Assembly: GCF_003862495.1 (NCBI RefSeq)
Contig: NZ_RRCH01000028.1
Location: 1 to 64,000, forward strand
From: Halocatena pleomorpha
Lineage (GTDB): Archaea; Halobacteriota; Halobacteria; Halobacteriales; Haloarculaceae
Length of the DNA: 64,000 nt
Direction: 5' to 3'
The notes under the pieces were generated by a model, which was given only the letters and a program-made list of their open reading frames with translations, made no database searches and was not told where the DNA came from. Position numbers and translations under genes: made by a program. Within the stretch, counting starts at the first letter, position 1; the number at the start of each line of letters is the position of its first letter. Of the stretch, positions 1-64,000 are shown one piece after another.

Positions 1-44
1 CTCTGGGAGGGAAGCCCCGCCGTTCACGGCGGGGAGGATGTCAC
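1..44 (+). mobile_element. right end of an IS200/IS605-type element
   Basis: A perfect 8-bp GC-only stem (15-22 pairing with 27-34, loop TTCA) is followed by GGAGGATGTCAC. This GC-rich hairpin just before a TCAC-type terminus is the arrangement known at the 3' end of tnpB-carrying IS200/IS605 elements, where it is the subterminal cleavage hairpin and part of the guide-like RNA. The rest of the element lies left of the window. Straight after it, coding sequence of a haloacid dehalogenase resumes in mid-protein, which supports an insertion junction near 44/45. Confidence 0.55.
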
Positions 45-269
45 AAACCTGCCCCCGAGCCATACCGTGAGGCTGCTACCCGGTCAGAAACACCGATCAA
101 GGAGATTGCATACGTGGCTGCTGGGTGGTGGGACGTTCGCGGCGCACTACACGCTGGAATGGTGAGTGTTCGTATCGACCGGAAAGGATTACCGTGGAGT
201 CCATACGACGGCACGCCTGTCGCTACGATCGAAACGTTCCATGACCTTGCGGATGAGCTCGGGGTTTGA
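45..269 (+). pseudogene. haloacid dehalogenase (HAD, type II) 3' fragment
   Basis: An open frame without a start codon runs from the insertion-element end to a TGA at 267-269. It encodes about 74 residues. The fragment starts with KPAPEPYREAA and contains GWWDVRGALHAGM, RKGLPWSPYDG and a final ETFHDLADELGV. These match the C-terminal third of haloarchaeal type II haloacid dehalogenases: the K-P lysine motif, the G-W-D-x-x-G-A motif that positions Mg2+, and the C-terminal helix. The nucleophile aspartate and the cap domain would lie left of the window or be lost. Because the frame begins exactly at the hairpin terminus of the insertion element, the gene appears interrupted. The family removes halogen from 2-haloacids or acts on phosphoesters; this copy should be inactive unless re-fused elsewhere. 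Confidence 0.6.
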
Positions 270-351
270 AGCCACCGTGTCTGAATACTGTGGGCTCTTA
301 TCTCAGCACTATCACTCAAAAACGAGCGTACCATCGTTACGGACACCACCG

Positions 352-1119
352 CTACGGCTGAACTTGGTCCGTCGGGCGAATCAGGACTTCATTGATATCT
401 ACGCGTTGTGGCTGTGTCACGACAAACGTGATTGTTCGGGCGATGTCTTCAGGCGCGAGCTGCTCCATCGATTCAAAAAGGTCTTCGGTGGCTGACTGGA
501 CTTCCTCATCAGGAATGTGTTCGATGAGTTCCGTATTGACGGCTCCCGGCTCAATTGTCGCGACGCGGATTCCCGCTTCGGCAATATCGCGTCGAAGCGA
601 CTCACCGAATTGGATAACACCGGCTTTCGTCGCGTCGTAATGTGAACTGTTAGGCTGAGAGAAGCGTCCAACGACCGAAGAAAGATTGACGATGTGTCCG
701 CTTCCTTGTTCTACCATCGTGGGGATAACAGCATGAGTGAGTTTGATCAGCCCACTGAGATTGACATCGATAGTGGTCTGAAGCGTCTCGCGGTCCACGT
801 CCGCGATATGAGCAAGAGGCATGAGTCCAGCGTTGTTCACGAGGATATCGACTCGGTCGTGTGCGTCGATCGTCGCATCCACGAGGGCGTCGATATCCGT
901 ATCGTCCGTGAGATCAGTCGGAACAATGAGCGCCTCACCGCCTTCGTCTTCAATTTGGGCTGCGAGTTCTTCGAGTTCGCTTTCACGGCGTGCAGCGAGA
1001 ACGATGCTCGCTCCCTCTGACACTAAGGAGGTGGCCGTCGCTTCCCCAATTCCTGAAGAGGCCCCTGTAACGATCGCAACGTGTCCATCTAGCTCTGAAT
1101 CAAACTCTGTTGTCATCAA
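352..1119 (-). CDS. SDR family NAD(P)-dependent oxidoreductase
   Basis: This is a 255-residue classical short-chain dehydrogenase of typical length. TGASSGIG (residues 18-25) is the Rossmann cofactor motif and NNAG (95-98) stabilises the central sheet. N120, S147/S148, Y161 and K165 make up the catalytic tetrad. The arginine pair after the second strand (AARRE) suggests NADP(H). The overall pattern resembles the YdfG/serine-3-dehydrogenase-like group that reduces or oxidises small hydroxy compounds; the substrate cannot be told. Two adjacent ATGs (1119 and 1116) are possible starts. It is a soluble cytoplasmic enzyme. It points toward the dehalogenase fragment and has no co-directional neighbour, so it is probably transcribed alone. 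Confidence 0.9.
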   Translation of the reverse strand: MMTTEFDSELDGHVAIVTGASSGIGEATATSLVSEGASIVLAARRESELEELAAQIEDEGGEALIVPTDLTDDTDIDALVDATIDAHDRVDILVNNAGLMPLAHIADVDRETLQTTIDVNLSGLIKLTHAVIPTMVEQGSGHIVNLSSVVGRFSQPNSSHYDATKAGVIQFGESLRRDIAEAGIRVATIEPGAVNTELIEHIPDEEVQSATEDLFESMEQLAPEDIARTITFVVTQPQRVDINEVLIRPTDQVQP

Positions 1120-1231
1120 CTGTAATAAGGATCATGAGCGGGTTAGGAGTGATGCTATCTAGGAAAAGGTGTTTAAGTAGGCCTGCGACTGGGCAAAGGG
1201 ATATCGAACAGATCACATTCGGTGTGAACAC

Positions 1232-1366
1232 GTGTCTGAGTTGGTTCAACAGCGCAAGAAGGGGCTGAGTTACAGCGAGGTCGCTACGCTTGCCGGAGAG
1301 ATCCTCGACACTGACACTACCCGCCAGACGATCTATCGGTACTGCAGGGATGGTCCTGATGCGTAG
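1232..1366 (+). CDS. possible small HTH-like ORF
   Basis: A GTG-started frame of 44 codons lies in the otherwise empty 1120-1474 gap. It reads like real protein (GLSYSEVATLAGEILDTD, then RQTIYRYC) and resembles a short helix-turn-helix of the kind seen in haloarchaeal DNA-binding proteins. The frame is open upstream to a TAG at 1178-1180, so this could equally be the C-terminal remnant of a larger gene. No promoter was identified. I do not recognise a named family, and the call rests only on plausible codon use and the HTH-like pattern. Confidence 0.3.
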   Translation: MSELVQQRKKGLSYSEVATLAGEILDTDTTRQTIYRYCRDGPDA

Positions 1367-1474
1367 CACTAGATGGCGGAGTTGCCGACGTGGCACACAC
1401 TAGGGCCATCCACCGGCATAAAGCAATGTGGTATGTACTGTGTCTTTTTATTGGTGGGTGACTGAGAAAATACT

Positions 1475-2257
1475 ATGTTTCGACAGAAAGCCATCCTTGT
1501 TGGGATCCTCCTCAGCCTTGCCGTCGGATGCACTGCTCCAGGGTTGGCACGTGCCCCTCCCCAAGCAGCGTGTGGGATCTGTACTGACACTCTCGATCAG
1601 GCGGGTGCTGATCACGGGGTGACGCTTGCCCGAGGACAATCGAAGCTAGTGATTCAGGTTTATGAGAACACCTCAACGCGGTGGACGGCGACCGTGCAAC
1701 TCACAGACGGTGCCAGTGCCCTTCAGAACGATTCACTGCGGAGAGCCATCGTTTCGGACGTCTTCGATCGTTCTCGAACGGTTGCCAAACCAACTCGTGT
1801 AACCAGCCACCTCTCAGAACAGACCCTTACCGTCTCATATCGTGATCACGGTGCTGCTGAGACGCATGGTGAGACTATCGTGTTCACTCGGTTTCATGCC
1901 ACCGAGCCTCAGTCCCCGTTCGTTATAGGCGGCGAAGGGACGCCGTATCCCGGTGCAGACACAGTGGTGCTCCGCGCCCCGAACGACTATACGGTCACGG
2001 GCGACTACGCGTCAGCAACGGAATCCGGAACTGCCGTCCGGTGGCACGCTAACGGAACCGACGATCATATCGACCGTGCGACACGTGTTACGTTTGTCGA
2101 CAATCAATCATATCAACCGGACCCGAATGACGCTACGCCGATGGCTGAACTGAACGATGTGTGGGATAACGTGCATCGCACCCCCGTCGCCGTGCTGTGT
2201 CTGGTTTTCGTCAGTGGCGTCTCGTTTGTATACCTATACGGACTCACGCAGGACTGA
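1475..2257 (+). CDS. exported membrane-anchored protein of unknown function
   Basis: This 260-residue protein has a hydrophobic N-terminal signal (residues about 6-25) ending in a lipobox-like LAVGC with Cys19, so it may be a lipoprotein or a Sec-exported protein. The middle is a soluble, beta-rich acidic domain, and a single hydrophobic helix near residues 232-253 is followed by a short cytoplasmic tail. This layout fits a surface protein anchored by its C-terminus, known from many haloarchaeal proteins with an N-terminal signal, ectodomain and C-terminal helix. I do not recognise the ectodomain family. An AT-rich stretch (CTTTTTATT) lies about 30 bases before the ATG and is a plausible TATA box. 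The PadR-like regulator downstream is on the same strand but 270 bases away. Confidence 0.7.
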   Translation: MFRQKAILVGILLSLAVGCTAPGLARAPPQAACGICTDTLDQAGADHGVTLARGQSKLVIQVYENTSTRWTATVQLTDGASALQNDSLRRAIVSDVFDRSRTVAKPTRVTSHLSEQTLTVSYRDHGAAETHGETIVFTRFHATEPQSPFVIGGEGTPYPGADTVVLRAPNDYTVTGDYASATESGTAVRWHANGTDDHIDRATRVTFVDNQSYQPDPNDATPMAELNDVWDNVHRTPVAVLCLVFVSGVSFVYLYGLTQD

Positions 2258-2529
2258 GACGTTCGATTGTACATCGTTCCCCCTGTTGTCGTTGCGGTTG
2301 ATCGTGTCACAGAATGACAGGTGATACTCATTCCGAGTGGGTGGACCCTGACAGGAGAAGCAGACCGCCATGTATTTGATTTAGTATACATATAAAATAC
2401 ATTATATCTTATTTTTACACGAATTATATAAGATAACTGTACTCATGACAGGGGTCTCACCCGACTGATTCTGTGACGAATATCGCTCTCACAAGGGATA
2501 TACCCCGAGCCATCGAATCGCCAGAAACG

Positions 2530-2811
2530 ATGTATGATTTGACTGGGTTTCAGCGGGATCTGCTGTATGTGATTGCAGGGAAAGGCGCACCCCACGGGCT
2601 GGCAATCAAAGACGACCTCGAAGACTATTACGAACAAGAGATCAAAGCGGGTCGACTGTACCCGAACCTCGACACGCTTGTGGAGAAGGGACTGGTCGAA
2701 AAGGGCCAACAGGATCGCCGGACGAACTACTACTCGGTGACACGGCGTGGCCAGCGCGAGATTAACGCCCGCACTGAGTGGGAAGCACAGTATATCGACG
2801 TGCATCACTGA
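2530..2811 (+). CDS. PadR family transcriptional regulator
   Basis: This is a 93-residue winged-helix protein. It begins MYDLTGFQRDLLYVIAG and continues with HGLAIKDDLEDYY, GRLYPNLDTLVEKGLVEKG and RRTNYYSVTRRG. These are the recognition helix and wing of the haloarchaeal PadR-like group, which usually represses neighbouring stress or transport genes. The open frame extends upstream to a GTG at 2473, but family members start at MYDLTGFQ, so ATG 2530 is preferred. An AATTATATAAG stretch near 2422-2432 could be the promoter. Which gene it controls is not evident; the exported protein upstream is the nearest candidate. Confidence 0.85.
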   Translation: MYDLTGFQRDLLYVIAGKGAPHGLAIKDDLEDYYEQEIKAGRLYPNLDTLVEKGLVEKGQQDRRTNYYSVTRRGQREINARTEWEAQYIDVHH

Positions 2812-3022
2812 TCGCTGATCGGTGATCCGAACAGTAGCGAACCACAGTATCGGCACACCGATAGTGTTTATCCGTTCAACGTGTTACTGTCCGGCTTTGC
2901 AGCAACTGTCATCAGTTCACACGCTTTTGAATGCTTTTCAATAAATTGAACTGTGATATCAAATCTTATTTCAACCAATAAAATTCTATAAATATTCAGA
3001 CAATAAAGTAATTCATCTTACA

Positions 3023-3163
3023 TTATATACCGAGACCACCATCAGTGGCGACGGTGTACGAATCATCCTCTTCTGAGAGGAAGGGACGCAGGAGATTCTC
3101 TCCGGTGTCGGGGGCAGACGAGTTTGATACGATGATCGCGGCTGATAGCGTGCTCTCGGCGTC
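3023..3163 (-). pseudogene. unrecognised gene remnant
   Basis: An open frame of 46 codons ends at a TAA (3023-3025). It is closed upstream by a TGA (3164-3166) and contains no ATG, GTG or TTG. Its translation (…NSSAPDTGENLLRPFLSEED…TDGGLGI) has the acidic composition and codon use of a real haloarchaeal protein C-terminus. It starts 13 bases after the stop of the luciferase-like gene on the same strand. It looks like the 3' end of a former downstream gene of that operon, lost by deletion. The AT-rich 2812-3022 stretch beside it has no gene that I can see. Confidence 0.4.
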
Positions 3164-3175
3164 TCAGCCGGCCTG

Positions 3176-4204
3176 TCACGTGAACGCAGGGATGACTTCC
3201 TGACCGAAGAGTTCCACGGAATATTTCAAATCCTCAACATCGAGACCGGGCAGCGACGCTTGATAAATGAAGTGAGTATCCTCACCGAATATCTCTCGGT
3301 ACTCCTCGATTTTCTCGATCATCTCCTCGCTGGAATCGTAGAACATCGCGGCCTCGTTGAACCCATCGTGGAGGTCGTCCGGATTCTCGATCATTCCCGC
3401 GTTGTGATACCAGCGGCCGTACTGGTCGAGTGTTTGTTCCCAGCCCGCTTCGATGACGTTCATCGGATCCTTCTTGTCGTGGAGGAACGCGAAATTCCAA
3501 ATCACAAGCTCCTGATTGTCCGGGTTCTTCCCGACATCGTCGATCGACTGCCAGTAGAGATCGACGGCCTCTTTCGCTTGGTCGACGCCGACTAGCGAAC
3601 CCATCGAGAAGCCATCACCCATCCGTCCTGCCCGCCGGATCGCGGGTGGAGCGAACCCACCGACGATGATCGGTGGTCCGCCCTCCTGATAGGGTTTCGG
3701 AGTGATCGGAACGCCGTCGAAAGAGAATCCGTTTCCAAGAATGGGATGACCCTCGTGCGTGAGCTCGTCGTCCGTCCACGCTTTCCGAAGAATCTCGATG
3801 AGGTTCTCCAGTCTGAGCGCCCGCTGGTCAAGCGGAATGTCGAACGTTTCGAACTCCTGGACCCGATACCCGTTTCCCACGCCGAATTTGAGCCGCCCCT
3901 CGGAGATGTGGTCGATTACCGCGAGATCTTCCGCAAGGCGAACCGGTTGTTGATACTGCGGTCCGAGGGCGATGTTCGTCCCAATCTCGATCTTCTCGGT
4001 TGCCGTTGCCAACGCAGCAAGTCCGGATGTCACTGACGGCATGTAACCGCCGGGCGTGAAGTGGTGTTCTGTCACCCACGCGGAGTCGAAGTTGTTCTCC
4101 TCAGCGACTTGCGCGACAGCAAGCATCTCTTGATACAGCGCCGCGTGCGGTCTGTCGTCGTCACGATGCCGGTCACAGCTAAACGTGCCAATGCCGAATT
4201 TCAT
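3176..4204 (-). CDS. LLM-class flavin-dependent oxidoreductase
   Basis: This 342-residue protein is of the bacterial luciferase-like TIM-barrel superfamily. It begins MKFGIGTFSCDRHRDDD and shows the typical blocks AWVTEHHFTPGGYMPS, TNIALGPQYQQPVRLAEDLAVID and RLKFGVGNGY, plus a GGFAPPAIRRAGRMGDG phosphate/FMN-binding block. The length matches the family. Members use reduced F420 or FMNH2 with oxygen to oxidise small organic compounds; the substrate is not readable here. The start is the only ATG placing the first beta strand at the N-terminus. A gene remnant follows 13 bases after the stop, suggesting the gene was once part of a longer transcription unit. Confidence 0.88.
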   Translation of the reverse strand: MKFGIGTFSCDRHRDDDRPHAALYQEMLAVAQVAEENNFDSAWVTEHHFTPGGYMPSVTSGLAALATATEKIEIGTNIALGPQYQQPVRLAEDLAVIDHISEGRLKFGVGNGYRVQEFETFDIPLDQRALRLENLIEILRKAWTDDELTHEGHPILGNGFSFDGVPITPKPYQEGGPPIIVGGFAPPAIRRAGRMGDGFSMGSLVGVDQAKEAVDLYWQSIDDVGKNPDNQELVIWNFAFLHDKKDPMNVIEAGWEQTLDQYGRWYHNAGMIENPDDLHDGFNEAAMFYDSSEEMIEKIEEYREIFGEDTHFIYQASLPGLDVEDLKYSVELFGQEVIPAFT

Positions 4205-4510
4205 CAGTCTCAGCTCTGGTCTATACTATCTGTTAATTGTATAAATATGTATGTAAATTCAAATTGATTACGGCCATCTACGATTGCGACACGTCAGATT
4301 GCAATTCACCTTCAGTTCGGATCTGTTAGACAGCTACACTCCCCCATCGGAAAGTAGTAGACTGAGCGACTGATCAACTATGTATTTAAAAATAGATAAA
4401 TGAACAAATACATGTCTGGAACGAACAGTCGATCTAATAATGATTCGACTGTATCCGATTCGATAACGACTTAGCGACCACTATTTGGTAATTCTGTCGC
4501 TTCAGCAGCA
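4205..4510. other. intergenic, AT-rich, divergent promoters
   Basis: This non-coding stretch lies between the divergent luciferase-like and ferritin-like genes. I see AT-rich runs (TTAATTGTATAAATATGT near 4232-4250; ATTTAAAAATAGATAAATG near 4384-4402) but no gene. The first is in place to serve the minus-strand gene. Confidence 0.5.
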
Positions 4511-4520
4511 ATCTATAAGG
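4511..4520 (+). promoter_or_regulatory. TATA box for the ferritin-like gene
   Basis: ATCTATAAGG is centred about 28 bases before the ATG at 4545. This is the spacing expected for a leaderless archaeal transcript and supports that start. Confidence 0.5.
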
Positions 4521-4544
4521 TCTTATTGAGTCAAATGCTAGTGC

Positions 4545-4997
4545 ATGACGAACGAAGAGATCATCGAACTCCTGAGACAGGCGTACAACGACGAGATTGA
4601 GACGGTAATGAACTATCTCACCAATGCAACCGTCCTTGACGGTGTCAGCGCCGAGGAAGTCAAAGACAGCCTCCGAACCGATGCAAAACAGGAGGAACTC
4701 ATCCACGCCGAACGCATCGCCAACCGGCTGAAAGAACTCGATGCACAGCCGCTCGGGTCGTTCGAATTTGAACCGGGTCAGGAAACCCTCCAACCCCCCG
4801 ACGACACTGCCGACGTGCTCTCGGTCATCGATGGGGTGATTGAGTACGAAGAAGACGCGATCGGGACCTATCGTTCGCTCATGCAGGCGGCCCAAGACGC
4901 AGACGATCCGGTTACCGAAGACCTCGCGATCGATATCCTGAGCGACGAAGAATCACACCGGAGCGAGTTCCGGAGTTTCAAAAAGGGCTACGAGTAG
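4545..4997 (+). CDS. ferritin-like diiron protein
   Basis: This 150-residue all-helical protein has the carboxylate pattern of a four-helix diiron bundle. DEIETVMNYL lies in helix A, KQEELIHAERI (E-x2-H type) in helix B, EYEEDAIGTYRSL in helix C, and SDEESHRSEF (E-x2-H type) in helix D. The length fits the Dps/bacterioferritin-like and rubrerythrin-core families, which bind and oxidise Fe2+ and detoxify peroxide. It lacks the rubredoxin domain of a full rubrerythrin and the heme-ligating methionine of bacterioferritin is not evident, so I give only the general name. It is transcribed alone, with a TATA box 28 bases upstream. Confidence 0.85.
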   Translation: MTNEEIIELLRQAYNDEIETVMNYLTNATVLDGVSAEEVKDSLRTDAKQEELIHAERIANRLKELDAQPLGSFEFEPGQETLQPPDDTADVLSVIDGVIEYEEDAIGTYRSLMQAAQDADDPVTEDLAIDILSDEESHRSEFRSFKKGYE

Positions 4998-5515
4998 TCG
5001 TCGTGAACGGGATTTCCTGTCCGGCGGATGCAACACGAACATGTGACATCACACAGCAATAAATACCAAATAGATTATCGCCATGCTGAGCGTTGTTGCC
5101 GGGGGACCGTTGACCACGGACGAGTGCGCTGTGGGCCTCGCGTCGTACGTACTGGACTTCTGGTGAGACTATCAGGCAAATCGTCTTTGGCAAGAGATAG
5201 TAAGAAACTTCATTCCCCCTTCAGTTTCGGCGTTTCAGTAGAAGGGACACCCCACCAGTGCCGTCGATAGCAGGGTAGCGTTCCAAAAGGGAAACACCTC
5301 ACGTCACCAGTTGACAATGGAGTGGGCGAGGGTTGGAATCTATTCTTTCTTGGTAACTGGCTCACACTCTTTCGGCTTTGTCGTTGAGTATCTGGTCATC
5401 TCTCTTGAAATCGCGGTAACCGGACATCCCCATCAGCCTAAATAATTCGTGAAAATGCTTAACCATCAATAGTTTTGATAAAAATAATGGTCCAATAGGC
5501 AGTTATAGCTTCTCT
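4998..5515. other. 518-base intergenic region
   Basis: No recognisable gene. A 27-codon frame (ATG 5083 to TGA 5166) with an AATAAATACC stretch 20 bases upstream could be a microprotein but has nothing else to support it. The right end carries GATAAAAATAAT (5477-5488), centred 33 bases before the GTG start at 5516. It is a likely promoter for the permease and supports that non-ATG start. Confidence 0.4.
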
Positions 5516-6919
5516 GTGCAAGGCACACTCACTAATGGGATCCTTGAATCGTTACGGATCGGTGTTGGATTCCTATGGACCGCTGCGTGGGCGATCGTTA
5601 TGGGACTTATCATCACAAGTCTCGTACAGGTCTACGTCTCGAAAGAGCGGATGGCGGAGGTGCTCGGAAAGGCAGATCCGAGCGGACTCACGAAAGCAAC
5701 GCTCTTCGGTGCCGCGAGTAGTGGCTGTAGCTTCGGTGCCGTCGCCATTGGCAAGGGCCTCTTCAAGAAAGGCGCGCACGTGGTGAACGTTCTCGCGTTC
5801 ATGTTCGCTTCGACGAACCTCATTGTTGAACTCGGATTGATGATCCTAATCCTCCTCGGCTGGGAGTTTCTCGTTGCCGAACTCCTCGGGGGACTCATCC
5901 TGATCGCGGTGATGGCGCTCATCGTGCACGTAACGCTTCCTGAGACCCTCTTTGAACAGGTTCGTACGGAACTCAATCAGGGTGAGGCCGAGCAGGGTAT
6001 CACCGAAGATCCAACCTGTGGCATGGAGGGTACCGACGAGTATTCGCTCGTGGCCGATGGCGGTGAGACGCTGAAGTTCTGCTCGGCGGGGTGCATGGAG
6101 ACCTACCAGCAAGCGGTGGCCAGTAACGGTAGCTGGCAGGACGAGCTGTTGTCGTGGGGTGGCTGGTACAAACTCGGGAACCAGTATCGTAAAGAATGGA
6201 CGATGATCTGGAGTGATATCGTCGCCGGCTTCCTCATCTCCGGCTTCGTCATCGTATTCGTGCCACAGTGGGTTTGGAACGCGCTGTTCTTTCGAGGACA
6301 AGGGGTGCTCGTGAGCGCCGAGAACGCGCTCATGGGCGTGACGATCGCCGTCATCAGTTTCGTTGGCAGCATCGGGAATGTCCCGTTCGCCGTCGCGCTT
6401 TGGAGCGGTGGAATCGGCTTCGCGGGCGTCATCGCGTTCGTCTACGCAGATCTCATCACGATCCCTGTTCTGAACGTCTATCGCAAGTACTACGGCTGGC
6501 ACGTGATGCTCTACATCCTCGGCGTGTTCTTCGTGACGATGGCCTTTACAGGGTTGCTGATGGAGCAACTGTTTGCCGCCCTTGGCATTGTTCCCGACCT
6601 CGCTGGCGGACAGACGGCGACCGAACAGACGTATTTCGAACTCAACTACACCTTCTACCTCAACGTGATCGCGTTCAGTCTCTCGGGATTCCTCTACTAC
6701 GTGTATCACCGTGGACTTGGAGCGCCGGGCCAGTACCGCGACCCCGTGTGTGGGATGCGAACAAACGATGACGATCCGAGTATCACCTACGATGGCGACA
6801 CGTATTATTTCTGCTCGATAACCTGCAAGCAGACATTCGAAAACGATCCTTCTGAGTACACACACGTCTCTTCCCGAATCACTGAGATCGACGACACCCA
6901 AAACCACAATCACGAGTGA
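5516..6919 (+). CDS. ArsP/DUF318-type permease with two YHS/TRASH modules
   Basis: This 467-residue integral membrane protein has two permease halves. The first (about 10-150) includes the conserved AASSGCSFGAVAIGKGLFKKG. The second (about 220-400) includes SFVGSIGNVPFAVALW and GFAGVIAFVYADLI. Both are typical of the DUF318/ArsP permease family, which exports arsenicals or metals. Two cysteine-rich YHS/TRASH domains sit in the soluble parts. One lies between the halves (DPTCGM, then KFCSAGC). The other lies at the C-terminus (DPVCGMR, then YFCSITC), before a His-containing tail (QNHNHE). TRASH modules bind Cu, Hg or related soft metals, so a metal-sensing or metal-delivering permease is inferred. 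GTG is the start; a TATA box 33 bases upstream supports it. No metalloregulator is adjacent. Confidence 0.85.
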   Translation: MQGTLTNGILESLRIGVGFLWTAAWAIVMGLIITSLVQVYVSKERMAEVLGKADPSGLTKATLFGAASSGCSFGAVAIGKGLFKKGAHVVNVLAFMFASTNLIVELGLMILILLGWEFLVAELLGGLILIAVMALIVHVTLPETLFEQVRTELNQGEAEQGITEDPTCGMEGTDEYSLVADGGETLKFCSAGCMETYQQAVASNGSWQDELLSWGGWYKLGNQYRKEWTMIWSDIVAGFLISGFVIVFVPQWVWNALFFRGQGVLVSAENALMGVTIAVISFVGSIGNVPFAVALWSGGIGFAGVIAFVYADLITIPVLNVYRKYYGWHVMLYILGVFFVTMAFTGLLMEQLFAALGIVPDLAGGQTATEQTYFELNYTFYLNVIAFSLSGFLYYVYHRGLGAPGQYRDPVCGMRTNDDDPSITYDGDTYYFCSITCKQTFENDPSEYTHVSSRITEIDDTQNHNHE

Positions 6920-7353
6920 AAATCGTGACCTCCCTGATCTGCTGGTAGCCGGCCAAATGGCAGCTCCAGCCGACAATCCGCGTTAGGGCCAGCGAAATCA
7001 GTGTGACAACGTCTAGCTCGATCTACGTTCGTCTGATCAACGTCCCAGTACAGTTCGACGACTGTTCAGAGGAATCGAACACCGAATATTTCCTAAAAAT
7101 AGCATAGCCACTAAGACTCAGATGGACATGTAGACGTTCAGTATACGGCAACATAACAGTATCTCACTCCAAGCCGTCGACGGCCGAGTGAACATCGAAC
7201 TTTCTAAGGACAATTCATACGTTAAATATCTGTGATAGTTTCAGATATATAAGTCGCCCTTGTCAGTGGATCGTGGGTCGTTACGGATTGACGTTGGATG
7301 ACGGTACGAACCAGAGAATGGTGGATACAGTGACTAGAGTCGAATTTATCACA
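6920..7353. other. 434-base intergenic region
   Basis: No gene seen between the convergent permease and channel genes. A clear plus-strand TATA-like ATATATAAG (7245-7253) has no ORF of any size behind it, so it could drive a short RNA running antisense into the 3' end of the channel gene. Confidence 0.4.
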
Positions 7354-8355
7354 CTATGTACGATCTGAGGCTGGCCATTGCCGTTCGTCTGATTCAATAA
7401 GTCCCAGTAGCGTTCGTCGTCGCTCGTCTAATTCTGTTATTGAGCTGGTAAACTCTTCGTCAGACACCGTTGGAATACCCATTTCGCGAAGCGTGGCAAT
7501 CTCTGGTGGAGGTGGGGAACGATCCGCTGGTTCAACATAGGTGCTGCCAACTATCTTCAGATAATTTTGAATGCTTGACCGGACCTGCATTATACGTAAC
7601 TCATCGGGACGGTCCTGTTCAGCAACGCCGAATTGAAGCAGCGTGAGCGCCTCATCGAGAGTGGCAATACTGGTGGTCGGCGCTTGCGTTGTTCGTTTAC
7701 TGTGGAAGTAGTGAAGAATCGGATACGCCTTGTGGTTCGCTGTAAGCGTATTGAGCTGTGTCGCAATCGTATTGAGAGGAGTTTCAAGCCCCCGGAATGT
7801 ACTGCCGTCCCAGCTCGTTCCGAGGAGTTCTGTGCTCTGCGTACCGAGTCCACTCACGTTCGCAGCGAACGATCGTTTCTGGGTAACAGCCCCAAGAACA
7901 GAGAGAACATAGGTGACACTCAGCGTAATAAAAAGCATGCCAGTCGCAGACGCGAGTGTCGTAGTGATCTGCCAGAGACTGTCTTGTGGAATGAAATCGC
8001 CGTTACCCAATGTGAAAATCGTGTATCCCGTATAGTAGATTAGTTCGGACCATGAGATTCGACGTGCGTCAACCGTATCGATAAGAACATTTTCGGCACT
8101 CGCAAAGAGTAGGGTCCACCCAGCCCAAAGAAAGACGATCCAACTAGCGAGACCGAAAATCAGAATCAACGGCCCTGAAACCGTGAGCAACTGTGAGTTT
8201 CGATCGCCTGCGCGTCGCACCAGACCCCACGTCCACACCATCAACCGGGACGTGAGAGGTCCGGCACCGCCTTCCACCCAGAGTGTCGTCCACAGAAAAT
8301 CGGTGATGACAACGAAGAGAAAGAGAACACCGAGTACGAGATAGAGGATAGTCAT
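7354..8355 (-). CDS. potassium channel-like protein, pore motif GNGD
   Basis: This 333-residue membrane protein has hydrophobic helices near residues 2-24 and 60-85, then a pore loop, then a helix near 135-160. The pore loop (YYTGYTIFTLGNGDFIP) is a two-TM K+ channel pore (Ion_trans_2 type) in which the usual TVGYGD filter reads TLGNGD. The C-terminal half is a soluble, helix-rich domain without an obvious RCK or cyclic-nucleotide fold, and carries a proline run (SPPPPE). It acts in the cytoplasmic membrane, and its ion selectivity is uncertain because the filter tyrosine is Asn. It is transcribed alone, convergent with the permease upstream. Confidence 0.8.
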   Translation of the reverse strand: MTILYLVLGVLFLFVVITDFLWTTLWVEGGAGPLTSRLMVWTWGLVRRAGDRNSQLLTVSGPLILIFGLASWIVFLWAGWTLLFASAENVLIDTVDARRISWSELIYYTGYTIFTLGNGDFIPQDSLWQITTTLASATGMLFITLSVTYVLSVLGAVTQKRSFAANVSGLGTQSTELLGTSWDGSTFRGLETPLNTIATQLNTLTANHKAYPILHYFHSKRTTQAPTTSIATLDEALTLLQFGVAEQDRPDELRIMQVRSSIQNYLKIVGSTYVEPADRSPPPPEIATLREMGIPTVSDEEFTSSITELDERRRTLLGLIESDERQWPASDRT

Positions 8356-8760
8356 TTCATTACGCTCCTTAGTGGCGGATATGCTGAGAGTAACCGCCGG
8401 CTACAGTTCTTCTACTCATCGTCGGATCTACATACAGTTGGGATGTGATACTGACCATTCTACTACCACGTGTACGCTCCCGAAACGGAAAACTCCCTAG
8501 CGTAATCTAATGCGACACTTTAAATGATTACTAGATAGTAGTAGAATAATGAAAGATTCCCAATGAGATGTACGTTCGGGAATCCCATCGGTATACGTGT
8601 CGTAAGTTTTATTTTTCAAGATGACAGGAAGAGGAGGAAGCAGCCGTGGATGCTTGAGGAAGCGATAGGAGAGCTGGTAACTATCAGTTCGACACTGTCT
8701 ATTTCAAAATAAGGACATTACACAAATTTATGTGTGCAGAGACCGAAGATAGAGGCAACT
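8356..8760. other. 405-base intergenic region with inverted repeat
   Basis: This is a divergent non-coding region between the channel and SHOCT genes. GATTCCC (8555-8561) is repeated inverted as GGGAATC (8578-8584) around a 16-base spacer, and could be an operator or an RNA stem. An ACAAATTTATGTG stretch (8720-8732) lies about 34 bases before ATG 8761 and is the likely SHOCT-gene promoter. No gene seen. Confidence 0.4.
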
Positions 8761-9108
8761 ATGCCCCCTCAGCGCACGACTGACGACACTCTTCGGATCA
8801 TTCTCATTGTCCTCACGGTTATCGTTCTCGGACCGATACTACTGATGCTGTTGGCATTTCCGATGATGGGCATGTGGGGCGGAATGGTGCACGGGGGTAG
8901 GTTCGTTTCTCCACTCTGGAACGTTGGGATGATGCTGGTCTGGTTTGTGATCCTCGTCAGTGGAGGATATCTCGTCTACCGGTGGCTATCTAACTCCGCG
9001 AGACATGGATCCGATCCTGCACTCGAAGAACTTAGACTGGCATACGCTCGCGGAGAGATCTCTGAAGAGGAATACGAGCAGCGCCGATCAAAACTCGATA
9101 CGGAATAA
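8761..9108 (+). CDS. two-TM protein with C-terminal SHOCT domain
   Basis: This 115-residue protein has two transmembrane helices (about residues 12-40 and 57-80) separated by a Met/Gly-rich loop (MMGMWGGMVHGG). A SHOCT module follows at the C-terminus (DPALEELRLAYARGEISEEE). SHOCT is a short oligomerisation-type domain found at the ends of many membrane proteins. Function is unknown, but this arrangement is common in haloarchaea. The frame extends to a GTG at 8734, but ATG 8761 gives the usual short polar N-terminus and fits the TATA spacing. The Met-rich loop could bind Cu+, which is inference only. Confidence 0.8.
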   Translation: MPPQRTTDDTLRIILIVLTVIVLGPILLMLLAFPMMGMWGGMVHGGRFVSPLWNVGMMLVWFVILVSGGYLVYRWLSNSARHGSDPALEELRLAYARGEISEEEYEQRRSKLDTE

Positions 9109-9477
9109 ATAGTGATCCAGAGATCTTATCCGTCGCCGTAGATACCATTCCGTGGACCCGAGTGTGTCCACCAATGGACAGCACGGACTCACAATGGTGA
9201 TTGAGGAAGGGTTGTTGCAGTAGTCGCGTTTGGTTGTAAACACACTCTCGTTGTCGGTGAACTCTACACCGTCTAACCAAATCAGAAAATAATATTAAAA
9301 CGACACAACGTCTACACCACTCATTGTGGTGTCTCGAGAGGATTTTGTCGAATTCAGTGGTGGCAGCGGACCGGCGTACGCCAGCGGCCGTACTCACGAC
9401 GACGCCCATGAACGTGCCTGTACTGCCCTTCCGATTGCTGCGCTCAACTCGAACGGTGAGAGTGGAACACCGTCGAT
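9109..9477. other. 369-base intergenic region
   Basis: No supported gene. The minus strand between about 9130 and 9280 has an open, protein-like frame (LDGVEFTDNESVFTTKRDY and onward) without a start codon, possibly a remnant. A plus-strand frame from GTG 9326 runs over the end of the TVP38 gene and is probably chance. AATAATATTAAAAC (9289-9302) is the most AT-rich spot. Confidence 0.35.
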
Positions 9478-10170
9478 TTATCCAGAGTGGTCCGTAGATG
9501 TCTTCTCGTCTCGGCCCGTGTGTTCTTGAACGAATTCGTATAGCGGGCGAGCGATAAGAAGAAGCGAGATCACGGCGACCACCAGAATCAGACGACTATC
9601 TGTGTGTCGAATCGCTGCGGCTGAAAACGTCCGGAGTGATCGGCCAAGGAGGACATAAAAGATCGCCCACGGTAGTTCACCAATGAGTGTGCCCACAACG
9701 AACGCCTGTGTTGTGACACCGGCAAGTCCGGCCCCGTATGAAACAGCGTCTGCAGGGACTGGTGAGAGTCGCGCTGCAACCATCCCGCGAAGTTCACCTG
9801 TCGTCTCCACGAGTGTCGTTCCGTGTTCTACAATCCGTCCGAAGTATGGTATTCCCTCATTGAACCAAGTAGCGATGAGAAACGGTGGGGCACACGTGAG
9901 GAGTGTTCCAAGCAACGCCAACGGAACTCCGACTGGAAAGCCGAACGCATAGCCGATAAAGACGGAGAATATGCTGAGTGGCCACAGGAAGAAGGGACGC
10001 ACGAGATACAGACCGATCAGACCGACTACAAGCATCGGCCAGTACCGGTCACTCCACTGGGCCAAAGGAAGAAACTCGGTGTGCATGTAGGACTCCAGTG
10101 AGAGCGAGCAGTCCGAAACCCATAACCGGACCAGCACACGCAAGAGGCGGTAACGGGATGTATTGCTCAT
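9478..10170 (-). CDS. TVP38/TMEM64 (DedA-like) membrane protein
   Basis: This protein has 230 residues from the preferred start at 10170; the frame is open further upstream (to 10317) but that extension lacks family character. After a short soluble segment come hydrophobic helices typical of the TVP38/TMEM64 (SNARE-associated) family. They include IGYAFGFPVGVPLALLG, the amphipathic re-entrant segment with RLSPVPADAVSYGAGLAGV, and LIGELPWAIFYVLLGRSL. These are close to the family signatures F/P-x-x-P and G-x-x-P-W. Members are polytopic membrane proteins related to DedA, some of them lipid scramblases or ion-homeostasis proteins. It is monocistronic and its regulation is not evident. Confidence 0.85.
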   Translation of the reverse strand: MSNTSRYRLLRVLVRLWVSDCSLSLESYMHTEFLPLAQWSDRYWPMLVVGLIGLYLVRPFFLWPLSIFSVFIGYAFGFPVGVPLALLGTLLTCAPPFLIATWFNEGIPYFGRIVEHGTTLVETTGELRGMVAARLSPVPADAVSYGAGLAGVTTQAFVVGTLIGELPWAIFYVLLGRSLRTFSAAAIRHTDSRLILVVAVISLLLIARPLYEFVQEHTGRDEKTSTDHSG

Positions 10171-10372
10171 TGTAGTGAATATGCATACGTTGCAGAAGTT
10201 GAGACTGCGTTCTCCAATGCATATGGAATCGTCACCCGTTTCGTCACTTCGTTTCGACGAGTCTTCACCGAAAGAGCTGATACAGAGAAAGTGCGCACCT
10301 AACGCCGTCTCTTCCATCAGCTAATAGAGATGTTGAGGGAGCCATGCTGAATACAGCGCAAATCGCTCAAGC

Positions 10373-10816
10373 TTATTGGTGGAGTTGTCGCCATTCGTCC
10401 AGCGGTATCGGATCTAAGTCCTCATCAGCCTCATCCGAGAGATTTGCAGTGACTTCGATTGAGTTTCCGTCTGGATCGTAGAAGTAAACCGAAGCAAGAG
10501 TAGCCCACGGAAAGATGAGTGGCTGGTCGTCTGGCTCTACACCGAATGCCGAGCGGAGTTCGATTCCACGGTCAGCAAGGAACGATGGTACCTCATCAAT
10601 ACGGCTTTCTAACACTCGAAACGCAAAATGCCGCTTAGATACGCTATCTGCTTCCCATAGCCCAATCATCGACCTCTCGCTTGCTTCAATATGGAGGAAT
10701 GCAATTCCGCGTTCTTCTTCTACTCTAGAAAGTTCCAAACCCAAGGATTCGAAGAAATCGATAGACTGAGCGAGATTACTCACTTCGAGGTGAGTTTCAT
10801 AGATACCTTGAATCAT
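10373..10816 (-). CDS. VOC (glyoxalase/bleomycin resistance) family protein
   Basis: This 147-residue protein has two beta-alpha-beta-beta-beta modules of the vicinal oxygen chelate fold. The first starts GIYETHLEVSNLAQSIDFFESLGLE, with a metal-ligand-type His. The second carries KRHFAFRV and ends with SVYFYDPDGNSIEVTANL, the hallmark DPDGNxIE motif with the last metal-binding Glu. The family covers glyoxalases, dioxygenases and fosfomycin/bleomycin resistance proteins; the substrate cannot be read. ATG 10816 matches the family N-terminus; a GTG five codons upstream (10831) is the alternative. Confidence 0.87.
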   Translation of the reverse strand: MIQGIYETHLEVSNLAQSIDFFESLGLELSRVEEERGIAFLHIEASERSMIGLWEADSVSKRHFAFRVLESRIDEVPSFLADRGIELRSAFGVEPDDQPLIFPWATLASVYFYDPDGNSIEVTANLSDEADEDLDPIPLDEWRQLHQ

Positions 10817-11054
10817 CGTCGTAGCTAACACGACTACCTATTAAGTGATATCGTTTTGTCTACTGGCTCATCAATTCTTGAGTTTCTGAAGTCACCTTCT
10901 GTATTCAGCAGACAATTTTGACAGTTCTCAGAGAAATCGACGGCGCTCTGTTACCTGCTTCTCCTGTACATAGCGGCTGTTACTCTTGAGTACTGTTGCG
11001 CTCGTAGACGAACACGCGTTACGTAGATGTGCGTACGACTCACTCTCAGTCAAG

Positions 11055-11393
11055 TTAGCGTAGAGAGGGGTTTGTGAAATGCCCGATCGTCTCTAGTGTC
11101 TCCCAATCACCAGTGAGAGAGTCTCGCAACACCTCATGGTGTTCTTCGTCAATCTCGTACTCCTCTTTATCACCGGCTTCAACTGCCTCCTCTAGGTTTT
11201 CGGCTTCCATATACACATAAAGGTACGCTGTATCATCAGATGACAAGGTGAATGCCGTCTCTGTATAGACTCGTTCGTGTTGGAGTGTCTCTATGACTTC
11301 GGACTCTCGTTCTTCTAATTCCTTAAACCACGAACGCAGCCGATCTGTTTTCCCGTCCTCAATACGAGCACGAACGAGGTTGACTTCCGATAT
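11055..11393 (-). CDS. DUF6176 family protein with a non-canonical (ATA) start
   Basis: The open frame encodes about 112 residues. It reads SEVNLVRARIEDGKTDRLR at the N-terminus and GDWETLETIGHFTNPSLR at the C-terminus, which is the complete length of the haloarchaeal DUF6176 family as I know it. The codon where family members have ATG is ATA (minus strand, 11391-11393). Two stop codons lie just upstream, and no ATG, GTG or TTG occurs before TTG at 11244-11246. Either translation starts at ATA (or weakly at an internal TTG, giving only 63 residues), or a point change has silenced the gene. The rest of the frame is intact, so loss would be recent. The function of the family is unknown. Confidence 0.7.
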   Translation of the reverse strand: MSEVNLVRARIEDGKTDRLRSWFKELEERESEVIETLQHERVYTETAFTLSSDDTAYLYVYMEAENLEEAVEAGDKEEYEIDEEHHEVLRDSLTGDWETLETIGHFTNPSLR

Positions 11394-11518
11394 TGCTGTA
11401 TATTATTAAAATCACATAATTAACTCTAACGAAAAATACCCTCAATTTCTGTTACGTACATACCCTGTACTGAGCAGGATAGATAGGCTCTTGCAGTCGA
11501 GTCAGCAGCGTTCGCCCA

Positions 11519-12949
11519 ATGGCCTCAACGCAGGCTTCGCGACGCGATGTCTTTCGAACGATTGCAACGGATTCGTACCGAGAGTGGCCAGCGTACGACA
11601 CGACAGGGTTGTACGAGCAAAGCTCGCTTAGCGCACTCGAAGAAGATATCCAAACTGTTGCATCGGCCTGGTTTGCTCATGAAGCCCACAATTCGGTTGA
11701 CGAGTTCATTTGCGAGCTCCCGCTGCGATACGTTGTTCTGACTCCGCATGATCAGTACGGCGAGCCATGAAGAGACCAGTCCCATCGATCACGAAGTGCT
11801 CACCCATACAGATGAAATTACTGAACAGGTGAGTCATATCGCCTATCCAGCGTTCTCGCTTAATCGCGGGGACAGCTGTGAGATCCATCCGAATGCGTTC
11901 TGGGATCTCCAGACGTATCTGGGGCTTCGGGAGAACCTAGCAGCGAACGAAGGAGCACGTAGTTTCCTCTATGACTCGCAGCGGGAGCGAACTCCGTTAG
12001 GGCATGCTCATCGAGATCATATCCGTGGCCTCTCGATCGAGTCGATCCGTGAGATGTACCATGAGGCGTTGCAGCGGCTCATCGACCGAGTGTCGGAGAC
12101 GGAAGTTTTCCATCGGGCTGGACTCGTTGTAATCGACACAACCGAGGCAGAGCCGTTTACAGGCGATCGAACGGGCCACGAGGACGAGATACTCGGTACG
12201 AAAGATGGCGAGTACGCTTACCAGTGGGCGACGGTACAGTTGGTTGGGAAAGCCGTTCCGTTAGTCTTAGACGCTCGGCCGATTCGAAGGGGAGAGAACC
12301 GCTGTGAGATTGTCATGGATCTGTTAGACTCAGCGCAAGACCTTGTCCACGTTGATCGTGTGTTGATGGATCGGGCGTTCGACAGTCGGCACATTCTCGA
12401 AGAAATCGACCAACGTGGTCTCGGATATGTTGTTCCAAAGCGGATGTATACGAGTGAACGGGCTCACGCAAAGTGTCTACTCCGGTGGGATCGAGACCGC
12501 TACGTTACTGACCGGAAGTTGCACCTGGGGCAGAACGAATGGCATGAGACAACCCTAATCTACAGACGACGAGAAAACGCTGAGAGTGACGATCACACGC
12601 AGTACAGTGTTTTCATGACGAACTGCCACCCAGGAGCGATTCACTTCTATAATTCGCGATGGGAGATCGAGAGCGGCTACAAGAGTATTAAGAGGTTCAT
12701 GGCGGCGACGACATCGAAAAATTTCGTGCTACGGTTCTTTTACTTCGCGTTCGCCTGTCTGTTATCTCGATTTGGAGGGCTGTTGATTTGCTCGTGCAGG
12801 TTGAGTTGACTGGCGAGTACGAACAGACACCACTCGTAACGGCTGAGAACGGTGAAAGCGTGGTGACTCCGATCGGGGTGGTCGTTCGCTTGAGATATGC
12901 GGGTACTCGCTCGACTTTAGCTGTGTCGGTCACGGCGGTGTATTTTCAT
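11519..12949 (+). pseudogene. IS4-type DDE transposase, frameshifted
   Basis: Three pieces of one transposase lie in different frames: 11519-11770, 11748-about 12765, and about 12760-12949. The second piece holds the DDE core. It has VVIDTTEAEPF (first Asp), VDRVLMDRAFDS (second Asp) and YNSRWEIESGYKSIK, an exact Y-x2-R-x3-E-x6-K signature of the IS4 family. After the second frameshift the sequence IWRAVDLLVQVELTGEYE continues the C-terminus. At least two indels plus an apparently shortened N-terminus mean the enzyme cannot be made whole. I could not find convincing terminal inverted repeats or target duplications, so the element borders are uncertain. The third piece reads on without a stop into the alcohol dehydrogenase frame. 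Confidence 0.8.
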
Positions 12950-12994
12950 GCAGTTGGGAAGAATAGTAATACAGGGGCGGAGAGAATATTAACT

Positions 12995-14107
12995 ATGGAG
13001 ATCGAAGCAGCGGTTGTAAGAGAGCAAGAAGGACCGTTCGAGATCGAGAGTCTCACCCTCGAAGACCCTCGCCAGAAGGAAGTACTTGTCCGCATTGTCG
13101 GCACCGGCATCTGCCACACAGACCTTACCGTTCGCGACGGTAACTATCCACCGGATCCGCCGGTTGTTCTTGGCCACGAAGGGGCTGGCGTTGTTGAGTC
13201 CGTTGGAAACCGTGTTGCAGCAGTCGAACCAGGTGATCGTGTTGCATTGACGTTCAACTACGATGGGACGTGTCCAAACTGTCGTCAGGGTGCTGTCGCG
13301 TACTGTGAGTCGTTTTTCGAACAGAACTTCGGCGGGGCTCGATTCGAAGACGACTCCTCGCCGATAAGCGATACCGGTGACCCCATCAACGCTAACTTCT
13401 TTGGCCAGTCATCGTTTGCAACACACGCTATTGCGCATGAAGAGAACGTTATTCCCGTTACGGACGATCTCCCCCTAGAGCTGGCCGGACCGCTTGGCTG
13501 TGGTGTTCAGACCGGTGCAGGAGCAGTAATGAACTCTCTCACTGTTACTCCAGGGTCATCACTCGTCGTCTTCGGCACCGGAACGGTCGGTCTCAGTGCT
13601 ATCATGGCTGGGCAGGTTGTCGGAGCGACAGATATCATTGCTGTGGATCTCGTGGACAGTCGCCTTGAACTTGCGTCAGATCTCGGCGCAACAATGACGG
13701 TGAACCCTCAATCAGTTGATGACGTTGTTGAGACGGTCCGAAAAGCAACCGACAACGGGGCGGATTACGCCGTTGAGTCAACGGGCGTCACCGATGTCCT
13801 ACGGCAGGCGTTCGACTCGCTGGCCAAACTCGGCACTGTTGGTGTTCCCGGTGCACCACCGCTTGGAACGGAGGTCAGTCTCGATGTGAACAGCTTTGTC
13901 ACCACTGGCCGTTCGGTACGGGGCGTAACGGAAGGAGACTCGTACCCCAAGGAATTTATTCCAACGCTTATCGATCTCTATCAGCAAGGCCGATTCCCGT
14001 TCGACGAGTTTGTCGAGTACTACGAGTTTGAGGATATTGATAACGCCGTTGAAGACGTAGAGAACGGCGAGACTATCAAACCCATCCTGCGAATGAGCGA
14101 CGCCTAA
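12995..14107 (+). CDS. zinc-type alcohol dehydrogenase (aryl-alcohol dehydrogenase-like)
   Basis: This is a 370-residue medium-chain dehydrogenase. The catalytic zinc site is GTGICHTDLTVRDGNYP with Cys and Asp, GHEGAGVVESVG with His-Glu, and a later Cys in LGCGVQTGAGAV. The NAD site is VFGTGTVGLSAIMAGQ, with an acidic D after the second strand (VDLVDSR), which favours NAD+. The structural-zinc lobe reads YDGTCPNCRQGAVAYC, so only three of the usual four cysteines are present. Size and the LGCGVQTGAGAV block resemble benzyl/aryl-alcohol dehydrogenases. The preferred start is ATG 12995, where the family N-terminus begins; the frame also runs upstream through transposase debris. Oxidation of an alcohol or the reverse is inferred. 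Confidence 0.88.
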   Translation: MEIEAAVVREQEGPFEIESLTLEDPRQKEVLVRIVGTGICHTDLTVRDGNYPPDPPVVLGHEGAGVVESVGNRVAAVEPGDRVALTFNYDGTCPNCRQGAVAYCESFFEQNFGGARFEDDSSPISDTGDPINANFFGQSSFATHAIAHEENVIPVTDDLPLELAGPLGCGVQTGAGAVMNSLTVTPGSSLVVFGTGTVGLSAIMAGQVVGATDIIAVDLVDSRLELASDLGATMTVNPQSVDDVVETVRKATDNGADYAVESTGVTDVLRQAFDSLAKLGTVGVPGAPPLGTEVSLDVNSFVTTGRSVRGVTEGDSYPKEFIPTLIDLYQQGRFPFDEFVEYYEFEDIDNAVEDVENGETIKPILRMSDA

Positions 14108-14280
14108 TGAATGGTATATTGATACGTTCGGGGTGGCTCCAGAGGACTTTGTTCCTTGCGCCGGTACCCACTAATGCTGTTTAGCTCGACTCGGCACTCT
14201 CCACGGCCGACACCTTCGTATAGGGCATCGGGTTGACAGCGAGCCACTGCGGCAGCTGAGTCTTGTCATTTGTTAGACTG

Positions 14281-14290
14281 AATCTTTATC
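14281..14290 (+). promoter_or_regulatory. TATA box for the FNT transporter gene
   Basis: AATCTTTATC lies about 28 bases before the GTG at 14315, the spacing of a leaderless archaeal promoter. It supports GTG as the true start. Confidence 0.45.
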
Positions 14291-14314
14291 ACTCAGCAAA
14301 CCGATAGCCAGTAC

Positions 14315-15103
14315 GTGACTGTAGCCCCTTCTCCGGCTGAGATCTTCGACCGGGCAGTCGAAGAGGGCGAACGGCGACTCGACCAGTCGGCGCTCGAACT
14401 CGTTGCGACGAGCTTCATCGCGGGGTTCACAGTCGTTTTCGGCATCGTCGCTCTCGGTATCGTCCACGCAGCGGTCAAGCCCCTGTCCGGTGCTCTCGCT
14501 TCGGTTGCAGGTGCACTTGCCTTCGGTCCTGGCCTCATATTTTTGGTGATCGGGCGAACGGAACTATTCAACGAGAACTTCTTCAGCCCGGTCGCGAAGG
14601 CGGTCAATCAGCCAGATTCGTGGATGGTCGTGCCGCTCCTTCGCCTGTGGAGCGTCACCTTCGTGGTCAACCTCATCGGTGGTGTTCTCATGGCGCTCGT
14701 CTTTTCGGTCGAGGGTGCGCTGACACCGGCGACAGCGGCGTCATTACGCACGTCAGCGAATGAATTCGTTCACCGAGCGCCGCTGGCGAAGTTCGCGGAC
14801 GCAATCGCGGGCGGCATCCTCGTGAGTCTGCTGTCTTTTCTCTTGGAAGCCGCAGACAGCGTCAGAGACCGTATTACTCTCGCGTACATCGTCGGATTCC
14901 TGCTGGCGCTCGGCCCGTTCGACCACGTAATCGTCACCGTACTGCACGTCGTTTTCGGTATGCTCTTCGACGCCAGCATTGGCGTTGGAACACTCGCCCG
15001 AATGACGGTTGTCATCACGGCTGGCAACGTCGTTGGCGGACTTGGTCTGGTTACGCTCACTCACATCGTGCAGGTACGAGGAGCACGCGAATCCGACAGT
15101 TGA
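14315..15103 (+). CDS. formate/nitrite transporter (FNT) family protein
   Basis: This 262-residue protein has six hydrophobic helices and FNT-family blocks. A short cytoplasmic N-terminal helix (SPAEIFDRAVEEGERRLDQS) precedes TM1. Then come FIAGFTVVFGIVALG, GRTELFNENFFSPV, the WSVTFVVNLIGGVLMAL helix, and the last helices with GFLLALGPFDHVIVTV and FGMLFDASIGVGTL. FNT proteins are pentameric channels for small monovalent anions such as formate or nitrite. The haloarchaeal group (COG2116) is common but its substrate is not established here. GTG is used as the start. It is not in an operon: the next gene downstream is convergent. Confidence 0.88.
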   Translation: MTVAPSPAEIFDRAVEEGERRLDQSALELVATSFIAGFTVVFGIVALGIVHAAVKPLSGALASVAGALAFGPGLIFLVIGRTELFNENFFSPVAKAVNQPDSWMVVPLLRLWSVTFVVNLIGGVLMALVFSVEGALTPATAASLRTSANEFVHRAPLAKFADAIAGGILVSLLSFLLEAADSVRDRITLAYIVGFLLALGPFDHVIVTVLHVVFGMLFDASIGVGTLARMTVVITAGNVVGGLGLVTLTHIVQVRGARESDS

Positions 15104-15274
15104 ACGAGAGAGTCGCTTGATCCACTGTCGTTTGCTGGCGTCGATCACGCACGCTTTCTACCGAACAATATCACTGAAAACAACGATGCCGAAGCGGTTG
15201 GGGTGAGCGAATCGGCCTTCAGTACGTATCTCGATAGGGGTGATGGTCTCGCTGAGACCGTTTGATCGATACTG

Positions 15275-16687
15275 CTACTCCTTTCCGCGTGCCGCTTCGA
15301 ACATCTCGATCGCCCGCTCTCTCCGTTCTTTGTGATCGACGATCGGGGCGGGATAGTCAGGGGCGATCTCATTGCGTTCGTCGTCGCTGAGTTCGTGCCA
15401 CTGGTGGATCTTGTCGGGTGCCACATCACGGAGTTCGGGCACGTACTGCTTGATGTACTTGGCGTCAGGATCGTACCGTTCTCCTTGTGTCATCGGGTTG
15501 AACACACGAAAGTACGGCTGTGCGTCCGCCCCTGTCGATCCGACCCACTGCCAATTGCCGTTCTCGCTTGCCGTATCGTGATCGACGAGCAGTGCACGAA
15601 ACCAGTTGTATCCGTTCCGCCAGTCTTGCATGAGATCTTTGGTCAGAAACGAGCCAACGATCAGCCGCGTTCGGTTGTGCATGAACGCTTCTGCCCGCAG
15701 CTGTCGCATTCCGGCATCCACCATTGGATACCCCGTTTCACCGTCTTTCCACAGTTGTAGTTCCTCATCGTCGTCACGCCACTGTATCTCGTTTTCGTAT
15801 GTCTTGTAATTCTCTGTAACCACATTCGGATTGAAGTACACTATCTGCGTGTAGAACTCTCGCCATGCTAACTGTCGTTGATACGCCTCGACGGACTCGC
15901 GTTCTGCCTCGTTGTCGGCGTCGTCCATCGCCGCTTCAGTCCGAGCATACACGTCACGGATACCGATCGTACCGTATTTCAGATCCTGTGAGAGCCGCGA
16001 GATACTGTCACGAGTGGGATAATCGCGGTCCTCGTCGTATCGATAGATCGGGCCGTCGCAAAACGTCTCCAGTCGATTGCGCGCTGCCTCTGTTCCTGCG
16101 CTCGGTATCTCAGCTACTGGCTCATCGAATCCAAGATCGTCAAGCGTCGGTAATGAGTGTGTGTCATCAGAATTGTTGACGTCTTGATCAACGAGGTCCG
16201 CCGGATCAGGGGCAGAGATAGGCGCTCTCTTTTCTCGGTCCGTCCATTTCTTCCAGAAGTACGAAAACACGGAGTATGGCTTGCCGTCGTTTGTCCGAAT
16301 AGTGCCTGGTTCGTGGAGGACGCCGTCGTGGTACGTATCATACGCAGCGTCTATTGTATCAAGTGATTTGGCGACTCGCTCGTCTCGGCGCTGGGCGAGT
16401 CCGGAGTAGTTGTGGTTCCATGTGACACCGGTGGCGTCATACTCTGTGATGAGTGAAGGAATCACATCTTCTGGAGAACCTTTCTTGACGATGAGACCGC
16501 TGCCCTGATTACGATACCAATTGCGAAGAGACACGAGTGCGTCAAGCAGAAAAGAAACACGAGGGGGCGCACCATACTTTAATACGTTCGGATCAAAAAC
16601 GAAAAGCGGGAGCACTGGTTCATCCGCAGCAGCGAGTCCTCGGTTGTCCGGTTCACGCAAATCCCGCCGGTGCCAGTGAAACCACAT
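15275..16687 (-). CDS. phr: deoxyribodipyrimidine photolyase / cryptochrome family
   Basis: This 470-residue protein matches class I photolyase length. The N-terminal antenna domain starts MWFHWHRRDLREPDNRGLA. The FAD-binding helical domain has YGTIGIRDVYARTE, LAWREFYTQIVYF, TGYPMVDAGMRQLRAEAFMHN, RLIVGSFLTKDLMQDWR and the ENGNWQWVGSTGADAQPYFR loop. This loop carries the Trp of the electron-transfer chain and the CPD-binding surface. The enzyme splits UV-induced cyclobutane dimers using blue light. It is divergent from the UvsE gene across a 381-base gap, so the two UV-repair genes sit back to back. A photoreceptor role cannot be excluded, but the retained repair motifs favour repair. Confidence 0.9.
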   Translation of the reverse strand: MWFHWHRRDLREPDNRGLAAADEPVLPLFVFDPNVLKYGAPPRVSFLLDALVSLRNWYRNQGSGLIVKKGSPEDVIPSLITEYDATGVTWNHNYSGLAQRRDERVAKSLDTIDAAYDTYHDGVLHEPGTIRTNDGKPYSVFSYFWKKWTDREKRAPISAPDPADLVDQDVNNSDDTHSLPTLDDLGFDEPVAEIPSAGTEAARNRLETFCDGPIYRYDEDRDYPTRDSISRLSQDLKYGTIGIRDVYARTEAAMDDADNEAERESVEAYQRQLAWREFYTQIVYFNPNVVTENYKTYENEIQWRDDDEELQLWKDGETGYPMVDAGMRQLRAEAFMHNRTRLIVGSFLTKDLMQDWRNGYNWFRALLVDHDTASENGNWQWVGSTGADAQPYFRVFNPMTQGERYDPDAKYIKQYVPELRDVAPDKIHQWHELSDDERNEIAPDYPAPIVDHKERRERAIEMFEAARGKE

Positions 16688-17068
16688 AGTCCCATAATAG
16701 AACGCGTGTGTCGTTAAACTACTGGATGGGTTGAGTTATTAATATCTATACGGTTATTTTAGAGAAATATTTTGATCGCAGACAGTACGCGTGTTCACTG
16801 TCCACTCTGGACCCCGGTTGAACCATTGCAACTAACAGTGTGATTATGTATGTTCGTTTTATCGTCGTTGTTATAACTGGCTGGCTTAGTATGTGAGTAT
16901 GGTGACAACTACTACGGCCGTGGTCGGTACGACAATGTACTGAATGCTGTTACACCGTTTTTTGATATGAATGACTGTTGATCCCGTGAACTGGAAATAC
17001 CCGCTGCAGACAGCAACGAAAGCGAAGATGATAGCAGATAGCAGCGCGTAGCTGTAGACAATGGTCCC
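16688..17068. other. 381-base divergent region between phr and uvsE
   Basis: The region holds AT-rich segments (TTATTAATATCTATACGG near 16736-16753). The minus strand over 16886 to about 17070 reads as a hydrophobic peptide but runs into the antisense of uvsE without a convincing start, so I do not call it a gene. It probably contains the promoters of both UV-repair genes. Confidence 0.4.
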
Positions 17069-18001
17069 ATGACACGCTATGGCTATGCTGTAATGAATGT
17101 GACTCTTCGTGAGGAGGACATCCGTACGAATCGTGGGATGCGCAAGGCGACTTTCGAGGATCGCGGGCTTGAATACGCTGGTACCCTCGCTGTCCAGAAT
17201 TGCCGTGATCTCAAACGCATCATCGAGTGGAATCTCGACCACGGTATCTACTATTATCGTATCGGTTCGGATCTGCTTCCGTGGTTCAGCCAGTACGAAC
17301 TCGATGACTTGCCGAACGCGACTGAGATCCATCGTTTATTCGAGGAAATCGGCACGCTTGCCCGCGAGCATGACCTTCGGCTCACCTTTCATCCAGGTCA
17401 CTTTGTGAAATTGGCGAGTACCGACGAGGGCGTCGTCGAGCGATCGCTAACCGACCTGGAAAATCACGGCGCGCTGTGTGACGCGATGGACCTGTCGCGG
17501 ACACCCTACAACGCGATCAACATCCACATCGGCGCACATTATGGTGACAAGGAAACCACCGGAAAACGATTCTGTGAGCACTTTCAGCGGCTCTCACAAT
17601 CTGTTCGACACCGTTTGACTGTCGAAAATGATGACACAGAATCACTCTGGAGCATTCCTGAGTTGATTGAGGCCGTTCATGATCGCATCGACGTTCCGAT
17701 CACCTATGATGAGCTTCACCACCAATTCACGAGTCGTGGGCTGACCCGCCAGGAGGCGATCACGCGCGCGACAGCGACGTGGGACACGACACCGGTCATC
17801 CACTACAGCGAATCCCGGCGACTGCACGAAGCCGATCCGTCGATTCGACCCCAGAACCACAGTGATTACGTTGCGGGACCGATCCGAACCTATGAAACCG
17901 GTGCCGATGTGATGATCGAAGCGAAGAAAAAAGAGAAAGCGGTGTTTCGGTATTGCGAATCCACAAAAATGCGGTCCGGGAGCGATACATGTTCGCGTTA
18001 A
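17069..18001 (+). CDS. uvsE: UV damage endonuclease UvsE/UvdE
   Basis: This 310-residue TIM-barrel endonuclease matches the UVDE family. It starts with RYGYAVMNVTL, followed by the YYYRIGSDLLPW block, RLTFHPGHFVKLAS, NAINIHIGAHYGDKE, RLTVENDDTESLWS, VPITYDELHHQF and TPVIHYSESRR. These carry the His, Glu and Asp ligands of the three-metal site and the lysine of the family. UvsE nicks DNA 5' to pyrimidine dimers and 6-4 photoproducts and starts an excision pathway independent of UvrABC. An HTH-10 regulator follows 34 bases downstream on the same strand and may be co-transcribed. The photolyase is divergent upstream. Confidence 0.92.
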   Translation: MTRYGYAVMNVTLREEDIRTNRGMRKATFEDRGLEYAGTLAVQNCRDLKRIIEWNLDHGIYYYRIGSDLLPWFSQYELDDLPNATEIHRLFEEIGTLAREHDLRLTFHPGHFVKLASTDEGVVERSLTDLENHGALCDAMDLSRTPYNAINIHIGAHYGDKETTGKRFCEHFQRLSQSVRHRLTVENDDTESLWSIPELIEAVHDRIDVPITYDELHHQFTSRGLTRQEAITRATATWDTTPVIHYSESRRLHEADPSIRPQNHSDYVAGPIRTYETGADVMIEAKKKEKAVFRYCESTKMRSGSDTCSR

Positions 18002-18035
18002 AGCAGAAGTGGTTAGGGATCGAACAGGGCAGTAG

Positions 18036-18659
18036 ATGCCCCACACCCGATTGCAGTTCAAACTTCCGGGGGGTGCGTTCGAGTTTTCAACCGATCATCC
18101 TGACAGGGAGTTCCGGATACTCGCTGCCTTCCCTGTGGACAGTGGACTCTTCGTCGCGTTCGAAGCACCAACGGAGCACCGTCAGGCCGTCCTTCGGGAT
18201 TTCGATGACGTTCCGCTCTCCTATGACGTGCTCCACACCGACGACCAATCCGTTCTGATCCAGTATGAGATGCCGTCCATTCCACCACCAGTTCGCGCAA
18301 TCTTGGCTTCCGGAAATCTTGTGCAATTCCCACTCACCCTCCGAGATGGATGGATAACGTTCGACCTGACGACCTCACACGAGCGGTTGTCGAAGCTCAA
18401 AGCCGAGTTCGAGGACACTGGCTTGACGTATGAGGTCGTCTCGGTCACACAAACGACCGATCCGGTGGACCTGTTGACCGACCGCCAACGACGATTCATG
18501 ATCGAGGCTCTCCAGCGCGGCTACTATGACAGCCCCCGCGAGTGTTCGCTCACCGATCTTGCGGTCACACTTACTGTCAGCAAATCGACGGCGAGCAGGG
18601 TGCTCCACAACGCCGAAGAGACGGTTATCAAGGAGTTCTTCGCAGAGCCAATTGAGTAA
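18036..18659 (+). CDS. HTH-10 (Bat-type) transcriptional regulator
   Basis: This 207-residue protein has the haloarchaeal architecture of an N-terminal beta-rich sensor-like domain (about 1-140) followed by an HTH-10 domain. The latter is seen as LLTDRQRRFMIEALQRGYYDSPRECSL with a recognition segment VSKSTASRVLHNAEE and a final VIKEFF. These belong to the bacterio-opsin-activator-like family. The 34-base gap to uvsE on the same strand suggests co-transcription, so control of the UV-repair genes is possible but inferred. Its own ligand or signal is unknown. Confidence 0.88.
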   Translation: MPHTRLQFKLPGGAFEFSTDHPDREFRILAAFPVDSGLFVAFEAPTEHRQAVLRDFDDVPLSYDVLHTDDQSVLIQYEMPSIPPPVRAILASGNLVQFPLTLRDGWITFDLTTSHERLSKLKAEFEDTGLTYEVVSVTQTTDPVDLLTDRQRRFMIEALQRGYYDSPRECSLTDLAVTLTVSKSTASRVLHNAEETVIKEFFAEPIE

Positions 18660-18794
18660 ATCGGTGGCTGTTTAACGGCGATCTACGGTGCACAACAACA
18701 CCGGCGTTTGGGTACGCCAATATCCCTCTGCGTCGACTGGCTCGATACACAGAGATCTTCGCTCGAAGTTGTGTGACTGGCCGTCGAATGAAAC

Positions 18795-19415
18795 ATGTTG
18801 CAGCGAACATCCATCCTCCGTGCTCTCGTACGTGAATCTATGGTTCTACGACCAGAGTCAATCGAGAAGTCCGATGGACTCAAAATGCGGTTCGGCTACT
18901 GGATGGTGCAACGGAAGCCCGGAACGGTGAAGGTCGTGACTGCCTGTCTACCGGAGTCTCTGGGACTTACCCTCCCGTTCCATGCGAATGGGATCCAGAT
19001 TGAGCCTGAACTCAAGCCCATGGTGGGGACGCTCACCGCAGAGAGCAACGGGCGTGGCTTTTGTGTGGGCTTCGCGCAGTCAGGGGCGATCCGCAGGGAC
19101 CTCGGCACGAAGACGTTCAGTGCGCTCACGGGGTACCAGACGAGTCCGCTCTTTTCTGATCAGGAACGTGTGGCGCTGGCGTATGCGGAGGGAGCCACGC
19201 GCAAGACTGTCTCCGTCGCCACGTTCAAAGAACTCCGAACGCATTTCGACGATCGAGAGATTGTCGAAATCACGTGGCTGAATGTGACGCAAAAGTACAT
19301 TAATCTCATTAATATTCAGATAGAAATCAAATTAGATCATCCGTGTGTAATCGCAAAGTCGAAGACGTGGATGGAACATGATGAACGAATGCCTGCGCAA
19401 AACGCACAAGAATAA
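18795..19415 (+). CDS. carboxymuconolactone decarboxylase (AhpD-like) family protein, one redox Cys missing
   Basis: This 206-residue helical protein is recognisable by RFGYWMVQRKPGTVKVV, then ELKPMVGTLTAESNG, the active-site region, TSPLFSDQERVALAYAEGAT and FDDREIVEITWLN. In the relatives I recall, the active-site region reads NGCAFC, giving a C-x2-C redox pair followed by an H/D relay. Here it reads NGRGFC, with CGT (Arg) where one base change would give TGT (Cys). AhpD-like members reduce peroxiredoxins or act as decarboxylases; this copy should lack disulfide chemistry. The DoxX gene follows 3 bases downstream, so the two probably form an operon. The N-terminal 35 residues are poorly conserved and the start is uncertain. 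Confidence 0.72.
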   Translation: MLQRTSILRALVRESMVLRPESIEKSDGLKMRFGYWMVQRKPGTVKVVTACLPESLGLTLPFHANGIQIEPELKPMVGTLTAESNGRGFCVGFAQSGAIRRDLGTKTFSALTGYQTSPLFSDQERVALAYAEGATRKTVSVATFKELRTHFDDREIVEITWLNVTQKYINLINIQIEIKLDHPCVIAKSKTWMEHDERMPAQNAQE

Positions 19416-19418
19416 ATC

Positions 19419-19781
19419 ATGGCACTCACCATATCTACCGCCCACACCACCATCACTATTCTGACAATTGTCGCTGTCGGCGTCTCGGCTATAGCCTTCT
19501 TTCGCCCCCCAGAGGTCATCCTTGAATCCATGGCCGAGACAGACGTGGAGGAATCGTGGCTGCCGATGCTGGGCACCCTGAAGGCAGCGGGCGCGCTCGG
19601 GCTACTGATCGGCATCGGTGTGCCAGTGCCACCGATCGGGACGGCCGCTGCAGTCGGTCTCGTTGTATACTTCGTCGGTGCCGTTGTCGTCCACAGACGC
19701 GCTGGCGACTACTCGATCAGCGGGCAACACGCGTACCTTCTGCTGGCTGTGGTCACACTGGTGCTGGACGTGGTCTCGTGA
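19419..19781 (+). CDS. DoxX family membrane protein
   Basis: This 120-residue protein has four hydrophobic helices (about 10-28, 48-66, 68-90 and 100-119). The PEVILESMAE loop and MLGTLKAAGALGLLIGIG block are typical of the small DoxX-like quinone-associated family. The 3-base gap after the carboxymuconolactone decarboxylase-like gene implies translational coupling. DoxX proteins are often found with AhpD-like or oxidoreductase partners and are thought to help redox reactions at the membrane; the partner here may have lost its redox cysteine. The exact role is unknown. Confidence 0.82.
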   Translation: MALTISTAHTTITILTIVAVGVSAIAFFRPPEVILESMAETDVEESWLPMLGTLKAAGALGLLIGIGVPVPPIGTAAAVGLVVYFVGAVVVHRRAGDYSISGQHAYLLLAVVTLVLDVVS

Positions 19782-19920
19782 ACCGCCGTTCCACTGTATT
19801 CATCACCGCCGAAACGAGAGTTGAATCAGCCAACGTGATAGACCGAGCGATTGAAAGTTTGTTGGTCTCACGGGCGAATCCCCGGTAGGATCAACTTCCT
19901 CACTGCAGTATAAGAGACCG

Positions 19921-20112
19921 ATGGATCACGTCTTTGCGCGCGACGGCGAGAGCGGAACGAAGCCGCTTACAATCCACTGGGCGCTCAGGCAACTCAACCA
20001 GCGCCTCCGCGAGCGTCCGGATCCGTTGTCTGGGATCGATCGAGAGCGTCTCGAATCCTTAATTCGGGGCGCGGACACCGCCCGATCGGTGGAACCACAG
20101 CCATCCCCATGA
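19921..20112 (+). CDS. small conserved-looking protein coupled to rtcA
   Basis: This 63-residue, charged, helical protein (HWALRQLNQRLRERPDPL then IDRERLESLIRGADTA) ends in a TGA that overlaps the rtcA ATG by the 4-base ATGA junction at 20109-20112. The tight overlap and protein-like composition argue that it is real and translationally coupled to rtcA. I do not recognise a family. A TATAAG motif near 19907 lies only 12-14 bases before the ATG, so the promoter assignment is unclear. The overlap suggests a role in, or shared regulation with, RNA end processing, which is inference. Confidence 0.55.
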   Translation: MDHVFARDGESGTKPLTIHWALRQLNQRLRERPDPLSGIDRERLESLIRGADTARSVEPQPSP

Positions 20113-21143
20113 TCGAGATCGACGGTTCCGACGGCGGCGGCCAGCTCGTTCGCACGGCGCTCTCGCTCGCTGCGATCACCGGCGAACCTATCAGGATGGA
20201 GAACGTTCGCGGTGCCCGATCGAATCCCGGGCTCAGACAGCAGCATCTCGCAGTCCTCAACATACTGACTGACGTGTGTGACGCGGCAGTTTCTGAAGTA
20301 GCGGTGGGATCCGATGAATTCGAATTCCGTCCCGGTTCGATCACCCCTGGGACGTACGGGATCGATATCGGAACCGCTGGATCCGTCCCGCTCCTGTTCG
20401 ATGCTCTCTTTCCTCTCGCTGTTGCCACCGACGAACCGCTTTCCGTTTCGGGGCGTGGCGGTACGGACGTGCGGTGGTCGCCTCCGATTGCCTATCAAAG
20501 CCGGGTGAAACTCCCAGTGCTCCGAGAACACGGACTCCACGCGGTTGTCGAGCGCGACCGTCCAGGGTTCTATCCGGCGGGCGGCGGCGTGTCGACGCTC
20601 CGACTCGCACCCTCCTCGCTCACCCCGATCGCACTCACTGACCGGGGACCGTTCCAAGGAGCGCGCGTCTACTCGCTAGCAAGCGAGGCGCTCGCTGGCG
20701 ACGAGGTTGCACAACGACAGGCAGAGACAGCGGTCGAACGACTCGAAGAACACGGTCTCGGTACGGTCGAATGCGCTATCAAGTATGCTGAGACCGACTC
20801 GCCGGGGTCTTCAGTCGTTATCCGTCTCGATTTTGCTCGTGCGATTGCGGGCGCGGACGCACTGGGGGAACGAGGGAAACCGGCAGAGGTAGTCGCAAAC
20901 GAAGCGGTTGAGGACGCAATCCTCGTCCGGGACTCTCGTGCCGCCGTGGATCGCTACATGGCCGACCAGCTCGTCCTTCCGCTGGCGCTCGCTGGAGGTC
21001 GCGTTTCGATCCCCGACGTAACCGAGCACGTCGCAACCAGTGTTGATCTCCTTGGCACGTTCGACCTTGCTGTGCGAGTCGAACAGGGCGACACACCGAA
21101 ACTAGTTTCCTCGGGGACTGATGCGATTCCGTCTCCCGATTGA
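20109..21143 (+). CDS. rtcA: RNA 3'-terminal phosphate cyclase
   Basis: This 344-residue protein has typical RtcA length and blocks. The N-terminus is MIEIDGSDGGGQLVRTALSL. It continues with NVRGARSNPGLRQQHLAVL, IDIGTAGSVPLLFDALFPLA, the family motif RGGTDVRWSPPI, RDRPGFYPAGGGVSTLR, and VTEHVATSVDLL carrying the His that becomes adenylylated. RtcA uses ATP to convert RNA 3'-phosphate ends into 2',3'-cyclic phosphates, feeding RNA ligation or repair. It is coupled by a 4-base overlap to the 63-residue ORF upstream. The next gene is more than 300 bases away. Confidence 0.93.
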   Translation: MIEIDGSDGGGQLVRTALSLAAITGEPIRMENVRGARSNPGLRQQHLAVLNILTDVCDAAVSEVAVGSDEFEFRPGSITPGTYGIDIGTAGSVPLLFDALFPLAVATDEPLSVSGRGGTDVRWSPPIAYQSRVKLPVLREHGLHAVVERDRPGFYPAGGGVSTLRLAPSSLTPIALTDRGPFQGARVYSLASEALAGDEVAQRQAETAVERLEEHGLGTVECAIKYAETDSPGSSVVIRLDFARAIAGADALGERGKPAEVVANEAVEDAILVRDSRAAVDRYMADQLVLPLALAGGRVSIPDVTEHVATSVDLLGTFDLAVRVEQGDTPKLVSSGTDAIPSPD

Positions 21144-21487
21144 AGCGCCCGCAGAGGATCACAGCTGACGGTACTGCCGAGAATGGAGTCCCCTGATCTC
21201 ACGAGGCTGAGACACACGCTCGCTCTTCTCACCGTGAATGGGAGTTATTATTTTTCTATCATATTAATTTTAAGATACTTGAGATAGGTAGTAACTTACC
21301 ATATTGTATGTCTCTTGATATCACAATATTTTTATGATTACGACGGAATAAGATAAATTGGTGGTTTTTACTCGTGGTCTATACAGTTAGTTCTGGAGAA
21401 TACTATCAGTTCAACAGAGTGAGAGACATGGTTACAGCGATCGACAGTAGAGTATATTTTTAATAGCACCCCATCAAAAAACCTGCT
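21144..21487. other. 344-base AT-rich intergenic region
   Basis: No gene seen. The left half is strongly AT-rich (ATTATTTTTCTATCATATTAATTTTAAG around 21243-21270). At the right end TATATTTTTA (21453-21462) lies about 31 bases before the mgsA ATG and is its likely TATA box, giving a very short leader. Confidence 0.45.
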
Positions 21488-21871
21488 ATGACACGTCTCG
21501 CGTTGATCGCCCACGACGAAGAGAAACCGGAGATTATCGACCTTGTGCACGCGTACGAGGATTTACTTGCAACTATCGATCTTGTGGGGACGGGAACGAC
21601 GGGGAAACGTATTGCTGATGAGACCGACCTGACCATCGAACGAAAAGAATCAGGACCCGTCGGTGGTGATCTAATGATCGGTGCTGAAATCGCTGAGAAT
21701 CGCCTTGACGGAGTCATCTTCCTCCGGGATCCCCTCGCTGCTCAACCCCACGAACCCGATATCTCTGCACTGTTACGCATCTGTGACGTTCACGACACGC
21801 CGCTTGCGACGACCCGTTCCTCTGCCGAGTTCCTACTGGAGGGACTTGATCGTCGCATCGATCCGAAGTGA
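21488..21871 (+). CDS. mgsA: methylglyoxal synthase
   Basis: This 127-residue protein has the compact MgsA fold. MTRLALIAHDEEK contains the His and Asp/Glu of the substrate pocket, VGTGTTGKRI is the phosphate-binding loop, ESGPVGGD holds the catalytic Asp, and FLRDPLAAQPHEPDI is the hallmark of the family. The enzyme converts dihydroxyacetone phosphate to methylglyoxal plus phosphate, relieving phosphate limitation when triose phosphates accumulate. The short length is normal for haloarchaeal copies as I recall them. It is transcribed alone from a near-leaderless promoter. Confidence 0.93.
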   Translation: MTRLALIAHDEEKPEIIDLVHAYEDLLATIDLVGTGTTGKRIADETDLTIERKESGPVGGDLMIGAEIAENRLDGVIFLRDPLAAQPHEPDISALLRICDVHDTPLATTRSSAEFLLEGLDRRIDPK

Positions 21872-22255
21872 AAAATGTTCTTTTGAACTATATTATTTTT
21901 CTATATTACTGTATAATAAAACTAATCTCCAAAACTATTGAATTATTATTGACATTCGAGAATATACTGTTCTGGGACGTAACTCAATGATTGATATCAG
22001 TGAATAAACGGTGTTATCGTAGTCCTGCTTCGTCTGTGCCCCGCTTATAACGGTGTTTACCGGACAGGTGACTTACCTTTATTCCATTCGATCGTACATA
22101 ATTCATCTTATGGTATACAATCAATCAGTTTCAGATACCACTTGCTCTGGGATTTTTTACGAACAGTACGAACGGCGCCGACGCGACTGAGTCCACAGCG
22201 CGTCGTCGAGAAGTAAGCGGCAGGTGTTAGAGCGTACAACTCCAATGGAAACAGT
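21872..22255. other. 384-base intergenic region
   Basis: No supported gene. A 26-residue frame (ATG 22110 to TGA 22190, ending FYEQYERRRRD) is protein-like but isolated. The region just before the regulator at 22256 contains no strong TATA box that I can assign. Confidence 0.35.
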
Positions 22256-22972
22256 ATGACCACAGCCGATACTGAGCTCATATATTTGACTGTTGATGTG
22301 TGGCATCCGGACTGCTGGACGCTTCACGTGACAGAGGCGGTTGACGCTGGGTTACTCGGATACGAAATGACGATGCGAGACGATGACTTTGCCGATCGAT
22401 TTCGGCTTTATCGGACGTACGGCGACTCTTGGGCCGCTGTAGAGCGACTCATCGAAGCTGCTGATGACACAGATTTGACCAAAGATGTAATCGTCTTGTC
22501 GCCGTCGACAGCGTCTGATTCACGGGCATTCGGACCCGTCACGCAGGATATTCTTGTTGAGTTCGACCCAGCACCGGGGATGCGAACCGCCTTCACCGAC
22601 CGGGGATTCATGCATTATGGTCCGTCACAGCATGAGAACGGTCGGGAACGACGATCCCTTCTCACTATCTCCAAACGAGACACGGTATACCAAGCGCTCG
22701 AAGACATCGAAGCGTCCTATGACGCTGATCTGGATATCGAACGGTTCACCACTACACCCACCCCGAGTGGAATGCGCGATCTTCCCAGCGACGGGTTGTC
22801 ACCTCGTCAGCGAGAAGCATTTCAACTCGCTCGGGCTCGCGGTTACTACGAATATCCACGAGATGTTGCTGCACAGGAGCTTGCAGACGAGTTCGGAGTC
22901 TCACGAACGACGTTTCTCGAACACCTCCGTAAGGCAGAACGCGAGCTACTCACCGGGATCGAATTCCACTGA
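22256..22972 (+). CDS. HTH-10 (Bat-type) transcriptional regulator
   Basis: This 238-residue protein has an N-terminal sensor-like domain (LIYLTVDVWHPDCWTLHVTE and following, about 1-165). It is joined to a C-terminal HTH-10 domain: LSPRQREAFQLARARGYYEYP, ELADEFGVSRTTFLEHLRKAE, then ELLTGIEF. This is the standard layout of haloarchaeal bacterio-opsin-activator-like regulators. It precedes a large SdhA-like flavoprotein gene on the same strand with a 112-base gap, so that gene is a possible target. The inducing signal is unknown. Confidence 0.88.
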   Translation: MTTADTELIYLTVDVWHPDCWTLHVTEAVDAGLLGYEMTMRDDDFADRFRLYRTYGDSWAAVERLIEAADDTDLTKDVIVLSPSTASDSRAFGPVTQDILVEFDPAPGMRTAFTDRGFMHYGPSQHENGRERRSLLTISKRDTVYQALEDIEASYDADLDIERFTTTPTPSGMRDLPSDGLSPRQREAFQLARARGYYEYPRDVAAQELADEFGVSRTTFLEHLRKAERELLTGIEFH

Positions 22973-23084
22973 TCGTGTTCGAGTCATAACCGTACCGTCG
23001 GCTGATTCGATCGCAGTTGTCCCGAGATCCCGTCATAATGAGGTCCTCATCTCATGATGCTATGTCCCCGACGAATAGATGTAG

Positions 23085-24932
23085 ATGACCCGATCCAGTG
23101 AACAGCCGCCGAGTTCGTTTCAGGATGAGAGTTCAGTCGAGCAGCTCCACTCCTCACAGCCAACTGAAGACGACACACAAGCGACCTCATCTGTCGACTA
23201 CGAGCACGTCTCGGTTCCGGTGTTGGTCATCGGAGCCGGCGCGGCGGGTGTTAGGACTGCCATCGAACTGGCCGAGCACGATGTGGAACCGTTGGTAATC
23301 GGAAAACGAGACCATGGCGATGCGCACACAACGCTGGCCGCTGGCGGAATCAACGCCGCTCTCGGGAACCGCGACCCTGAAGATGACTGGCAAATACATG
23401 CCGCAGATACCCTGAAAGAAGGCCACTTCATTAACGACGCAAACGGTGTTGAAACGGTTGCGAACGCGATGCCTGATCGGATTCGAGAACTCGAAGAGTG
23501 GGGGATGCCGTTCAACCGAACAGAAGACGGAAAGATCGAACAGAGGTACTTCGGTGCCCAGTCGTTCCGCCGAACGTGTTTCGTCGGTGATCGAACTGGC
23601 GAGGCCATGCTTGAGGCACTGGTCTCGAAAGCCCGGGCGTTGGAAATTCCGTATCGGGAGAACGTAATGATCACGAAGCTCCTCTCGGACGGTGAGCGAG
23701 CCTATGGGGCCATCGGCTACGACATGGACGATGGTCACTTTCTCCGCTTTGGAGCGCACGCAGTCGTACTCGCAGCGGGTGGCTACTCGGGACTGTACAA
23801 CCGCCACTCTTCGCGCATCGACGAGAACAACGGCGACGGCGTAGCGCTTGCGTACGACGCTGGTGCGCGTCTAATGGATATCGAATTCGTTCAGTTTCAT
23901 CCGACCGGCATGATAGGTGATCGGTACGGCGAAGACTGGGACGGTCGGCTCGTCACTGAAGCGGTTCGTGGTGAGGGCGGACGGCTATTCAACGCCGAGG
24001 GTGAACGGTTTATGAAAAAGTACTCACCCGATCAAATGGAACTTGACGCCCGCGACGTGGTTGCTCGGGCGATTTCTCAGGAGATCAGCGAGGGCAGGGA
24101 CACCGAGAACGGCGGCGTCTATCTCGATATCTCTCATAAGGATCGGGCGTTTCTACAGGACCGACTGCCCCGGATGTACGAGCGCTTTGCAGAGTTGGGC
24201 GTCGACATGGCGGAAGAACCGGTCGAAGTCGCCCCGACAGCTCACTACGCGATGGGTGGCGTCGAAGTCGACTTCGAGACTGGCGCGACCGCCGTCGAGA
24301 ATCTCTATGCTGTGGGTGAGACTATCGCGGGGATCCATGGAGCGAACCGCCTTGGCGGTAACTCACTCTCAGAGACTGTCGTGCTCGGAAAAGTTGTCGG
24401 TGACCACCTTGCAGACGAGTCCTACATCGGTGCCCCGGAACTGCCAGCGTCACAGCAGCGCGCGGCCAGCGAGCACTTCCGAGAACTCAGCGCCCTCAGT
24501 AACGGAGGAAGCGAGGATCCACAAGCGGTTCTTCAGGCACTTGGTGATCTCTTAGAGGAGACTGCGGGCATTATTCGGACCGAAGAGGGTACGAAAAAGG
24601 GTCTTGAACGCCTCGAAGCATTGAACAATCGGGCGGACAACCTTGTGGCCGGTGAACGGACCAGTCGATCGTTTGAGTACGCGATCGATCTCGGGTTCTC
24701 GCTAACCGTTGCCAAGGCGCTGTTCAACGGTGCACGCGAGCGTACTGAATCGCGCGGTGCTCACTTCCGGTCGGACTACCCGGAGAAAAACGAGGCGTGG
24801 CGCAAGAACATTACGTACAGACAGACCGAGGACGGTATTACACTCGACACGACAACGCCGGGAGAACCTTCAGACGTGGTCAGCAAAGCACTCGACGCGG
24901 ACTACGAATTGGACTACCACCAACTCGAATAG
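23085..24932 (+). CDS. SdhA/FrdA-like FAD flavoprotein (succinate dehydrogenase, fumarate reductase or L-aspartate oxidase family)
   Basis: This 615-residue flavoprotein starts with a polar N-terminal extension of about 45 residues, then PVLVIGAGAAGVRTAIELAE (the FAD dinucleotide site). AHTTLAAGGINAALGN contains a His in the position of the covalent flavin link. Active-site blocks follow: FVQFHPTGM, EAVRGEGGRLFN and APTAHYAMGGVEVD. SLSETVVLGKVVGDHLA and the helical and C-terminal domains of the SdhA/NadB superfamily complete it. The length is closer to SdhA/FrdA than to NadB. No iron-sulfur or membrane-anchor subunit and no nadA or nadC is adjacent, so the acceptor and physiological reaction are uncertain. 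It follows an HTH-10 regulator gene on the same strand. Confidence 0.85.
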   Translation: MTRSSEQPPSSFQDESSVEQLHSSQPTEDDTQATSSVDYEHVSVPVLVIGAGAAGVRTAIELAEHDVEPLVIGKRDHGDAHTTLAAGGINAALGNRDPEDDWQIHAADTLKEGHFINDANGVETVANAMPDRIRELEEWGMPFNRTEDGKIEQRYFGAQSFRRTCFVGDRTGEAMLEALVSKARALEIPYRENVMITKLLSDGERAYGAIGYDMDDGHFLRFGAHAVVLAAGGYSGLYNRHSSRIDENNGDGVALAYDAGARLMDIEFVQFHPTGMIGDRYGEDWDGRLVTEAVRGEGGRLFNAEGERFMKKYSPDQMELDARDVVARAISQEISEGRDTENGGVYLDISHKDRAFLQDRLPRMYERFAELGVDMAEEPVEVAPTAHYAMGGVEVDFETGATAVENLYAVGETIAGIHGANRLGGNSLSETVVLGKVVGDHLADESYIGAPELPASQQRAASEHFRELSALSNGGSEDPQAVLQALGDLLEETAGIIRTEEGTKKGLERLEALNNRADNLVAGERTSRSFEYAIDLGFSLTVAKALFNGARERTESRGAHFRSDYPEKNEAWRKNITYRQTEDGITLDTTTPGEPSDVVSKALDADYELDYHQLE

Positions 24933-25175
24933 CCCTTTCCTCGCATCGGTGCGCACGGATCGATACCCCTGTAAATCGTCCACTGCGTCGCGTGAACCAG
25001 TGTGTCTCTCAGATGAATATAATGAATGTGAATGATAACCACTAATGTAATTATCCTCACTTAGTTTAGTATAATGTATTTTTCTTTGGTATAATGTGGA
25101 TTCTATACTATGTATAATGAACTTCAATACATGATCGATGAAAACATTAATACATTTCTACTGTTTCTATTCAAT

Positions 25176-25832
25176 ATGGATTCCAGATTACTTACTGACC
25201 CTCCATCGTTTTTCAGGGAACGTGTCGATAATCCCGGTATTCTTATTCCGACCTTGATCGTCATAGCCACAGGGGTTATTGCAGCAGTTGGCAGTGCTCC
25301 GGTAGCAGATCTTACCAGTCAACTTGCAACAGAGGGATTAGCATCTCAGGGCCAACAACTTAACGAGTCAACTGTTAACGCAGTCGGTACGTTCACAAGT
25401 GTCTTTAGTACCATCTTCAGCTTCCTGTCCGTCCTATTGGGTTGGATCGTCTACAGTATCGCGTTTTACCTTATCGCTCGGTTCGCGTTCGGTGGGTCCG
25501 CTTCACTCGGAAACACGTTTGCGTTCACCGGATGGGGGTACATCCCGATGCTCATTCATCAGCTCATCAGTGCGGCTGCCGCATACTACGTCTACTCTGG
25601 TGTTACGTTACCAAACGCGACCGTAGCCGCGCAGACAACGCTCCAAGAGTTACAAAATGATCCAGTCATCCTTGCCGCGGGCGTTATCGGACTTGTCCTC
25701 TTGGTGTGGAGTGGTGTTATTTGGACTGCTGCAATGAGTCAGCTCCACGATGTTTCCCGACGCAACGCAATCATCACTGTCGGCATTCCTGTCGGTATCG
25801 CATTCCTTAGGAGAGCCAGTGGCCTCTTATAA
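25176..25832 (+). CDS. Yip1 family membrane protein
   Basis: This 218-residue polytopic protein begins MDSRLLTDPPSFFRERVDN, a soluble lead typical of archaeal Yip1-like proteins. Five hydrophobic segments follow, with LGWIVYSIAFYLIARFAFGG, LGNTFAFTGWGYIPMLIHQ and a final SGVIWTAAMSQLHDVSRR. The frame extends to an ATG at 25110, but the family N-terminus fits ATG 25176. The ABC ATPase gene begins 12 bases downstream and the permease overlaps that, so the three genes form one operon. Yip1 proteins are linked to membrane trafficking or remodelling; here it is probably an accessory of the ABC exporter. Confidence 0.85.
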   Translation: MDSRLLTDPPSFFRERVDNPGILIPTLIVIATGVIAAVGSAPVADLTSQLATEGLASQGQQLNESTVNAVGTFTSVFSTIFSFLSVLLGWIVYSIAFYLIARFAFGGSASLGNTFAFTGWGYIPMLIHQLISAAAAYYVYSGVTLPNATVAAQTTLQELQNDPVILAAGVIGLVLLVWSGVIWTAAMSQLHDVSRRNAIITVGIPVGIAFLRRASGLL

Positions 25833-25844
25833 TAATATATAATA

Positions 25845-26765
25845 ATGACTGTAATCAAATTAGATGGCATCACAAAGAAATTCGGTTCCGTGACAGCCCT
25901 CGATAATCTTGACCTCACTGTAGAGAAAGGCGAGATCTATGGATTTCTCGGTCCCAACGGTTCCGGCAAATCAACCACCATCAACATCCTTCTTGACTTT
26001 ATCCAACCAACAAACGGTCAAGCAACCCTTTTCGGACAAGATGTCCATACAAACTCAGCCGCAATAAGAGATCGAATCGGTGTTCTCCCTGACGCGTACG
26101 ATACTTACGATCGACTTACTGGCCGCCAACACCTCGAATTTACCATCGAATCGAAAGGTGCGTCCGACGATCCAATGGAACTCCTCGAGCGAGTCGGTAT
26201 TCCCGAAGCAGCAGACCGTACCGCTGACGGCTACTCAAAAGGGATGACACAGCGCCTTGTTCTCAGCATGGCCCTCGTTGGTGATCCTGATTTGCTTATT
26301 CTCGACGAGCCCTCAACTGGACTTGATCCGAATGGAGCGCGTGAAATGCGCGAGATCATCATGGAACAAAATCAGCGTGGTGCAACGATTTTCTTCTCCA
26401 GTCATATCATGGAACAGGTTGAGGCAATCTGTGACCGTGTTGGTATCCTTTCCAATGGCACGCTCATCGCTGAGGACTCGATTCACGAACTGAGACAGCA
26501 GATGGACACCAAAACAACACTCACCCTTGTTGTTTCTGATGTTACTCCCGCAGTCGTTGACGCAGTTCAGAACTGTACTGGTGTTTCAAACGTGACGACA
26601 GGGAACGATCAGATATCAGTTTCGATCGCAGACGGATCGAAAGCGGCAGTAATCAACACGATTGAATCCTCTGCTGTCGAATTACAGGACTTCTCGACAA
26701 GCGAGGCGTCGTTGGAAGACCTCTTTACAGCGTACACGACAGAGCAAACGGAGGGATCCGCATGA
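25845..26765 (+). CDS. ABC transporter ATP-binding protein
   Basis: This 306-residue ATPase has Walker A GPNGSGKST (about residues 36-44), a Q-loop region before DQ-less VLPDAYDTYDRL, the signature YSKGMTQRL and Walker B LLILDEPSTGLDPNG. A D-loop and the switch His in FFSSHIMEQVE follow. A C-terminal extension of about 80 residues resembles the accessory domain of the CcmA/NosF exporter subfamily. It energises the permease encoded by the next gene, whose ATG overlaps its stop by four bases (ATGA at 26762-26765). The pair is the two-component exporter type known in haloarchaea; the substrate is unknown. Confidence 0.93.
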   Translation: MTVIKLDGITKKFGSVTALDNLDLTVEKGEIYGFLGPNGSGKSTTINILLDFIQPTNGQATLFGQDVHTNSAAIRDRIGVLPDAYDTYDRLTGRQHLEFTIESKGASDDPMELLERVGIPEAADRTADGYSKGMTQRLVLSMALVGDPDLLILDEPSTGLDPNGAREMREIIMEQNQRGATIFFSSHIMEQVEAICDRVGILSNGTLIAEDSIHELRQQMDTKTTLTLVVSDVTPAVVDAVQNCTGVSNVTTGNDQISVSIADGSKAAVINTIESSAVELQDFSTSEASLEDLFTAYTTEQTEGSA

Positions 26766-27586
26766 GTTGGAGTGTAATAGCAAAAAAAGAGCTGCGGGAC
26801 GCCAGCCGGTCCCGACGATTGTTCGCTCTGATCGTCACATTCGTTCTCTTTTTTGCCGGCGCAGCCTTCGTCATTATCAAAGTCATGAATACTTTTGGAG
26901 GGAACGTGTCTCCGGAGACCCCTGCTATCCTCTCGCTGACCATTCCTCTCGGAATTTTCCTCCCTGCAGTCGGAATCTTTTCAGGTTATAGATCTATTGT
27001 TGGTGAGCGAGAATCCGGGAGCTTGAAACTTCTGCTCTCGTTGCCGCACTCACGTACAGACGTTGTTCTCGGCAAGTTCCTTGGTCGAACGGCCCTCGTC
27101 GGATCTGCAACGCTTATTGGGTTTCTCGTTGGAGGGATCGTTACGGTCGCTCTCGGAGCGGAACTGCCAATTGTTGACTATCTGTCTTTAATCGTGCTAT
27201 CAGTTGTGCTCGGTGCCGCATTCGTTAGCATCAGTGTCGGGTTTTCTGCGAGTATTCGGTCAGAGGACCTGATCGTGTTCATCGGATTTGGATTGGTTCT
27301 TCTCTTTACTATGTTATGGGGGGTGCTCACCAGTCTGATCGGTATGCTTCTCCGTCGTTATGATCTTGGATCACAGACGTTCCAGGCTGATATCGTATCG
27401 TTCATCCGTGCGCTGAACCCACAAAGGGGCTTTAATTCTGCCTATTCATCCCTCTCAATGCTGAATAATACATCGGGTGATGTCTTTTGGCAGGAAGGCT
27501 GGTTCGGGTTTATCGTTCTCGCATTTTGGATAGTTGTTCCACTTGCGTTCGGAATGTGGCGGTTCAATCGTACCGAACTCACCTAG
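26762..27586 (+). CDS. ABC transporter permease (NosY/ABC-2 type)
   Basis: This 274-residue membrane protein has six predicted helices, starting MSWSVIAKKELRDASRSRRL and a first helix near 20-40. The cytoplasmic loop GYRSIVGERESGSLKLLLSLPHSRTDVVLGK is the conserved coupling motif of ABC-2 permeases related to NosY. The 4-base overlap with the ATPase gene shows coupled translation. With the Yip1-like gene it forms a three-gene operon. The direction is inferred to be export, or membrane-protein maturation as for NosFY. The central loop near residues 195-235 is unusually long between helices. Confidence 0.9.
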   Translation: MSWSVIAKKELRDASRSRRLFALIVTFVLFFAGAAFVIIKVMNTFGGNVSPETPAILSLTIPLGIFLPAVGIFSGYRSIVGERESGSLKLLLSLPHSRTDVVLGKFLGRTALVGSATLIGFLVGGIVTVALGAELPIVDYLSLIVLSVVLGAAFVSISVGFSASIRSEDLIVFIGFGLVLLFTMLWGVLTSLIGMLLRRYDLGSQTFQADIVSFIRALNPQRGFNSAYSSLSMLNNTSGDVFWQEGWFGFIVLAFWIVVPLAFGMWRFNRTELT

Positions 27587-27646
27587 GGAAATCCAGTATT
27601 ATAGCCATTGAGGGAATAGTACGTTATTCAAATGCGGCTACTAGCG

Positions 27647-27934
27647 TTAGATCGCGTCGTTAGGGGCGTGTGCCTCTTGCATCCGCTGTGCTTCGGCAGC
27701 ATACCGTTCTTGGAGGTCGGAATCATCGACGGAGCCGAGATTCTCAGGAGCAGCGTTGACTGCTGCTGTGGTGTCGCGCATTTCGGTAAAGGAGGGCAGT
27801 GCTCGCTCCTTCCGGTAGTCCTGCTTGCCGTCCGTGGTCGCGTAGGTGAGAATAATCAAGTTCTGCTCGTCGTCGGAGTAGGTGCGTTCAACTAACCACA
27901 CGCGCGTATCGTTGTTCGATTGCTCCGGCACCAT
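27647..27934 (-). CDS. small acidic haloarchaeal protein of unknown function
   Basis: This 95-residue soluble protein reads RVWLVERTYSDDEQNLIILTY and YRKERALPSFTEM, then a helical C-terminus (LQERYAAEAQRMQEAHAP). Composition and codon use are those of real haloarchaeal genes. The N-terminal strand-rich half recalls small conserved haloarchaeal proteins, but I cannot name a domain. It is convergent with the ABC permease, with a 60-base gap, and divergent from the small ORF and lipoprotein gene on the other side. Confidence 0.68.
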   Translation of the reverse strand: MVPEQSNNDTRVWLVERTYSDDEQNLIILTYATTDGKQDYRKERALPSFTEMRDTTAAVNAAPENLGSVDDSDLQERYAAEAQRMQEAHAPNDAI

Positions 27935-28084
27935 TTTTTAACCGGAATAGTCGTCGTGTTCTGCTCTAGCATCTATCATAGTACCCATAATATTTCTTAT
28001 AATAACTCACAACGCATACGAATAAGTACGAAACGAAGACCCAGAAGTACGTATATCGACCGGTTTGTTACTATTTTAAGAGAT

Positions 28085-28096
28085 AAATATATAATA
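28085..28096 (+). promoter_or_regulatory. TATA box for the 28125 small ORF and lipoprotein unit
   Basis: AAATATATAATA is centred about 35 bases before ATG 28125, with no other gene between. It would start a transcript that includes the small ORF and the overlapping Tat lipoprotein gene. Confidence 0.4.
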
Positions 28097-28124
28097 ATCC
28101 AATCCATGTATAGTATGTATAGTT

Positions 28125-28247
28125 ATGGTTAGTCGGTTGGGACGGTCTGATATTTTACAAGAACAATATCAAAAGCTCCAGACTAGTGATCATAGTCAAA
28201 ATAGTTGGGAGGATATGACTAAGGAGGAGGTTAATGGCATCCAATAA
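28125..28247 (+). CDS. small ORF overlapping the Tat lipoprotein gene
   Basis: This 40-residue polar peptide (MVSRLGRSDILQEQYQKL to EEVNGIQ) stops 14 bases inside the following gene, in another frame. A strong Shine-Dalgarno AAGGAGGAGG (28221-28230) lies within its last codons, four bases before the next ATG at 28234. This fits translational coupling. A TATA box lies about 35 bases upstream. I do not recognise a family. It could be a leader peptide or a genuine microprotein; the alternative is chance. Confidence 0.45.
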   Translation: MVSRLGRSDILQEQYQKLQTSDHSQNSWEDMTKEEVNGIQ

Positions 28248-29529
28248 ATCACTAACAAGACGACGATTTGTAACGCTCACGGCAACGACAAGTACGAGTA
28301 TGGCGTTAGCGGGGTGTGGCGCTGACCAATTACCCATAGAGGATGAGGACAAGGCGAAAACCGACACTGAAACGCCTCCTCCGACTCAGCGGGAGAAAAC
28401 TACTACAGCAGAACACGAAGTAGATGTAGAGCCGGGGAGCCATCCACGAACGGACTACCAATTAGCCGTTCAGGACAAACGTTGGAACACATACCCCCTC
28501 TGGATCGATCAGAACGGTCGGATGTACGGACGCTCCGGCACCGACGTGACGGTCAGCGACGACTGGTATCAGACTACCGAGGTGCTGTTTTCGTTCGAAG
28601 ATATAGATGACGACCATGTCCAAATGGTCATTGTTCCAGAGAGCGGGAACATCATCACGGCGGTGGGGGGCCGGGGAGACACCGGAGGACGAATCTATCG
28701 CCTTCGTGATGATCTCAGCGGGGCAGAGAAGCTGTATCAGTTCGAATACGGCCGCGCCATGCCCGGCATGGGTCACGCAGTCTACGACGACATCATCGTT
28801 CTCTCGTGTTATGCGCTCTCGGATTTCGAGGCGGAGCAGTATGCCAACGAGGTGATTCTCTCGACCGACGGTGGTCAATCGTTCAACCGCATTCTCAAAG
28901 CCCCTCTCAAGACCACAGACGCAGCAAACCTCCACATTCACGATGTTGAATACGATCCGTACGCCGACCGGATCTGGGTGGTGGTTGGTGACAATGGTAA
29001 CACACAACTGTACTGGAGCGACGATCTCGGCAGTTCGTGGGAGACGATCGCAGAACAAGGTGAGGTTACCATGCTGACCCAGATCGCTGCCTTCAAAGAC
29101 TGCGTCGCGTTCGGTACTGACGGCACTCCGGAGGGAATCATCCGCTGGGAGCGTGAGAAACCCACCGACAAACCGGACGGAGTGGATGACCTCGTTCGTC
29201 CGTACGTTAAGATAGAGACGGATCCGACGGACGACACGATGGAAATGTACGCCCGTGGGCGCTGGCACATTCGGGAAGACGACGGACGCGAACTCTGTTT
29301 GATGGCGTTCGGCTACTCTCCAATGGACACGGGAACGGATTCAGTCGTGCTCGCCAGCGTCAACGGAGCCGAATGGTACGAGCTGTACCGGACGGAGACC
29401 CGAAAGATCCTGCTCACCAACGTCTTCGGACCGCTGTCGATGGATGGTCCTCGACACACAGTCGTATCCGATAGCGCCCAAAGTGAGGGCTATCAAATCA
29501 ACGCGACGGTGCCGAAGTTCTGGGCGTAA
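28234..29529 (+). CDS. Tat-exported lipoprotein with sialidase/BNR-like propeller
   Basis: This 431-residue protein has a twin-arginine signal (TRRRFVTLTATTSTSMALAG) ending in a lipobox Cys at about residue 28. An acidic and Thr-rich linker (about 30-60) precedes the main domain. That domain shows repeated strand-turn units with S-x-D-x-G-x-S/T-F and S-D-D-x-G-S-S-W motifs (LSTDGGQSFNRIL, YWSDDLGSSWETIAEQG). These are the Asp-box repeats of BNR/sialidase-type beta-propellers. A carbohydrate-binding or structural surface role is likely; catalytic residues were not identified. The start is fixed by a near-perfect Shine-Dalgarno overlapping the preceding small ORF. Confidence 0.8.
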   Translation: MASNKSLTRRRFVTLTATTSTSMALAGCGADQLPIEDEDKAKTDTETPPPTQREKTTTAEHEVDVEPGSHPRTDYQLAVQDKRWNTYPLWIDQNGRMYGRSGTDVTVSDDWYQTTEVLFSFEDIDDDHVQMVIVPESGNIITAVGGRGDTGGRIYRLRDDLSGAEKLYQFEYGRAMPGMGHAVYDDIIVLSCYALSDFEAEQYANEVILSTDGGQSFNRILKAPLKTTDAANLHIHDVEYDPYADRIWVVVGDNGNTQLYWSDDLGSSWETIAEQGEVTMLTQIAAFKDCVAFGTDGTPEGIIRWEREKPTDKPDGVDDLVRPYVKIETDPTDDTMEMYARGRWHIREDDGRELCLMAFGYSPMDTGTDSVVLASVNGAEWYELYRTETRKILLTNVFGPLSMDGPRHTVVSDSAQSEGYQINATVPKFWA

Positions 29530-29727
29530 CAGAAGCTTCGGCAATGGAACGGTGTTGTTCTCAAGACAGTCTCATGTGGATAACGCGCCTGAACTAGTAA
29601 CTCAAGCCGCCAATTTTCGGTGGTTGAGACTAAGAACGGTGCTGTCTCCTCGTACTGTAGTACAGGGGTTTTGCACCTGAAATTTAAAATAAGCCGCCTT
29701 TTTATTCACGCAGAGATATTGATACCC

Positions 29728-32421
29728 ATGGCCGAAAACGCTTCTCTCACAAATTTTATAGATGAAGGTGAAAGTAAACGACCTCCAGAAGAAGCAGCAG
29801 CCATTGCTGGGAACACCACTGACAGCGAGGCCGCAGAGATAATCAATAAGTCAGAGTATCGTTATCCTGCGTCTGATGGCACGATCGACATCGCGGTCAT
29901 GCAGGTGAACTACACCATCGAGGGGAGAGGTGACGACCAACATCCGGTCCTTCATGTATTCGGACGAACAGCAGACAACGAAACTGAACATGTGCGCGTC
30001 CGGGAGTTTCGACCGTATTTTTACGCCCCAACCGAATCGCTTGATCATCCCCCAGAAGACGACTATGACCGTCTGACCGGCAGCGAAGATGGATACGAAA
30101 GCATTCGGGGCCAACCACTGACGAAAGTGTTCGGTCGAACACCTCCGGATGTCGGGGAGTTGCGGGACCATTTTGACCACTACGAAGCCGATATCCTCTT
30201 TCCGAACCGACTTCTCATCGATAAAAACATCACGAGCGGTATTCGTGTTCCTGAGTGCCGCAAAGATAACGGTACCATCGAGATCCCACACGAGGAGATT
30301 GAGACTGTCCCTGTCGACGCCGACCTGCGAATCAACACGTTCGACATCGAGGTCGATGACCGCAACGGCTTTCCCGAAGACGGTGAGGAGCCGATCGTCT
30401 GTCTCACTAGCCACGATTCCTACGACGACCAGTACACCGTCTGGCTGTACGAGTCTCCCACTGGAACGTCGGGACCCGACGAACTGTCCGAGTATGACCC
30501 CCATAACGGACCGATCGACGCGGACGTTCGATCGTTCGAGAGTGAAGAGGGGATGCTCGCCGCGTTTATCGATTACATCGAGGCGACCGACCCGGACGTG
30601 TTGACCGGGTGGAACTTCACTGATTTCGATATGCCGTATCTCGTCGACCGGTTGAAACAACTCGGAGGTGACGGAGCACTCGACCCAGATCGGCTCTCAC
30701 GAGTGAACGAGGTGTGGCTCGACGATTGGTACGGGCCAAACGTGAAAGGCCGGGTGGTGTTCGATCTGTTGGACGGGTACAAGCGCACGCAGTTCACAGA
30801 GCTCGAATCTTACCGGTTGGACGCCGTCGGTGAGGTTGAGCTTGGAATCGGCAAGGAACGCTATCCGGGCGACATCGGTGATCTTTGGGAGGACGATCCT
30901 GAGCGATTGCTTGAATACAACCTGCGGGATGTTGAGCTGTGTGTTGAACTCGATCGGAAACAGGGGATCATTCCTTTTTGGGAAGAAGTCGCCACGTTCG
31001 TCGGCTGCAAGCTTGAGGACGCGATCACCCCGGGTGACGCGGTTGATCTGTACATTCTCCACAAAGTACACGGCGACTTGGTATTGCCCTCGAAAGGTTC
31101 CGTCGACGCAGAAGACTATGAGGGTGGCGCGGTGTTCGAACCGATCACTGGTGTCAAGGAGATGGTGAGCGTGCTTGACCTGAAGAGCCTCTATCCGATG
31201 GCGATGGTTACTATCAACGCCAGTCCCGAAACCAAAGTCAGTCCGGAGTATGACGGTGATGTGTACGAGGCACCCAACGGAACACTGTTCCGGAAAGAGC
31301 CTGACGGCATTATCCGGGAAATGGTTAATGAGTTGCTCTCTGAGCGCGACGAGAAGAAAACCCGTCGCGACGAACACGATCCTGGCAGCGAGGCATACGA
31401 GACCTACGATCGGCAACAATCAGCTGTGAAGGTCTTGATGAACTCGCTGTACGGCGTCCTCGGCTGGGAGCGATTCCGTCTCTACGATATGGAGATGGGT
31501 GCTGCAGTGACGGCAACCGGACGGGAAGTCATTAAATACACTGAAGAAGCCGCCAATAAACACGACAAAGACGTTGTATATGGCGACACAGATTCTGTCA
31601 TGATTGAATTTGGACAGGAAGTGTCGAAAGCTGAAGCCATCAATCAGTCGTTTGAGTTGGCAGAGCAGATTAACGAGGCCTACGAAGCGTTCGCTGGTGA
31701 GGAGTTGAACGCCCAGGAGCATCGGTTTGAGATCGAGTTCGAGAAACTGTACCGTCGCTTTTTCCAGGCCGGTCGGAAAAAGCGGTACGCCGGCCACATC
31801 ATCTGGAAAGAGGGTAAAGATGTCGATGATATCGATATCACGGGCTTTGAATACAAGCGCTCTGACATCGCACCGATCACCAAGGAAGTCCAGCGCGAAG
31901 TCATCGAGTTGATCGTGACGAGCGACGGCAAGGAGTATCAAGACGCAGTGGCCGACTACGTGCACGACGTAATCGAAGGATTCCAGAGCGGGGAGATTTC
32001 AGTTGAAGAAGTGGGGATCCCAGGGGGGATCGGTAAACGTTTGAGCAACTATGATGTGGATCGAGCCCACGTTCGAGGAGCGAAATACGCCAACGCGATG
32101 CTCGGGACGAACTTCGCGCGTGGCTCAAAACCAAAACGGATCTATCTTGATCGGGTCCACCCCGACTTCTTTACGCAGATCGAATCTGAGGGTCGAATTT
32201 CGAATGGTGAACGTGATCTCTACACCGAATTCAAGAGGGAACAAGATGTCATCTGCATCGAGTACGCCGATCAGTTGCCCGATGAGTTCAGTGTCGAGTG
32301 GGACGAAATGCTCGACAAAACACTCAAAAACCCCATCGAGCGTATTCTTGAGGCTATCGGCATCTCATGGGACGAAGTCAAAACAGGACAGCAACAAACG
32401 GGACTTGGACAGTACAGCTGA
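29728..32421 (+). CDS. DNA polymerase family B (PolB2-type)
   Basis: This 897-residue polymerase has the 3'-5' exonuclease motifs FDIEVDDRNG (about 205), NFTDFDMPY (about 296) and YNLRDVELC (about 397). The polymerase motifs are A, LDLKSLYPMAM (about 484); B, KVLMNSLYGVLG (about 568); and C, YGDTDSVMIEF (about 617). All catalytic Asps are present and there is no intein. In motif A, DLKSLYPM replaces the usual D-x-x-SLYPS. It is shorter than typical replicative haloarchaeal PolB, and such second B-type polymerases are known from haloarchaeal plasmids and viruses, so a mobile origin is possible. ATG 29728 is preferred; an AATTTAAAATAAG stretch lies about 40 bases before it. Confidence 0.9.
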   Translation: MAENASLTNFIDEGESKRPPEEAAAIAGNTTDSEAAEIINKSEYRYPASDGTIDIAVMQVNYTIEGRGDDQHPVLHVFGRTADNETEHVRVREFRPYFYAPTESLDHPPEDDYDRLTGSEDGYESIRGQPLTKVFGRTPPDVGELRDHFDHYEADILFPNRLLIDKNITSGIRVPECRKDNGTIEIPHEEIETVPVDADLRINTFDIEVDDRNGFPEDGEEPIVCLTSHDSYDDQYTVWLYESPTGTSGPDELSEYDPHNGPIDADVRSFESEEGMLAAFIDYIEATDPDVLTGWNFTDFDMPYLVDRLKQLGGDGALDPDRLSRVNEVWLDDWYGPNVKGRVVFDLLDGYKRTQFTELESYRLDAVGEVELGIGKERYPGDIGDLWEDDPERLLEYNLRDVELCVELDRKQGIIPFWEEVATFVGCKLEDAITPGDAVDLYILHKVHGDLVLPSKGSVDAEDYEGGAVFEPITGVKEMVSVLDLKSLYPMAMVTINASPETKVSPEYDGDVYEAPNGTLFRKEPDGIIREMVNELLSERDEKKTRRDEHDPGSEAYETYDRQQSAVKVLMNSLYGVLGWERFRLYDMEMGAAVTATGREVIKYTEEAANKHDKDVVYGDTDSVMIEFGQEVSKAEAINQSFELAEQINEAYEAFAGEELNAQEHRFEIEFEKLYRRFFQAGRKKRYAGHIIWKEGKDVDDIDITGFEYKRSDIAPITKEVQREVIELIVTSDGKEYQDAVADYVHDVIEGFQSGEISVEEVGIPGGIGKRLSNYDVDRAHVRGAKYANAMLGTNFARGSKPKRIYLDRVHPDFFTQIESEGRISNGERDLYTEFKREQDVICIEYADQLPDEFSVEWDEMLDKTLKNPIERILEAIGISWDEVKTGQQQTGLGQYS

Positions 32422-32532
32422 TCCTCTTACTCGCGGAGTATATTCAGGTGTTAGCGGGTGGTACGACTATGGACAGCCTGTCCCACCGAGACAGACACAA
32501 TTAATTTACTGGTAGAAATCGAAATTTCGATC

Positions 32533-33615
32533 ATGGGGGAACATCCAAACAGCGACAGCATGAGGTCAGACGACACACTCCGAATCGGGCTTAACGGCTT
32601 CGGGCGGATCGGTCGAGCCGTCTTTCGCGCGTCGTTGTCCGATGATACCGTCGAGATTGTCGCCATCAACGACGTGATGGACGACGACGACATGGAGTAT
32701 TTACTCCGGTACGACTCGGTTCATGGTCAACTCGAAGGGGTCTCACGCAACGGAGATATCCTTTCTGTCGGCTCTCGGCAAATCCAATTGCTTTCGGAGC
32801 ACGAACCCTCCGCGCTCCCATGGGACGAGATTGGTATCGACGTTGCCATCGAAGCAACGGGCTTGTTCCGGACACACGAGGAGGCAGCACAGCACCTCCA
32901 AGCGGGTGCCGAGAAGGTCATCATCTCGGCTCCACCAAAAGGCGAGACGACAGTTCCGATGTTCATCTACGGCGTCAATCATGCGGAGTACGACGGTGAA
33001 GATGTCATCTCGAACGCTTCCTGCACCACGAATTCCGTCGTACCGGTCGTGAAGGTGCTCAATGAGGCGTTCGGTATTGAATCTGGCTTACTCACAACCG
33101 TCCACGCATACACCGGTAGCCAAGGGTTAGTAGATGGTCCGCTCGCAAAGCGCCGTCGTGGCCGTGCAGCCGCCGAAAATATCGTTCCGACCACGACAGG
33201 TGCCGCAGTTGCCACGACAGAAATCCTGCCCGAACTCAAGGGTAAACTCGACGGGATGGCGATGCGTGTCCCGGTTCCGGACGGATCGATTACCGATCTC
33301 ACTATCAGCCTCGAAACCGATATTACGAAAAGTGAAGTGGCTGATGCCTTCCGCGACGCGGCTGACAACGACCTTGCAGGCATTCTCGGCTATACGGATG
33401 AGGAGATCGTTTCACAGGACATCATCGGACTACCGCTTGCGTCATACATCGATCTCGAATCCTTGATGGTCGTAGCGGGCAACCTCGTGAAGGTTCTGAC
33501 GTGGTACGACAACGAATATGGCTATTCGACTCAGATGCTAAATCTCGCGGCGTATATCGCTACCGAAACCGGAGTCATGGAATCAAAAGAAGCAGTCCAC
33601 ACTAACACCAACTAA
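32533..33615 (+). CDS. gap: type I glyceraldehyde-3-phosphate dehydrogenase
   Basis: This 360-residue protein is the bacterial/eukaryotic type I enzyme, not the archaeal type II. It has GLNGFGRIGRAVFRAS at the NAD site, then INDVMDDDDMEYLLRYDSVHG. The catalytic SNASCTTN holds the active Cys, and TVHAYTGSQGLVDG holds the catalytic His. It ends with WYDNEYGYSTQML. The acidic residue after the second strand (IND) favours NAD+. It oxidises glyceraldehyde-3-phosphate to 1,3-bisphosphoglycerate in the lower glycolytic path. Haloarchaea are known to use type I for catabolism. The next gene downstream is a decayed phosphoglycerate kinase, whose product should be the next step. Confidence 0.93.
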   Translation: MGEHPNSDSMRSDDTLRIGLNGFGRIGRAVFRASLSDDTVEIVAINDVMDDDDMEYLLRYDSVHGQLEGVSRNGDILSVGSRQIQLLSEHEPSALPWDEIGIDVAIEATGLFRTHEEAAQHLQAGAEKVIISAPPKGETTVPMFIYGVNHAEYDGEDVISNASCTTNSVVPVVKVLNEAFGIESGLLTTVHAYTGSQGLVDGPLAKRRRGRAAAENIVPTTTGAAVATTEILPELKGKLDGMAMRVPVPDGSITDLTISLETDITKSEVADAFRDAADNDLAGILGYTDEEIVSQDIIGLPLASYIDLESLMVVAGNLVKVLTWYDNEYGYSTQMLNLAAYIATETGVMESKEAVHTNTN

Positions 33616-33657
33616 CTTGTCAGATGAACGATGGCAGGCCCCTGAACACTGAAACCC

Positions 33658-34628
33658 ATGACCATGTTTCAAACTATCGACGATCCTGAAAAACGACAGC
33701 AGTTGCTATACTGGAACTGCTTGACGACAACCACGCAATCGCTCTGATCGCTCATCAGGGACGGCTGGGTTAAAGCACGTTGACATCTCTTATGCAACAT
33801 GCCGATATTCTCGCAAATCTCCCTGAGCGCGAGATTGACTTCATTTCCGACACCTACGGTGAGTCCGCACTCGCAGCGATCAATAACCTTGAACCGGGTG
33901 ACGTACTCCTTTTTGAGAACGTGTGGATGTGTGATGGAGAACTACCTGAAGCGGAACCGGATATCACGGCTTAAACAGAGTTCGTTCAAACGCTTGCACC
34001 GGAATTTGACGCTTACGTCGACGACGCATACTCTTCTGCCCACCGTTCTCACGCCTCGATTGTCGGCTTCCCGTGCGTCACGGACGCCTACGCGGGTCGC
34101 GTGATGGAACGCGAATATGTGGCAAACTCCGCCCTTCAAGCGAGAGAGTTCGATGGCACCGTCACGATGGTTTTGGGCAGGGTGAAACCTGAAGATTCTA
34201 TTCGGGTAATCGACCGAGCCGACGATACGGCCGATCAGTTCTGTCTCAGCGGGATCATCGGAGAACTTTTTCTGCGGGCTGACGGGTACAACGTCGGCTG
34301 CGATATTGAGGAAACGACCTATTTCGACATCGGCTCCGAAACAGCCAAGCACTATGCCGATCTCGTTTCTACATCCGAGGCCGTCTTCGTTAAGGGCGCG
34401 CTCGGCGTTTTCGAGGACGAACGGTTTGCCGACGGTACGGTCGAGGGTCTCTCAGCAATCGCTGACAGTGACTGTTTGTCAGTCATTGGCGGAGGAGACA
34501 CATCCCGCTCGATCGAATTGTTTGACTTCGATGAAGATGACTTCTCACGCGTCTCGATCGCTGGCGGGGCATACGTTCGTGCACTCACTGGCGAACCGTT
34601 TGTTGGTGTCGACGTGCTCGAACGCTGA
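33658..34628 (+). pseudogene. pgk: phosphoglycerate kinase, degraded
   Basis: Reading across frames gives MTMFQTIDDPEKRQQLL, then ELLDDNHAIALIAHQGRLG, TSLMQHADILANLPEREIDF, EFVQTLAPEFDAYVDDAYSSAH and HASIVGFPCVTDAYAGR. The C-terminal SVIGGGDTSRSIEL and VSIAGGAYVRALTGEP close it, all haloarchaeal Pgk blocks. The gene is broken in several ways. The first piece is in another frame. The region with the R-x-D-x-N substrate motif is deleted (near 33713). TAA stops occur at 33771-33773 and 33972-33974. About 60 residues are missing between CDIEETTYF and DIGSETAKHYAD. Only 34101-34628 could still be read from an ATG. It follows type I gap, in the position of a former gap-pgk pair, so an active Pgk must be encoded elsewhere. 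Confidence 0.85.
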
Positions 34629-34904
34629 ATCTGTGTCCAACAGAAACCAGAAGTAGTAGCATCTGTTAATTTATTATAATATTAATGAAATATTATCAGC
34701 GACCGACTGGCATCACGATGAAGTTGGATTGGTAACGTTCGGCGTGTTTCGCTTCCACAAACAGACTGTATTGTCTCAGCGAGCAACCAATCAGTGCTCG
34801 CTTGGGTAAGAGGATGTCATACTGCAGTGTTGAATCAACCAATCGGCAGTGAATAGAGACCAATGTGCGTCTCATTATTTGAGGATCGCTCACGTTATCT
34901 CGTG

Positions 34905-35666
34905 ATGGGATCATCCATGGGTCGAAAACTCATCGACAAATCGGTGGTAGTCACGGGTGCAGCGTCGGGAATCGGACGTGCTATTGCGCTCCGATTCGCT
35001 GACGAGGGAGCCAACATCGTCGTTGCCGACGTTCGAAAAGAGCCCCGTGAGGGTGGGAAACCGACACACGAGATGATTTCAGGGGCGAAATTTATTGAGA
35101 CCGATGTTTCAGACATGACAGCGGTTCATGATGCCATCGAGAAGGCGGTTGAAGCGTTCGGTCGCCTCGATGTTATGGTGAACAACGCGGGGGTCTTTCC
35201 CGGGAATCAACCAGTAGAGACGGTCGACGAAGCGGACTACGACTGGGTGATGAACATCAATCTCAAGGGCGTCTATTTTGGGAGCAAATTCGCGGCGGAG
35301 GTGATGCGCGAGCAAGACGACGGAGGATCGATCATCAATGTCTCATCGATCGCTGGACTCGTTGGGTATCCTGACGCGTCGGCGTACTGTGCGTCGAAAG
35401 GTGGGATCACGAATCTCTCGAGAGAACTCGCAGTCGAACTTGGTGGGGACGGCATCCGGGTCAATGCGGTCAATCCGGGGGTGATCGAGACAGCAATGAC
35501 GACCCAAGACGCATCGGTCGCAGGAACACTCGATGAACAGATCCCCTTGCATCGCGACGGTCAACCTGAAGACGTCGCTGGCGCAGTACTCTTCTTGGCA
35601 ACTGACGACGCTGCATACGTTACTGGACACAACCTCGTGGTGGATGGTGGATACACCGCACAGTGA
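34905..35666 (+). CDS. SDR family oxidoreductase
   Basis: This 253-residue classical short-chain dehydrogenase has KSVVVTGAASGIGRAIAL (cofactor), VVADVRKEP (acidic D after strand 2, favouring NAD+), VMVNNAGVFPG and INVSSIAGLVGYPDAS. The catalytic YCASKGG, VNAVNPGVIETAM and a C-terminal GHNLVVDGGYTAQ complete it. It is closest in feel to glucose 1-dehydrogenase/3-oxoacyl-reductase-like members. The preferred start is ATG 34905, with ATG 34917 the alternative; an upstream ATG at 34863 would add 14 atypical residues. It stands alone, without a neighbour that points to a substrate. Confidence 0.9.
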   Translation: MGSSMGRKLIDKSVVVTGAASGIGRAIALRFADEGANIVVADVRKEPREGGKPTHEMISGAKFIETDVSDMTAVHDAIEKAVEAFGRLDVMVNNAGVFPGNQPVETVDEADYDWVMNINLKGVYFGSKFAAEVMREQDDGGSIINVSSIAGLVGYPDASAYCASKGGITNLSRELAVELGGDGIRVNAVNPGVIETAMTTQDASVAGTLDEQIPLHRDGQPEDVAGAVLFLATDDAAYVTGHNLVVDGGYTAQ

Positions 35667-36038
35667 CTGTATTGCACGTGAGTAACTGGTTTGGGTGCCA
35701 CCGTCGTATCTCCAAATTCGGCTGATCTGGCTACTACTCGTGAACACTTCGTGGAATCTGTTACGTTTAAGTTGCAACTTACTGTATTAAATGAGCGATA
35801 AAGGTATTCGCGGAGCAATTGGTTGGGAGTAACTATTTTGCATAGTCACCACGTGCCAACGGGTTGGTGGATATCAATGAAGTGTATCGGTGTCGCAGAA
35901 AAAGCCCCGAGACCAGACAGCAGAGGTGCAAGTTCTGGAGAATATGTGTCAGATCTCCAACGGCCCGAGCCCGAGGGCGATCTCACACTCAAGCAAACGA
36001 AGAACCGTACAACGATCACGTGTTGATCGATAGTTACA
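35667..36038. other. 372-base intergenic region
   Basis: Overlapping short frames between 35823 and 36026 show no family character. A 13-codon frame (MSDKGIRGAIGWE, ATG near 35790) looks protein-like and may be the start of a lost gene. No tRNA or repeat seen. Confidence 0.35.
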
Positions 36039-36197
36039 ATGAGCGTCCAAACTCTCTGCCAGATCTGTGAATCAGCGCCTGCTGAGTATCAGTGTACACG
36101 GTGTGGTGCTCTTGTGTGCGCCGCCCATTATGACAAGGAAACTGGGTTGTGTACCGATTGCGCCACAGCAATCCGCGACTCACCCCCCGACAGATAG
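36039..36197 (+). CDS. HIT/B-box-like zinc-finger microprotein
   Basis: This 52-residue protein with eight cysteine/histidine ligands reads LCQICESAPAEYQCTRCG, VCAAHYDKETGLCTDC. This is the C-x2-C pattern repeated with a C-x3-H, typical of a cross-brace two-zinc finger (zf-HIT/B-box-like) common as small stand-alone proteins in haloarchaea. It is probably an adaptor or regulator in the cytoplasm; the partner is unknown. The ATG is preceded by no clear Shine-Dalgarno. It is too short to be found by length-based gene calling but the ligand spacing makes it convincing. Confidence 0.75.
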   Translation: MSVQTLCQICESAPAEYQCTRCGALVCAAHYDKETGLCTDCATAIRDSPPDR

Positions 36198-36660
36198 ACC
36201 CTCGATAGAATCCGAACGCGGTGTAGCTACCAGACATGTACCATTATCATACGGCAATAGTCTATAGTCTTCGCACAGTGTAAGGAAGTCGTTACTAGAT
36301 GGAAAACAGAAATGGAAAATCAAGGAATCACATATTTCACACCATACAACTTCTGTAACATAGACACACCTTGATAGCCATCGTCGCGGTCAAGGTGAAT
36401 CATCACAATACGATATCGCAGTCCCTACGATAACCTCTGATTACTCCAATCGTGTTCTCCTTTACATCGCTACGTTTGTAAAGGAACATGAAAAATCGAC
36501 CTACCGAAACACTCAAATAATGTATACTTGTCTCGCTAAGGGATACGCTGTGTCCGCTAGGCTTCGCTAGACTTCTTTCCGTGGATGACTTCGTCTTATG
36601 GGCATGCATGTGGAACCCAGAAGCGTGTTTTTCCATAATGACCGTGATTTCGACAGTAGC
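36198..36660. other. 463-base intergenic region
   Basis: No supported gene. On the minus strand a 27-residue frame (ATG 36403 to TGA 36320) reads MIHLDRDDGYQGVSMLQKLY and is open upstream, so it may be a remnant. CTAGGCTTCGCTAG (about 36558-36571) is a small hairpin-like inverted repeat. Confidence 0.35.
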
Positions 36661-36810
36661 TCATTCCGAATACCCTTCCCTGTGGAAGGTGCCGCCTGTT
36701 TCGTACATGGAAACTAGTTCGGTAATAAGCTCCTCGTATGATTCGTCTTCCTCTAGGTGGTCGTCTAACCGTGCTTTGAGATCATCGCTGATTTGCAGTG
36801 TATATGTCAT
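36661..36810 (-). CDS. DUF7557/CopG-like antitoxin-type small protein
   Basis: This 49-residue protein reads MTYTLQISDDLKARLDDHL, EDESYEELITELVSMYE and ends EGYSE. The first strand plus two helices is the ribbon-helix-helix-like layout of the haloarchaeal DUF7557 group, which resembles antitoxin DNA-binding domains (VapB/CopG type). No toxin gene of the PIN or RelE type is adjacent on either strand. The gene is shorter than usual gene-calling cut-offs. A TGA of an upstream, uncertain frame (36807-37049) overlaps its ATG by four bases, which could be coupling or chance. Confidence 0.75.
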   Translation of the reverse strand: MTYTLQISDDLKARLDDHLEEDESYEELITELVSMYETGGTFHREGYSE

Positions 36811-37129
36811 GGTGAACACCTCTTTTCATGTTGTTTTGTTTCGACCCGAGCTCTGTTCGTCGAATCACGTTTCGTCAGCTGGTGAGTTGATGGTCGGGTC
36901 GGTTCGTTGAACCGGGGAGTCTCGACATGGGTCACTCTCTCTACGATGTGCTGTTGGAAATATGTTCTTGGCGTTCCGGGTGTAAATGCCAGTTGAACGT
37001 GCCCTGTTGGATACGTAGTGTTACTAAATATCAAGGAACACTGCGCCATGACGACAGTGCTGTCGGATCGTGTGTCGACTGTTCTCAGAGACTGTGATCA
37101 TAAATGAAGTGGAGGGCGTATGTCTTTAT
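36811..37129. other. 319-base intergenic region
   Basis: The minus strand 36807-37049 has an open 80-codon frame touching the antitoxin-like gene, but its composition (polar, Thr/Pro/Gln/His-rich, with no acidic bias) is unlike haloarchaeal proteins, so I do not call it. GTTACTAAATATC (37019-37031) is AT-rich. The region should carry the divergent promoters of the antitoxin-like and channel genes. Confidence 0.35.
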
Positions 37130-38767
37130 ATGACAATGCAGTCCCGTCGAACGGTTTATTATCTCACACTAGTTATCGTGACCACCCTGGTCTTTACCGG
37201 TGCGTACAACGCCGGAATGGCCAGTTGGGAGAATCGCCCGCAGTCCCTGTATCGGTCTCTGGAGTTCGTTGTCCAGAGTTTTACGACCACAGGATATGGG
37301 TCGGACGCGCCGTGGCAAACACCCCAGATGAACGTGTTGGTGATACTGATGCAGTTCGCTGGCATCGGACTCATCCTCACTGCGGTAGACGTGTTCGCCG
37401 TTCCTTGGCTCCGTGATGTGCTCACCACGGCGGCTCCAAAGACGATTTCTGAGGTGTCAGACCACATTATCGTCTGTGAGTACACACCTCGAATCGAGGC
37501 GTTTGTCACAGAACTCGACGCCCGGGATCGAGGATACGTCCTCATTGAGTCCGACGAGGATACTGCCAAGGAACTTCATGAGGCCGGATATCAGGTCATC
37601 GAAGGCGATCCCGAGTCTATTGAGACGCTTGCCAACGCGCAACTCGGATCCGCGATCGCTGTGGTCGTTGATGCCGCGGATGATACGAGTGCAAGCATTG
37701 CGCTTTCCGCTCGTGATGCGCGTCCTGAGGTGCGTGTAATAACACTCATCGAAGATCCAGATCTCGCGCAGTATCACCGTGCAGCCGGTGTGGATGCGGT
37801 GCTCTCTCCTCGGCAGTTACTGGGGGAGAGTCTGGCCGCACACGTTCCCACAGCGGTCACCACAGAGATCGGAGACGAAATCGCCATTGGGGAGGATTTT
37901 GGACTTGTCAAGCTCACGGTTGCGGAGGGAAGCGAACTCTGTGGCGCAACGTTTGCCGAGGTTGGGCTACGTGCACGATTCGGTGTGAAGGTGATCGGCG
38001 CGTGGTTCAATGGCGACTTCAAAACGCCTATCGACTTGAACGATGTATTGGAGGCCGGAACGCGGCTTCTCGTGGCAGGCGAGCTAGAACAAGTGGAGTC
38101 GCTGCAGGACGCGACTCCCTCGACAGTCCGAGCGTTCACATCCCACCGGATCGTTCTTGCCGGATACGGTGACTCCGGCAAAGCGGTGTACAACGCCCTA
38201 TCCCGATCGGAATCGCAGCTGACTGTCCTTGATATCGAGGAGAAAGAGCACACCGATGTCATGGGTGACGCACGTGAACCAGCCATCCTGAAAGAGGCCG
38301 GAATTGTGAACGCTGACGCACTAGTACTCACAGTTGCAGACGATACAACAGCTATTTTCACGACACTTATTGCTCATGAATTGAATTCGGATCTTCCCAT
38401 TATCGTCCGAGCCAGCGAGGAGAATGACGTCGAGAAACTGTATCGAGCGGGTGCTAGCTACGTGCAATCGTTGACGACGGTCAGCGGCCGGATGCTCGCC
38501 TCAACGGTCTTCGAAGACGAGGAGGTGTTGACGTACAACACACAAATCAACGTTGTCCGTCTCTCTGTAGGCGAACTTGAGGGACGTACGTTGGCCGATG
38601 AAGACGTTCGAACCCGGACAGGGTGTACGGTAGTTGCGATCGTCAGAAACGGTGAGACGATCACCGACTTCGATACAGCGAGATTCACCTTCGAGACGGG
38701 GGATGAAGTCGTCATCGTCGGTACCGACGATGCCACTACTCGGTTCGAACAGCAGTACAGCACCTGA
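37130..38767 (+). CDS. two-TM potassium channel with two RCK/TrkA domains
   Basis: This 545-residue protein has a first helix (TVYYLTLVIVTTLVFTGAY), a pore loop VQSFTTTGYGSDAPW with the GYG filter, and a second helix (MNVLVILMQFAGIGLILTAV). Two TrkA-N-type nucleotide-binding domains follow: DHIIVCEYTPRIEAFV, and HRIVLAGYGDSGKAVYNAL, with the G-x-G-x-x-G only in the second. Each is followed by a TrkA-C-type domain. This is the MthK/KtrA-type architecture, a ligand-gated K+ channel for intracellular K+ and osmotic balance. The first RCK domain has a degenerate glycine motif and may be structural only. ATG 37130 (or 37136) fits the first helix. Confidence 0.88.
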   Translation: MTMQSRRTVYYLTLVIVTTLVFTGAYNAGMASWENRPQSLYRSLEFVVQSFTTTGYGSDAPWQTPQMNVLVILMQFAGIGLILTAVDVFAVPWLRDVLTTAAPKTISEVSDHIIVCEYTPRIEAFVTELDARDRGYVLIESDEDTAKELHEAGYQVIEGDPESIETLANAQLGSAIAVVVDAADDTSASIALSARDARPEVRVITLIEDPDLAQYHRAAGVDAVLSPRQLLGESLAAHVPTAVTTEIGDEIAIGEDFGLVKLTVAEGSELCGATFAEVGLRARFGVKVIGAWFNGDFKTPIDLNDVLEAGTRLLVAGELEQVESLQDATPSTVRAFTSHRIVLAGYGDSGKAVYNALSRSESQLTVLDIEEKEHTDVMGDAREPAILKEAGIVNADALVLTVADDTTAIFTTLIAHELNSDLPIIVRASEENDVEKLYRAGASYVQSLTTVSGRMLASTVFEDEEVLTYNTQINVVRLSVGELEGRTLADEDVRTRTGCTVVAIVRNGETITDFDTARFTFETGDEVVIVGTDDATTRFEQQYST

Positions 38768-39029
38768 ACCTATCAAAAATTCAGAAGCAACCCGACAAAA
38801 TCGTGTATTCGGGCAACCCGGCTGTCGGAACCGCAATTCACGCGTCCAGAACTCGGAGGTGGTTTGTACGATCAGAATTCCGTTCCTCAACTGGTTTCCA
38901 TCCTGTGTACTCGTTCGCGTCACTCTGTCGTTGCGCATGAAAGGTATCTCGCGGTGTGTGTTTCATGTCCCCAGAATGTATTTTTGACGAGGATGAATAC
39001 GGTCTCTGCTCCTGGTCGTTCAGACGGCG

Positions 39030-40304
39030 TTATCCAAGCGGATCGTCTGTAATACTGATGTCGCCGCGATCCTCCTCGTGCTCGTTGAGCCGTCCCGGAG
39101 CGATGTCAAAATCGAACACTGCTTTCGGGAGCGCGAGTGTCGAACAGGCGTTGGGGACATCAACGACTCCACTCTGTCGTCCTTCGATGGGGACCGTGCC
39201 TAAGATGTGGTAGGCCTGCTGGCCGGTGTATCCGAACTTCTTCAAATAATCGATCGCTTGAAGCGAGGCGCGCCGATAAGCGATGTGCGGATCGATATAG
39301 TGCTGTTCTCCGTCTTCTGTGACTGAGTACCCACAGAAAGTAACGTAGTCTTCGAACGTCGGTCCCCGGTTCCCCGGTTCGAATATGGGGTGATCGACGC
39401 CGTATTTATTCATCCCATCTTTAATTACATCAAACTCGACATCAATGTATGCAGCCATTTCGATAGCGCCACAGAAGGTAATCTCCCCATCACCCTGAGA
39501 CGCGTGGAAATCCCCGATCCCAAACTTTGCGCCCTCCACGTAAACTGGGAAGTACACCGTGGAGCCGATAGAAAGGTCCTTAATGTCGTGGTTTCCCCCG
39601 TGTTCACGGGGCGGGACGGTCCGTGCTGCCTCCTCTGCGGCCGCTTCAGCGTCATCGGCGTCCATTTCTCCCATCAGAGCGCCTTCCTTCGTCGGGGGAT
39701 TCGCAACTGACGGCTCGGCTTCACCGGTCGGATGATCGTGAATCGATTCGGGGTCTTCCTCGTGTTTGTCGATGAGTTTCTGCTCGCGCTCGTTCCACTC
39801 TTCAAGGAGTTCTTGATCCGGAGCGCATCCAGCTAATCCAGGATGGATCTTTCCTTGATACCGGACATCCGGAACGTGCCGGGATGAGACCGTATATCCG
39901 TCAAGGTCCCAGATCGACTTCGCTGCATCGGGAAAATGATCTGTGAGGAATCCACCCCCGTTCTGTTGTGAAAACGTTCCTGTGAATCCGAACTCCCAAC
40001 GATCGTTCAACGGTCCCATATCAAGGAACTCGACCTTCAGTAAGTCACCAGGTTCGGCACCGTTCACATGGACTGGTCCAGCTAGGTAGTGAACCTGCGT
40101 GAGATCCACGTCACGAATCTCGTTTGCGTTGTCGTTGTCTCGGATCTGCCCGCCGGTCCAGTCAAGCGCTTCGAGACGCATGGTTTCTCCTGTATCGGCT
40201 TCAATGACGGCAGGAATGTCCGGATGCCACCGGTTAAACGGATTGGCACCGGGTTGCTCATCAGGCGGACTATCTACGTCAACTTCGAATTTTACTTCTG
40301 GCAT
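39030..40304 (-). CDS. acetamidase/formamidase family protein
   Basis: This 424-residue protein is of the FmdA/AmdA family. It starts MPEVKFEVDVDSPPDEQPG and contains AGPVHVNGAEPGDLLKVEFLD, GKIHPGLAGCAPDQELLEEW, REHGGNHDIKDLSIGSTVYF and GAKFGIGDFHASQGDGEI. This last block carries the His/Glu region of the active site. VDVPNACSTLALPKAVFDFD closes it. It hydrolyses formamide or short aliphatic amides to ammonia plus acid, probably for nitrogen scavenging, in the cytoplasm. No urea or amide transporter is adjacent. ATG 40304 is preferred over an upstream TTG at 40316. A GAATAAATACAC stretch on the minus strand about 38 bases before the ATG is a candidate TATA box. Confidence 0.9.
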   Translation of the reverse strand: MPEVKFEVDVDSPPDEQPGANPFNRWHPDIPAVIEADTGETMRLEALDWTGGQIRDNDNANEIRDVDLTQVHYLAGPVHVNGAEPGDLLKVEFLDMGPLNDRWEFGFTGTFSQQNGGGFLTDHFPDAAKSIWDLDGYTVSSRHVPDVRYQGKIHPGLAGCAPDQELLEEWNEREQKLIDKHEEDPESIHDHPTGEAEPSVANPPTKEGALMGEMDADDAEAAAEEAARTVPPREHGGNHDIKDLSIGSTVYFPVYVEGAKFGIGDFHASQGDGEITFCGAIEMAAYIDVEFDVIKDGMNKYGVDHPIFEPGNRGPTFEDYVTFCGYSVTEDGEQHYIDPHIAYRRASLQAIDYLKKFGYTGQQAYHILGTVPIEGRQSGVVDVPNACSTLALPKAVFDFDIAPGRLNEHEEDRGDISITDDPLG

Positions 40305-40535
40305 GGTTATCACCAATCAATAGGCTTAGTGTATTTATTCGAGCCTGCCGACCTTAATAGTTATGCGCTATATTAAATGTTTAATTTTTATAATGATTCT
40401 ATTCTTATATAGGTATAGATTAATTCCTTCACTAAAATTTAAGTCTGTATATAAATCCAGAGCACTTTGTTTGAATTATTCAAGTGGTAGGCTAAGAGAG
40501 TGCTTTGCGCCCGCTTTCGGTGGGATCAAGCGTCG

Positions 40536-42236
40536 CTAGTGTCCGTGTCCATCCGTCGAATGTCCGATAGCCCATGGATGCCCGCCCGTCGATGTGCGAA
40601 CAGTGTTGGAACCGTGTTCGTGTTCTCGGTCGATGTCGTTATCTGCTGACGCTACGATAATATCATCAATTCTGATAATTGTATTCGAAGCCTCTTGGGC
40701 GTTTGTAATCGCACGCCGTTTGATCGTTAGTGGCTCCAGCACTCCGACAGCAACCATATCCTGAATATCTCCCGTCAGGACAGCGAGCCCGGCAGTATGA
40801 TTGCCTGCGTGGTGGCGGGTGCGGAGATCAATGAGGCTGTCGATCGGATCCATTCCAGCGTTCTTCGCGAGCGTTCGAGGAATGATCTCAAGTGCGTCAG
40901 CGAATGCCGTGGCGGCCAACTGTGCTTGTCCTTCGATACCTACAGCATAATCACGGAGGTCTGTTGCGAGCATAACCTCGATCGCACCACCGCCGGGAAG
41001 TACCTCTCTGTGTTCGATAGTCAATTCGAGCACAGCGATGCAATCCGAAAGGATCCGCTTCATCTCGTCGACAACGTGTGCAGTTCCGCCACGGAGGAGA
41101 AGTGAGACTTGCTTGGAGTCTGAGCCACCTGTAACGATAGCCAGCTCTCGATCACCGGCCGACCGACGCTCGACTACCCTCGCACGGCCGGTGTCAGCGG
41201 CAGAGAGGTGGTCGATCGACCCAACGTGCTGGGCACCGGTTACGCGCCCGAGTTTGCGCAGTTCGTCCTTGCGTGTTCGCTCGACCGCGAGGACGTTTTC
41301 ACGCGCGAGGAAATGCCGGATCGGATCGTCGATGCTCTTCTGACAGAACACGACATCTGCACCAGCGTCCACGATTGTCGTGACGCACTCCTCATACACG
41401 CGATCCTCATATTCGAGCAACGCCGGACGTTGTTCGGGATCACCGAAATTGACCGTTCCGTGCCCGGTGACTGTCTCGACCGTTAGTTGAGAGTCGATGA
41501 GCGCGATCGTAGCGTCTTCGATCCGTCGTGGAAATGCTGTGGTCGGTGACACCATTGATGTCGAGGACCGCTCCATATCGATCACCAGACCGTCGATGAC
41601 TTCTGAATCGCGACAGCTGCCACCAGCGACAGTCTGCTGGGTGATGTTCCGGCGATCAATGAGTCCGTCACACTCGACCGCTTGCACCGCTCTGACGGCG
41701 AGACCGGCGAGAAACCGAGCATCGGGATTGTCCCATTTGCCCGTGATGACCGTCCGGGCGATCTTCTGGAGCTGATCGGGATCATTGGCGTCAATTCTGA
41801 TCGTGGCTTGCTGCAGAGTTTCACACGCTCGTTCGGCTGCTAGGTGATAGCCATCAGAGATAGTAGTGGGATGAAGACCTTGTTCGATGAGGTCTGCTGC
41901 ATTCCGAAGCAATGCACCTGTCAAGAGTACGGCGGTCGTGGTTCCATCACCCGCTGTGTCCTCTTGTGTTTCGGCTACATCCACTACCATCTCAGCGATC
42001 GGGTGATTGATATCCATCCGATCGAGGATGCTCGCCCCATCGTTCGTGACGACGAGCTTCCCGTCTGCGGTGAGTAACATTTTGTCTAAACTCTTCGGTC
42101 CGAGCGTGGTCTGAACGGTCTCGGCAAGCGCCTTTCCTGCGGAGAAGTTGGCGTACTGAGCGTCTGCACCGTGGATACGTTCGGCGTCCTTGTTCACTGC
42201 CGGAAGCAACTGATGGATGCCACTTTTAATCCTCAT
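40536..42236 (-). CDS. group II chaperonin (thermosome) subunit, divergent
   Basis: This 566-residue protein has complete thermosome blocks. TLGPKSLDKMLLTADGKLVV, TNDGASILDRMDINHP, AGDGTTTAVLLTGALLRNA and EVLPGGGAIEVMLATDLR are present, and so is NAGMDPIDSLIDLRTRH with the ATP-site Asps. The N-terminus is atypical (RIKSGIHQLLPAVNKDAERI). The C-terminal tail ends HPWAIGHSTDGHGH, whereas the common haloarchaeal subunits end in Gly/Met-rich repeats. It should assemble into a cytosolic double-ring folding machine, perhaps as a minor alternative subunit. The start is ATG 42236 or a GTG six bases upstream (42242); the minus-strand TATA-like GTATTTTTATTTGG about 27 bases upstream would make either nearly leaderless. 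Confidence 0.9.
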   Translation of the reverse strand: MRIKSGIHQLLPAVNKDAERIHGADAQYANFSAGKALAETVQTTLGPKSLDKMLLTADGKLVVTNDGASILDRMDINHPIAEMVVDVAETQEDTAGDGTTTAVLLTGALLRNAADLIEQGLHPTTISDGYHLAAERACETLQQATIRIDANDPDQLQKIARTVITGKWDNPDARFLAGLAVRAVQAVECDGLIDRRNITQQTVAGGSCRDSEVIDGLVIDMERSSTSMVSPTTAFPRRIEDATIALIDSQLTVETVTGHGTVNFGDPEQRPALLEYEDRVYEECVTTIVDAGADVVFCQKSIDDPIRHFLARENVLAVERTRKDELRKLGRVTGAQHVGSIDHLSAADTGRARVVERRSAGDRELAIVTGGSDSKQVSLLLRGGTAHVVDEMKRILSDCIAVLELTIEHREVLPGGGAIEVMLATDLRDYAVGIEGQAQLAATAFADALEIIPRTLAKNAGMDPIDSLIDLRTRHHAGNHTAGLAVLTGDIQDMVAVGVLEPLTIKRRAITNAQEASNTIIRIDDIIVASADNDIDREHEHGSNTVRTSTGGHPWAIGHSTDGHGH

Positions 42237-42479
42237 AATCACGCTCTATTACAAAGGCAGTACCAAATAAAAATACCTATTGTTGTCGACTCCTAATACT
42301 CTATTCGAACAGATACAGCACAGCTGTCACACTACACTGGTCTCAGCAGGCATGTTACGGTAAGATCGTTTTTTGAAACCAACCGAGACATTCGAGGCCG
42401 GCAAGATAGTTGTTTCTGACTTCGTTCGTATTGAGATCCGAGAAGTCAGATACAGTTGGTGCAAAAAAGTTCTGCTGAG

Positions 42480-43766
42480 CTAGTCTTGCGGGAGTGTCCG
42501 ATCGGATTGCTGAGGGGCAGGCGCAGGAGGCTCATGCGTCCCGAAGTCGGGATGGGTTTCTTCCATCCAGATGTACACGATCGTCCCAGAGACGAACATC
42601 AGGGCGGCGGTCAGATAGAAAGCGGCTTCAGCGTTGACGAACTCCATCGAGAATCCGATCAGGATTGCGCCGACGCCGTAACCTGAGTCACGCCACATCC
42701 GGTAGACCCCCATCCCGGTTGCACGCCACGTCGGGTGGGCGGCGTCGCCCGGTACCGTCATCAGATTCGGATAAAGCAACGCCATTCCGAGACCGGAAAC
42801 CCCCGAGAGTATCACCCACGAGAGATACCCGTTGATAAGTACCATCCCGAGGACGCCTGCGCCGGTGAGGAACATTCCTCCGACAACCGGCGAACGTCGA
42901 CCAATCCGATCCGCGAGTCCGCCGGTCGCAATCTGGAGGAAATACATCGCGCTGTGAATCCCAACGACGAACCCCGCCGCTGCGATTCCGAGTCCTTGAC
43001 CCGTGAGATACAGCGGAACGGCGAGCCAGAACAGCGTATCAACGAATTTCTCAATGTGGCCCGCTTGTGCTGCGGCGAACAGCGTCTTGTCACCATAGGT
43101 GGCCCGCTTCAACACCTCGCCAAACGGGAGATTCGCGTCGTGGCTGTCGTCATCATCAACCTCTATCTCCGTGAACTGAACCGTCTCCTTGATGAGGAAG
43201 ACCGAGATAAGGAACGCCAGTACGACGACGGCAGTAAGGAAGTAGAACGGCTCGGGACGGAGGTTCGTCTGCGCTGCGATGACGCCCGTAATCCAGGCAC
43301 CGACTGCGACACCACTATACCCGAACGCCTCATCGATACCCACGGCTAATCCTCGTTGCTCAGGGCTTGCGAGGTCAATTTTGGCGTTGATCGCCATGCT
43401 CCAAGTCAACGCCTGATTGACGCCCAGCAGAATGTTTCCGATTGTGATCCAACTCCAACTCGGCGCGAAGATGAGGATGACGGGGATCGGCAGTGCAGTC
43501 ACCCACCCGAGGATAAGCACGGGCTTGCGGCCGTACTCGCCGCCCCATTTTCCGGCGTAGAGATTGAGAAGTCCTTTGATAAAGCCAAACGAGACGACGA
43601 ACGAGCCGATGACGAACACCGATTCGACGCCGAGCATGTCGCGACCGAGGACAGGCACGACGGCGCGTTCAGATCCGATGGTCAGCCCGGTGGCGAACAC
43701 TAGGAGGATGTGGAGCGAGAACTGTCCGAGGTGCTCGCTGATACCCTGTTTGAGTTCAGTTTCCAT
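42480..43766 (-). CDS. MFS transporter
   Basis: This 428-residue protein has twelve hydrophobic helices of the major facilitator superfamily. The loop 2-3 motif G-x-x-x-D/E-R/K is seen as AGKWGGEYGRKPVLILG, and ADRIGRRSPVVGG is its repeat in the second half. A long cytoplasmic central loop (ETVQFTEIEVDDDDSHDANL) and a short hydrophilic C-terminus are also clear. It moves a small solute, probably by proton or sodium antiport; the substrate is not readable. The 96-residue gene upstream ends four bases before its ATG (stop, then GAGT), so the two form an operon. The HTH-10 regulator gene divergent from it is the likely controller. Confidence 0.88.
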   Translation of the reverse strand: METELKQGISEHLGQFSLHILLVFATGLTIGSERAVVPVLGRDMLGVESVFVIGSFVVSFGFIKGLLNLYAGKWGGEYGRKPVLILGWVTALPIPVILIFAPSWSWITIGNILLGVNQALTWSMAINAKIDLASPEQRGLAVGIDEAFGYSGVAVGAWITGVIAAQTNLRPEPFYFLTAVVVLAFLISVFLIKETVQFTEIEVDDDDSHDANLPFGEVLKRATYGDKTLFAAAQAGHIEKFVDTLFWLAVPLYLTGQGLGIAAAGFVVGIHSAMYFLQIATGGLADRIGRRSPVVGGMFLTGAGVLGMVLINGYLSWVILSGVSGLGMALLYPNLMTVPGDAAHPTWRATGMGVYRMWRDSGYGVGAILIGFSMEFVNAEAAFYLTAALMFVSGTIVYIWMEETHPDFGTHEPPAPAPQQSDRTLPQD

Positions 43767-43770
43767 ACTC

Positions 43771-44061
43771 CTAGATCATTCTGCTGCGCCGTTGTTCAGG
43801 CCCAGTTCCAGCTCGTTGGTGGGACAGATTCTTGTCCCATACTCGTTCGCTTGACGTATCCGAGGTTCGGTGACTGATTTCGCTCGAAGTCACCGGTGAT
43901 CCCGATGAACTAGTACCGTGCGCCAGCAGGGCGAGCGCGTCGTCCGGTCGGTCGAGTTGCCGCTGAAGGCCCACACAGAGCGTCGTAGCGTCCTGCCCGA
44001 CGTTTGCGTCTTCGCCGTCTTGGAACCGATTACTGCGTTCATTGGGATTTTCCTCCGCCAT
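43771..44061 (-). CDS. small polar protein coupled to the MFS transporter
   Basis: This 96-residue hydrophilic protein (NERSNRFQDGEDANVGQDA, LCVGLQRQLDRPDDALALLA, then a Ser/Thr-rich tail) stops in a TAG followed directly by GAG and the transporter ATG. The tight spacing and its divergent promoter shared with an HTH-10 regulator support it as the first gene of the MFS operon. I do not recognise a domain. The tail from residue 50 is low-complexity and could be read partly by chance. Confidence 0.5.
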   Translation of the reverse strand: MAEENPNERSNRFQDGEDANVGQDATTLCVGLQRQLDRPDDALALLAHGTSSSGSPVTSSEISHRTSDTSSERVWDKNLSHQRAGTGPEQRRSRMI

Positions 44062-44101
44062 TTGTATTCACTTATATGAGCAGTATTAGAATATAGGTAA
44101 T

Positions 44102-44117
44102 GCCGGACATGACCGGC
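44102..44117. promoter_or_regulatory. inverted repeat, candidate operator
   Basis: GCCGG-ACATGA-CCGGC is a perfect 5-bp inverted repeat with a 6-base spacer. It sits in the 89-base region between the MFS operon and the HTH-10 gene, directly upstream of the TATA-like TAATTTATAT (44123-44132) of the latter. The TATA centre is about 23 bases before ATG 44151. A binding site of the HTH-10 protein is inferred. Confidence 0.4.
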
Positions 44118-44150
44118 ACTGTTAATTTATATCAGATCGAATAGTCCGCT

Positions 44151-44879
44151 ATGAGTCTGTACGAGGCGTCGTTCCGCGTCAAACACGAGTGTCCGTATCG
44201 AGAAATCTCAGAACGCCATCCAGATCTCACAATCCGCGAGTGGTATCTGAGTGACTGCCAAGTAATTGAGATCACATCCCCAGAATCACCAGCCGACGAG
44301 CTACTCGACGAGATCGATCAGATGGGAACCGTTCTCCATAAGTCAGTTGACGACTCTGGTCTCCACGTTGTCACACAGTCCTGTCTCTGCTCGTTAGAGG
44401 ATTCCATCATCGATCGGTTTGAAAAGCACAACTGCCTGTACCAACCGCCGACAGTTCACCGCCAAGGCTGGGAGCACTACACCGTAATCGCATTCGACGA
44501 GAGCGATGTCCGCACCCTGCTACAGGATTTGGAGGCGTACCGTGATATCGAGGTGCTTTCGAAAACGGCGATCGCAGAACAACAGATTCCTCACAGTATG
44601 CTTGCCCCAGTTGATCAACTGTTCGAAGATGTCACTGAGCGGCAGTTAGCAGCACTTCGACTGGCACTGGAGCGAGGTTACTACGAACAGCCCCGGAAGA
44701 CATCACGTCGTGAACTGGCCGAACAAACTGCCGTCGCACGCTCGACGTACGAAGAACACCTTCGGAAGGCCGAGAACAAACTCCTCACGAACGCGGGTCA
44801 GCTCTTACGATTGGTCACCGCGACATCGCCAGCAGACCCATTAGACGTAGAGCGGAGCCGGCCGATGAGCGACTCGTGA
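44151..44879 (+). CDS. HTH-10 (Bat-type) transcriptional regulator
   Basis: This 242-residue protein is a third HTH-10 member in the window. Its N-terminal domain (YEASFRVKHECPYREISERHP, about 1-155) includes cysteines in HECPYR, SDCQVI, QSCLCS and HNCLYQ, which could sense metal or redox state. The HTH-10 domain follows: LTERQ-type VTERQLAALRLALERGYYEQP, ELAEQTAVARSTYEEHLRKAE, then LLTNAGQLL. It is divergent from the MFS operon with a palindrome between, so it probably controls that transporter. Cysteine-based sensing is inference from the Cys count. Confidence 0.88.
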   Translation: MSLYEASFRVKHECPYREISERHPDLTIREWYLSDCQVIEITSPESPADELLDEIDQMGTVLHKSVDDSGLHVVTQSCLCSLEDSIIDRFEKHNCLYQPPTVHRQGWEHYTVIAFDESDVRTLLQDLEAYRDIEVLSKTAIAEQQIPHSMLAPVDQLFEDVTERQLAALRLALERGYYEQPRKTSRRELAEQTAVARSTYEEHLRKAENKLLTNAGQLLRLVTATSPADPLDVERSRPMSDS

Positions 44880-45032
44880 TCCCGTTGGTCCCTCAGCTTT
44901 GATTCTTCGCCATTCGAATCAACGGAAAAACAGGAAGTTTCGGACGGGACTGAATGAGCGTGTGACTCACAAGCGGTATGCTCATGCCGATCGTTCGGCT
45001 GTCATGATAACAGGATTCCCGATCCAGTAAGG

Positions 45033-45182
45033 GTGCCAGACACCGAGGCACAGTTAGCCGATCTCCGTGTCGGGCGTTGGTGTGAAGAGCGCGAACTGCA
45101 ACCGCGTACAGAATGCCGTATGGACAGATATCCGGCCATTCACAGTATTGATGGTAGTTCAATCTCAATCGGGTGTGAGTGA
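45033..45182 (+). CDS. possible small ORF in the 44880-45194 gap
   Basis: A GTG-started 49-residue frame reads PDTEAQLADLRVGRWCEERE, RTECRMDRYPAIHSIDG. It has plausible haloarchaeal codon use and lies convergent with the MFS gene that ends at 45195. No promoter, Shine-Dalgarno or family is recognised. The remaining part of the 44880-45194 gap is empty as far as I can see. Confidence 0.25.
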   Translation: MPDTEAQLADLRVGRWCEERELQPRTECRMDRYPAIHSIDGSSISIGCE

Positions 45183-45194
45183 CCTGCGTCCTAA

Positions 45195-46529
45195 TCACCG
45201 CCTCTGGTAGGCTTCGAACTCTTTACCGAAGGCTAGGAAGTATCCGGCACCGAGACCCCCGAGAACAGCAGCGACCGTAAAGGCCACTTCGGGGCTGACG
45301 AATTCCCAGAGATAGCCACCGACAGCGGCACTCGGGATGACGAGTGTATTTCGGATCAGATAGTAGGTACCGGTCACGCGTCCGCCGGCACCCTGTTCAG
45401 CAGGACCAACGATTAACGCCTTGTGCGACGGCAAGCCAGCAAACCGCAGTCCGGAAAACGCGAAGACGAGAACCAGCGCGGTCGCGTTGGCCGGCGTGTT
45501 GATGAGGAGAATCGGGAAGATTGCGTACACCGCAAATCCAAGCCCAACGATCGGTTTCAGGCCGATGTATTCGGCAGCCTTGGCCGCGGGAGCCATGATG
45601 AGCAACGCGATCAACATCTCAACCCCGAGCAGATAGCCGAAGAAGGCAGCTGGCGAAAGATCGACTGCGTACGAATACCCCGCGATCGACACGGTCGTCT
45701 CGACGCCGACCTGTAGAATCTGCGTGACCACCAGCACGAAGAAGACATACACCATGCCGTTTGCGAAGCGGACGATCGTATCACCGAGCAACAGCGGACG
45801 GAGTGGATCGGGCATCTCTCGGAGATCCTGCCTGACCTGCTCGATTCCCGCGAAGGTGCTGCCGATATCATCGGCACTAGGATCATACAGGTAGTGCTGA
45901 ACAACCGTGCCGACGAGTCCGAATCCGACCGCCACCACGAGAACATACTGGAAGCTCACCGTGAACGCCGGGTGGAACCCGATAAGGACGGCAGCAGCCA
46001 CCGGACCGATGAGGAAGGCAGTCCGGCGAAACGTCTCAGTGCTGGCGAAGCCAGCTGCGAGCCGTGAGGGATCGGTCGCTTGCTTGACAACAGCGAAGGT
46101 CGCGCCGAGACCGAACGACTTCCACGCTTGTGCGAGAATCAGACCGACGAAGATCCACAGCCACGGCTCGATGGATACCCCTGCGATCGTGAACGCGCCG
46201 ATGTTCGGGGCGACCAGCCAGACAGCGAATCCGATCGTCGAGACCAATCCGAACACGGTGAGGGCATACCGTGAGCCGATCCGATCGGAGACCGCCCCAC
46301 CCGGATACGGATAGAGAGCCGAAATGATGTTACTGAACGTCCCGAACAGTCCGACCACGAACCCCGACGCACCGAGCGTCACCATGTACTCCGGAAGGAA
46401 CCGATTAGTCATCTGAAAACCGAGACTGAACGCGAACATCGCCACAGAGAGGACGAGTACGTCGCGTTCGAGCGCGAAAAGCTGACGAAATGGATCAAGA
46501 ATTCCAACGGACTCGCGCTCTGTAGTCAT
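45195..46529 (-). CDS. MFS transporter
   Basis: This 444-residue major facilitator has twelve hydrophobic segments. AVSDRIGSRYALTVFGL is the loop 2-3 signature. A long central cytoplasmic loop (about 205-230, YDPSADDIGSTFAGIEQVRQ) separates the halves. The second half has PAAKAAEYIGLKPIVGLG and LPSHKALIVGPAEQGAGGRV. The overall pattern (RYALTVFGL, LRFAGLPSHKA) recalls the haloarchaeal multidrug/sugar-like MFS group, but no substrate can be inferred. It is upstream-independent: Rad50 is on the same strand but 208 bases before it, and the small ORF beyond its 3' end is convergent. Confidence 0.87.
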   Translation of the reverse strand: MTTERESVGILDPFRQLFALERDVLVLSVAMFAFSLGFQMTNRFLPEYMVTLGASGFVVGLFGTFSNIISALYPYPGGAVSDRIGSRYALTVFGLVSTIGFAVWLVAPNIGAFTIAGVSIEPWLWIFVGLILAQAWKSFGLGATFAVVKQATDPSRLAAGFASTETFRRTAFLIGPVAAAVLIGFHPAFTVSFQYVLVVAVGFGLVGTVVQHYLYDPSADDIGSTFAGIEQVRQDLREMPDPLRPLLLGDTIVRFANGMVYVFFVLVVTQILQVGVETTVSIAGYSYAVDLSPAAFFGYLLGVEMLIALLIMAPAAKAAEYIGLKPIVGLGFAVYAIFPILLINTPANATALVLVFAFSGLRFAGLPSHKALIVGPAEQGAGGRVTGTYYLIRNTLVIPSAAVGGYLWEFVSPEVAFTVAAVLGGLGAGYFLAFGKEFEAYQRR

Positions 46530-46737
46530 CTATCAGTGATTAGTGACTGGGGATGAATACATTTTACTTCATGTGAAGCATTCGCTATTACTGTTTATCT
46601 CGTTTCGCTGCCGATGAGTACGCATTCGCTGGCGGGTTCACACCGGCGCAGACGGTCGGTCTCGTTCTCTTACGTGCCCAATGAGAGGACACCCAGATTT
46701 CGAGATCGAGTGTTCGTGATTGTGATCGAGATCGGTA

Positions 46738-49458
46738 TTAGATCCCAGCAAGCAGGTCAGCACTCTCTACCTCAGCACGCGATCGATTCGTGCTGGGATC
46801 CTGTGACACAGCGATTCGTTCATCAGCTGAATCAACGACTTCTCGCGAGTGGGTAACCACGATTGTCTGATCAACGCCCAACTGTCGCATCCGTTCGACG
46901 AGCTCATTGAGTCGACCGACGTGTGTCTCATCGAGATGGACTGTCGGCTCATCAAGAATGAGCGGCGGCAACGGCGCTTTGCCATCGATACCTTCAGCGA
47001 GAAGCTGGTAGATCGCACACCGGAGTGCGAGATTAAACAGTGCTTGTTCACCCCCTGAGAGTTCGTCCGGATCGAGGGTCTCACCGCTCTTCTCATGGAC
47101 GGTAATCTCATAGGCGCGATCGAGTTCGATGTAAGCGTATGCGTCGTTTTCGTAGATAAGCCCGAAGATACTGTTCAACAGCTGTTCGAGATATGAGACG
47201 TTTGCCGCACGAAGCGTCTCGCGCAACCCACTATACATCTGATTCACGGCTTCGAGTTGTGCGACGGCGTCAGCGAGTGTCGTCTGCTGCCGTCGAAGCT
47301 CCGCAGCGCGCGAACGTTCAGTATCTAAATCATCGAGCTTTCCTTGTATCTGGCCTCGGTGGGCAGTCAAGCTGTCCCGCTCGTCAGCTTTCTCCGCCCG
47401 TTCAGCTTTCAACTGCTTGATCGTCTCGTTGGCGTCCGCGGCTTGCTCTTCGAGTAGCTCGATACGTTCTTCATCGATCGTTGCCGTAAGTTCTGCTCGG
47501 CGCTCAGAGAGACGCGTCACACGCGACGCGCGGGTATCTTTCGTTTCCTGCGCACTGGCGAGGAGTTCCGCTTTCGTCTCTCGTTGCTCGTGGGCAGCAA
47601 CGTAGGCGTCTAACGCGTCGTCGAGTTGCTGAAGCCGTTCCTGCTCTTCTTCTACCGTTGCCAGTTCATCTCTGACTGCTGTAAGTGTGTTTTCTAACGC
47701 TGTCCGCTCAGCGGTAAGTCGGTCGGCACGAGCTGTCCACTGCTCCGCAGCGACAGACTTCCGTGTTGCGAGGTCCTGTTTCTCTTGGGCCTCTTGTGTA
47801 AGCCGGTCGATACCATCTTGTATCTCAGCAATCCGGTGGGTAACGGTCTGCTGTTCACGGGTGTACTGGGCCACATCACTCTCAGCCTGTTGGAGTGCTT
47901 CCGCAGTGTCCTCTTTAGCAGTCAGTGCCGCAATACGCTCTTCTAGCGCAGCGAGTTCACTTTCTAGTGTTGCCTTTTTCTCCCGCTTGTCGTCGAGTTG
48001 AGTCACAGCGGGTGCTGCATCGACGGCTTGGCCGCATTCGGGACAGCGTCCCTCATCGATGAGTGACTCAGCGTGGCTGATCTGCTCTTCGAGAGCGTTG
48101 ATGTTACCCGTGAGTCGAGTCTGTTCCTGAGTTGCATTCGAAAGTTCAGTCTCAATACGCTCGGCGTATGCGTCTGCGTCTCCGAATTCGACGGCATCGG
48201 GAGCCGCATCAAACTGAGCTTTCGTCGTCTCAATGGCCTCCTGCAGCTTGGTTTTTCGCGCTTTTTTCTCCGCGAGGTCCTCGGTCCGCCGCTTCTCAGC
48301 ACGAGTAGCAGCTGATTCTGCACGCGCCTCCGCGTCGGAGGCTTGCGCTTGAAGCTCATCTGCTCGGTCGGCAAACGATTCAGCGTCGTACTGCATCCTC
48401 TCAATCGTTGCTTCGAGTTGGGTTATCGTCTCACGGATCTCTGTTCGTTCTGTTTCACGCTCATTGAGGGCGGTATTGAGCCTTGATCGATCGATCGTCT
48501 CTGGATCGATGAGATCGTCGAAGGTGTCACCGATAGATACATCTACAGCTGCAAGACTGTTGGCCACCGCTGCCCGACGTGCTTCCAGTTCAGTGGCGGC
48601 CTCGTTAAGCTGGTTCTGTCGTTGTGACACAATCTCCGTAGCCTCATCAAGGGTATCCTGTGCTGTCCTCAGTTTTTCGGAGACCTCTTGCAATTCGGAT
48701 CGTTTCTGGTCAAATGCCTCAAGTTGTTGGTGTGCATCATCATGCTGGTCTTTAGCAGTAGTGAGATCGTCATCAAGATCTTCGATAGCTGTAGAGACTG
48801 ATTCAAGTCGCTTGTTCACCCGTGCAAGCTCGGCTTCGAGATCTTGCTCTTCAAGATGTTCGATGCGCTCTTCGACGGTCTGGAGTTCGGTTTGTTTCTC
48901 ATCACGAGCATTCCGTGCCCCTCGAAGCGCGTGTTCCATCCGTTCCCGGTAGGTCTTGAGCTTCCCGAGTTGGAGAAGTCGGTCGATGATGTTCTGTCGG
49001 TCTGCTGGCGATGCGTGGATCAGCCGCGTGATGTCTCCCTGACGAACGTATGAGCAGTTGAGAAACGCCTCTGCGTCCATTCGCATGATCCGCTGAATCT
49101 TCTGTTGGACTTCACTCTCTTTCTCGTAAATGTCAGATGGTGTCTCGAACTCGACATCAGAATAGACGTACTCAGACGATGGCGGATCGCTGATGCGGCG
49201 GTAGATACGGTATTCAGTCTCATTGTGGATGAACCAGAGTTCTACCTCTAGTTCAGTCATCCCCGTTGTGATAGCATCCTCGCGGCTCTTGCCGGTTTGA
49301 AACGCGTCAGTACCATACAACGCGAAGTAGCAAGCCTCAAGCAGTGTTGATTTTCCGGCACCATTCACGCCGTGAACAACCGTGATGCCCGTATCGAACG
49401 ACAAGTCCTCTTCCTCGTAACACTTCCAGTTCTTCAGCCGAAGTCGTGTGAATATCAT
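46738..49458 (-). CDS. rad50: DNA double-strand break repair ATPase Rad50
   Basis: This 906-residue SMC-like ATPase has Walker A GVNGAGKST (residues 30-38), two long coiled-coil arms (about 180-450 and 480-720), and the zinc hook RCPECGQ near residue 473. At its C-terminus are the signature ELSGGEQALFNLAL (about 801) and Walker B LILDEPTVHLDE (about 838). With Mre11 it tethers and processes DNA double-strand breaks; in haloarchaea it is also known to restrain homologous recombination. The mre11 gene lies 35 bases upstream on the same strand, so the two are one operon. The length is typical of haloarchaeal Rad50. Confidence 0.95.
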   Translation of the reverse strand: MIFTRLRLKNWKCYEEEDLSFDTGITVVHGVNGAGKSTLLEACYFALYGTDAFQTGKSREDAITTGMTELEVELWFIHNETEYRIYRRISDPPSSEYVYSDVEFETPSDIYEKESEVQQKIQRIMRMDAEAFLNCSYVRQGDITRLIHASPADRQNIIDRLLQLGKLKTYRERMEHALRGARNARDEKQTELQTVEERIEHLEEQDLEAELARVNKRLESVSTAIEDLDDDLTTAKDQHDDAHQQLEAFDQKRSELQEVSEKLRTAQDTLDEATEIVSQRQNQLNEAATELEARRAAVANSLAAVDVSIGDTFDDLIDPETIDRSRLNTALNERETERTEIRETITQLEATIERMQYDAESFADRADELQAQASDAEARAESAATRAEKRRTEDLAEKKARKTKLQEAIETTKAQFDAAPDAVEFGDADAYAERIETELSNATQEQTRLTGNINALEEQISHAESLIDEGRCPECGQAVDAAPAVTQLDDKREKKATLESELAALEERIAALTAKEDTAEALQQAESDVAQYTREQQTVTHRIAEIQDGIDRLTQEAQEKQDLATRKSVAAEQWTARADRLTAERTALENTLTAVRDELATVEEEQERLQQLDDALDAYVAAHEQRETKAELLASAQETKDTRASRVTRLSERRAELTATIDEERIELLEEQAADANETIKQLKAERAEKADERDSLTAHRGQIQGKLDDLDTERSRAAELRRQQTTLADAVAQLEAVNQMYSGLRETLRAANVSYLEQLLNSIFGLIYENDAYAYIELDRAYEITVHEKSGETLDPDELSGGEQALFNLALRCAIYQLLAEGIDGKAPLPPLILDEPTVHLDETHVGRLNELVERMRQLGVDQTIVVTHSREVVDSADERIAVSQDPSTNRSRAEVESADLLAGI

Positions 49459-49493
49459 ATCTTTTTGGTAGCTGCGGGTGTATGTGGTAGGTA

Positions 49494-50822
49494 TCAGTCG
49501 GTCATGTCAGATTGCGCTTCTGTTTCTGTGTCCTCGATTGCTTTGAACGTCTGTTGCACGGTTGATTGCTCGCTGTCGGTCGTCGCTCCGTTACGCTCTG
49601 TCTCGCTGGTAGTGTCGCTCTCTTCGGGAACAAGCCCAGTAGCAGCATCGGGTGACTCAATCTCAGCCGTCCGCTCGAACGCCTCAGGTTCATGATCGAT
49701 TCGGTCACGGAAAGTCGACTTCGTGAGGGCGTCTAAGTTCGTCTTTGCTGGGGCTTCCGGTCCCGCAGTATCCCGGACCATCTCTTCCACTTCAGCGACA
49801 GCAGCGCTCAGTTCCATGTCAGCGAGCTGTTCCCGCACTGCTGCGTCCGGATCAACGAACGAGACATCGTAGTCGACATCAAGATCCTTCAGTTTGCGGC
49901 GATCACTCGTCCGGGCCACGAGTGCTCCGTGGTCACGCGCGTACTGTTCGATGGCTGCCGGAGAGATATCCTCCGAATCATCACCCTCGATGATGGTGGC
50001 AACAACAGCGTCGGTCACGTCGTGCTCGTCGAGTTCCGTTTTGATACGTTCAGCACCTTGCCCCGGTTCGAGTGTCGTTTCAATATAGATGTGGGGACGT
50101 GTCGTTAGCGGCGTCTGTTCGATACCGAAGGCGGTATGGCCAGACTGCTCGTGCTGTACAGTCACAACGTTGTAGACGCGGTCATCTCGTTGGGTAACGG
50201 CCGTCCGCTCGGTTGATCCGGCGTACGTGAGGACGATCTCCTCGTCGGTCCACCGGCGGACCTTCGGTGTGTGATCATCCCCAAGCAGCGCTGCATCGAA
50301 TTTGACAGGGCTTTGCGCGATGATATCACCAACGTTCCACTCTCCGTGGGAAGACAACTGGTCGAAAAGACCATGCGCGACCAAGACTGCATGCGAGGCG
50401 TCGTGAGGAGTGAATGTGTAGTCGAGGTGGTCCCGTCTGGCTGCTGCAACGTAGTGTTGACCGTAAAAGGCGATGTCGTTGATCACGACAGGATCATCTC
50501 CGAGACGAACTGCGAGATCCATGTCTGAGAAGATCTGTATCCAGTCCGTGTCCTGAGTCCCATCATGGTTCCCAACGACTGCGAGAAAAGGAATGTCGGC
50601 GTCTCCGAGCCGATTTAGTTGCTGTACTGCCCCTCGAATCGCAGCCGTCCCCGGACGACTCGTATTAAAGAGATCGCCTGCGTGGATAACGCCTGCGACA
50701 TCGTTCTCGATCGCAGCGTCGACGACCTGCTGGAACGCGTCGAGATAGTCCGCTTGTCGTTCTGGTCGGTTGTATTGGGTGTATCCGAGATGTGTATCTG
50801 CTGTGTGGATGAATGTGGACAT
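49494..50822 (-). CDS. mre11: DNA double-strand break repair nuclease Mre11
   Basis: This 442-residue metallophosphoesterase reads FIHTADTHLGY (D9, H11), HAGDLFN (D50), VVGNHDGT (N85-H86-D87), VAHGLF and LLGDDHTP. These are the dimanganese ligands of Mre11; the last block carries Asp-Asp-His where many relatives have Gly-His-Ile-His. The C-terminal third (from about residue 340) is acidic and probably disordered, with a predicted Rad50-binding segment. It provides 3'-5' exonuclease and endonuclease activity. It stands between the large nuclease-helicase gene (137 bases upstream) and rad50 (35 bases downstream), all on the minus strand. Confidence 0.94.
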   Translation of the reverse strand: MSTFIHTADTHLGYTQYNRPERQADYLDAFQQVVDAAIENDVAGVIHAGDLFNTSRPGTAAIRGAVQQLNRLGDADIPFLAVVGNHDGTQDTDWIQIFSDMDLAVRLGDDPVVINDIAFYGQHYVAAARRDHLDYTFTPHDASHAVLVAHGLFDQLSSHGEWNVGDIIAQSPVKFDAALLGDDHTPKVRRWTDEEIVLTYAGSTERTAVTQRDDRVYNVVTVQHEQSGHTAFGIEQTPLTTRPHIYIETTLEPGQGAERIKTELDEHDVTDAVVATIIEGDDSEDISPAAIEQYARDHGALVARTSDRRKLKDLDVDYDVSFVDPDAAVREQLADMELSAAVAEVEEMVRDTAGPEAPAKTNLDALTKSTFRDRIDHEPEAFERTAEIESPDAATGLVPEESDTTSETERNGATTDSEQSTVQQTFKAIEDTETEAQSDMTD

Positions 50823-50959
50823 GGCGGATTAGAGACCTCCCCGGAGCTCATGATAGATGTGAATCAGTCTCGATTCTATCATACTAGTAGTGTTTCTTCT
50901 CTATGCATTTATTTTGCTCGCACATCATGGCTCTAGAACACGACTAATCAGGTGAGAAC

Positions 50960-53900
50960 TCATTCTGGGTGGTACACCTGAAGTGATGCATCATCGAATG
51001 CAAATCCGATATCGAGATCAGTCGGCACCAATTCTGTGACAGTTCCTTCCCAGGCTGGGACGGTGGTAAGGGCGTCCATGTGAGTGAACAGTCGCTTCCA
51101 GAGATCTGCCTGATCATAGACATCTGCCTCTTGTGGAATCAGTCGAAACACCTCTTCGCTGGCAACAACGATGAGTTTGTGCTGCATCCGCGACATAGCA
51201 ACAGTCAATCGGTTTGGATTAAGGATGAATTCGTCCTCGGTCTGGAGAAACCCCGGCTCCGATGCTGTGGCTGAGACGAGGATACACTCCCGTTGTCCTC
51301 CCTGATACCGTTCGACAGTGTCCACATCAAACCCTCCATCGAGACGTGCTTGGATAAGTCCTCGTTGTGCGTTGTGCGGTGTCACAATTCCGGTCGCGTC
51401 CCCGTCTCCAACATGTTGTGAGACAGCCGCCGCGATCGCTGCCTCCACGGGATTCGATTGCCGACTTGTATCATCATTGTGAACAACTAGGACAAATGGA
51501 GCGTCTGGTTGGAGCATTGCGGCCAACCCCTCCGTCACGGGGTTCGGCGTGCCAAGGGTCTTTGTTTGGTTTGAGGTGTACGGGATACCATCCTTCGCAT
51601 AAACGTTGTTAGCGAGGAACGCCGTCACCGCCTCATGACAGCGGTGGGTTTCAGCAAGTTGTGTGAGAGGGATCGTCGCGGTTCCCGTGAGTTCGGTCCC
51701 GTACGTTTCGTCGAGTTCTGCAACATCGTCCCCTCGAAGTGCTCGAAACCAATCGAGCGTCGAGAGGTGCGGGGCGTACTCCTGGATCGGGCGGCGGTCC
51801 TCATGATCCCACTCGTGTTGGCGGACTGGTGCCATCTGTCGGTGATCCCCAGCGATAAGCACCTGTGATGACTCATGCAGCCATGCGCTACAGAGGGCGA
51901 ACGATGGTAGGCGCATCATACTCGCTTCGTCGATCGCCAGCAGATCAAAGTACGTTTCGCCCTGTGCAACGCGCTCTTCAGCGCTGCTAGCATCGGCAAG
52001 CATGTCGATGAGCTTATACAGGCGTGCAGGTGTCGCAAACACCAGCGTGTGCGGTTGCGGTTGTGGCGTCTCCGACACGCGGGTTTGCTTGACTGGCTCG
52101 GCGTACCGACGAAGTCGTTGCACGACCATCTCTCGTGCGTCGCTTTTCTCGTGGTAGTTGAGATAGGTGATATAAGGGTGGGGATCTTCTGGCGGTTCGT
52201 TTGTTAGACGAACGAGTTCGACATTCTCATACGGGGTGGTATCGGTGTCTGGGTGCTCGACGAACGCCTGAACGGTGTCAGCAACATCCGCAAGGACTTC
52301 ATCAACAGCTTTGTTCGACTCGCCAGAGATCGCACCGACAAGTGGATGATCGCGCTGTGCCCAGGCGTAGAGACGGGCGACGACAGCGAGGGCAAGGGAA
52401 CCTCCGGTTTTGCCAGTTCCTGGCGGGCCTTGCAAGAGCGAAAACTGCGCGCGTGTTTCATGAATGAATGCACGTTGTCGCGGGCTTGGCAGCGTCTTTG
52501 GGCCAAGGTTGGTTTTACACCACGCGGTGAACGCCTCGACCTCGGCACGGAAATCCGTGTTCGAAATCGAGTCGGTTATCTGTCCTGTTGCCAAGGCCTC
52601 GAGCCGCCCGAGAAGTGGGTGTTGATCCCCTGCCGTCTCCAAGACGTTGAACGCGCGCTGGGAGAGCAAGTCATCAGTCTGCGGATCCAAAATGAGAATC
52701 GTCTGCTGATCGAAGACGAGTGTGTTATTGTCACCGTCAGTATCATCGACTGCCCAGGAGCGATGATAGCGGGTGAATTCGTGCTCCTGTGTGAATGAAG
52801 GAACTGCTGATAGTTCGATGTAATTGCTGTCCACATCGAGTACGTCGATAGTGACGCCCGGTCCGCGTTCGAGATGGTTCGGATGCGCACTTCTGGCAGG
52901 TTCTCCAGAGCGTGTGAGTTCGTTTACAACCATCCACGATCCGCCCGTCGACCCTTCGGCTGCTTTCTTTCGACACGCGTTTGCGATCCGCTCGTGGTCG
53001 TCGGGGAAGAGTTGGTCGTAGAGGAGTCGTCCCTCTACCCGGAGTGATCCGTCGTCTTGTTGTTCAGCCGCCCTGATAACGAGGGGTATCGCGTCGCCAG
53101 ACTGGATACGCTGACGGATCGGCTGTGAAAGATGGTCTACTGTCTCATTCCGCGCAGTGTAATGCTCAAGATGGAGGACATCTGTAAGAGCACCAGCCAG
53201 ATCTGATTCGCCAACTGTGAACGTCTCCAGTGTCTCTCGTCGAAGCGGCCGTTTGGTGAGTGAATCGTTCCGATACCGAATTCCCCGCTCAATGTGTGCT
53301 ACACACTGAGCGAGATACTCTCCAAGAGCTGTAATGTCTTCAGGAACAATGCGTGTCGTCTGTTGGTCCCGATCGACCCACAGGAACGGATCGAGCGACT
53401 GATAGACGTCATAATCCGCTATCAGATCTTTGACCCAGTTTTCTGTGAGCTGTCCGAGAGCGGCCCAGATGTACTCCAGCGGGATCTGAGCTCCGCCACG
53501 AAGGCGCGATGGGTACCAGCCGTCCGCCGCCTCATCAGTATGAAGGTGGAGTCCAGACTCGCCAGTCCGGTATCGGACGGTGTAATCGAATAGTTTGAAG
53601 CGAAAGGCATCTCGGAGGTTCTCGATGTGAGTCCCGTCACTCCGGGTGAATTCCCACTCGTAGTTCGGTACTCGATCAGCGGGTGGACTGAATAACTGTT
53701 TGACTGGCAGAAGCCCTAGATTCGGGATGGGCATGGCGAATCGAGAGCGGATCTCATCCTGAACGATCGAGACCATTGCTTGGTCAGGATGAGTATCGCC
53801 CGTCGCGTCTCGGAGGCTGAGCAGATCCTGCAGTGCGGTGCCAGCGGTTGTATCGTGGCGCGTTGCCGCCTCCATGAGAGCGGTTCGTTCGTGGCTGGTA

Positions 53901-55312
53901 TAGATATAGAAGTGGATGGGGACACGCTCCATTCGACCGAGCGAGTCAGCGATGTCATGGATAGTCGCGGTCAGTTGCTCCCAGAAGCCGTCTAACACGG
54001 CTCGCTCCTCGATATGACTCGCGTCTGTCTCCATCGAGAGATCAGGGGCGATCTCGGAGACGTGGCGCGCCTCGTCGCTGTTAGTTGCCGTCACGTAGGC
54101 GGCACACATGACGACCCGGTCGCGTCGATTGTCATGTTGAACATTGAGGTAGATACGGATAAGCTCTCCCCGAGCGACAGGAAGTTCATCTGGTTGGTAA
54201 GGGGGATCATCCGCGGGCAGCGAGCCATCACCGCTACCCAGCAGATACGGCGGTGCCCCATTCCCAGATGAGGTGTTCGTCCCGTGATCGTGTATCTCTC
54301 CTAACATGGCGTGCGCTCGCTGGACGTACTGGTGAATCACCGGTCCGAGTTCCGGATCATTCCGCAACTCGTTATATATCTCGTTTCGAGCCATGAGCTC
54401 CGTGTCGTAATCGTAGGGTCGCGGGTCATCCTCCGGATAGGCCAGTTCCGCAAGGTCATGAATCGTTTCGAGATCATACTCCGCGAGGCGGTTCTGCTCA
54501 CCGATCGACATACCGAGAGCGGCTGTCGAGAGTTCTTCTACGGCGTCTGTGTAGCATGCTTCTTTGTAAACACAGGACCCGCATTTCGACCCAAGTTGAT
54601 ATCGTACCGTTTCTGGCTCTTGTCGGTGAAGCTCGTCAAATCGTCCATCTGCCTGTAGGAGGTTTCGCACATCGAGTTCTCGCGGCGTCACGTCGAAGGC
54701 AGGAAGATCCTCGGGTGCGCCACTCGTGAGGTCCGTTTCACGGGTGATGATACCGCCTTCGAGAGTCCACGAATAGGCAGGTGAAAGCTGATCGAGAAAT
54801 TGCCGCAAGAGGGTGGTGTACACTGCGACTTGAATTTGTTGGTACGTTTTCTCTTCGTGAGACGCTTTGATATCGAGAACACGGATTCGAATCCCATCAG
54901 CTGTCGGCCAGACAGCGATAATATCAGCGTCACCCGCGACAGGCCACGCTTCGATACGCAACCCCAGTCGTGACTGAAGAAGGAGTGTTGGCTGATCGCT
55001 GGGTGGACGGTCTGCGACAGTGGCAAAGACGTTCCTAAGCCGGGACTGGGAGTCGTTCCAGTCGTTGATCTCTTCGAAATTACTTTCGGAGTGCGCAAAC
55101 TGAGACAGTTCGTCACCGACAGCTGTCTCGAATGCACCCCCATCCCTGGCGAATAACAACGAAAGCGGCTCAAACGCCTCCTTCCAGTCGCGTTCGTTAC
55201 GACGCTCGGATTCGTAGTCTGTGAAGTGGAATTTGTGATAGCGAGGACAGCCATTCAAGGAGATGAACTCACCGATAGCAGATGGATCAACGAATGGACG
55301 ATCAAGGTTCAT
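50960..55312 (-). CDS. Dna2-like RecB nuclease/UPF1-type helicase fusion
   Basis: This 1450-residue protein starts with a RecB-type PD-(D/E)xK nuclease. D128/D130 lie in GDADIIAVW, D147 and K149 in RVLDIKAS, and QQIQVAVY follows. Cys22 plus C244-x2-C247-x5-C253 form the Fe-S-type four-Cys pattern of Dna2, AddB and Cas4. A middle region near residue 387 (IYLNVQHDNRRDRVV, later HFYIYTSHERTALMEAA) recalls the RNase H-like domain of TM0106-family proteins, apparently without its acidic residues. The C-terminal half is an SF1B/UPF1-like helicase with Walker A QGPPGTGKT (about 960), Walker B AIDEASM (about 1127), HRQMAPV and NRLTVAMSRM (about 1371). It lies directly upstream of mre11-rad50, which suggests DNA end resection; that role is inferred. 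Confidence 0.88.
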   Translation of the reverse strand: MNLDRPFVDPSAIGEFISLNGCPRYHKFHFTDYESERRNERDWKEAFEPLSLLFARDGGAFETAVGDELSQFAHSESNFEEINDWNDSQSRLRNVFATVADRPPSDQPTLLLQSRLGLRIEAWPVAGDADIIAVWPTADGIRIRVLDIKASHEEKTYQQIQVAVYTTLLRQFLDQLSPAYSWTLEGGIITRETDLTSGAPEDLPAFDVTPRELDVRNLLQADGRFDELHRQEPETVRYQLGSKCGSCVYKEACYTDAVEELSTAALGMSIGEQNRLAEYDLETIHDLAELAYPEDDPRPYDYDTELMARNEIYNELRNDPELGPVIHQYVQRAHAMLGEIHDHGTNTSSGNGAPPYLLGSGDGSLPADDPPYQPDELPVARGELIRIYLNVQHDNRRDRVVMCAAYVTATNSDEARHVSEIAPDLSMETDASHIEERAVLDGFWEQLTATIHDIADSLGRMERVPIHFYIYTSHERTALMEAATRHDTTAGTALQDLLSLRDATGDTHPDQAMVSIVQDEIRSRFAMPIPNLGLLPVKQLFSPPADRVPNYEWEFTRSDGTHIENLRDAFRFKLFDYTVRYRTGESGLHLHTDEAADGWYPSRLRGGAQIPLEYIWAALGQLTENWVKDLIADYDVYQSLDPFLWVDRDQQTTRIVPEDITALGEYLAQCVAHIERGIRYRNDSLTKRPLRRETLETFTVGESDLAGALTDVLHLEHYTARNETVDHLSQPIRQRIQSGDAIPLVIRAAEQQDDGSLRVEGRLLYDQLFPDDHERIANACRKKAAEGSTGGSWMVVNELTRSGEPARSAHPNHLERGPGVTIDVLDVDSNYIELSAVPSFTQEHEFTRYHRSWAVDDTDGDNNTLVFDQQTILILDPQTDDLLSQRAFNVLETAGDQHPLLGRLEALATGQITDSISNTDFRAEVEAFTAWCKTNLGPKTLPSPRQRAFIHETRAQFSLLQGPPGTGKTGGSLALAVVARLYAWAQRDHPLVGAISGESNKAVDEVLADVADTVQAFVEHPDTDTTPYENVELVRLTNEPPEDPHPYITYLNYHEKSDAREMVVQRLRRYAEPVKQTRVSETPQPQPHTLVFATPARLYKLIDMLADASSAEERVAQGETYFDLLAIDEASMMRLPSFALCSAWLHESSQVLIAGDHRQMAPVRQHEWDHEDRRPIQEYAPHLSTLDWFRALRGDDVAELDETYGTELTGTATIPLTQLAETHRCHEAVTAFLANNVYAKDGIPYTSNQTKTLGTPNPVTEGLAAMLQPDAPFVLVVHNDDTSRQSNPVEAAIAAAVSQHVGDGDATGIVTPHNAQRGLIQARLDGGFDVDTVERYQGGQRECILVSATASEPGFLQTEDEFILNPNRLTVAMSRMQHKLIVVASEEVFRLIPQEADVYDQADLWKRLFTHMDALTTVPAWEGTVTELVPTDLDIGFAFDDASLQVYHPE

Positions 55313-55579
55313 GTGTATTTCATCGTGTCTCTACTCCTCAGGCCGAACGCAAATATAACTTGATGAACTACTTCTCTCAAGGAGCCGCTGAAGGCGAGTG
55401 GGAGGGCTTTCCGCCTCGACAACGCGGCTTGTAGCTACGTCATATATTGTCCGCTTGCACGAGTGTCCAGTCGAACGAGGCTTACACGGCTATACACCGA
55501 CGATTTGCTCACTCAGAAAATCAGCAGCGTCGTTTTGCTGTCCCAGGTCTCAGATTACGGTACATTACTTTCACCAGCC

Positions 55580-57364
55580 ATGACTGACTATCTACTCGCG
55601 TTCAAACCCGCGATCGGGCTGTACGGCCAACACGATCCAAGCGCCGTACTCTTTGAAGATGGGCGTGCCGTCTTCGGTGTCGAAGAAGAGCGATACACGC
55701 GGGAGAAACACGCGACTGACACCTTCCCGAGACGCGCGATTCAAGCCTGCCTTGACTACCGGGAGCTGACGCTGCCGGACCTTGATCGTATTCTTCTCCC
55801 GTATGAGCCGCGGCTCCGGGGCGAAATCGTTTCTCACTACGTCACTGACGCACTCAAAGCGCCCGGTGTCGCGCGGAAACTCTTCACACTGGAGGAAACG
55901 CTCATCACACACGTCCGGAGTCGGCTCGTCCCGACGCGGCAGATCGAGAATCGCCTTGAGTCGATCGGCACACCGGTCCCGCCGATCGAGACGATCCCCC
56001 ATCACCGCTGCCATGCCGCGAGCGCGTTCTACCCGTCGGGCTTTGATGAGGGTGTCGTCCTTACGATTGACGCGAAAGGAGAGTACGACTCAACAGTCGT
56101 TTGGCGCGCCGACGCCGACGGCCTGACGCGAGTACACACGTACGAACACCCAAACAGCCTCGGGCTTTTCTTCGCGGTTATCACGGAGTACCTCGGCTAT
56201 CGGATGTTCAACGGTGAGGGGAAAGTGATGGGGCTGGCTCCCTACGGCGAGGATAACCCGGAGATCGAGAACGTCCTGCGCGACCTGATCGATGTTGGTG
56301 CTGACTACGATGTTACTGCGTTGACAAAAAGCTGGGGGACCGACCACGGCGTCGAAACCCTCGAAGAAGCGTTCGATCGACCCCAAAACGAGACGCCCGG
56401 AGAGTTCAATCAGTGGGAGAAAGATCTCGCGTACGTTGCCCAGAAACTACTCGAAGAGACGGTTGTGAACATCGCGGAGGCGGCCGTTGATCCGCTTGGC
56501 ACAACGAACGTCGCGATCGCAGGCGGTGTCGCGCTGAACTGCAAACTGAACAAGCGCGTTCGTGAGTCACCGCTGATCGACGATGTCTTCGTCCAGCCGG
56601 TTGCCCACGACGCGGGCCTCGCACTCGGTGCGGGCTGGGCACGGCAGCGTCCGGCGGCTGTTGACCGCCAGACCGATATCTACCTTGGACCCGAATACGG
56701 CACCGAGGAAATCCGGTCGACTCTCAAGACGAACAAGCTTGAGTACGCAGAACCGGACGACCTTGAGCGGTACGTTGCTGAACGGCTCGCGGACGGCAAC
56801 CTCGTCGGCTGGTTCCAGGGGCGGATGGAGCTCGGACCGCGGGCGCTTGGGGCCAGAAGCATCCTCGCTGATCCCCGCACCGCCGCGTCTCGTGATCGGG
56901 TGAATCGCTTCGTCAAACACCGCGAGGAGTGGCGCCCGTTCGCGCCATCGATGCTTGAGTCGGCCGCCGAGGAGTATCTGATCAACGGTGGTCCCGCACC
57001 GTTCATGATCGACGCCTACGATGTCCGACCCGAGAAGACCAAGGACCTTGCGGCCGTCTTGCATCCGGCTGACGACTCGACACGCCCACAGACCGTCCGT
57101 GAGGACCAGCATCCGCGCTACCATCGCCTCATCTCTGAGTTCGCTGCTCTCACCGGCGTGCCGGTTCTCCTCAACACCTCGTTCAATGACCACGCTGAGC
57201 CGATCGTCCGGACGCCGACGCAGGCGATCAAGGACTTTTACGGCATGGGTCTCGACGTGCTCGTTCTTGAGGACTTCGTGATCGAAAAGGGAACGGTGAA
57301 AACAGATCACGGTTCGGAACTGATGATCGAAGAGAGCGATGAGCTGAATCCGATCTCAAAGTAG
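55580..57364 (+). CDS. carbamoyltransferase, NodU/HypF-C type
   Basis: This 594-residue protein reads LAFKPAIGLYGQHDPSAVLF and FGVEEERYTREKHATDTFP. HHRCHAASAFYPSGFDEG is the metal-binding His cluster, TIDAKGEYDSTVVWR follows, and YRMFNGEGKVMGLAPYGE is the conserved core. The C-terminal domain is seen in GRMELGPRALGARSILADPR. This is the NodU/CmcH carbamoyltransferase family, which moves carbamoyl phosphate onto a hydroxyl of a sugar or antibiotic. ATG 55580 gives the family N-terminus; upstream 39 codons are open but atypical. Haloarchaeal members are thought to modify surface polysaccharides; no glycosyltransferase is adjacent. Confidence 0.9.
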   Translation: MTDYLLAFKPAIGLYGQHDPSAVLFEDGRAVFGVEEERYTREKHATDTFPRRAIQACLDYRELTLPDLDRILLPYEPRLRGEIVSHYVTDALKAPGVARKLFTLEETLITHVRSRLVPTRQIENRLESIGTPVPPIETIPHHRCHAASAFYPSGFDEGVVLTIDAKGEYDSTVVWRADADGLTRVHTYEHPNSLGLFFAVITEYLGYRMFNGEGKVMGLAPYGEDNPEIENVLRDLIDVGADYDVTALTKSWGTDHGVETLEEAFDRPQNETPGEFNQWEKDLAYVAQKLLEETVVNIAEAAVDPLGTTNVAIAGGVALNCKLNKRVRESPLIDDVFVQPVAHDAGLALGAGWARQRPAAVDRQTDIYLGPEYGTEEIRSTLKTNKLEYAEPDDLERYVAERLADGNLVGWFQGRMELGPRALGARSILADPRTAASRDRVNRFVKHREEWRPFAPSMLESAAEEYLINGGPAPFMIDAYDVRPEKTKDLAAVLHPADDSTRPQTVREDQHPRYHRLISEFAALTGVPVLLNTSFNDHAEPIVRTPTQAIKDFYGMGLDVLVLEDFVIEKGTVKTDHGSELMIEESDELNPISK

Positions 57365-57695
57365 CGCGGCGTCCCTGAAATCCAGTCGGCGGCCGCAGTA
57401 TTCTACACATAGAGCAAGTCGTCGCACTCAGACGTACAATCTTCCTGAATCGTTTTCGGGGTAAGCGGTGTCGCTGGTCACCGAAAGACTCGGACAATAT
57501 CACTGCTATCTCCGACAGATAAATTTCTCGAAACTACCCGTGAGAGCGCTCTATCAGGGCTGACACGGCACTTTGGTGAGCTACAAGTGACTCGAACTGC
57601 GATGAGTATCGCCGTATCGCACAGCGGAATACGTCTAACCCACAAACATTCTAGAACCCACGACTTCGTGTCGTCTCAATTGTATTCGAACTAGT
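57365..57695. other. 331-base intergenic region
   Basis: No gene seen between the carbamoyltransferase and the TauE permease, both on the plus strand. No clear TATA box was assigned; TTGTATTCGAACTAGT (57679-57694) directly precedes the ATG at 57696. Confidence 0.4.
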
Positions 57696-58619
57696 ATGAG
57701 TACACCAGAATCCACGGTCGATGTCGAACAGTTTCTCACCAACCTCCTCAAGTTCAACTACCGCGAAGTCACGATGGTCGGTGCGGCACTGGCCGTTCTC
57801 GTCGCCTCGATCGCGTTCTTCCCGGGAGTCGAGAATGTCGGGCAGGGGGTTCAGTCCGAGCTCTCGATCGGCTTGCTTGCCGGACTAGTGCTGGTGGCGA
57901 TCGTTGCCGGCGTTGTCAAGGGAATGACTGGCTTCGGCTACTCGCTTATCATGACGCCGATCTTCGCGTCGGTGATCGATCCAACCGCCGCCATTGTTGT
58001 TCTGGCGATTCCGCCCTGGATGCTCAACATGTTCCAGATCGCAGAAACCGGAACGGGGCGGTCGTTCGTTCGCGAGGAGTGGGCGCTTTTGCTGCTTGCG
58101 GTCGTCGGGACCATCACCGGTGTCGCAGCGCTGGCGGCGCTCAGCGCCGGACCACTCGTCCCCTTCGTTATCGGTCTCGTCCTCCTCGGCTACGTCACCT
58201 TTCAGGCCGTCCAGAACTTCGTCACAGTCACAGAAGCCCACCACCCGTTCGCTCTCGGCGCGGCTGGCTTCTCCCAAGGCTTTCTGCTCGCGCTTGCTAA
58301 CCTCGGGCCGCTGCTGCCAGCGTACTTCCACACGTTCGAGCGAGACACCGAGCGATACATCGGCGGGCTGTCGATGGTACTCGGAACAATTTTCACAGTG
58401 CGAATCGTCCAGATGGCGCTGTTCACCGACCTACTGACGACGTATCGGTTGTGGCTCGGTTCGGTGATCGCGGTGGTTACGATCGTTGGCCTGCTCTCGG
58501 GCACGTATCTCCGACGCCTTGAGTTCGACGAGCGGACGTTCAACTGGTTCGTCGTCGGACTCCTCTTTGTCATCTCGCTCAACATCTTCCGGAACACCGT
58601 GCCGGCGCTGTTCTTCTAA
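57696..58619 (+). CDS. TauE/SafE family sulfite or organic-anion exporter
   Basis: This 307-residue protein has an unusual N-terminal soluble lead (about 1-25) followed by eight hydrophobic helices. Family marks are GVVKGMTGFGYSLIMTPIFAS in the first repeat and GFSQGFLLALANLGPLLPAYF in the second; the paired G-x-x-G-x-G-x-P half-repeats define TauE/SafE permeases. These export sulfite, sulfoacetate or related anions. It is followed by a GC-rich stem-loop that may end transcription. The neighbours are the carbamoyltransferase upstream and a convergent DUF7521/ArsR pair. Confidence 0.87.
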   Translation: MSTPESTVDVEQFLTNLLKFNYREVTMVGAALAVLVASIAFFPGVENVGQGVQSELSIGLLAGLVLVAIVAGVVKGMTGFGYSLIMTPIFASVIDPTAAIVVLAIPPWMLNMFQIAETGTGRSFVREEWALLLLAVVGTITGVAALAALSAGPLVPFVIGLVLLGYVTFQAVQNFVTVTEAHHPFALGAAGFSQGFLLALANLGPLLPAYFHTFERDTERYIGGLSMVLGTIFTVRIVQMALFTDLLTTYRLWLGSVIAVVTIVGLLSGTYLRRLEFDERTFNWFVVGLLFVISLNIFRNTVPALFF

Positions 58620-58624
58620 GAACG

Positions 58625-58643
58625 GCCCACGCTACGGGTGGGC
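58625..58643 (+). terminator. GC-rich stem-loop after the TauE gene
   Basis: GCCCAC-GCTACGG-GTGGGC forms a perfect 6-bp stem five bases after the stop codon. No T-run follows directly, so it may be an RNA-stabilising hairpin rather than a true terminator. Confidence 0.3.
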
Positions 58644-58809
58644 GTGGCTTCTGCTAGCGCTGCGTGACACGCCCGGCTTTTGAGCGACAGTCCAAGCTGT
58701 TCGGTAACGGTCTCCGTGCTGTCGTACTGCTTCGTGTTCGGAGCCGACCGTCACCGCGAGAAAGTTCAGGAATCCACCGGTCACGGCGCGGCGATCGCTG
58801 CCTGAGTTG

Positions 58810-59079
58810 TCATTGTTTCGTCAGCGATAGGAGAACGAGCATCATCCCGCTCGAAACGATGACCGCTTGAACGAAGGCGGCGGACGTGATTGTCGTTCCG
58901 AACGTGTGGTAGATGAGTCCCTCACAGACTGCGCCAGCACCGATGAAGACGAAGCCGCCGGAGACGTACAGCATTGGTTTCTGTCCACTCCGGCGATAGC
59001 CGTGGTACGCGAGGTATGCGACCACGAGGCTCAGGAAGAAGGTGATCAGTTTAACGAGCAAGAACGACGCGTCCATCAC
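58810..59079 (-). CDS. DUF7521 family small membrane protein
   Basis: This 89-residue protein has three hydrophobic helices (about 4-24, 36-58 and 66-86) and a short YHGYRRSGQKPML loop, as in the haloarchaeal DUF7521 family. It overlaps the upstream winged-helix regulator gene by four bases (ATGA at 59076-59079), so the two are translationally coupled. This regulator-membrane-protein pair is recurrent in haloarchaea as far as I know and its function is unknown; it may be a membrane sensor acting through the regulator. Confidence 0.82.
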   Translation of the reverse strand: MMDASFLLVKLITFFLSLVVAYLAYHGYRRSGQKPMLYVSGGFVFIGAGAVCEGLIYHTFGTTITSAAFVQAVIVSSGMMLVLLSLTKQ

Positions 59080-59471
59080 TCATCACCCCGGAGCCCGCGC
59101 CAGAGAGCCGTGAAGTTGTCGGCGAGTTCGTCGCGGGTCTCTATCGTCAGCGAGAGTTGGCCGTCGGTGATGTCGACGTGGAGCTCTGTGAGCGCCGTTT
59201 GGAATTCGCCTCGATGGGAACCGTCCGAATCGACGGTTCGGCGTTCCTCAATGAGGCCGTGGTCTTGCAGCGTCGATACGCGCCGATAGATCGTCGTGAG
59301 GGAGGCGTCACACTCCTCGCTGAGTGTCTTTGCGTTCTTCGGCCCGTGATCTGCGGCAAGAAGTATTTTCCGCGCGTACTCGTCCGCGAGGATCTGGAAT
59401 ATTTCCGCCGAATCCGAAGAGCCACCGTGTTGCACACGATAGTTCCGGTCGTTCAGCGGGAAATAGGCCAC
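59076..59471 (-). CDS. ArsR-like winged-helix regulator
   Basis: This 131-residue protein reads SAEIFQILADEYARKILLAAD, then NAKTLSEECDASLTTIYRRVSTLQDHGLIEERR, a typical winged helix-turn-helix with its wing. A short C-terminal beta-rich domain (FQTALTELHVDITDGQLSLTI) follows. A GTG at 59471 is the start in this frame. The C-terminal half belongs to a group found upstream of DUF7521 membrane proteins, with which it shares a 4-base overlap. DNA target and effector are unknown, and no metal-binding Cys cluster of true ArsR proteins is visible. Confidence 0.85.
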   Translation of the reverse strand: MAYFPLNDRNYRVQHGGSSDSAEIFQILADEYARKILLAADHGPKNAKTLSEECDASLTTIYRRVSTLQDHGLIEERRTVDSDGSHRGEFQTALTELHVDITDGQLSLTIETRDELADNFTALWRGLRGDE

Positions 59472-59725
59472 GATTTGCTAGTTTGGGGAATCACCGTAAG
59501 CCTCTTGACGTGAGTCGTTTCGGTGTCACGTTAGTCACATATCGGGGCGGGACAGGGCATTTCTACGCACGCACCATAGGTCTAACGAGTAATCCGTGAT
59601 GTCTTCGTGAGGTTCACCCGACTCACGAGGGGCGACCTGAAAGCTCCGGCTCTGATTTTCAAAGCCAGCAAATCGTCGAACTCGTTTACGTATCGGGGGA
59701 CATCATGAATCGTAACTGATCTCTA

Positions 59726-61621
59726 ATGGTGTACAGACACAACGCAGACGACGGCTTGTCTCGACGGCGACTACTGACTGCTTTCGGTGCTATGACGACT
59801 CTCGCTGGCTGTACGGCCGACGAATTCGGAACGACGAGGACTGACGGGACCGCTGGCACCGACTCCGGCGGGAGCGGGCCGAGCGACAGTAATGCACGCT
59901 GGCCCGCGATCGAAGCAGGGGAAACGCTCTCGACCTTCGAAGACCTCGGAAAATGGTCCTCCCTATCCGGTGAAATCACGGCCGCCCCCAACGAGGCGCG
60001 GATCGGATCGCAAGCCGCAGTCATCCAGAGCGACGGGGAGGAGGCCGGTGCGAAGATTGAGTTCTCCGACAGTCTCGACCTCGTAGAATGGGATGTCTCG
60101 CTGGCGGTCAAGCCGGAATCCGCTGATCGAATCGTCGTCGAGTTCCTCGCGCCGACGCGGAGCAGACGACTCGCCAGCGTCCGCCCGGTGCCAGAAGAGT
60201 ACAACGGCTGGTTTCGGATGGATTGTGGCTCTCAGCAGAAGCCAGGGGGCGACCCCAACCTTTCGAACGTTACCGGCATCAACGTCGTCGCGCAGGGACC
60301 CGACGGCGGATCGACCAGATTACTAGTCGACGACCTCCGGCGAACCCAGTCGGCTGCCAACGGTGCGGCGATCCTGTCGTTCCACGGCGGATACCAGTCC
60401 CACTACGACATCGCGGCCGAGATGCTCGCTGAGCGCGACTGGGCGGCAGCGGTTCCGGTCACGCCCGATCAAATGGGCAGTGAGGGGCGGATGGGCGGTG
60501 ACGAACTCCGCGAACTCCGCGACCGTGGTTGGGACATCTGCTCGCTTCCACAGCCGTCGACACCCTTGCCGGAGCAGTCGGCGGATCAGCAGCGACAAAT
60601 CCTTGAGACGGCACAGGACGCGCTCGTCGACGCCGGCTTCACGGATGGATCACGGCATCTATTCGTTCCAGACGGCCGAATGGACGCGGCGACCTACGAC
60701 ATCGCCCGGGACGTTCACGAGTCGGCGTTTCTGTTCAGTGCCGGGACGACCGGCGTGCCGCCAACCGAGATGCATATGATCCCGTTCATCTGGGGGCCTG
60801 CGCTCCACACCGGTGTTCGTCGCCACGCTAACCACTCCGACCAGTACAACCAGCTGACCGTCGTGCGCGTTCCGCGGATCGTCGACGCGGATGACGTTGG
60901 CGTCGACGAGAACCGGATATCGCTCGACGACTTCGGACTGCTCCTCGATCACTTCGAACAACGCGGTCTCAACGTCATCACGCCCTCCGATCTCGTCGAC
61001 AAGCGCTTTGAGCGCGCCGACGGCGACAAGGAAACGACGAACCGGAAACGGCCGAGCGGCGTCGTTCTTGAAGCGGGACAGTCTCACACGCTCGAAGGAT
61101 CCGGGTCAAGCGATTCACAGACATTCGACCTCGACAACGGCGTTCTCGTCGCAAACGTCTCTCACAAGGGGTCGACGATCACTGTCGATGTAACTGATGT
61201 CAATGGGAGCGGCCGGAATGAAAATCTTCTGACGACAGCCGGGAACGCCACTGGCGAGTCGATCATGGCCGTCGAGAGCGGAACGTACAGGCTTGAGGTC
61301 GACGCCGACGGCGCGTGGTCGATCGAACTCACCCAGCCGGCGGTCCGCGCTGGCGACCTCTCGGATCTCCCTGTGCAGACATCCGGAACGGGATCGGCGT
61401 TCGTTGGACCGCTGTGGACTGAGAGTGACGTGAGGGTTGAGACAACCCACGACGGCGACGGGCAGTTCATTGTTGACGGATACGGTGCGGATGGCAGCCG
61501 AGAGATACTTGTGTACAAGACCGGTGAGTTCGACAACTCGCGGTCGTACAAAGCCGGTGGCGTCGTCTGGGTCAACATCGAAGCCGACGGCAACTGGACG
61601 CTTGAGATCGTCGAATCATAA
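59726..61621 (+). CDS. Tat lipoprotein with degenerate polysaccharide-deacetylase domain
   Basis: This 631-residue protein has a twin-arginine signal (SRRRLLTAFGAMTTLAGC) with a lipobox Cys near residue 29. A Gly/Ser/Thr linker and a beta-sandwich-like domain (about 60-210) follow. The central region reads GAAILSFHGGYQSHYDIAAEM and WDICSLPQPSTPL, with the layout of a NodB-type polysaccharide deacetylase. It has SFHGG where TFDDG is expected and CSLPQPS where an H-x3-H motif is usual, so metal ligands are missing. The C-terminus (about 430-631) is a second beta-rich domain with repeated strand pairs. It is probably a secreted, lipid-anchored polysaccharide-binding protein rather than an active deacetylase. 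Confidence 0.78.
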   Translation: MVYRHNADDGLSRRRLLTAFGAMTTLAGCTADEFGTTRTDGTAGTDSGGSGPSDSNARWPAIEAGETLSTFEDLGKWSSLSGEITAAPNEARIGSQAAVIQSDGEEAGAKIEFSDSLDLVEWDVSLAVKPESADRIVVEFLAPTRSRRLASVRPVPEEYNGWFRMDCGSQQKPGGDPNLSNVTGINVVAQGPDGGSTRLLVDDLRRTQSAANGAAILSFHGGYQSHYDIAAEMLAERDWAAAVPVTPDQMGSEGRMGGDELRELRDRGWDICSLPQPSTPLPEQSADQQRQILETAQDALVDAGFTDGSRHLFVPDGRMDAATYDIARDVHESAFLFSAGTTGVPPTEMHMIPFIWGPALHTGVRRHANHSDQYNQLTVVRVPRIVDADDVGVDENRISLDDFGLLLDHFEQRGLNVITPSDLVDKRFERADGDKETTNRKRPSGVVLEAGQSHTLEGSGSSDSQTFDLDNGVLVANVSHKGSTITVDVTDVNGSGRNENLLTTAGNATGESIMAVESGTYRLEVDADGAWSIELTQPAVRAGDLSDLPVQTSGTGSAFVGPLWTESDVRVETTHDGDGQFIVDGYGADGSREILVYKTGEFDNSRSYKAGGVVWVNIEADGNWTLEIVES

Positions 61622-61691
61622 CCCTCGATCTACTGTTTGAAGCCGCGAACGTGATGTGAGGTTTTATGTTATCTTGTTACTGTATTCAGAT

Positions 61692-62735
61692 ATGGACTGG
61701 TCCCTTGATAGACACCTTCGTCGACGGATGGCGGTGACCGTGCTCGCGCTCGCAGCACTCACTCTCGCATTCGCCACTGGCGTCGCCGCCGTACTGGCGT
61801 GGGGACTGGAGTGGCTCAGCAGACTGTTCAGTCTCGGGGTCCCCTTCGAACTCCGGTTCGCTCTCGGTGGCGTGGTGACGCTTCTCGGTAGCGTTGTCAT
61901 GTTGTGGCAAGCACTGCGCACAGACGCCGTCGAGACGTTCGACGCTGTGGCCGTTGGCTCGGAGGCGTATCCCGGTCTCTACGCGACGGTTACGCGACTC
62001 GCACAGGCCGCTGACCTCCCGGTGCCCTCGGTTCATGTTACCGATCGCGAGCGCCCGCTGGCGATGACGACTGGTCTCTCGACCAGCGACACCAAACTCG
62101 TCGTTTCAACGGGGTTGCTTGACGTGCTTGATGCCAATGAGTTGGAAGCCGTCATCGCTCACGAGATCGCACATATCAAAAACCGCGACGCGACCGTAAT
62201 GACGCTGGCTGAGTTCCCTCTGGCGAGTGCACGGAGTCTCGGGCGGACACTCCAGCACAGCGGCGGGGTCCACATCGCCTTGGTCGCGGTGGCGCTCGCC
62301 TCGTATGCCTTCTGGGGGATCGGTCGCCTGCTGGTCGCCGCGCTGTCTCGCTCGCGGGAGCTCGCAGCCGACCGAGGCGCGAGCGCGTTGGTTGGTGATC
62401 CTGCGGCGCTGGCAAGCGCCCTCGAAACGCTTGACAGTGACGTTCCTTCAGCACCCGACCGAGATGCCCGTGAGGCGGCGCTCGTCTCGTTGTCGATCGT
62501 TCCTGACGAGCAGGAGACGCCGTGGCCGAAACTCACCTATAGGGATGGCTGGCCGATCTTCTGGAGTTATCGGCTCCCTGTCCGACGTGCCTGTCGCCGG
62601 CTGAACGAACAGCACTTCCGCCCGATACTGGCTACCCATCCGGCAACCAACGAACGCATTGATTGTCTCAAGTCCCTCGAACGAGAGCATACGACGGGTA
62701 CAACTGGATCGGAGACCGGTCTGAAACACTGTTGA
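61692..62735 (+). CDS. M48 family metalloprotease (HtpX-like)
   Basis: This 347-residue membrane protease has two N-terminal helices (about 14-38 and 52-72). VHVTDRERPLAMTTGLS is followed by the zinc-binding HEIAHIKNRD of the HExxH class, and by a third ligand in SRSRELAADRGASALVGDP. A further helix pair near residues 195-220 flanks the active site. The family degrades damaged membrane proteins. ATG 61692 gives the shortest hydrophilic lead before the first helix. The C-terminal 60 residues (RRLNEQHFRPILATHPATNER) contain the H-P-x-T/S-x-x-R-I tail of M48 peptidases. It follows the lipoprotein gene by 70 bases and may be co-transcribed. Confidence 0.9.
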   Translation: MDWSLDRHLRRRMAVTVLALAALTLAFATGVAAVLAWGLEWLSRLFSLGVPFELRFALGGVVTLLGSVVMLWQALRTDAVETFDAVAVGSEAYPGLYATVTRLAQAADLPVPSVHVTDRERPLAMTTGLSTSDTKLVVSTGLLDVLDANELEAVIAHEIAHIKNRDATVMTLAEFPLASARSLGRTLQHSGGVHIALVAVALASYAFWGIGRLLVAALSRSRELAADRGASALVGDPAALASALETLDSDVPSAPDRDAREAALVSLSIVPDEQETPWPKLTYRDGWPIFWSYRLPVRRACRRLNEQHFRPILATHPATNERIDCLKSLEREHTTGTTGSETGLKHC

Positions 62736-62836
62736 GCGCGTTGACCAGACAATTGGTACAAGCTGTCATTGCGTACCTATGTCTGTGGGTATAAGCCAGG
62801 AAAGGAGTTATTACATTGGTCGATCCATCTTTTCAA

Positions 62837-63805
62837 GTGGAATATACAACACTCGGTAACACTGGGATGACGGTAAGCAAGATCTGTCTTGGCTGTATGA
62901 GTTTTGGTGATCCAGAGAAAGGCGACATGTTCGATTGGACTGTCGGAAAGGAGCAATCGACGGAAGTCATCGATCGCGCGATCGAGCTCGGTATCAACTT
63001 CTTCGATACAGCAAACGTCTACTCCTACGGCGACTCCGAACGCATTCTTGGCGAGGCGCTCGCTGAATACGACCGTGACGAGCAGGTGGTCGCCACGAAG
63101 GTTTGGGGGCAAATGCGCGAGAATGACCCGAATTCGGGCGGACTCTCCCGGAAGACCATTGAACAGGAGTTGGAAAACAGCCTGGACCGGCTTGGAATGG
63201 ACACTGTCGACCTCTACCAAATCCACCGCTGGGATGACGACACGCCGATCCAGACAACGATGAAGGCCCTCGATGATGCCGTTCGTCGCAATCAGGCCCG
63301 TTACCTCGGTGCGAGTTCGATGTGGGCACACCAGTTTGCAACGGCACTCCACAGGAGCCAGCAGATGGCTCTCAACCGTTTCGTGACGATGCAAAACCAC
63401 TACAATCTCGTCTACCGCGAGGAAGAACGCGAGATGCTGCCGTACTGCAAGCAAGAGAACGTTGGCGTCATTCCGTGGAGTCCGCTCGCTGGTGGCTACC
63501 TCGCCCGTCCACACGAAGAAAGCGACGCAATGCGTGAGATGACTGCTGATCGGTACGATTCCCCACAAAGCAGGGAGATCAATGAGCGTGTTCGAGAGAT
63601 CGCCGACGAAATGGACGCCACGATGAGCCAGATCAGCCTTGCGTGGCTGCTTCACAAAGATGGTGTGACTGCGCCGATTTATGGAACATCGAGCGTCGAG
63701 CACTTGGAGGAAGCGGTTGAAGCGATCGAGATCGATCTCTCCGACAGCGATGTCGAATACCTCGAAGAACCGTACGAACCGATAGCTGTCCTCGGTCACG
63801 AATAG
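62837..63805 (+). CDS. aldo/keto reductase
   Basis: This 322-residue TIM-barrel reductase begins EYTTLGNTGMTVSKICLGCM and shows INFFDTANVYSYGDSERILG (catalytic Asp and Tyr). Lys in VVATKVWG, His in YQIHRWDDD, RYLGASSMWA, VIPWSPLAGGYL and the C-terminal TAPIYGTSSVEHLEEAVEA follow. It uses NADPH to reduce aldehydes or ketones. GTG 62837 matches the family N-terminus; a TTG seven codons upstream (62816) is the alternative. The gene stands alone at the right edge of the window. Confidence 0.9.
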   Translation: MEYTTLGNTGMTVSKICLGCMSFGDPEKGDMFDWTVGKEQSTEVIDRAIELGINFFDTANVYSYGDSERILGEALAEYDRDEQVVATKVWGQMRENDPNSGGLSRKTIEQELENSLDRLGMDTVDLYQIHRWDDDTPIQTTMKALDDAVRRNQARYLGASSMWAHQFATALHRSQQMALNRFVTMQNHYNLVYREEEREMLPYCKQENVGVIPWSPLAGGYLARPHEESDAMREMTADRYDSPQSREINERVREIADEMDATMSQISLAWLLHKDGVTAPIYGTSSVEHLEEAVEAIEIDLSDSDVEYLEEPYEPIAVLGHE

Positions 63806-63924
63806 CCATACGGTCATACAATCTCTCTGCTTGGTCAGACATCCGTTGCGTGTCGGTGACTACTGGGCAGCGATTGATACGCGACGTAACGAGACGCCTA
63901 AAGTACTGTCGCTGTGCGAGGGCA

Positions 63925-64000
63925 ATGACGATGGCGTCGACGGTTCAGTCAGTGCGCAACCTGAAACCACTTCCGCTCGCTCTTGATACATTATTTTCAA
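63925..64000 (+). CDS. possible gene start running off the window
   Basis: An ATG opens a frame of 25 codons (TMASTVQSVRNLKPLPLALD) without a stop before the window ends. Composition is protein-like but too little is visible to assign a family. The 63806-63924 stretch before it has no clear promoter. Confidence 0.25.
   Translation, partial: MTMASTVQSVRNLKPLPLALDTLFS

What the first reader, a model, noticed from the sequence alone, without database searches (positions are those of the whole stretch)
46738..55312. Dna2-like nuclease-helicase encoded beside Mre11 and Rad50
The sequence shows an N-terminal RecB-type nuclease with a C...C-x2-C-x5-C pattern, as in Dna2, AddB and Cas4, fused to a UPF1/Dna2-like SF1B helicase. 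It is 137 bases upstream of mre11-rad50 on the same strand. Known: archaeal mre11-rad50 is typically clustered with herA-nurA, and in eukaryotes Dna2 resects ends started by Mre11-Rad50. Inferred: this block is a self-contained DNA end-resection module in which the Dna2-like protein takes the HerA-NurA place, or an acquired defence/repair island.
Basis: partly seen in the sequence, partly recalled or inferred. Interest (0 to 1): 0.7.

Follow-up and report, generated by a model that had tools for sequence, protein, structure and literature searches.

The report
Accessory Dna2-like plus Mre11-Rad50 module
A salt-loving archaeon carries an acquired three-gene block in which a relative of the eukaryotic DNA-end-chewing enzyme Dna2 sits beside a spare Mre11-Rad50 pair, and on plasmids of two other archaea the same trio is preceded by an Argonaute gene, which points to a DNA-end-processing defence or repair module that can now be tested.

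Summary
On the minus strand a 1450-aa protein has a complete PD-(D/E)XK nuclease with the split Fe-S cysteine set (C22...C244-x2-C-x5-C253) and an SF1B helicase whose best solved fold match is Dna2. It is followed after 137 bp by mre11 and rad50 with intact motifs.

The linkage is not chance. The same gene order recurs on plasmids of Salinigranum rubrum and of genome G047, with proteins only 36-51% identical to the window's. There an Argonaute gene precedes it. Mre11 and Rad50 trees put the three pairs in one accessory clade; the Rad50 data reject membership in the canonical haloarchaeal clade.

The "takes the HerA-NurA place" reading fails as stated. The same genome has a complete mre11-rad50-nurA-X-herA operon on contig C27, and only 3 of 49 Dna2-like loci lie beside mre11-rad50. 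Most of those with a labelled neighbour lie with Dpd/BRIGADE-type base-modification genes, YprA/MrfAB helicases, Argonaute or Mrr nucleases.

Best reading: a mobile accessory end-processing module, probably defensive, in a strain that has also lost mre11-rad50 (and polB) from the usual chromosomal site. Cooperation between the proteins is inferred, not shown.

The parts
50960..55312 (-). Dna2-like nuclease-helicase, 1450 aa (P0001)
   Evidence: ORF; PDDEXK_1 + AAA_11/AAA_12; best PDB fold match of the helicase half is Dna2 5ean E 4.7e-24
54554..54946 (-). PD-(D/E)XK nuclease core of the Dna2-like protein (residues 123-253; D130, D147-x-K149, Q161xxxY165)
   Evidence: Pfam PDDEXK_1 1.1e-4; residues conserved 37/37; fold matches EXO5/Cas4/AddB/Dna2
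55247..55249 (-). Cys22, first Fe-S ligand
   Evidence: conserved in 36/37 homologues and in all 15 rows of A2
54554..54583 (-). Cys244-x2-Cys247-x5-Cys253, other three Fe-S ligands
   Evidence: conserved in 36/37 homologues and in all 15 rows of A2
51143..52477 (-). SF1B (UPF1/Dna2-like) helicase motor, residues 946-1390; GPPGTGKT 962-969, DEAS 1128-1131, GDHRQ 1155-1159
   Evidence: AAA_11/AAA_12; motifs conserved 36-37/37; Dna2/UPF1 fold
50823..50959 (-). 137-bp gap between the Dna2-like gene and mre11; AT-rich stretch and GGAGGT before the mre11 ATG
   Evidence: read directly; similar gap length, about 127 and 138 bp, in S. rubrum and G047, no sequence conservation; separate mre11 promoter possible
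49494..50822 (-). mre11, accessory haloarchaeal type (442 aa)
   Evidence: NF041030 Mre11_Halo 413 bits, below its 550 cut-off; motifs intact; accessory clade
46738..49458 (-). rad50, accessory haloarchaeal type (906 aa)
   Evidence: NF041035 Rad50_Halo 778 bits, below its 1000 cut-off; Walker A, CPEC hook, SGGE, Walker B; AU test rejects the canonical clade
55313..55462 (-). upstream region of the Dna2-like gene, shared with the divergent carbamoyltransferase gene; TTATAT about 45 bp before the ATG
   Evidence: read directly; inferred promoter, not tested
45195..46529 (-). MFS transporter gene, left boundary of the block
   Evidence: MFS_1; 86% DNA match to a Halocatena salina plasmid where mre11-rad50 is absent beside it
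55463..57364 (+). carbamoyltransferase gene, right boundary; start of a cargo block shared with haloarchaeal megaplasmids
   Evidence: Carbam_trans_N/C; 80-83% DNA matches to Natrinema/Natronococcus/Haloterrigena plasmids

Best explanation
The block is a horizontally acquired accessory DNA-end-processing module. An accessory Mre11-Rad50 complex senses and trims DNA ends, hairpins or blocked breaks. The Dna2-like enzyme loads on the resulting single-stranded tail, unwinds with its SF1B motor and cuts the threaded strand with its Fe-S PD-(D/E)XK nuclease, so the DNA is resected or degraded. It lies on a low-GC replicon among plasmid cargo, and relatives with the same gene order lie on plasmids behind an Argonaute gene. 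The most likely biological role is therefore attack on foreign or broken DNA (plasmid or virus), with repair as a possible by-product. Shown: gene content, intact active-site residues, fold, conserved linkage, accessory phylogeny, a complete HerA-NurA operon elsewhere. Inferred: that the three proteins act together, the direction and outcome of digestion, and the defence role.
For: Intact nuclease, Fe-S and helicase residues in 36-37 of 37 homologues; Dna2 as top fold match. The same Dna2-like, mre11, rad50 order recurs on the Salinigranum rubrum plasmid NZ_CP026313 and across the ends of contig G047:C4, each preceded by an Argonaute gene. Protein identities to the window are 45% (Dna2-like), 42-51% (Mre11, the latter over a 223-residue fragment) and 36-37% (Rad50), so the linkage is old. 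Mre11 and Rad50 trees place window + S. rubrum + G047 together (93/79 and 98/96) in a six-member accessory clade (99/99, 100/98); the AU test rejects Rad50 grouping with Halocatena canonical (p 8e-7) or with all canonical (p 3e-4). The Dna2-like tree is congruent. No other genome of the genus carries the Dna2-like gene. Relatives lie with known or candidate defence genes: Que/TGT and YprA-type helicases (compare BRIGADE, PMC12458937), MrfAB, Argonaute, Mrr. The block matches no plasmid at DNA level while both flanks do.
Against: Only 3 of 49 Dna2-like loci have mre11-rad50 nearby. The closest relative of the window's Dna2-like protein (73%, Halalkalicoccus sp. FCH27 plasmid) has an Mrr-type nuclease gene in that place. 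The 137-bp gap could hold a separate mre11 promoter, and co-transcription was not tested. No activity, interaction or defence phenotype is known for any member. The window itself has no Argonaute; the genome's own Argonaute is on another contig with other partners.
Confidence: 0.55

Rival explanations
1. Housekeeping replacement: the strain lost its chromosomal mre11-rad50 and this acquired pair, with the Dna2-like enzyme as long-range nuclease, now performs ordinary double-strand-break resection.
For: In G000 contig C5 the genes that flank mre11-rad50 and polB in the Halocatena relative G001 are contiguous, and mre11, rad50 and polB are missing there. No Mre11_Halo match above cut-off exists in the genome. 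The window pair is the only haloarchaeal-type Mre11-Rad50 found.
Against: A complete mre11-rad50-nurA-X-herA operon exists on C27. G003 and G005 of the same genus also lack the canonical pair but carry no Dna2-like gene, so the loss does not depend on this module. In G047 the module coexists with the canonical pair.
Confidence: 0.22
2. Independent neighbours: the Dna2-like protein is a stand-alone defence effector, and mre11-rad50 is merely one of several repair or defence genes that collect on such plasmids.
For: Most homologues have other neighbours or none of the labelled ones (20 of 49 had none of the query families nearby). The 73% relative lacks mre11-rad50. Gap of 127-138 bp in all three linked loci.
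Against: Same order and strand in three loci from three genera, with congruent trees and proteins diverged to 36-51% identity; chance expectation about 0.04.
Confidence: 0.17
3. Replicon maintenance kit: the replicon that carries polB (29620-32421) keeps its own end-processing enzymes for its replication and recombination.
For: The window holds the genome's only polB match; the S. rubrum plasmid has primase genes nearby.
Against: polB is 14 kb away and is not linked to the module in G047 (its polB is on contig C1). Most relatives with a labelled neighbour lie with modification or restriction genes.
Confidence: 0.06

Closest known systems
Dna2 (eukaryotic nuclease-helicase; with Mre11-Rad50 in end resection)
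   Same: N-terminal Fe-S PD-(D/E)XK nuclease with one cysteine far upstream of the other three, C-terminal SF1B helicase; best PDB fold match
   Different: About 15% identity in the helicase half; an extra region of several hundred residues between nuclease and motor; in haloarchaea a sparse accessory gene (40 of 394 genomes), not a universal essential gene
Bifunctional RecB family nuclease/helicase proteins as named by PGAP (TM0106-like nuclease plus SF1 helicase)
   Same: Two homologues in the family, on Salinirubellus and Salinibaculum plasmids, carry this name
   Different: TIGR03491 score 19 bits against a cut-off of 97; neighbourhood with mre11-rad50 not described for it in the papers read
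Mokosh helicase MkoA / PLuB helicase-like protein / DpdJ
   Same: SF1 helicase part matches (PADLOC MkoA 1.4e-27, DpdJ 3e-21; NF040671 80 bits)
   Different: Match confined to the helicase part; NF040671 far below its cut-off of 999; no PLD or dpd gene in the window block
Haloarchaeal Argonaute-PLD (APAP) systems
   Same: Haloarchaeal Argonaute beside a nuclease, plasmid and virus restriction (PMC11442185); two linked relatives begin with an Argonaute gene
   Different: Partner here is Dna2-like + Mre11-Rad50, not AgaP; the window block itself has no Argonaute
BRIGADE / Dpd base-modification defence systems
   Same: Several homologues lie among Que/TGT and YprA-type genes as described for BRIGADE (PMC12458937)
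   Different: The window has no modification genes or YprA helicase beside the block
HerA-NurA with Mre11-Rad50 (thermophilic archaea)
   Same: A helicase plus nuclease next to mre11-rad50 (PMC7776575)
   Different: Unrelated helicase class, single fused protein, and a separate complete HerA-NurA operon in the same genome
Lamassu (Rad50-like defence)
   Same: Rad50-like end or structure sensor with a nuclease effector (PMC10586767); LmuB profile matches rad50 at 1.1e-41
   Different: Here a full-length Rad50 with true Mre11; no LmuA or LmuC

Membership tests
Dna2-type nuclease-helicase | PD-(D/E)XK nuclease N-terminal to an SF1B helicase in one chain | tested here: met
   Pfam and motifs
Dna2-type nuclease-helicase | Four Fe-S cysteines, one far upstream of a C-x2-C-x5-C triplet | tested here: met
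   C22, C244, C247, C253; 36/37 conserved; one cysteine far upstream of three, as described in PMC7311471
Dna2-type nuclease-helicase | Dna2 fold | tested here: met
   Helicase half: 5ean first, E 4.7e-24; nuclease half weaker, Dna2 among hits at E 3e-2
Dna2-type nuclease-helicase | Bound Fe-S cluster, nuclease, 5'-3' helicase, RPA response | not testable with these tools
   needs purified protein
Dna2-type nuclease-helicase | Orthology to eukaryotic Dna2 | not tested
   no tree with eukaryotic sequences was made; 'Dna2-like' is used for architecture and fold only
TM0106 family RecB-like nuclease (TIGR03491) | Score above the curated cut-off | tested here: not met
   19.1 against 97.45 bits
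PLuB helicase-like protein (NF040671) | Score above the curated cut-off | tested here: not met
   80 against 999 bits
Canonical haloarchaeal Mre11-Rad50 (NF041030/NF041035) | Score above the curated cut-off | tested here: not met
   413 against 550 and 778 against 1000 bits
Canonical haloarchaeal Mre11-Rad50 (NF041030/NF041035) | Groups with the vertically inherited pair of its genus | tested here: not met
   AU p 8e-7 (Rad50), 0.021 (Mre11); Mre11 against all canonical p 0.069, not rejected
Mre11-Rad50 (superfamily) | Phosphoesterase motifs; Walker A/B, signature and zinc hook | tested here: met
HerA-NurA resection operon | herA and nurA next to mre11-rad50 | tested here: not met
   no herA or nurA beside the window block; such an operon is on C27 with a different mre11-rad50
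Haloarchaeal Argonaute operons | Argonaute gene in the operon | tested here: not met
   absent in the window; present upstream in G047 and S. rubrum
BRIGADE / Dpd systems | 7-deazaguanine genes and YprA-type helicase beside the gene | tested here: not met
   none within 8 kb of the window block; present for other homologues
Mokosh | MkoA/B or MkoC with PLD nuclease | tested here: not met
   helicase-only match; nuclease is PD-(D/E)XK

The most novel reading that the evidence does not exclude
A previously undescribed haloarchaeal immune module in which a guided Argonaute or another nicking enzyme makes the first cut and a dedicated Mre11-Rad50 plus Dna2-like enzyme then opens and digests the target: a prokaryotic counterpart of Mre11-Rad50/Dna2 resection used as a weapon, with the Argonaute lost or acting in trans in the window's strain.
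Probability: 0.3. Interest if true: 0.8.

Novelty: new variant of a known kind. Interest (0 to 1): 0.6.

Why it matters
Every part is of a known kind, but I found no description of a Dna2-like enzyme encoded with Mre11-Rad50 in a prokaryote in the full-text searches made (open-licence papers only). If the proteins act together, a compact plasmid-borne system would reproduce the eukaryotic Mre11-Rad50/Dna2 pairing and could be studied in ordinary haloarchaeal laboratory strains. The Argonaute-linked versions would address how haloarchaeal Argonautes, which lack a helicase, get duplex DNA opened and destroyed. The strain's missing chromosomal mre11-rad50 also offers a natural test of whether accessory end-processing enzymes can take over housekeeping work.

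Tried and rejected
1) HerA-NurA substitute: rejected as stated, because the genome carries a complete operon on C27. 2) Window mre11-rad50 as the displaced canonical pair of the genus: rejected for Rad50 (AU p 8e-7) and disfavoured for Mre11 (0.021); against all canonical sequences Mre11 is not formally rejected (0.069). Long branches (0.8) are a caveat. 3) Canonical pair missing only through an assembly gap: unlikely, since the flanking genes are joined inside contig C5; a misassembly cannot be excluded without reads. 4) Member of PLuB, Mokosh or TM0106 families: below cut-offs or helicase part only. 5) genome-contig scan with the family alignment: the patterns gave almost only bacterial helicases, two haloarchaeal loci, so it could not be used to tabulate neighbours. 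6) viral-contig scan: 14 distant loci, used only as alignment rows. 7) Paper search for 'PLuB' found nothing relevant. 8) Profile search of the nuclease half against PDB sequences found nothing credible; the fold search was needed. 10) The gaps upstream of mre11 are alike in length but not in sequence. 11) Middle region of the Dna2-like protein: AlphaFold confidence too low to name its fold.
Full report
WHAT IS THERE. The window is contig C21:1-64000 (contig 275,506 bp) of a 3.65-Mb, 96.6% complete haloarchaeal genome. Its genus is most likely Halocatena: contig C2 of same-genus genome G003 has the length of the Halocatena salina plasmid NZ_CP096020.1 (532,509 bp), and mre11-rad50-like genes lie at the corresponding place; this is inference. 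On the minus strand lie, in order of transcription, a 1450-aa ORF (50960-55312), mre11 (49494-50822) and rad50 (46738-49458). The gaps are 137 and 35 bp.

THE DNA2-LIKE PROTEIN. Pfam finds PDDEXK_1 (residues 123-253) and AAA_11/AAA_12 (946-1386). In an alignment of 37 full-length homologues, E62, D130, K149, Q161 and Y165 are invariant, residue 147 is D or E, the four cysteines (22, 244, 247, 253) are kept in 36, and the helicase residues tested are kept in 36-37 except R1335 (31 R, 6 K). K149, Y165 and the four cysteines are invariant even in 15 rows that include bacterial and viral-contig relatives at 14-28% identity. One cysteine far upstream of the other three is the layout described for AddB and DNA2 (PMC7311471). 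AlphaFold2 models: residues 1-930 have mean pLDDT 67, with the nuclease region mostly 80-90; residues 700-1450 have mean pLDDT 77, pTM 0.78. The helicase half matches Dna2 first in the PDB (5ean E 4.7e-24, then 5eax, IGHMBP2, UPF1). The nuclease half gives a consistent but weak list: EXO5, Cas4, SSO0001, MGME1, AddB, Dna2. 'Dna2-like' is therefore justified for architecture and fold; orthology with eukaryotic Dna2 was not tested.

MRE11 AND RAD50. Both have intact motifs but score below the curated cut-offs of the haloarchaeal equivalogs (413 of 550; 778 of 1000 bits), which 118 of 144 related genomes pass for Mre11. Careful trees place both proteins with the pairs from the S. rubrum and G047 plasmids (Mre11 93/79, Rad50 98/96), inside a clade of six accessory pairs (99/99 and 100/98) that includes pairs from genomes G049 (contig C3, Salinibaculum plasmid), G120 and G052. 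The AU test rejects Rad50 of the window grouping with the canonical Halocatena pairs (p 8e-7) or with all canonical pairs (p 3e-4); for Mre11 the values are 0.021 and 0.069. The window rows have long branches (0.8), so the exact position is less sure than the exclusion from the canonical clade.

THE LINKAGE. Homologues of the Dna2-like protein occur in 40 of 394 sampled genomes of the order and 30 of 95 genera, but in none of the six other Halocatena genomes. Two further loci have the window's gene order. On S. rubrum plasmid unnamed4 (NZ_CP026313.1) the annotated genes are Piwi protein, AAA-domain protein, metallophosphoesterase, AAA ATPase with the GO term double-strand break repair. On contig G047:C4 the same four genes run across the contig ends, which implies a circular plasmid. 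S. rubrum belongs to Haloferacaceae and G047 to the window's own family, so three genera and two families are involved. Identities to the window are 45% (Dna2-like), 42% (Mre11; 51% over the G047 fragment) and 36-37% (Rad50), while S. rubrum and G047 share 70, 69 and 58%. The Dna2-like tree joins the same loci (98), with the 73% relative from a Halalkalicoccus sp. FCH27 plasmid inside. That relative has an Mrr_cat nuclease gene where the others have mre11. The simplest reading is an old linked trio with the Mre11-Rad50 pair replaced once. A rough estimate gives 0.04 adjacent pairs expected by chance in 49 loci (it assumes about 1.5 such pairs and 3700 genes per genome).

OTHER NEIGHBOURHOODS. 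Of 49 loci, 3 have mre11 nearby, 8 QueC/D/E, 7 transglycosylase-like genes, 5 a 1579-aa YprA-type helicase set, 4 MrfA/MrfB-like pairs, 4 an Argonaute-like gene, 2 an Mrr_cat nuclease, and 20 none of the families I had queried. These labels come from BLAST with chosen queries, so they are lower bounds. The Que/transglycosylase/YprA setting resembles BRIGADE, reported only from halophilic archaea, where PD-(D/E)xK nucleases occasionally replace PLD nucleases (PMC12458937); I infer that some homologues belong to such systems. In the sister accessory pair of Salinibaculum sp. KK48, mre11-rad50 lies beside MrfA/MrfB-like genes and nucS. Both the Dna2-like gene and the accessory mre11-rad50 thus swap partners within one pool of repair and defence genes.

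THE GENOME AROUND IT. The genome has mre11-rad50-nurA-X-herA in one direction on C27 (L035:6167-14108), beside a restriction-type gene and a large methyltransferase-like gene; motifs look intact by eye, which is not a test of function. NurA is found in 133 of 144 relatives, against the statement in PMC7776575 that H. volcanii lacks HerA and NurA; the NurA profile passes its cut-off in H. volcanii too, a discrepancy I did not resolve. In relative G001, mre11-rad50 and polB lie between conserved chromosomal genes. In G000 those flanking genes are contiguous on C5 and mre11, rad50 and polB are absent. polB is found only in the window. G003 and G005 of the genus also lack the canonical pair but keep polB at the chromosomal site, so loss of the canonical pair came without this module at least there. 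The window has lower GC (54%) than C5 (61%), and its flanks match plasmid cargo while the three-gene block has no DNA match. C21 is probably a plasmid or secondary replicon; this is not proven.

MECHANISM. From established knowledge, Mre11-Rad50 recognises ends, hairpins and blocked breaks and makes short single-stranded tails, and Dna2 threads such a tail through its nuclease and motor. The most likely mechanism is the same division of labour. Whether the outcome is repair or destruction is open; the company of the family and the plasmid setting favour destruction of foreign DNA. In the S. rubrum and G047 versions an Argonaute whose alignment keeps D, E, D positions (by eye) could supply the first cut. 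The window's strain has an Argonaute on C60 with UvrD/RecB-like partners, so action in trans is possible but unsupported.

LIMITS. No expression, interaction or activity data exist. Sampling was of 394 genomes of the order. Gene calls in fetched loci were made by a simple script. The literature library is partial.

Noticed in passing
window 29620-32421 (+): Family B DNA polymerase that is the only polB match in the genome; it is missing from its usual chromosomal place next to mre11-rad50 (L233), and G005:C6 carries an 89% second copy.
   Followed up: partly
L035:6167-14108 (G000:C27), - strand: Complete mre11-rad50-nurA-X-herA operon in a haloarchaeon, at 52% GC, beside an Mrr-like gene and a large methyltransferase-like gene; G005:C6 has a related one (HerA 96%, others 39-47%).
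   Followed up: partly
L204:6113-16317 (G000:C60): NgAgo-like Argonaute gene followed by a 347-aa protein, a UvrD_C-like protein, a PDDEXK nuclease and a UvrD helicase-nuclease, next to a YhaN/YhaO-like pair.
   Followed up: partly
L173:12001-17357 and L175:11905-18092: Dna2-like gene followed by an Mrr_cat restriction nuclease on Halalkalicoccus and Haladaptatus plasmids: mre11-rad50 appears to be exchanged for an Mrr nuclease.
   Followed up: partly
L039, L040, L041, L194: Dna2-like genes beside MrfA-like helicase and MrfB-like exonuclease genes, sometimes with an Argonaute-like gene nearby.
   Followed up: partly
L230:2588-14973 (Salinibaculum sp. KK48 plasmid): Accessory mre11-rad50 beside MrfA/MrfB-like genes, an Hsp70 gene, a TFIIB-type gene and nucS.
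   Followed up: no
L177, L185, L190 and others: Dna2-like genes among Que, transglycosylase, DUF6884 and large helicase genes, resembling BRIGADE/Dpd systems; the Dna2-like protein may be an undescribed regular member.
   Followed up: partly
Haloferax volcanii control genome: The NurA profile passes its cut-off in H. volcanii although PMC7776575 says HerA and NurA are absent there.
   Followed up: no
window 55463-61621: Carbamoyltransferase, TauE-like and polysaccharide-deacetylase-like block shared at about 80-83% DNA identity with megaplasmids of Natrinema, Natronococcus and Haloterrigena.
   Followed up: no
window 20109-21143, 15275-16687, 40536-42242, 11748-12809: RNA 3'-phosphate cyclase, photolyase, a thermosome subunit and a DDE transposase in the same window.
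   Followed up: no
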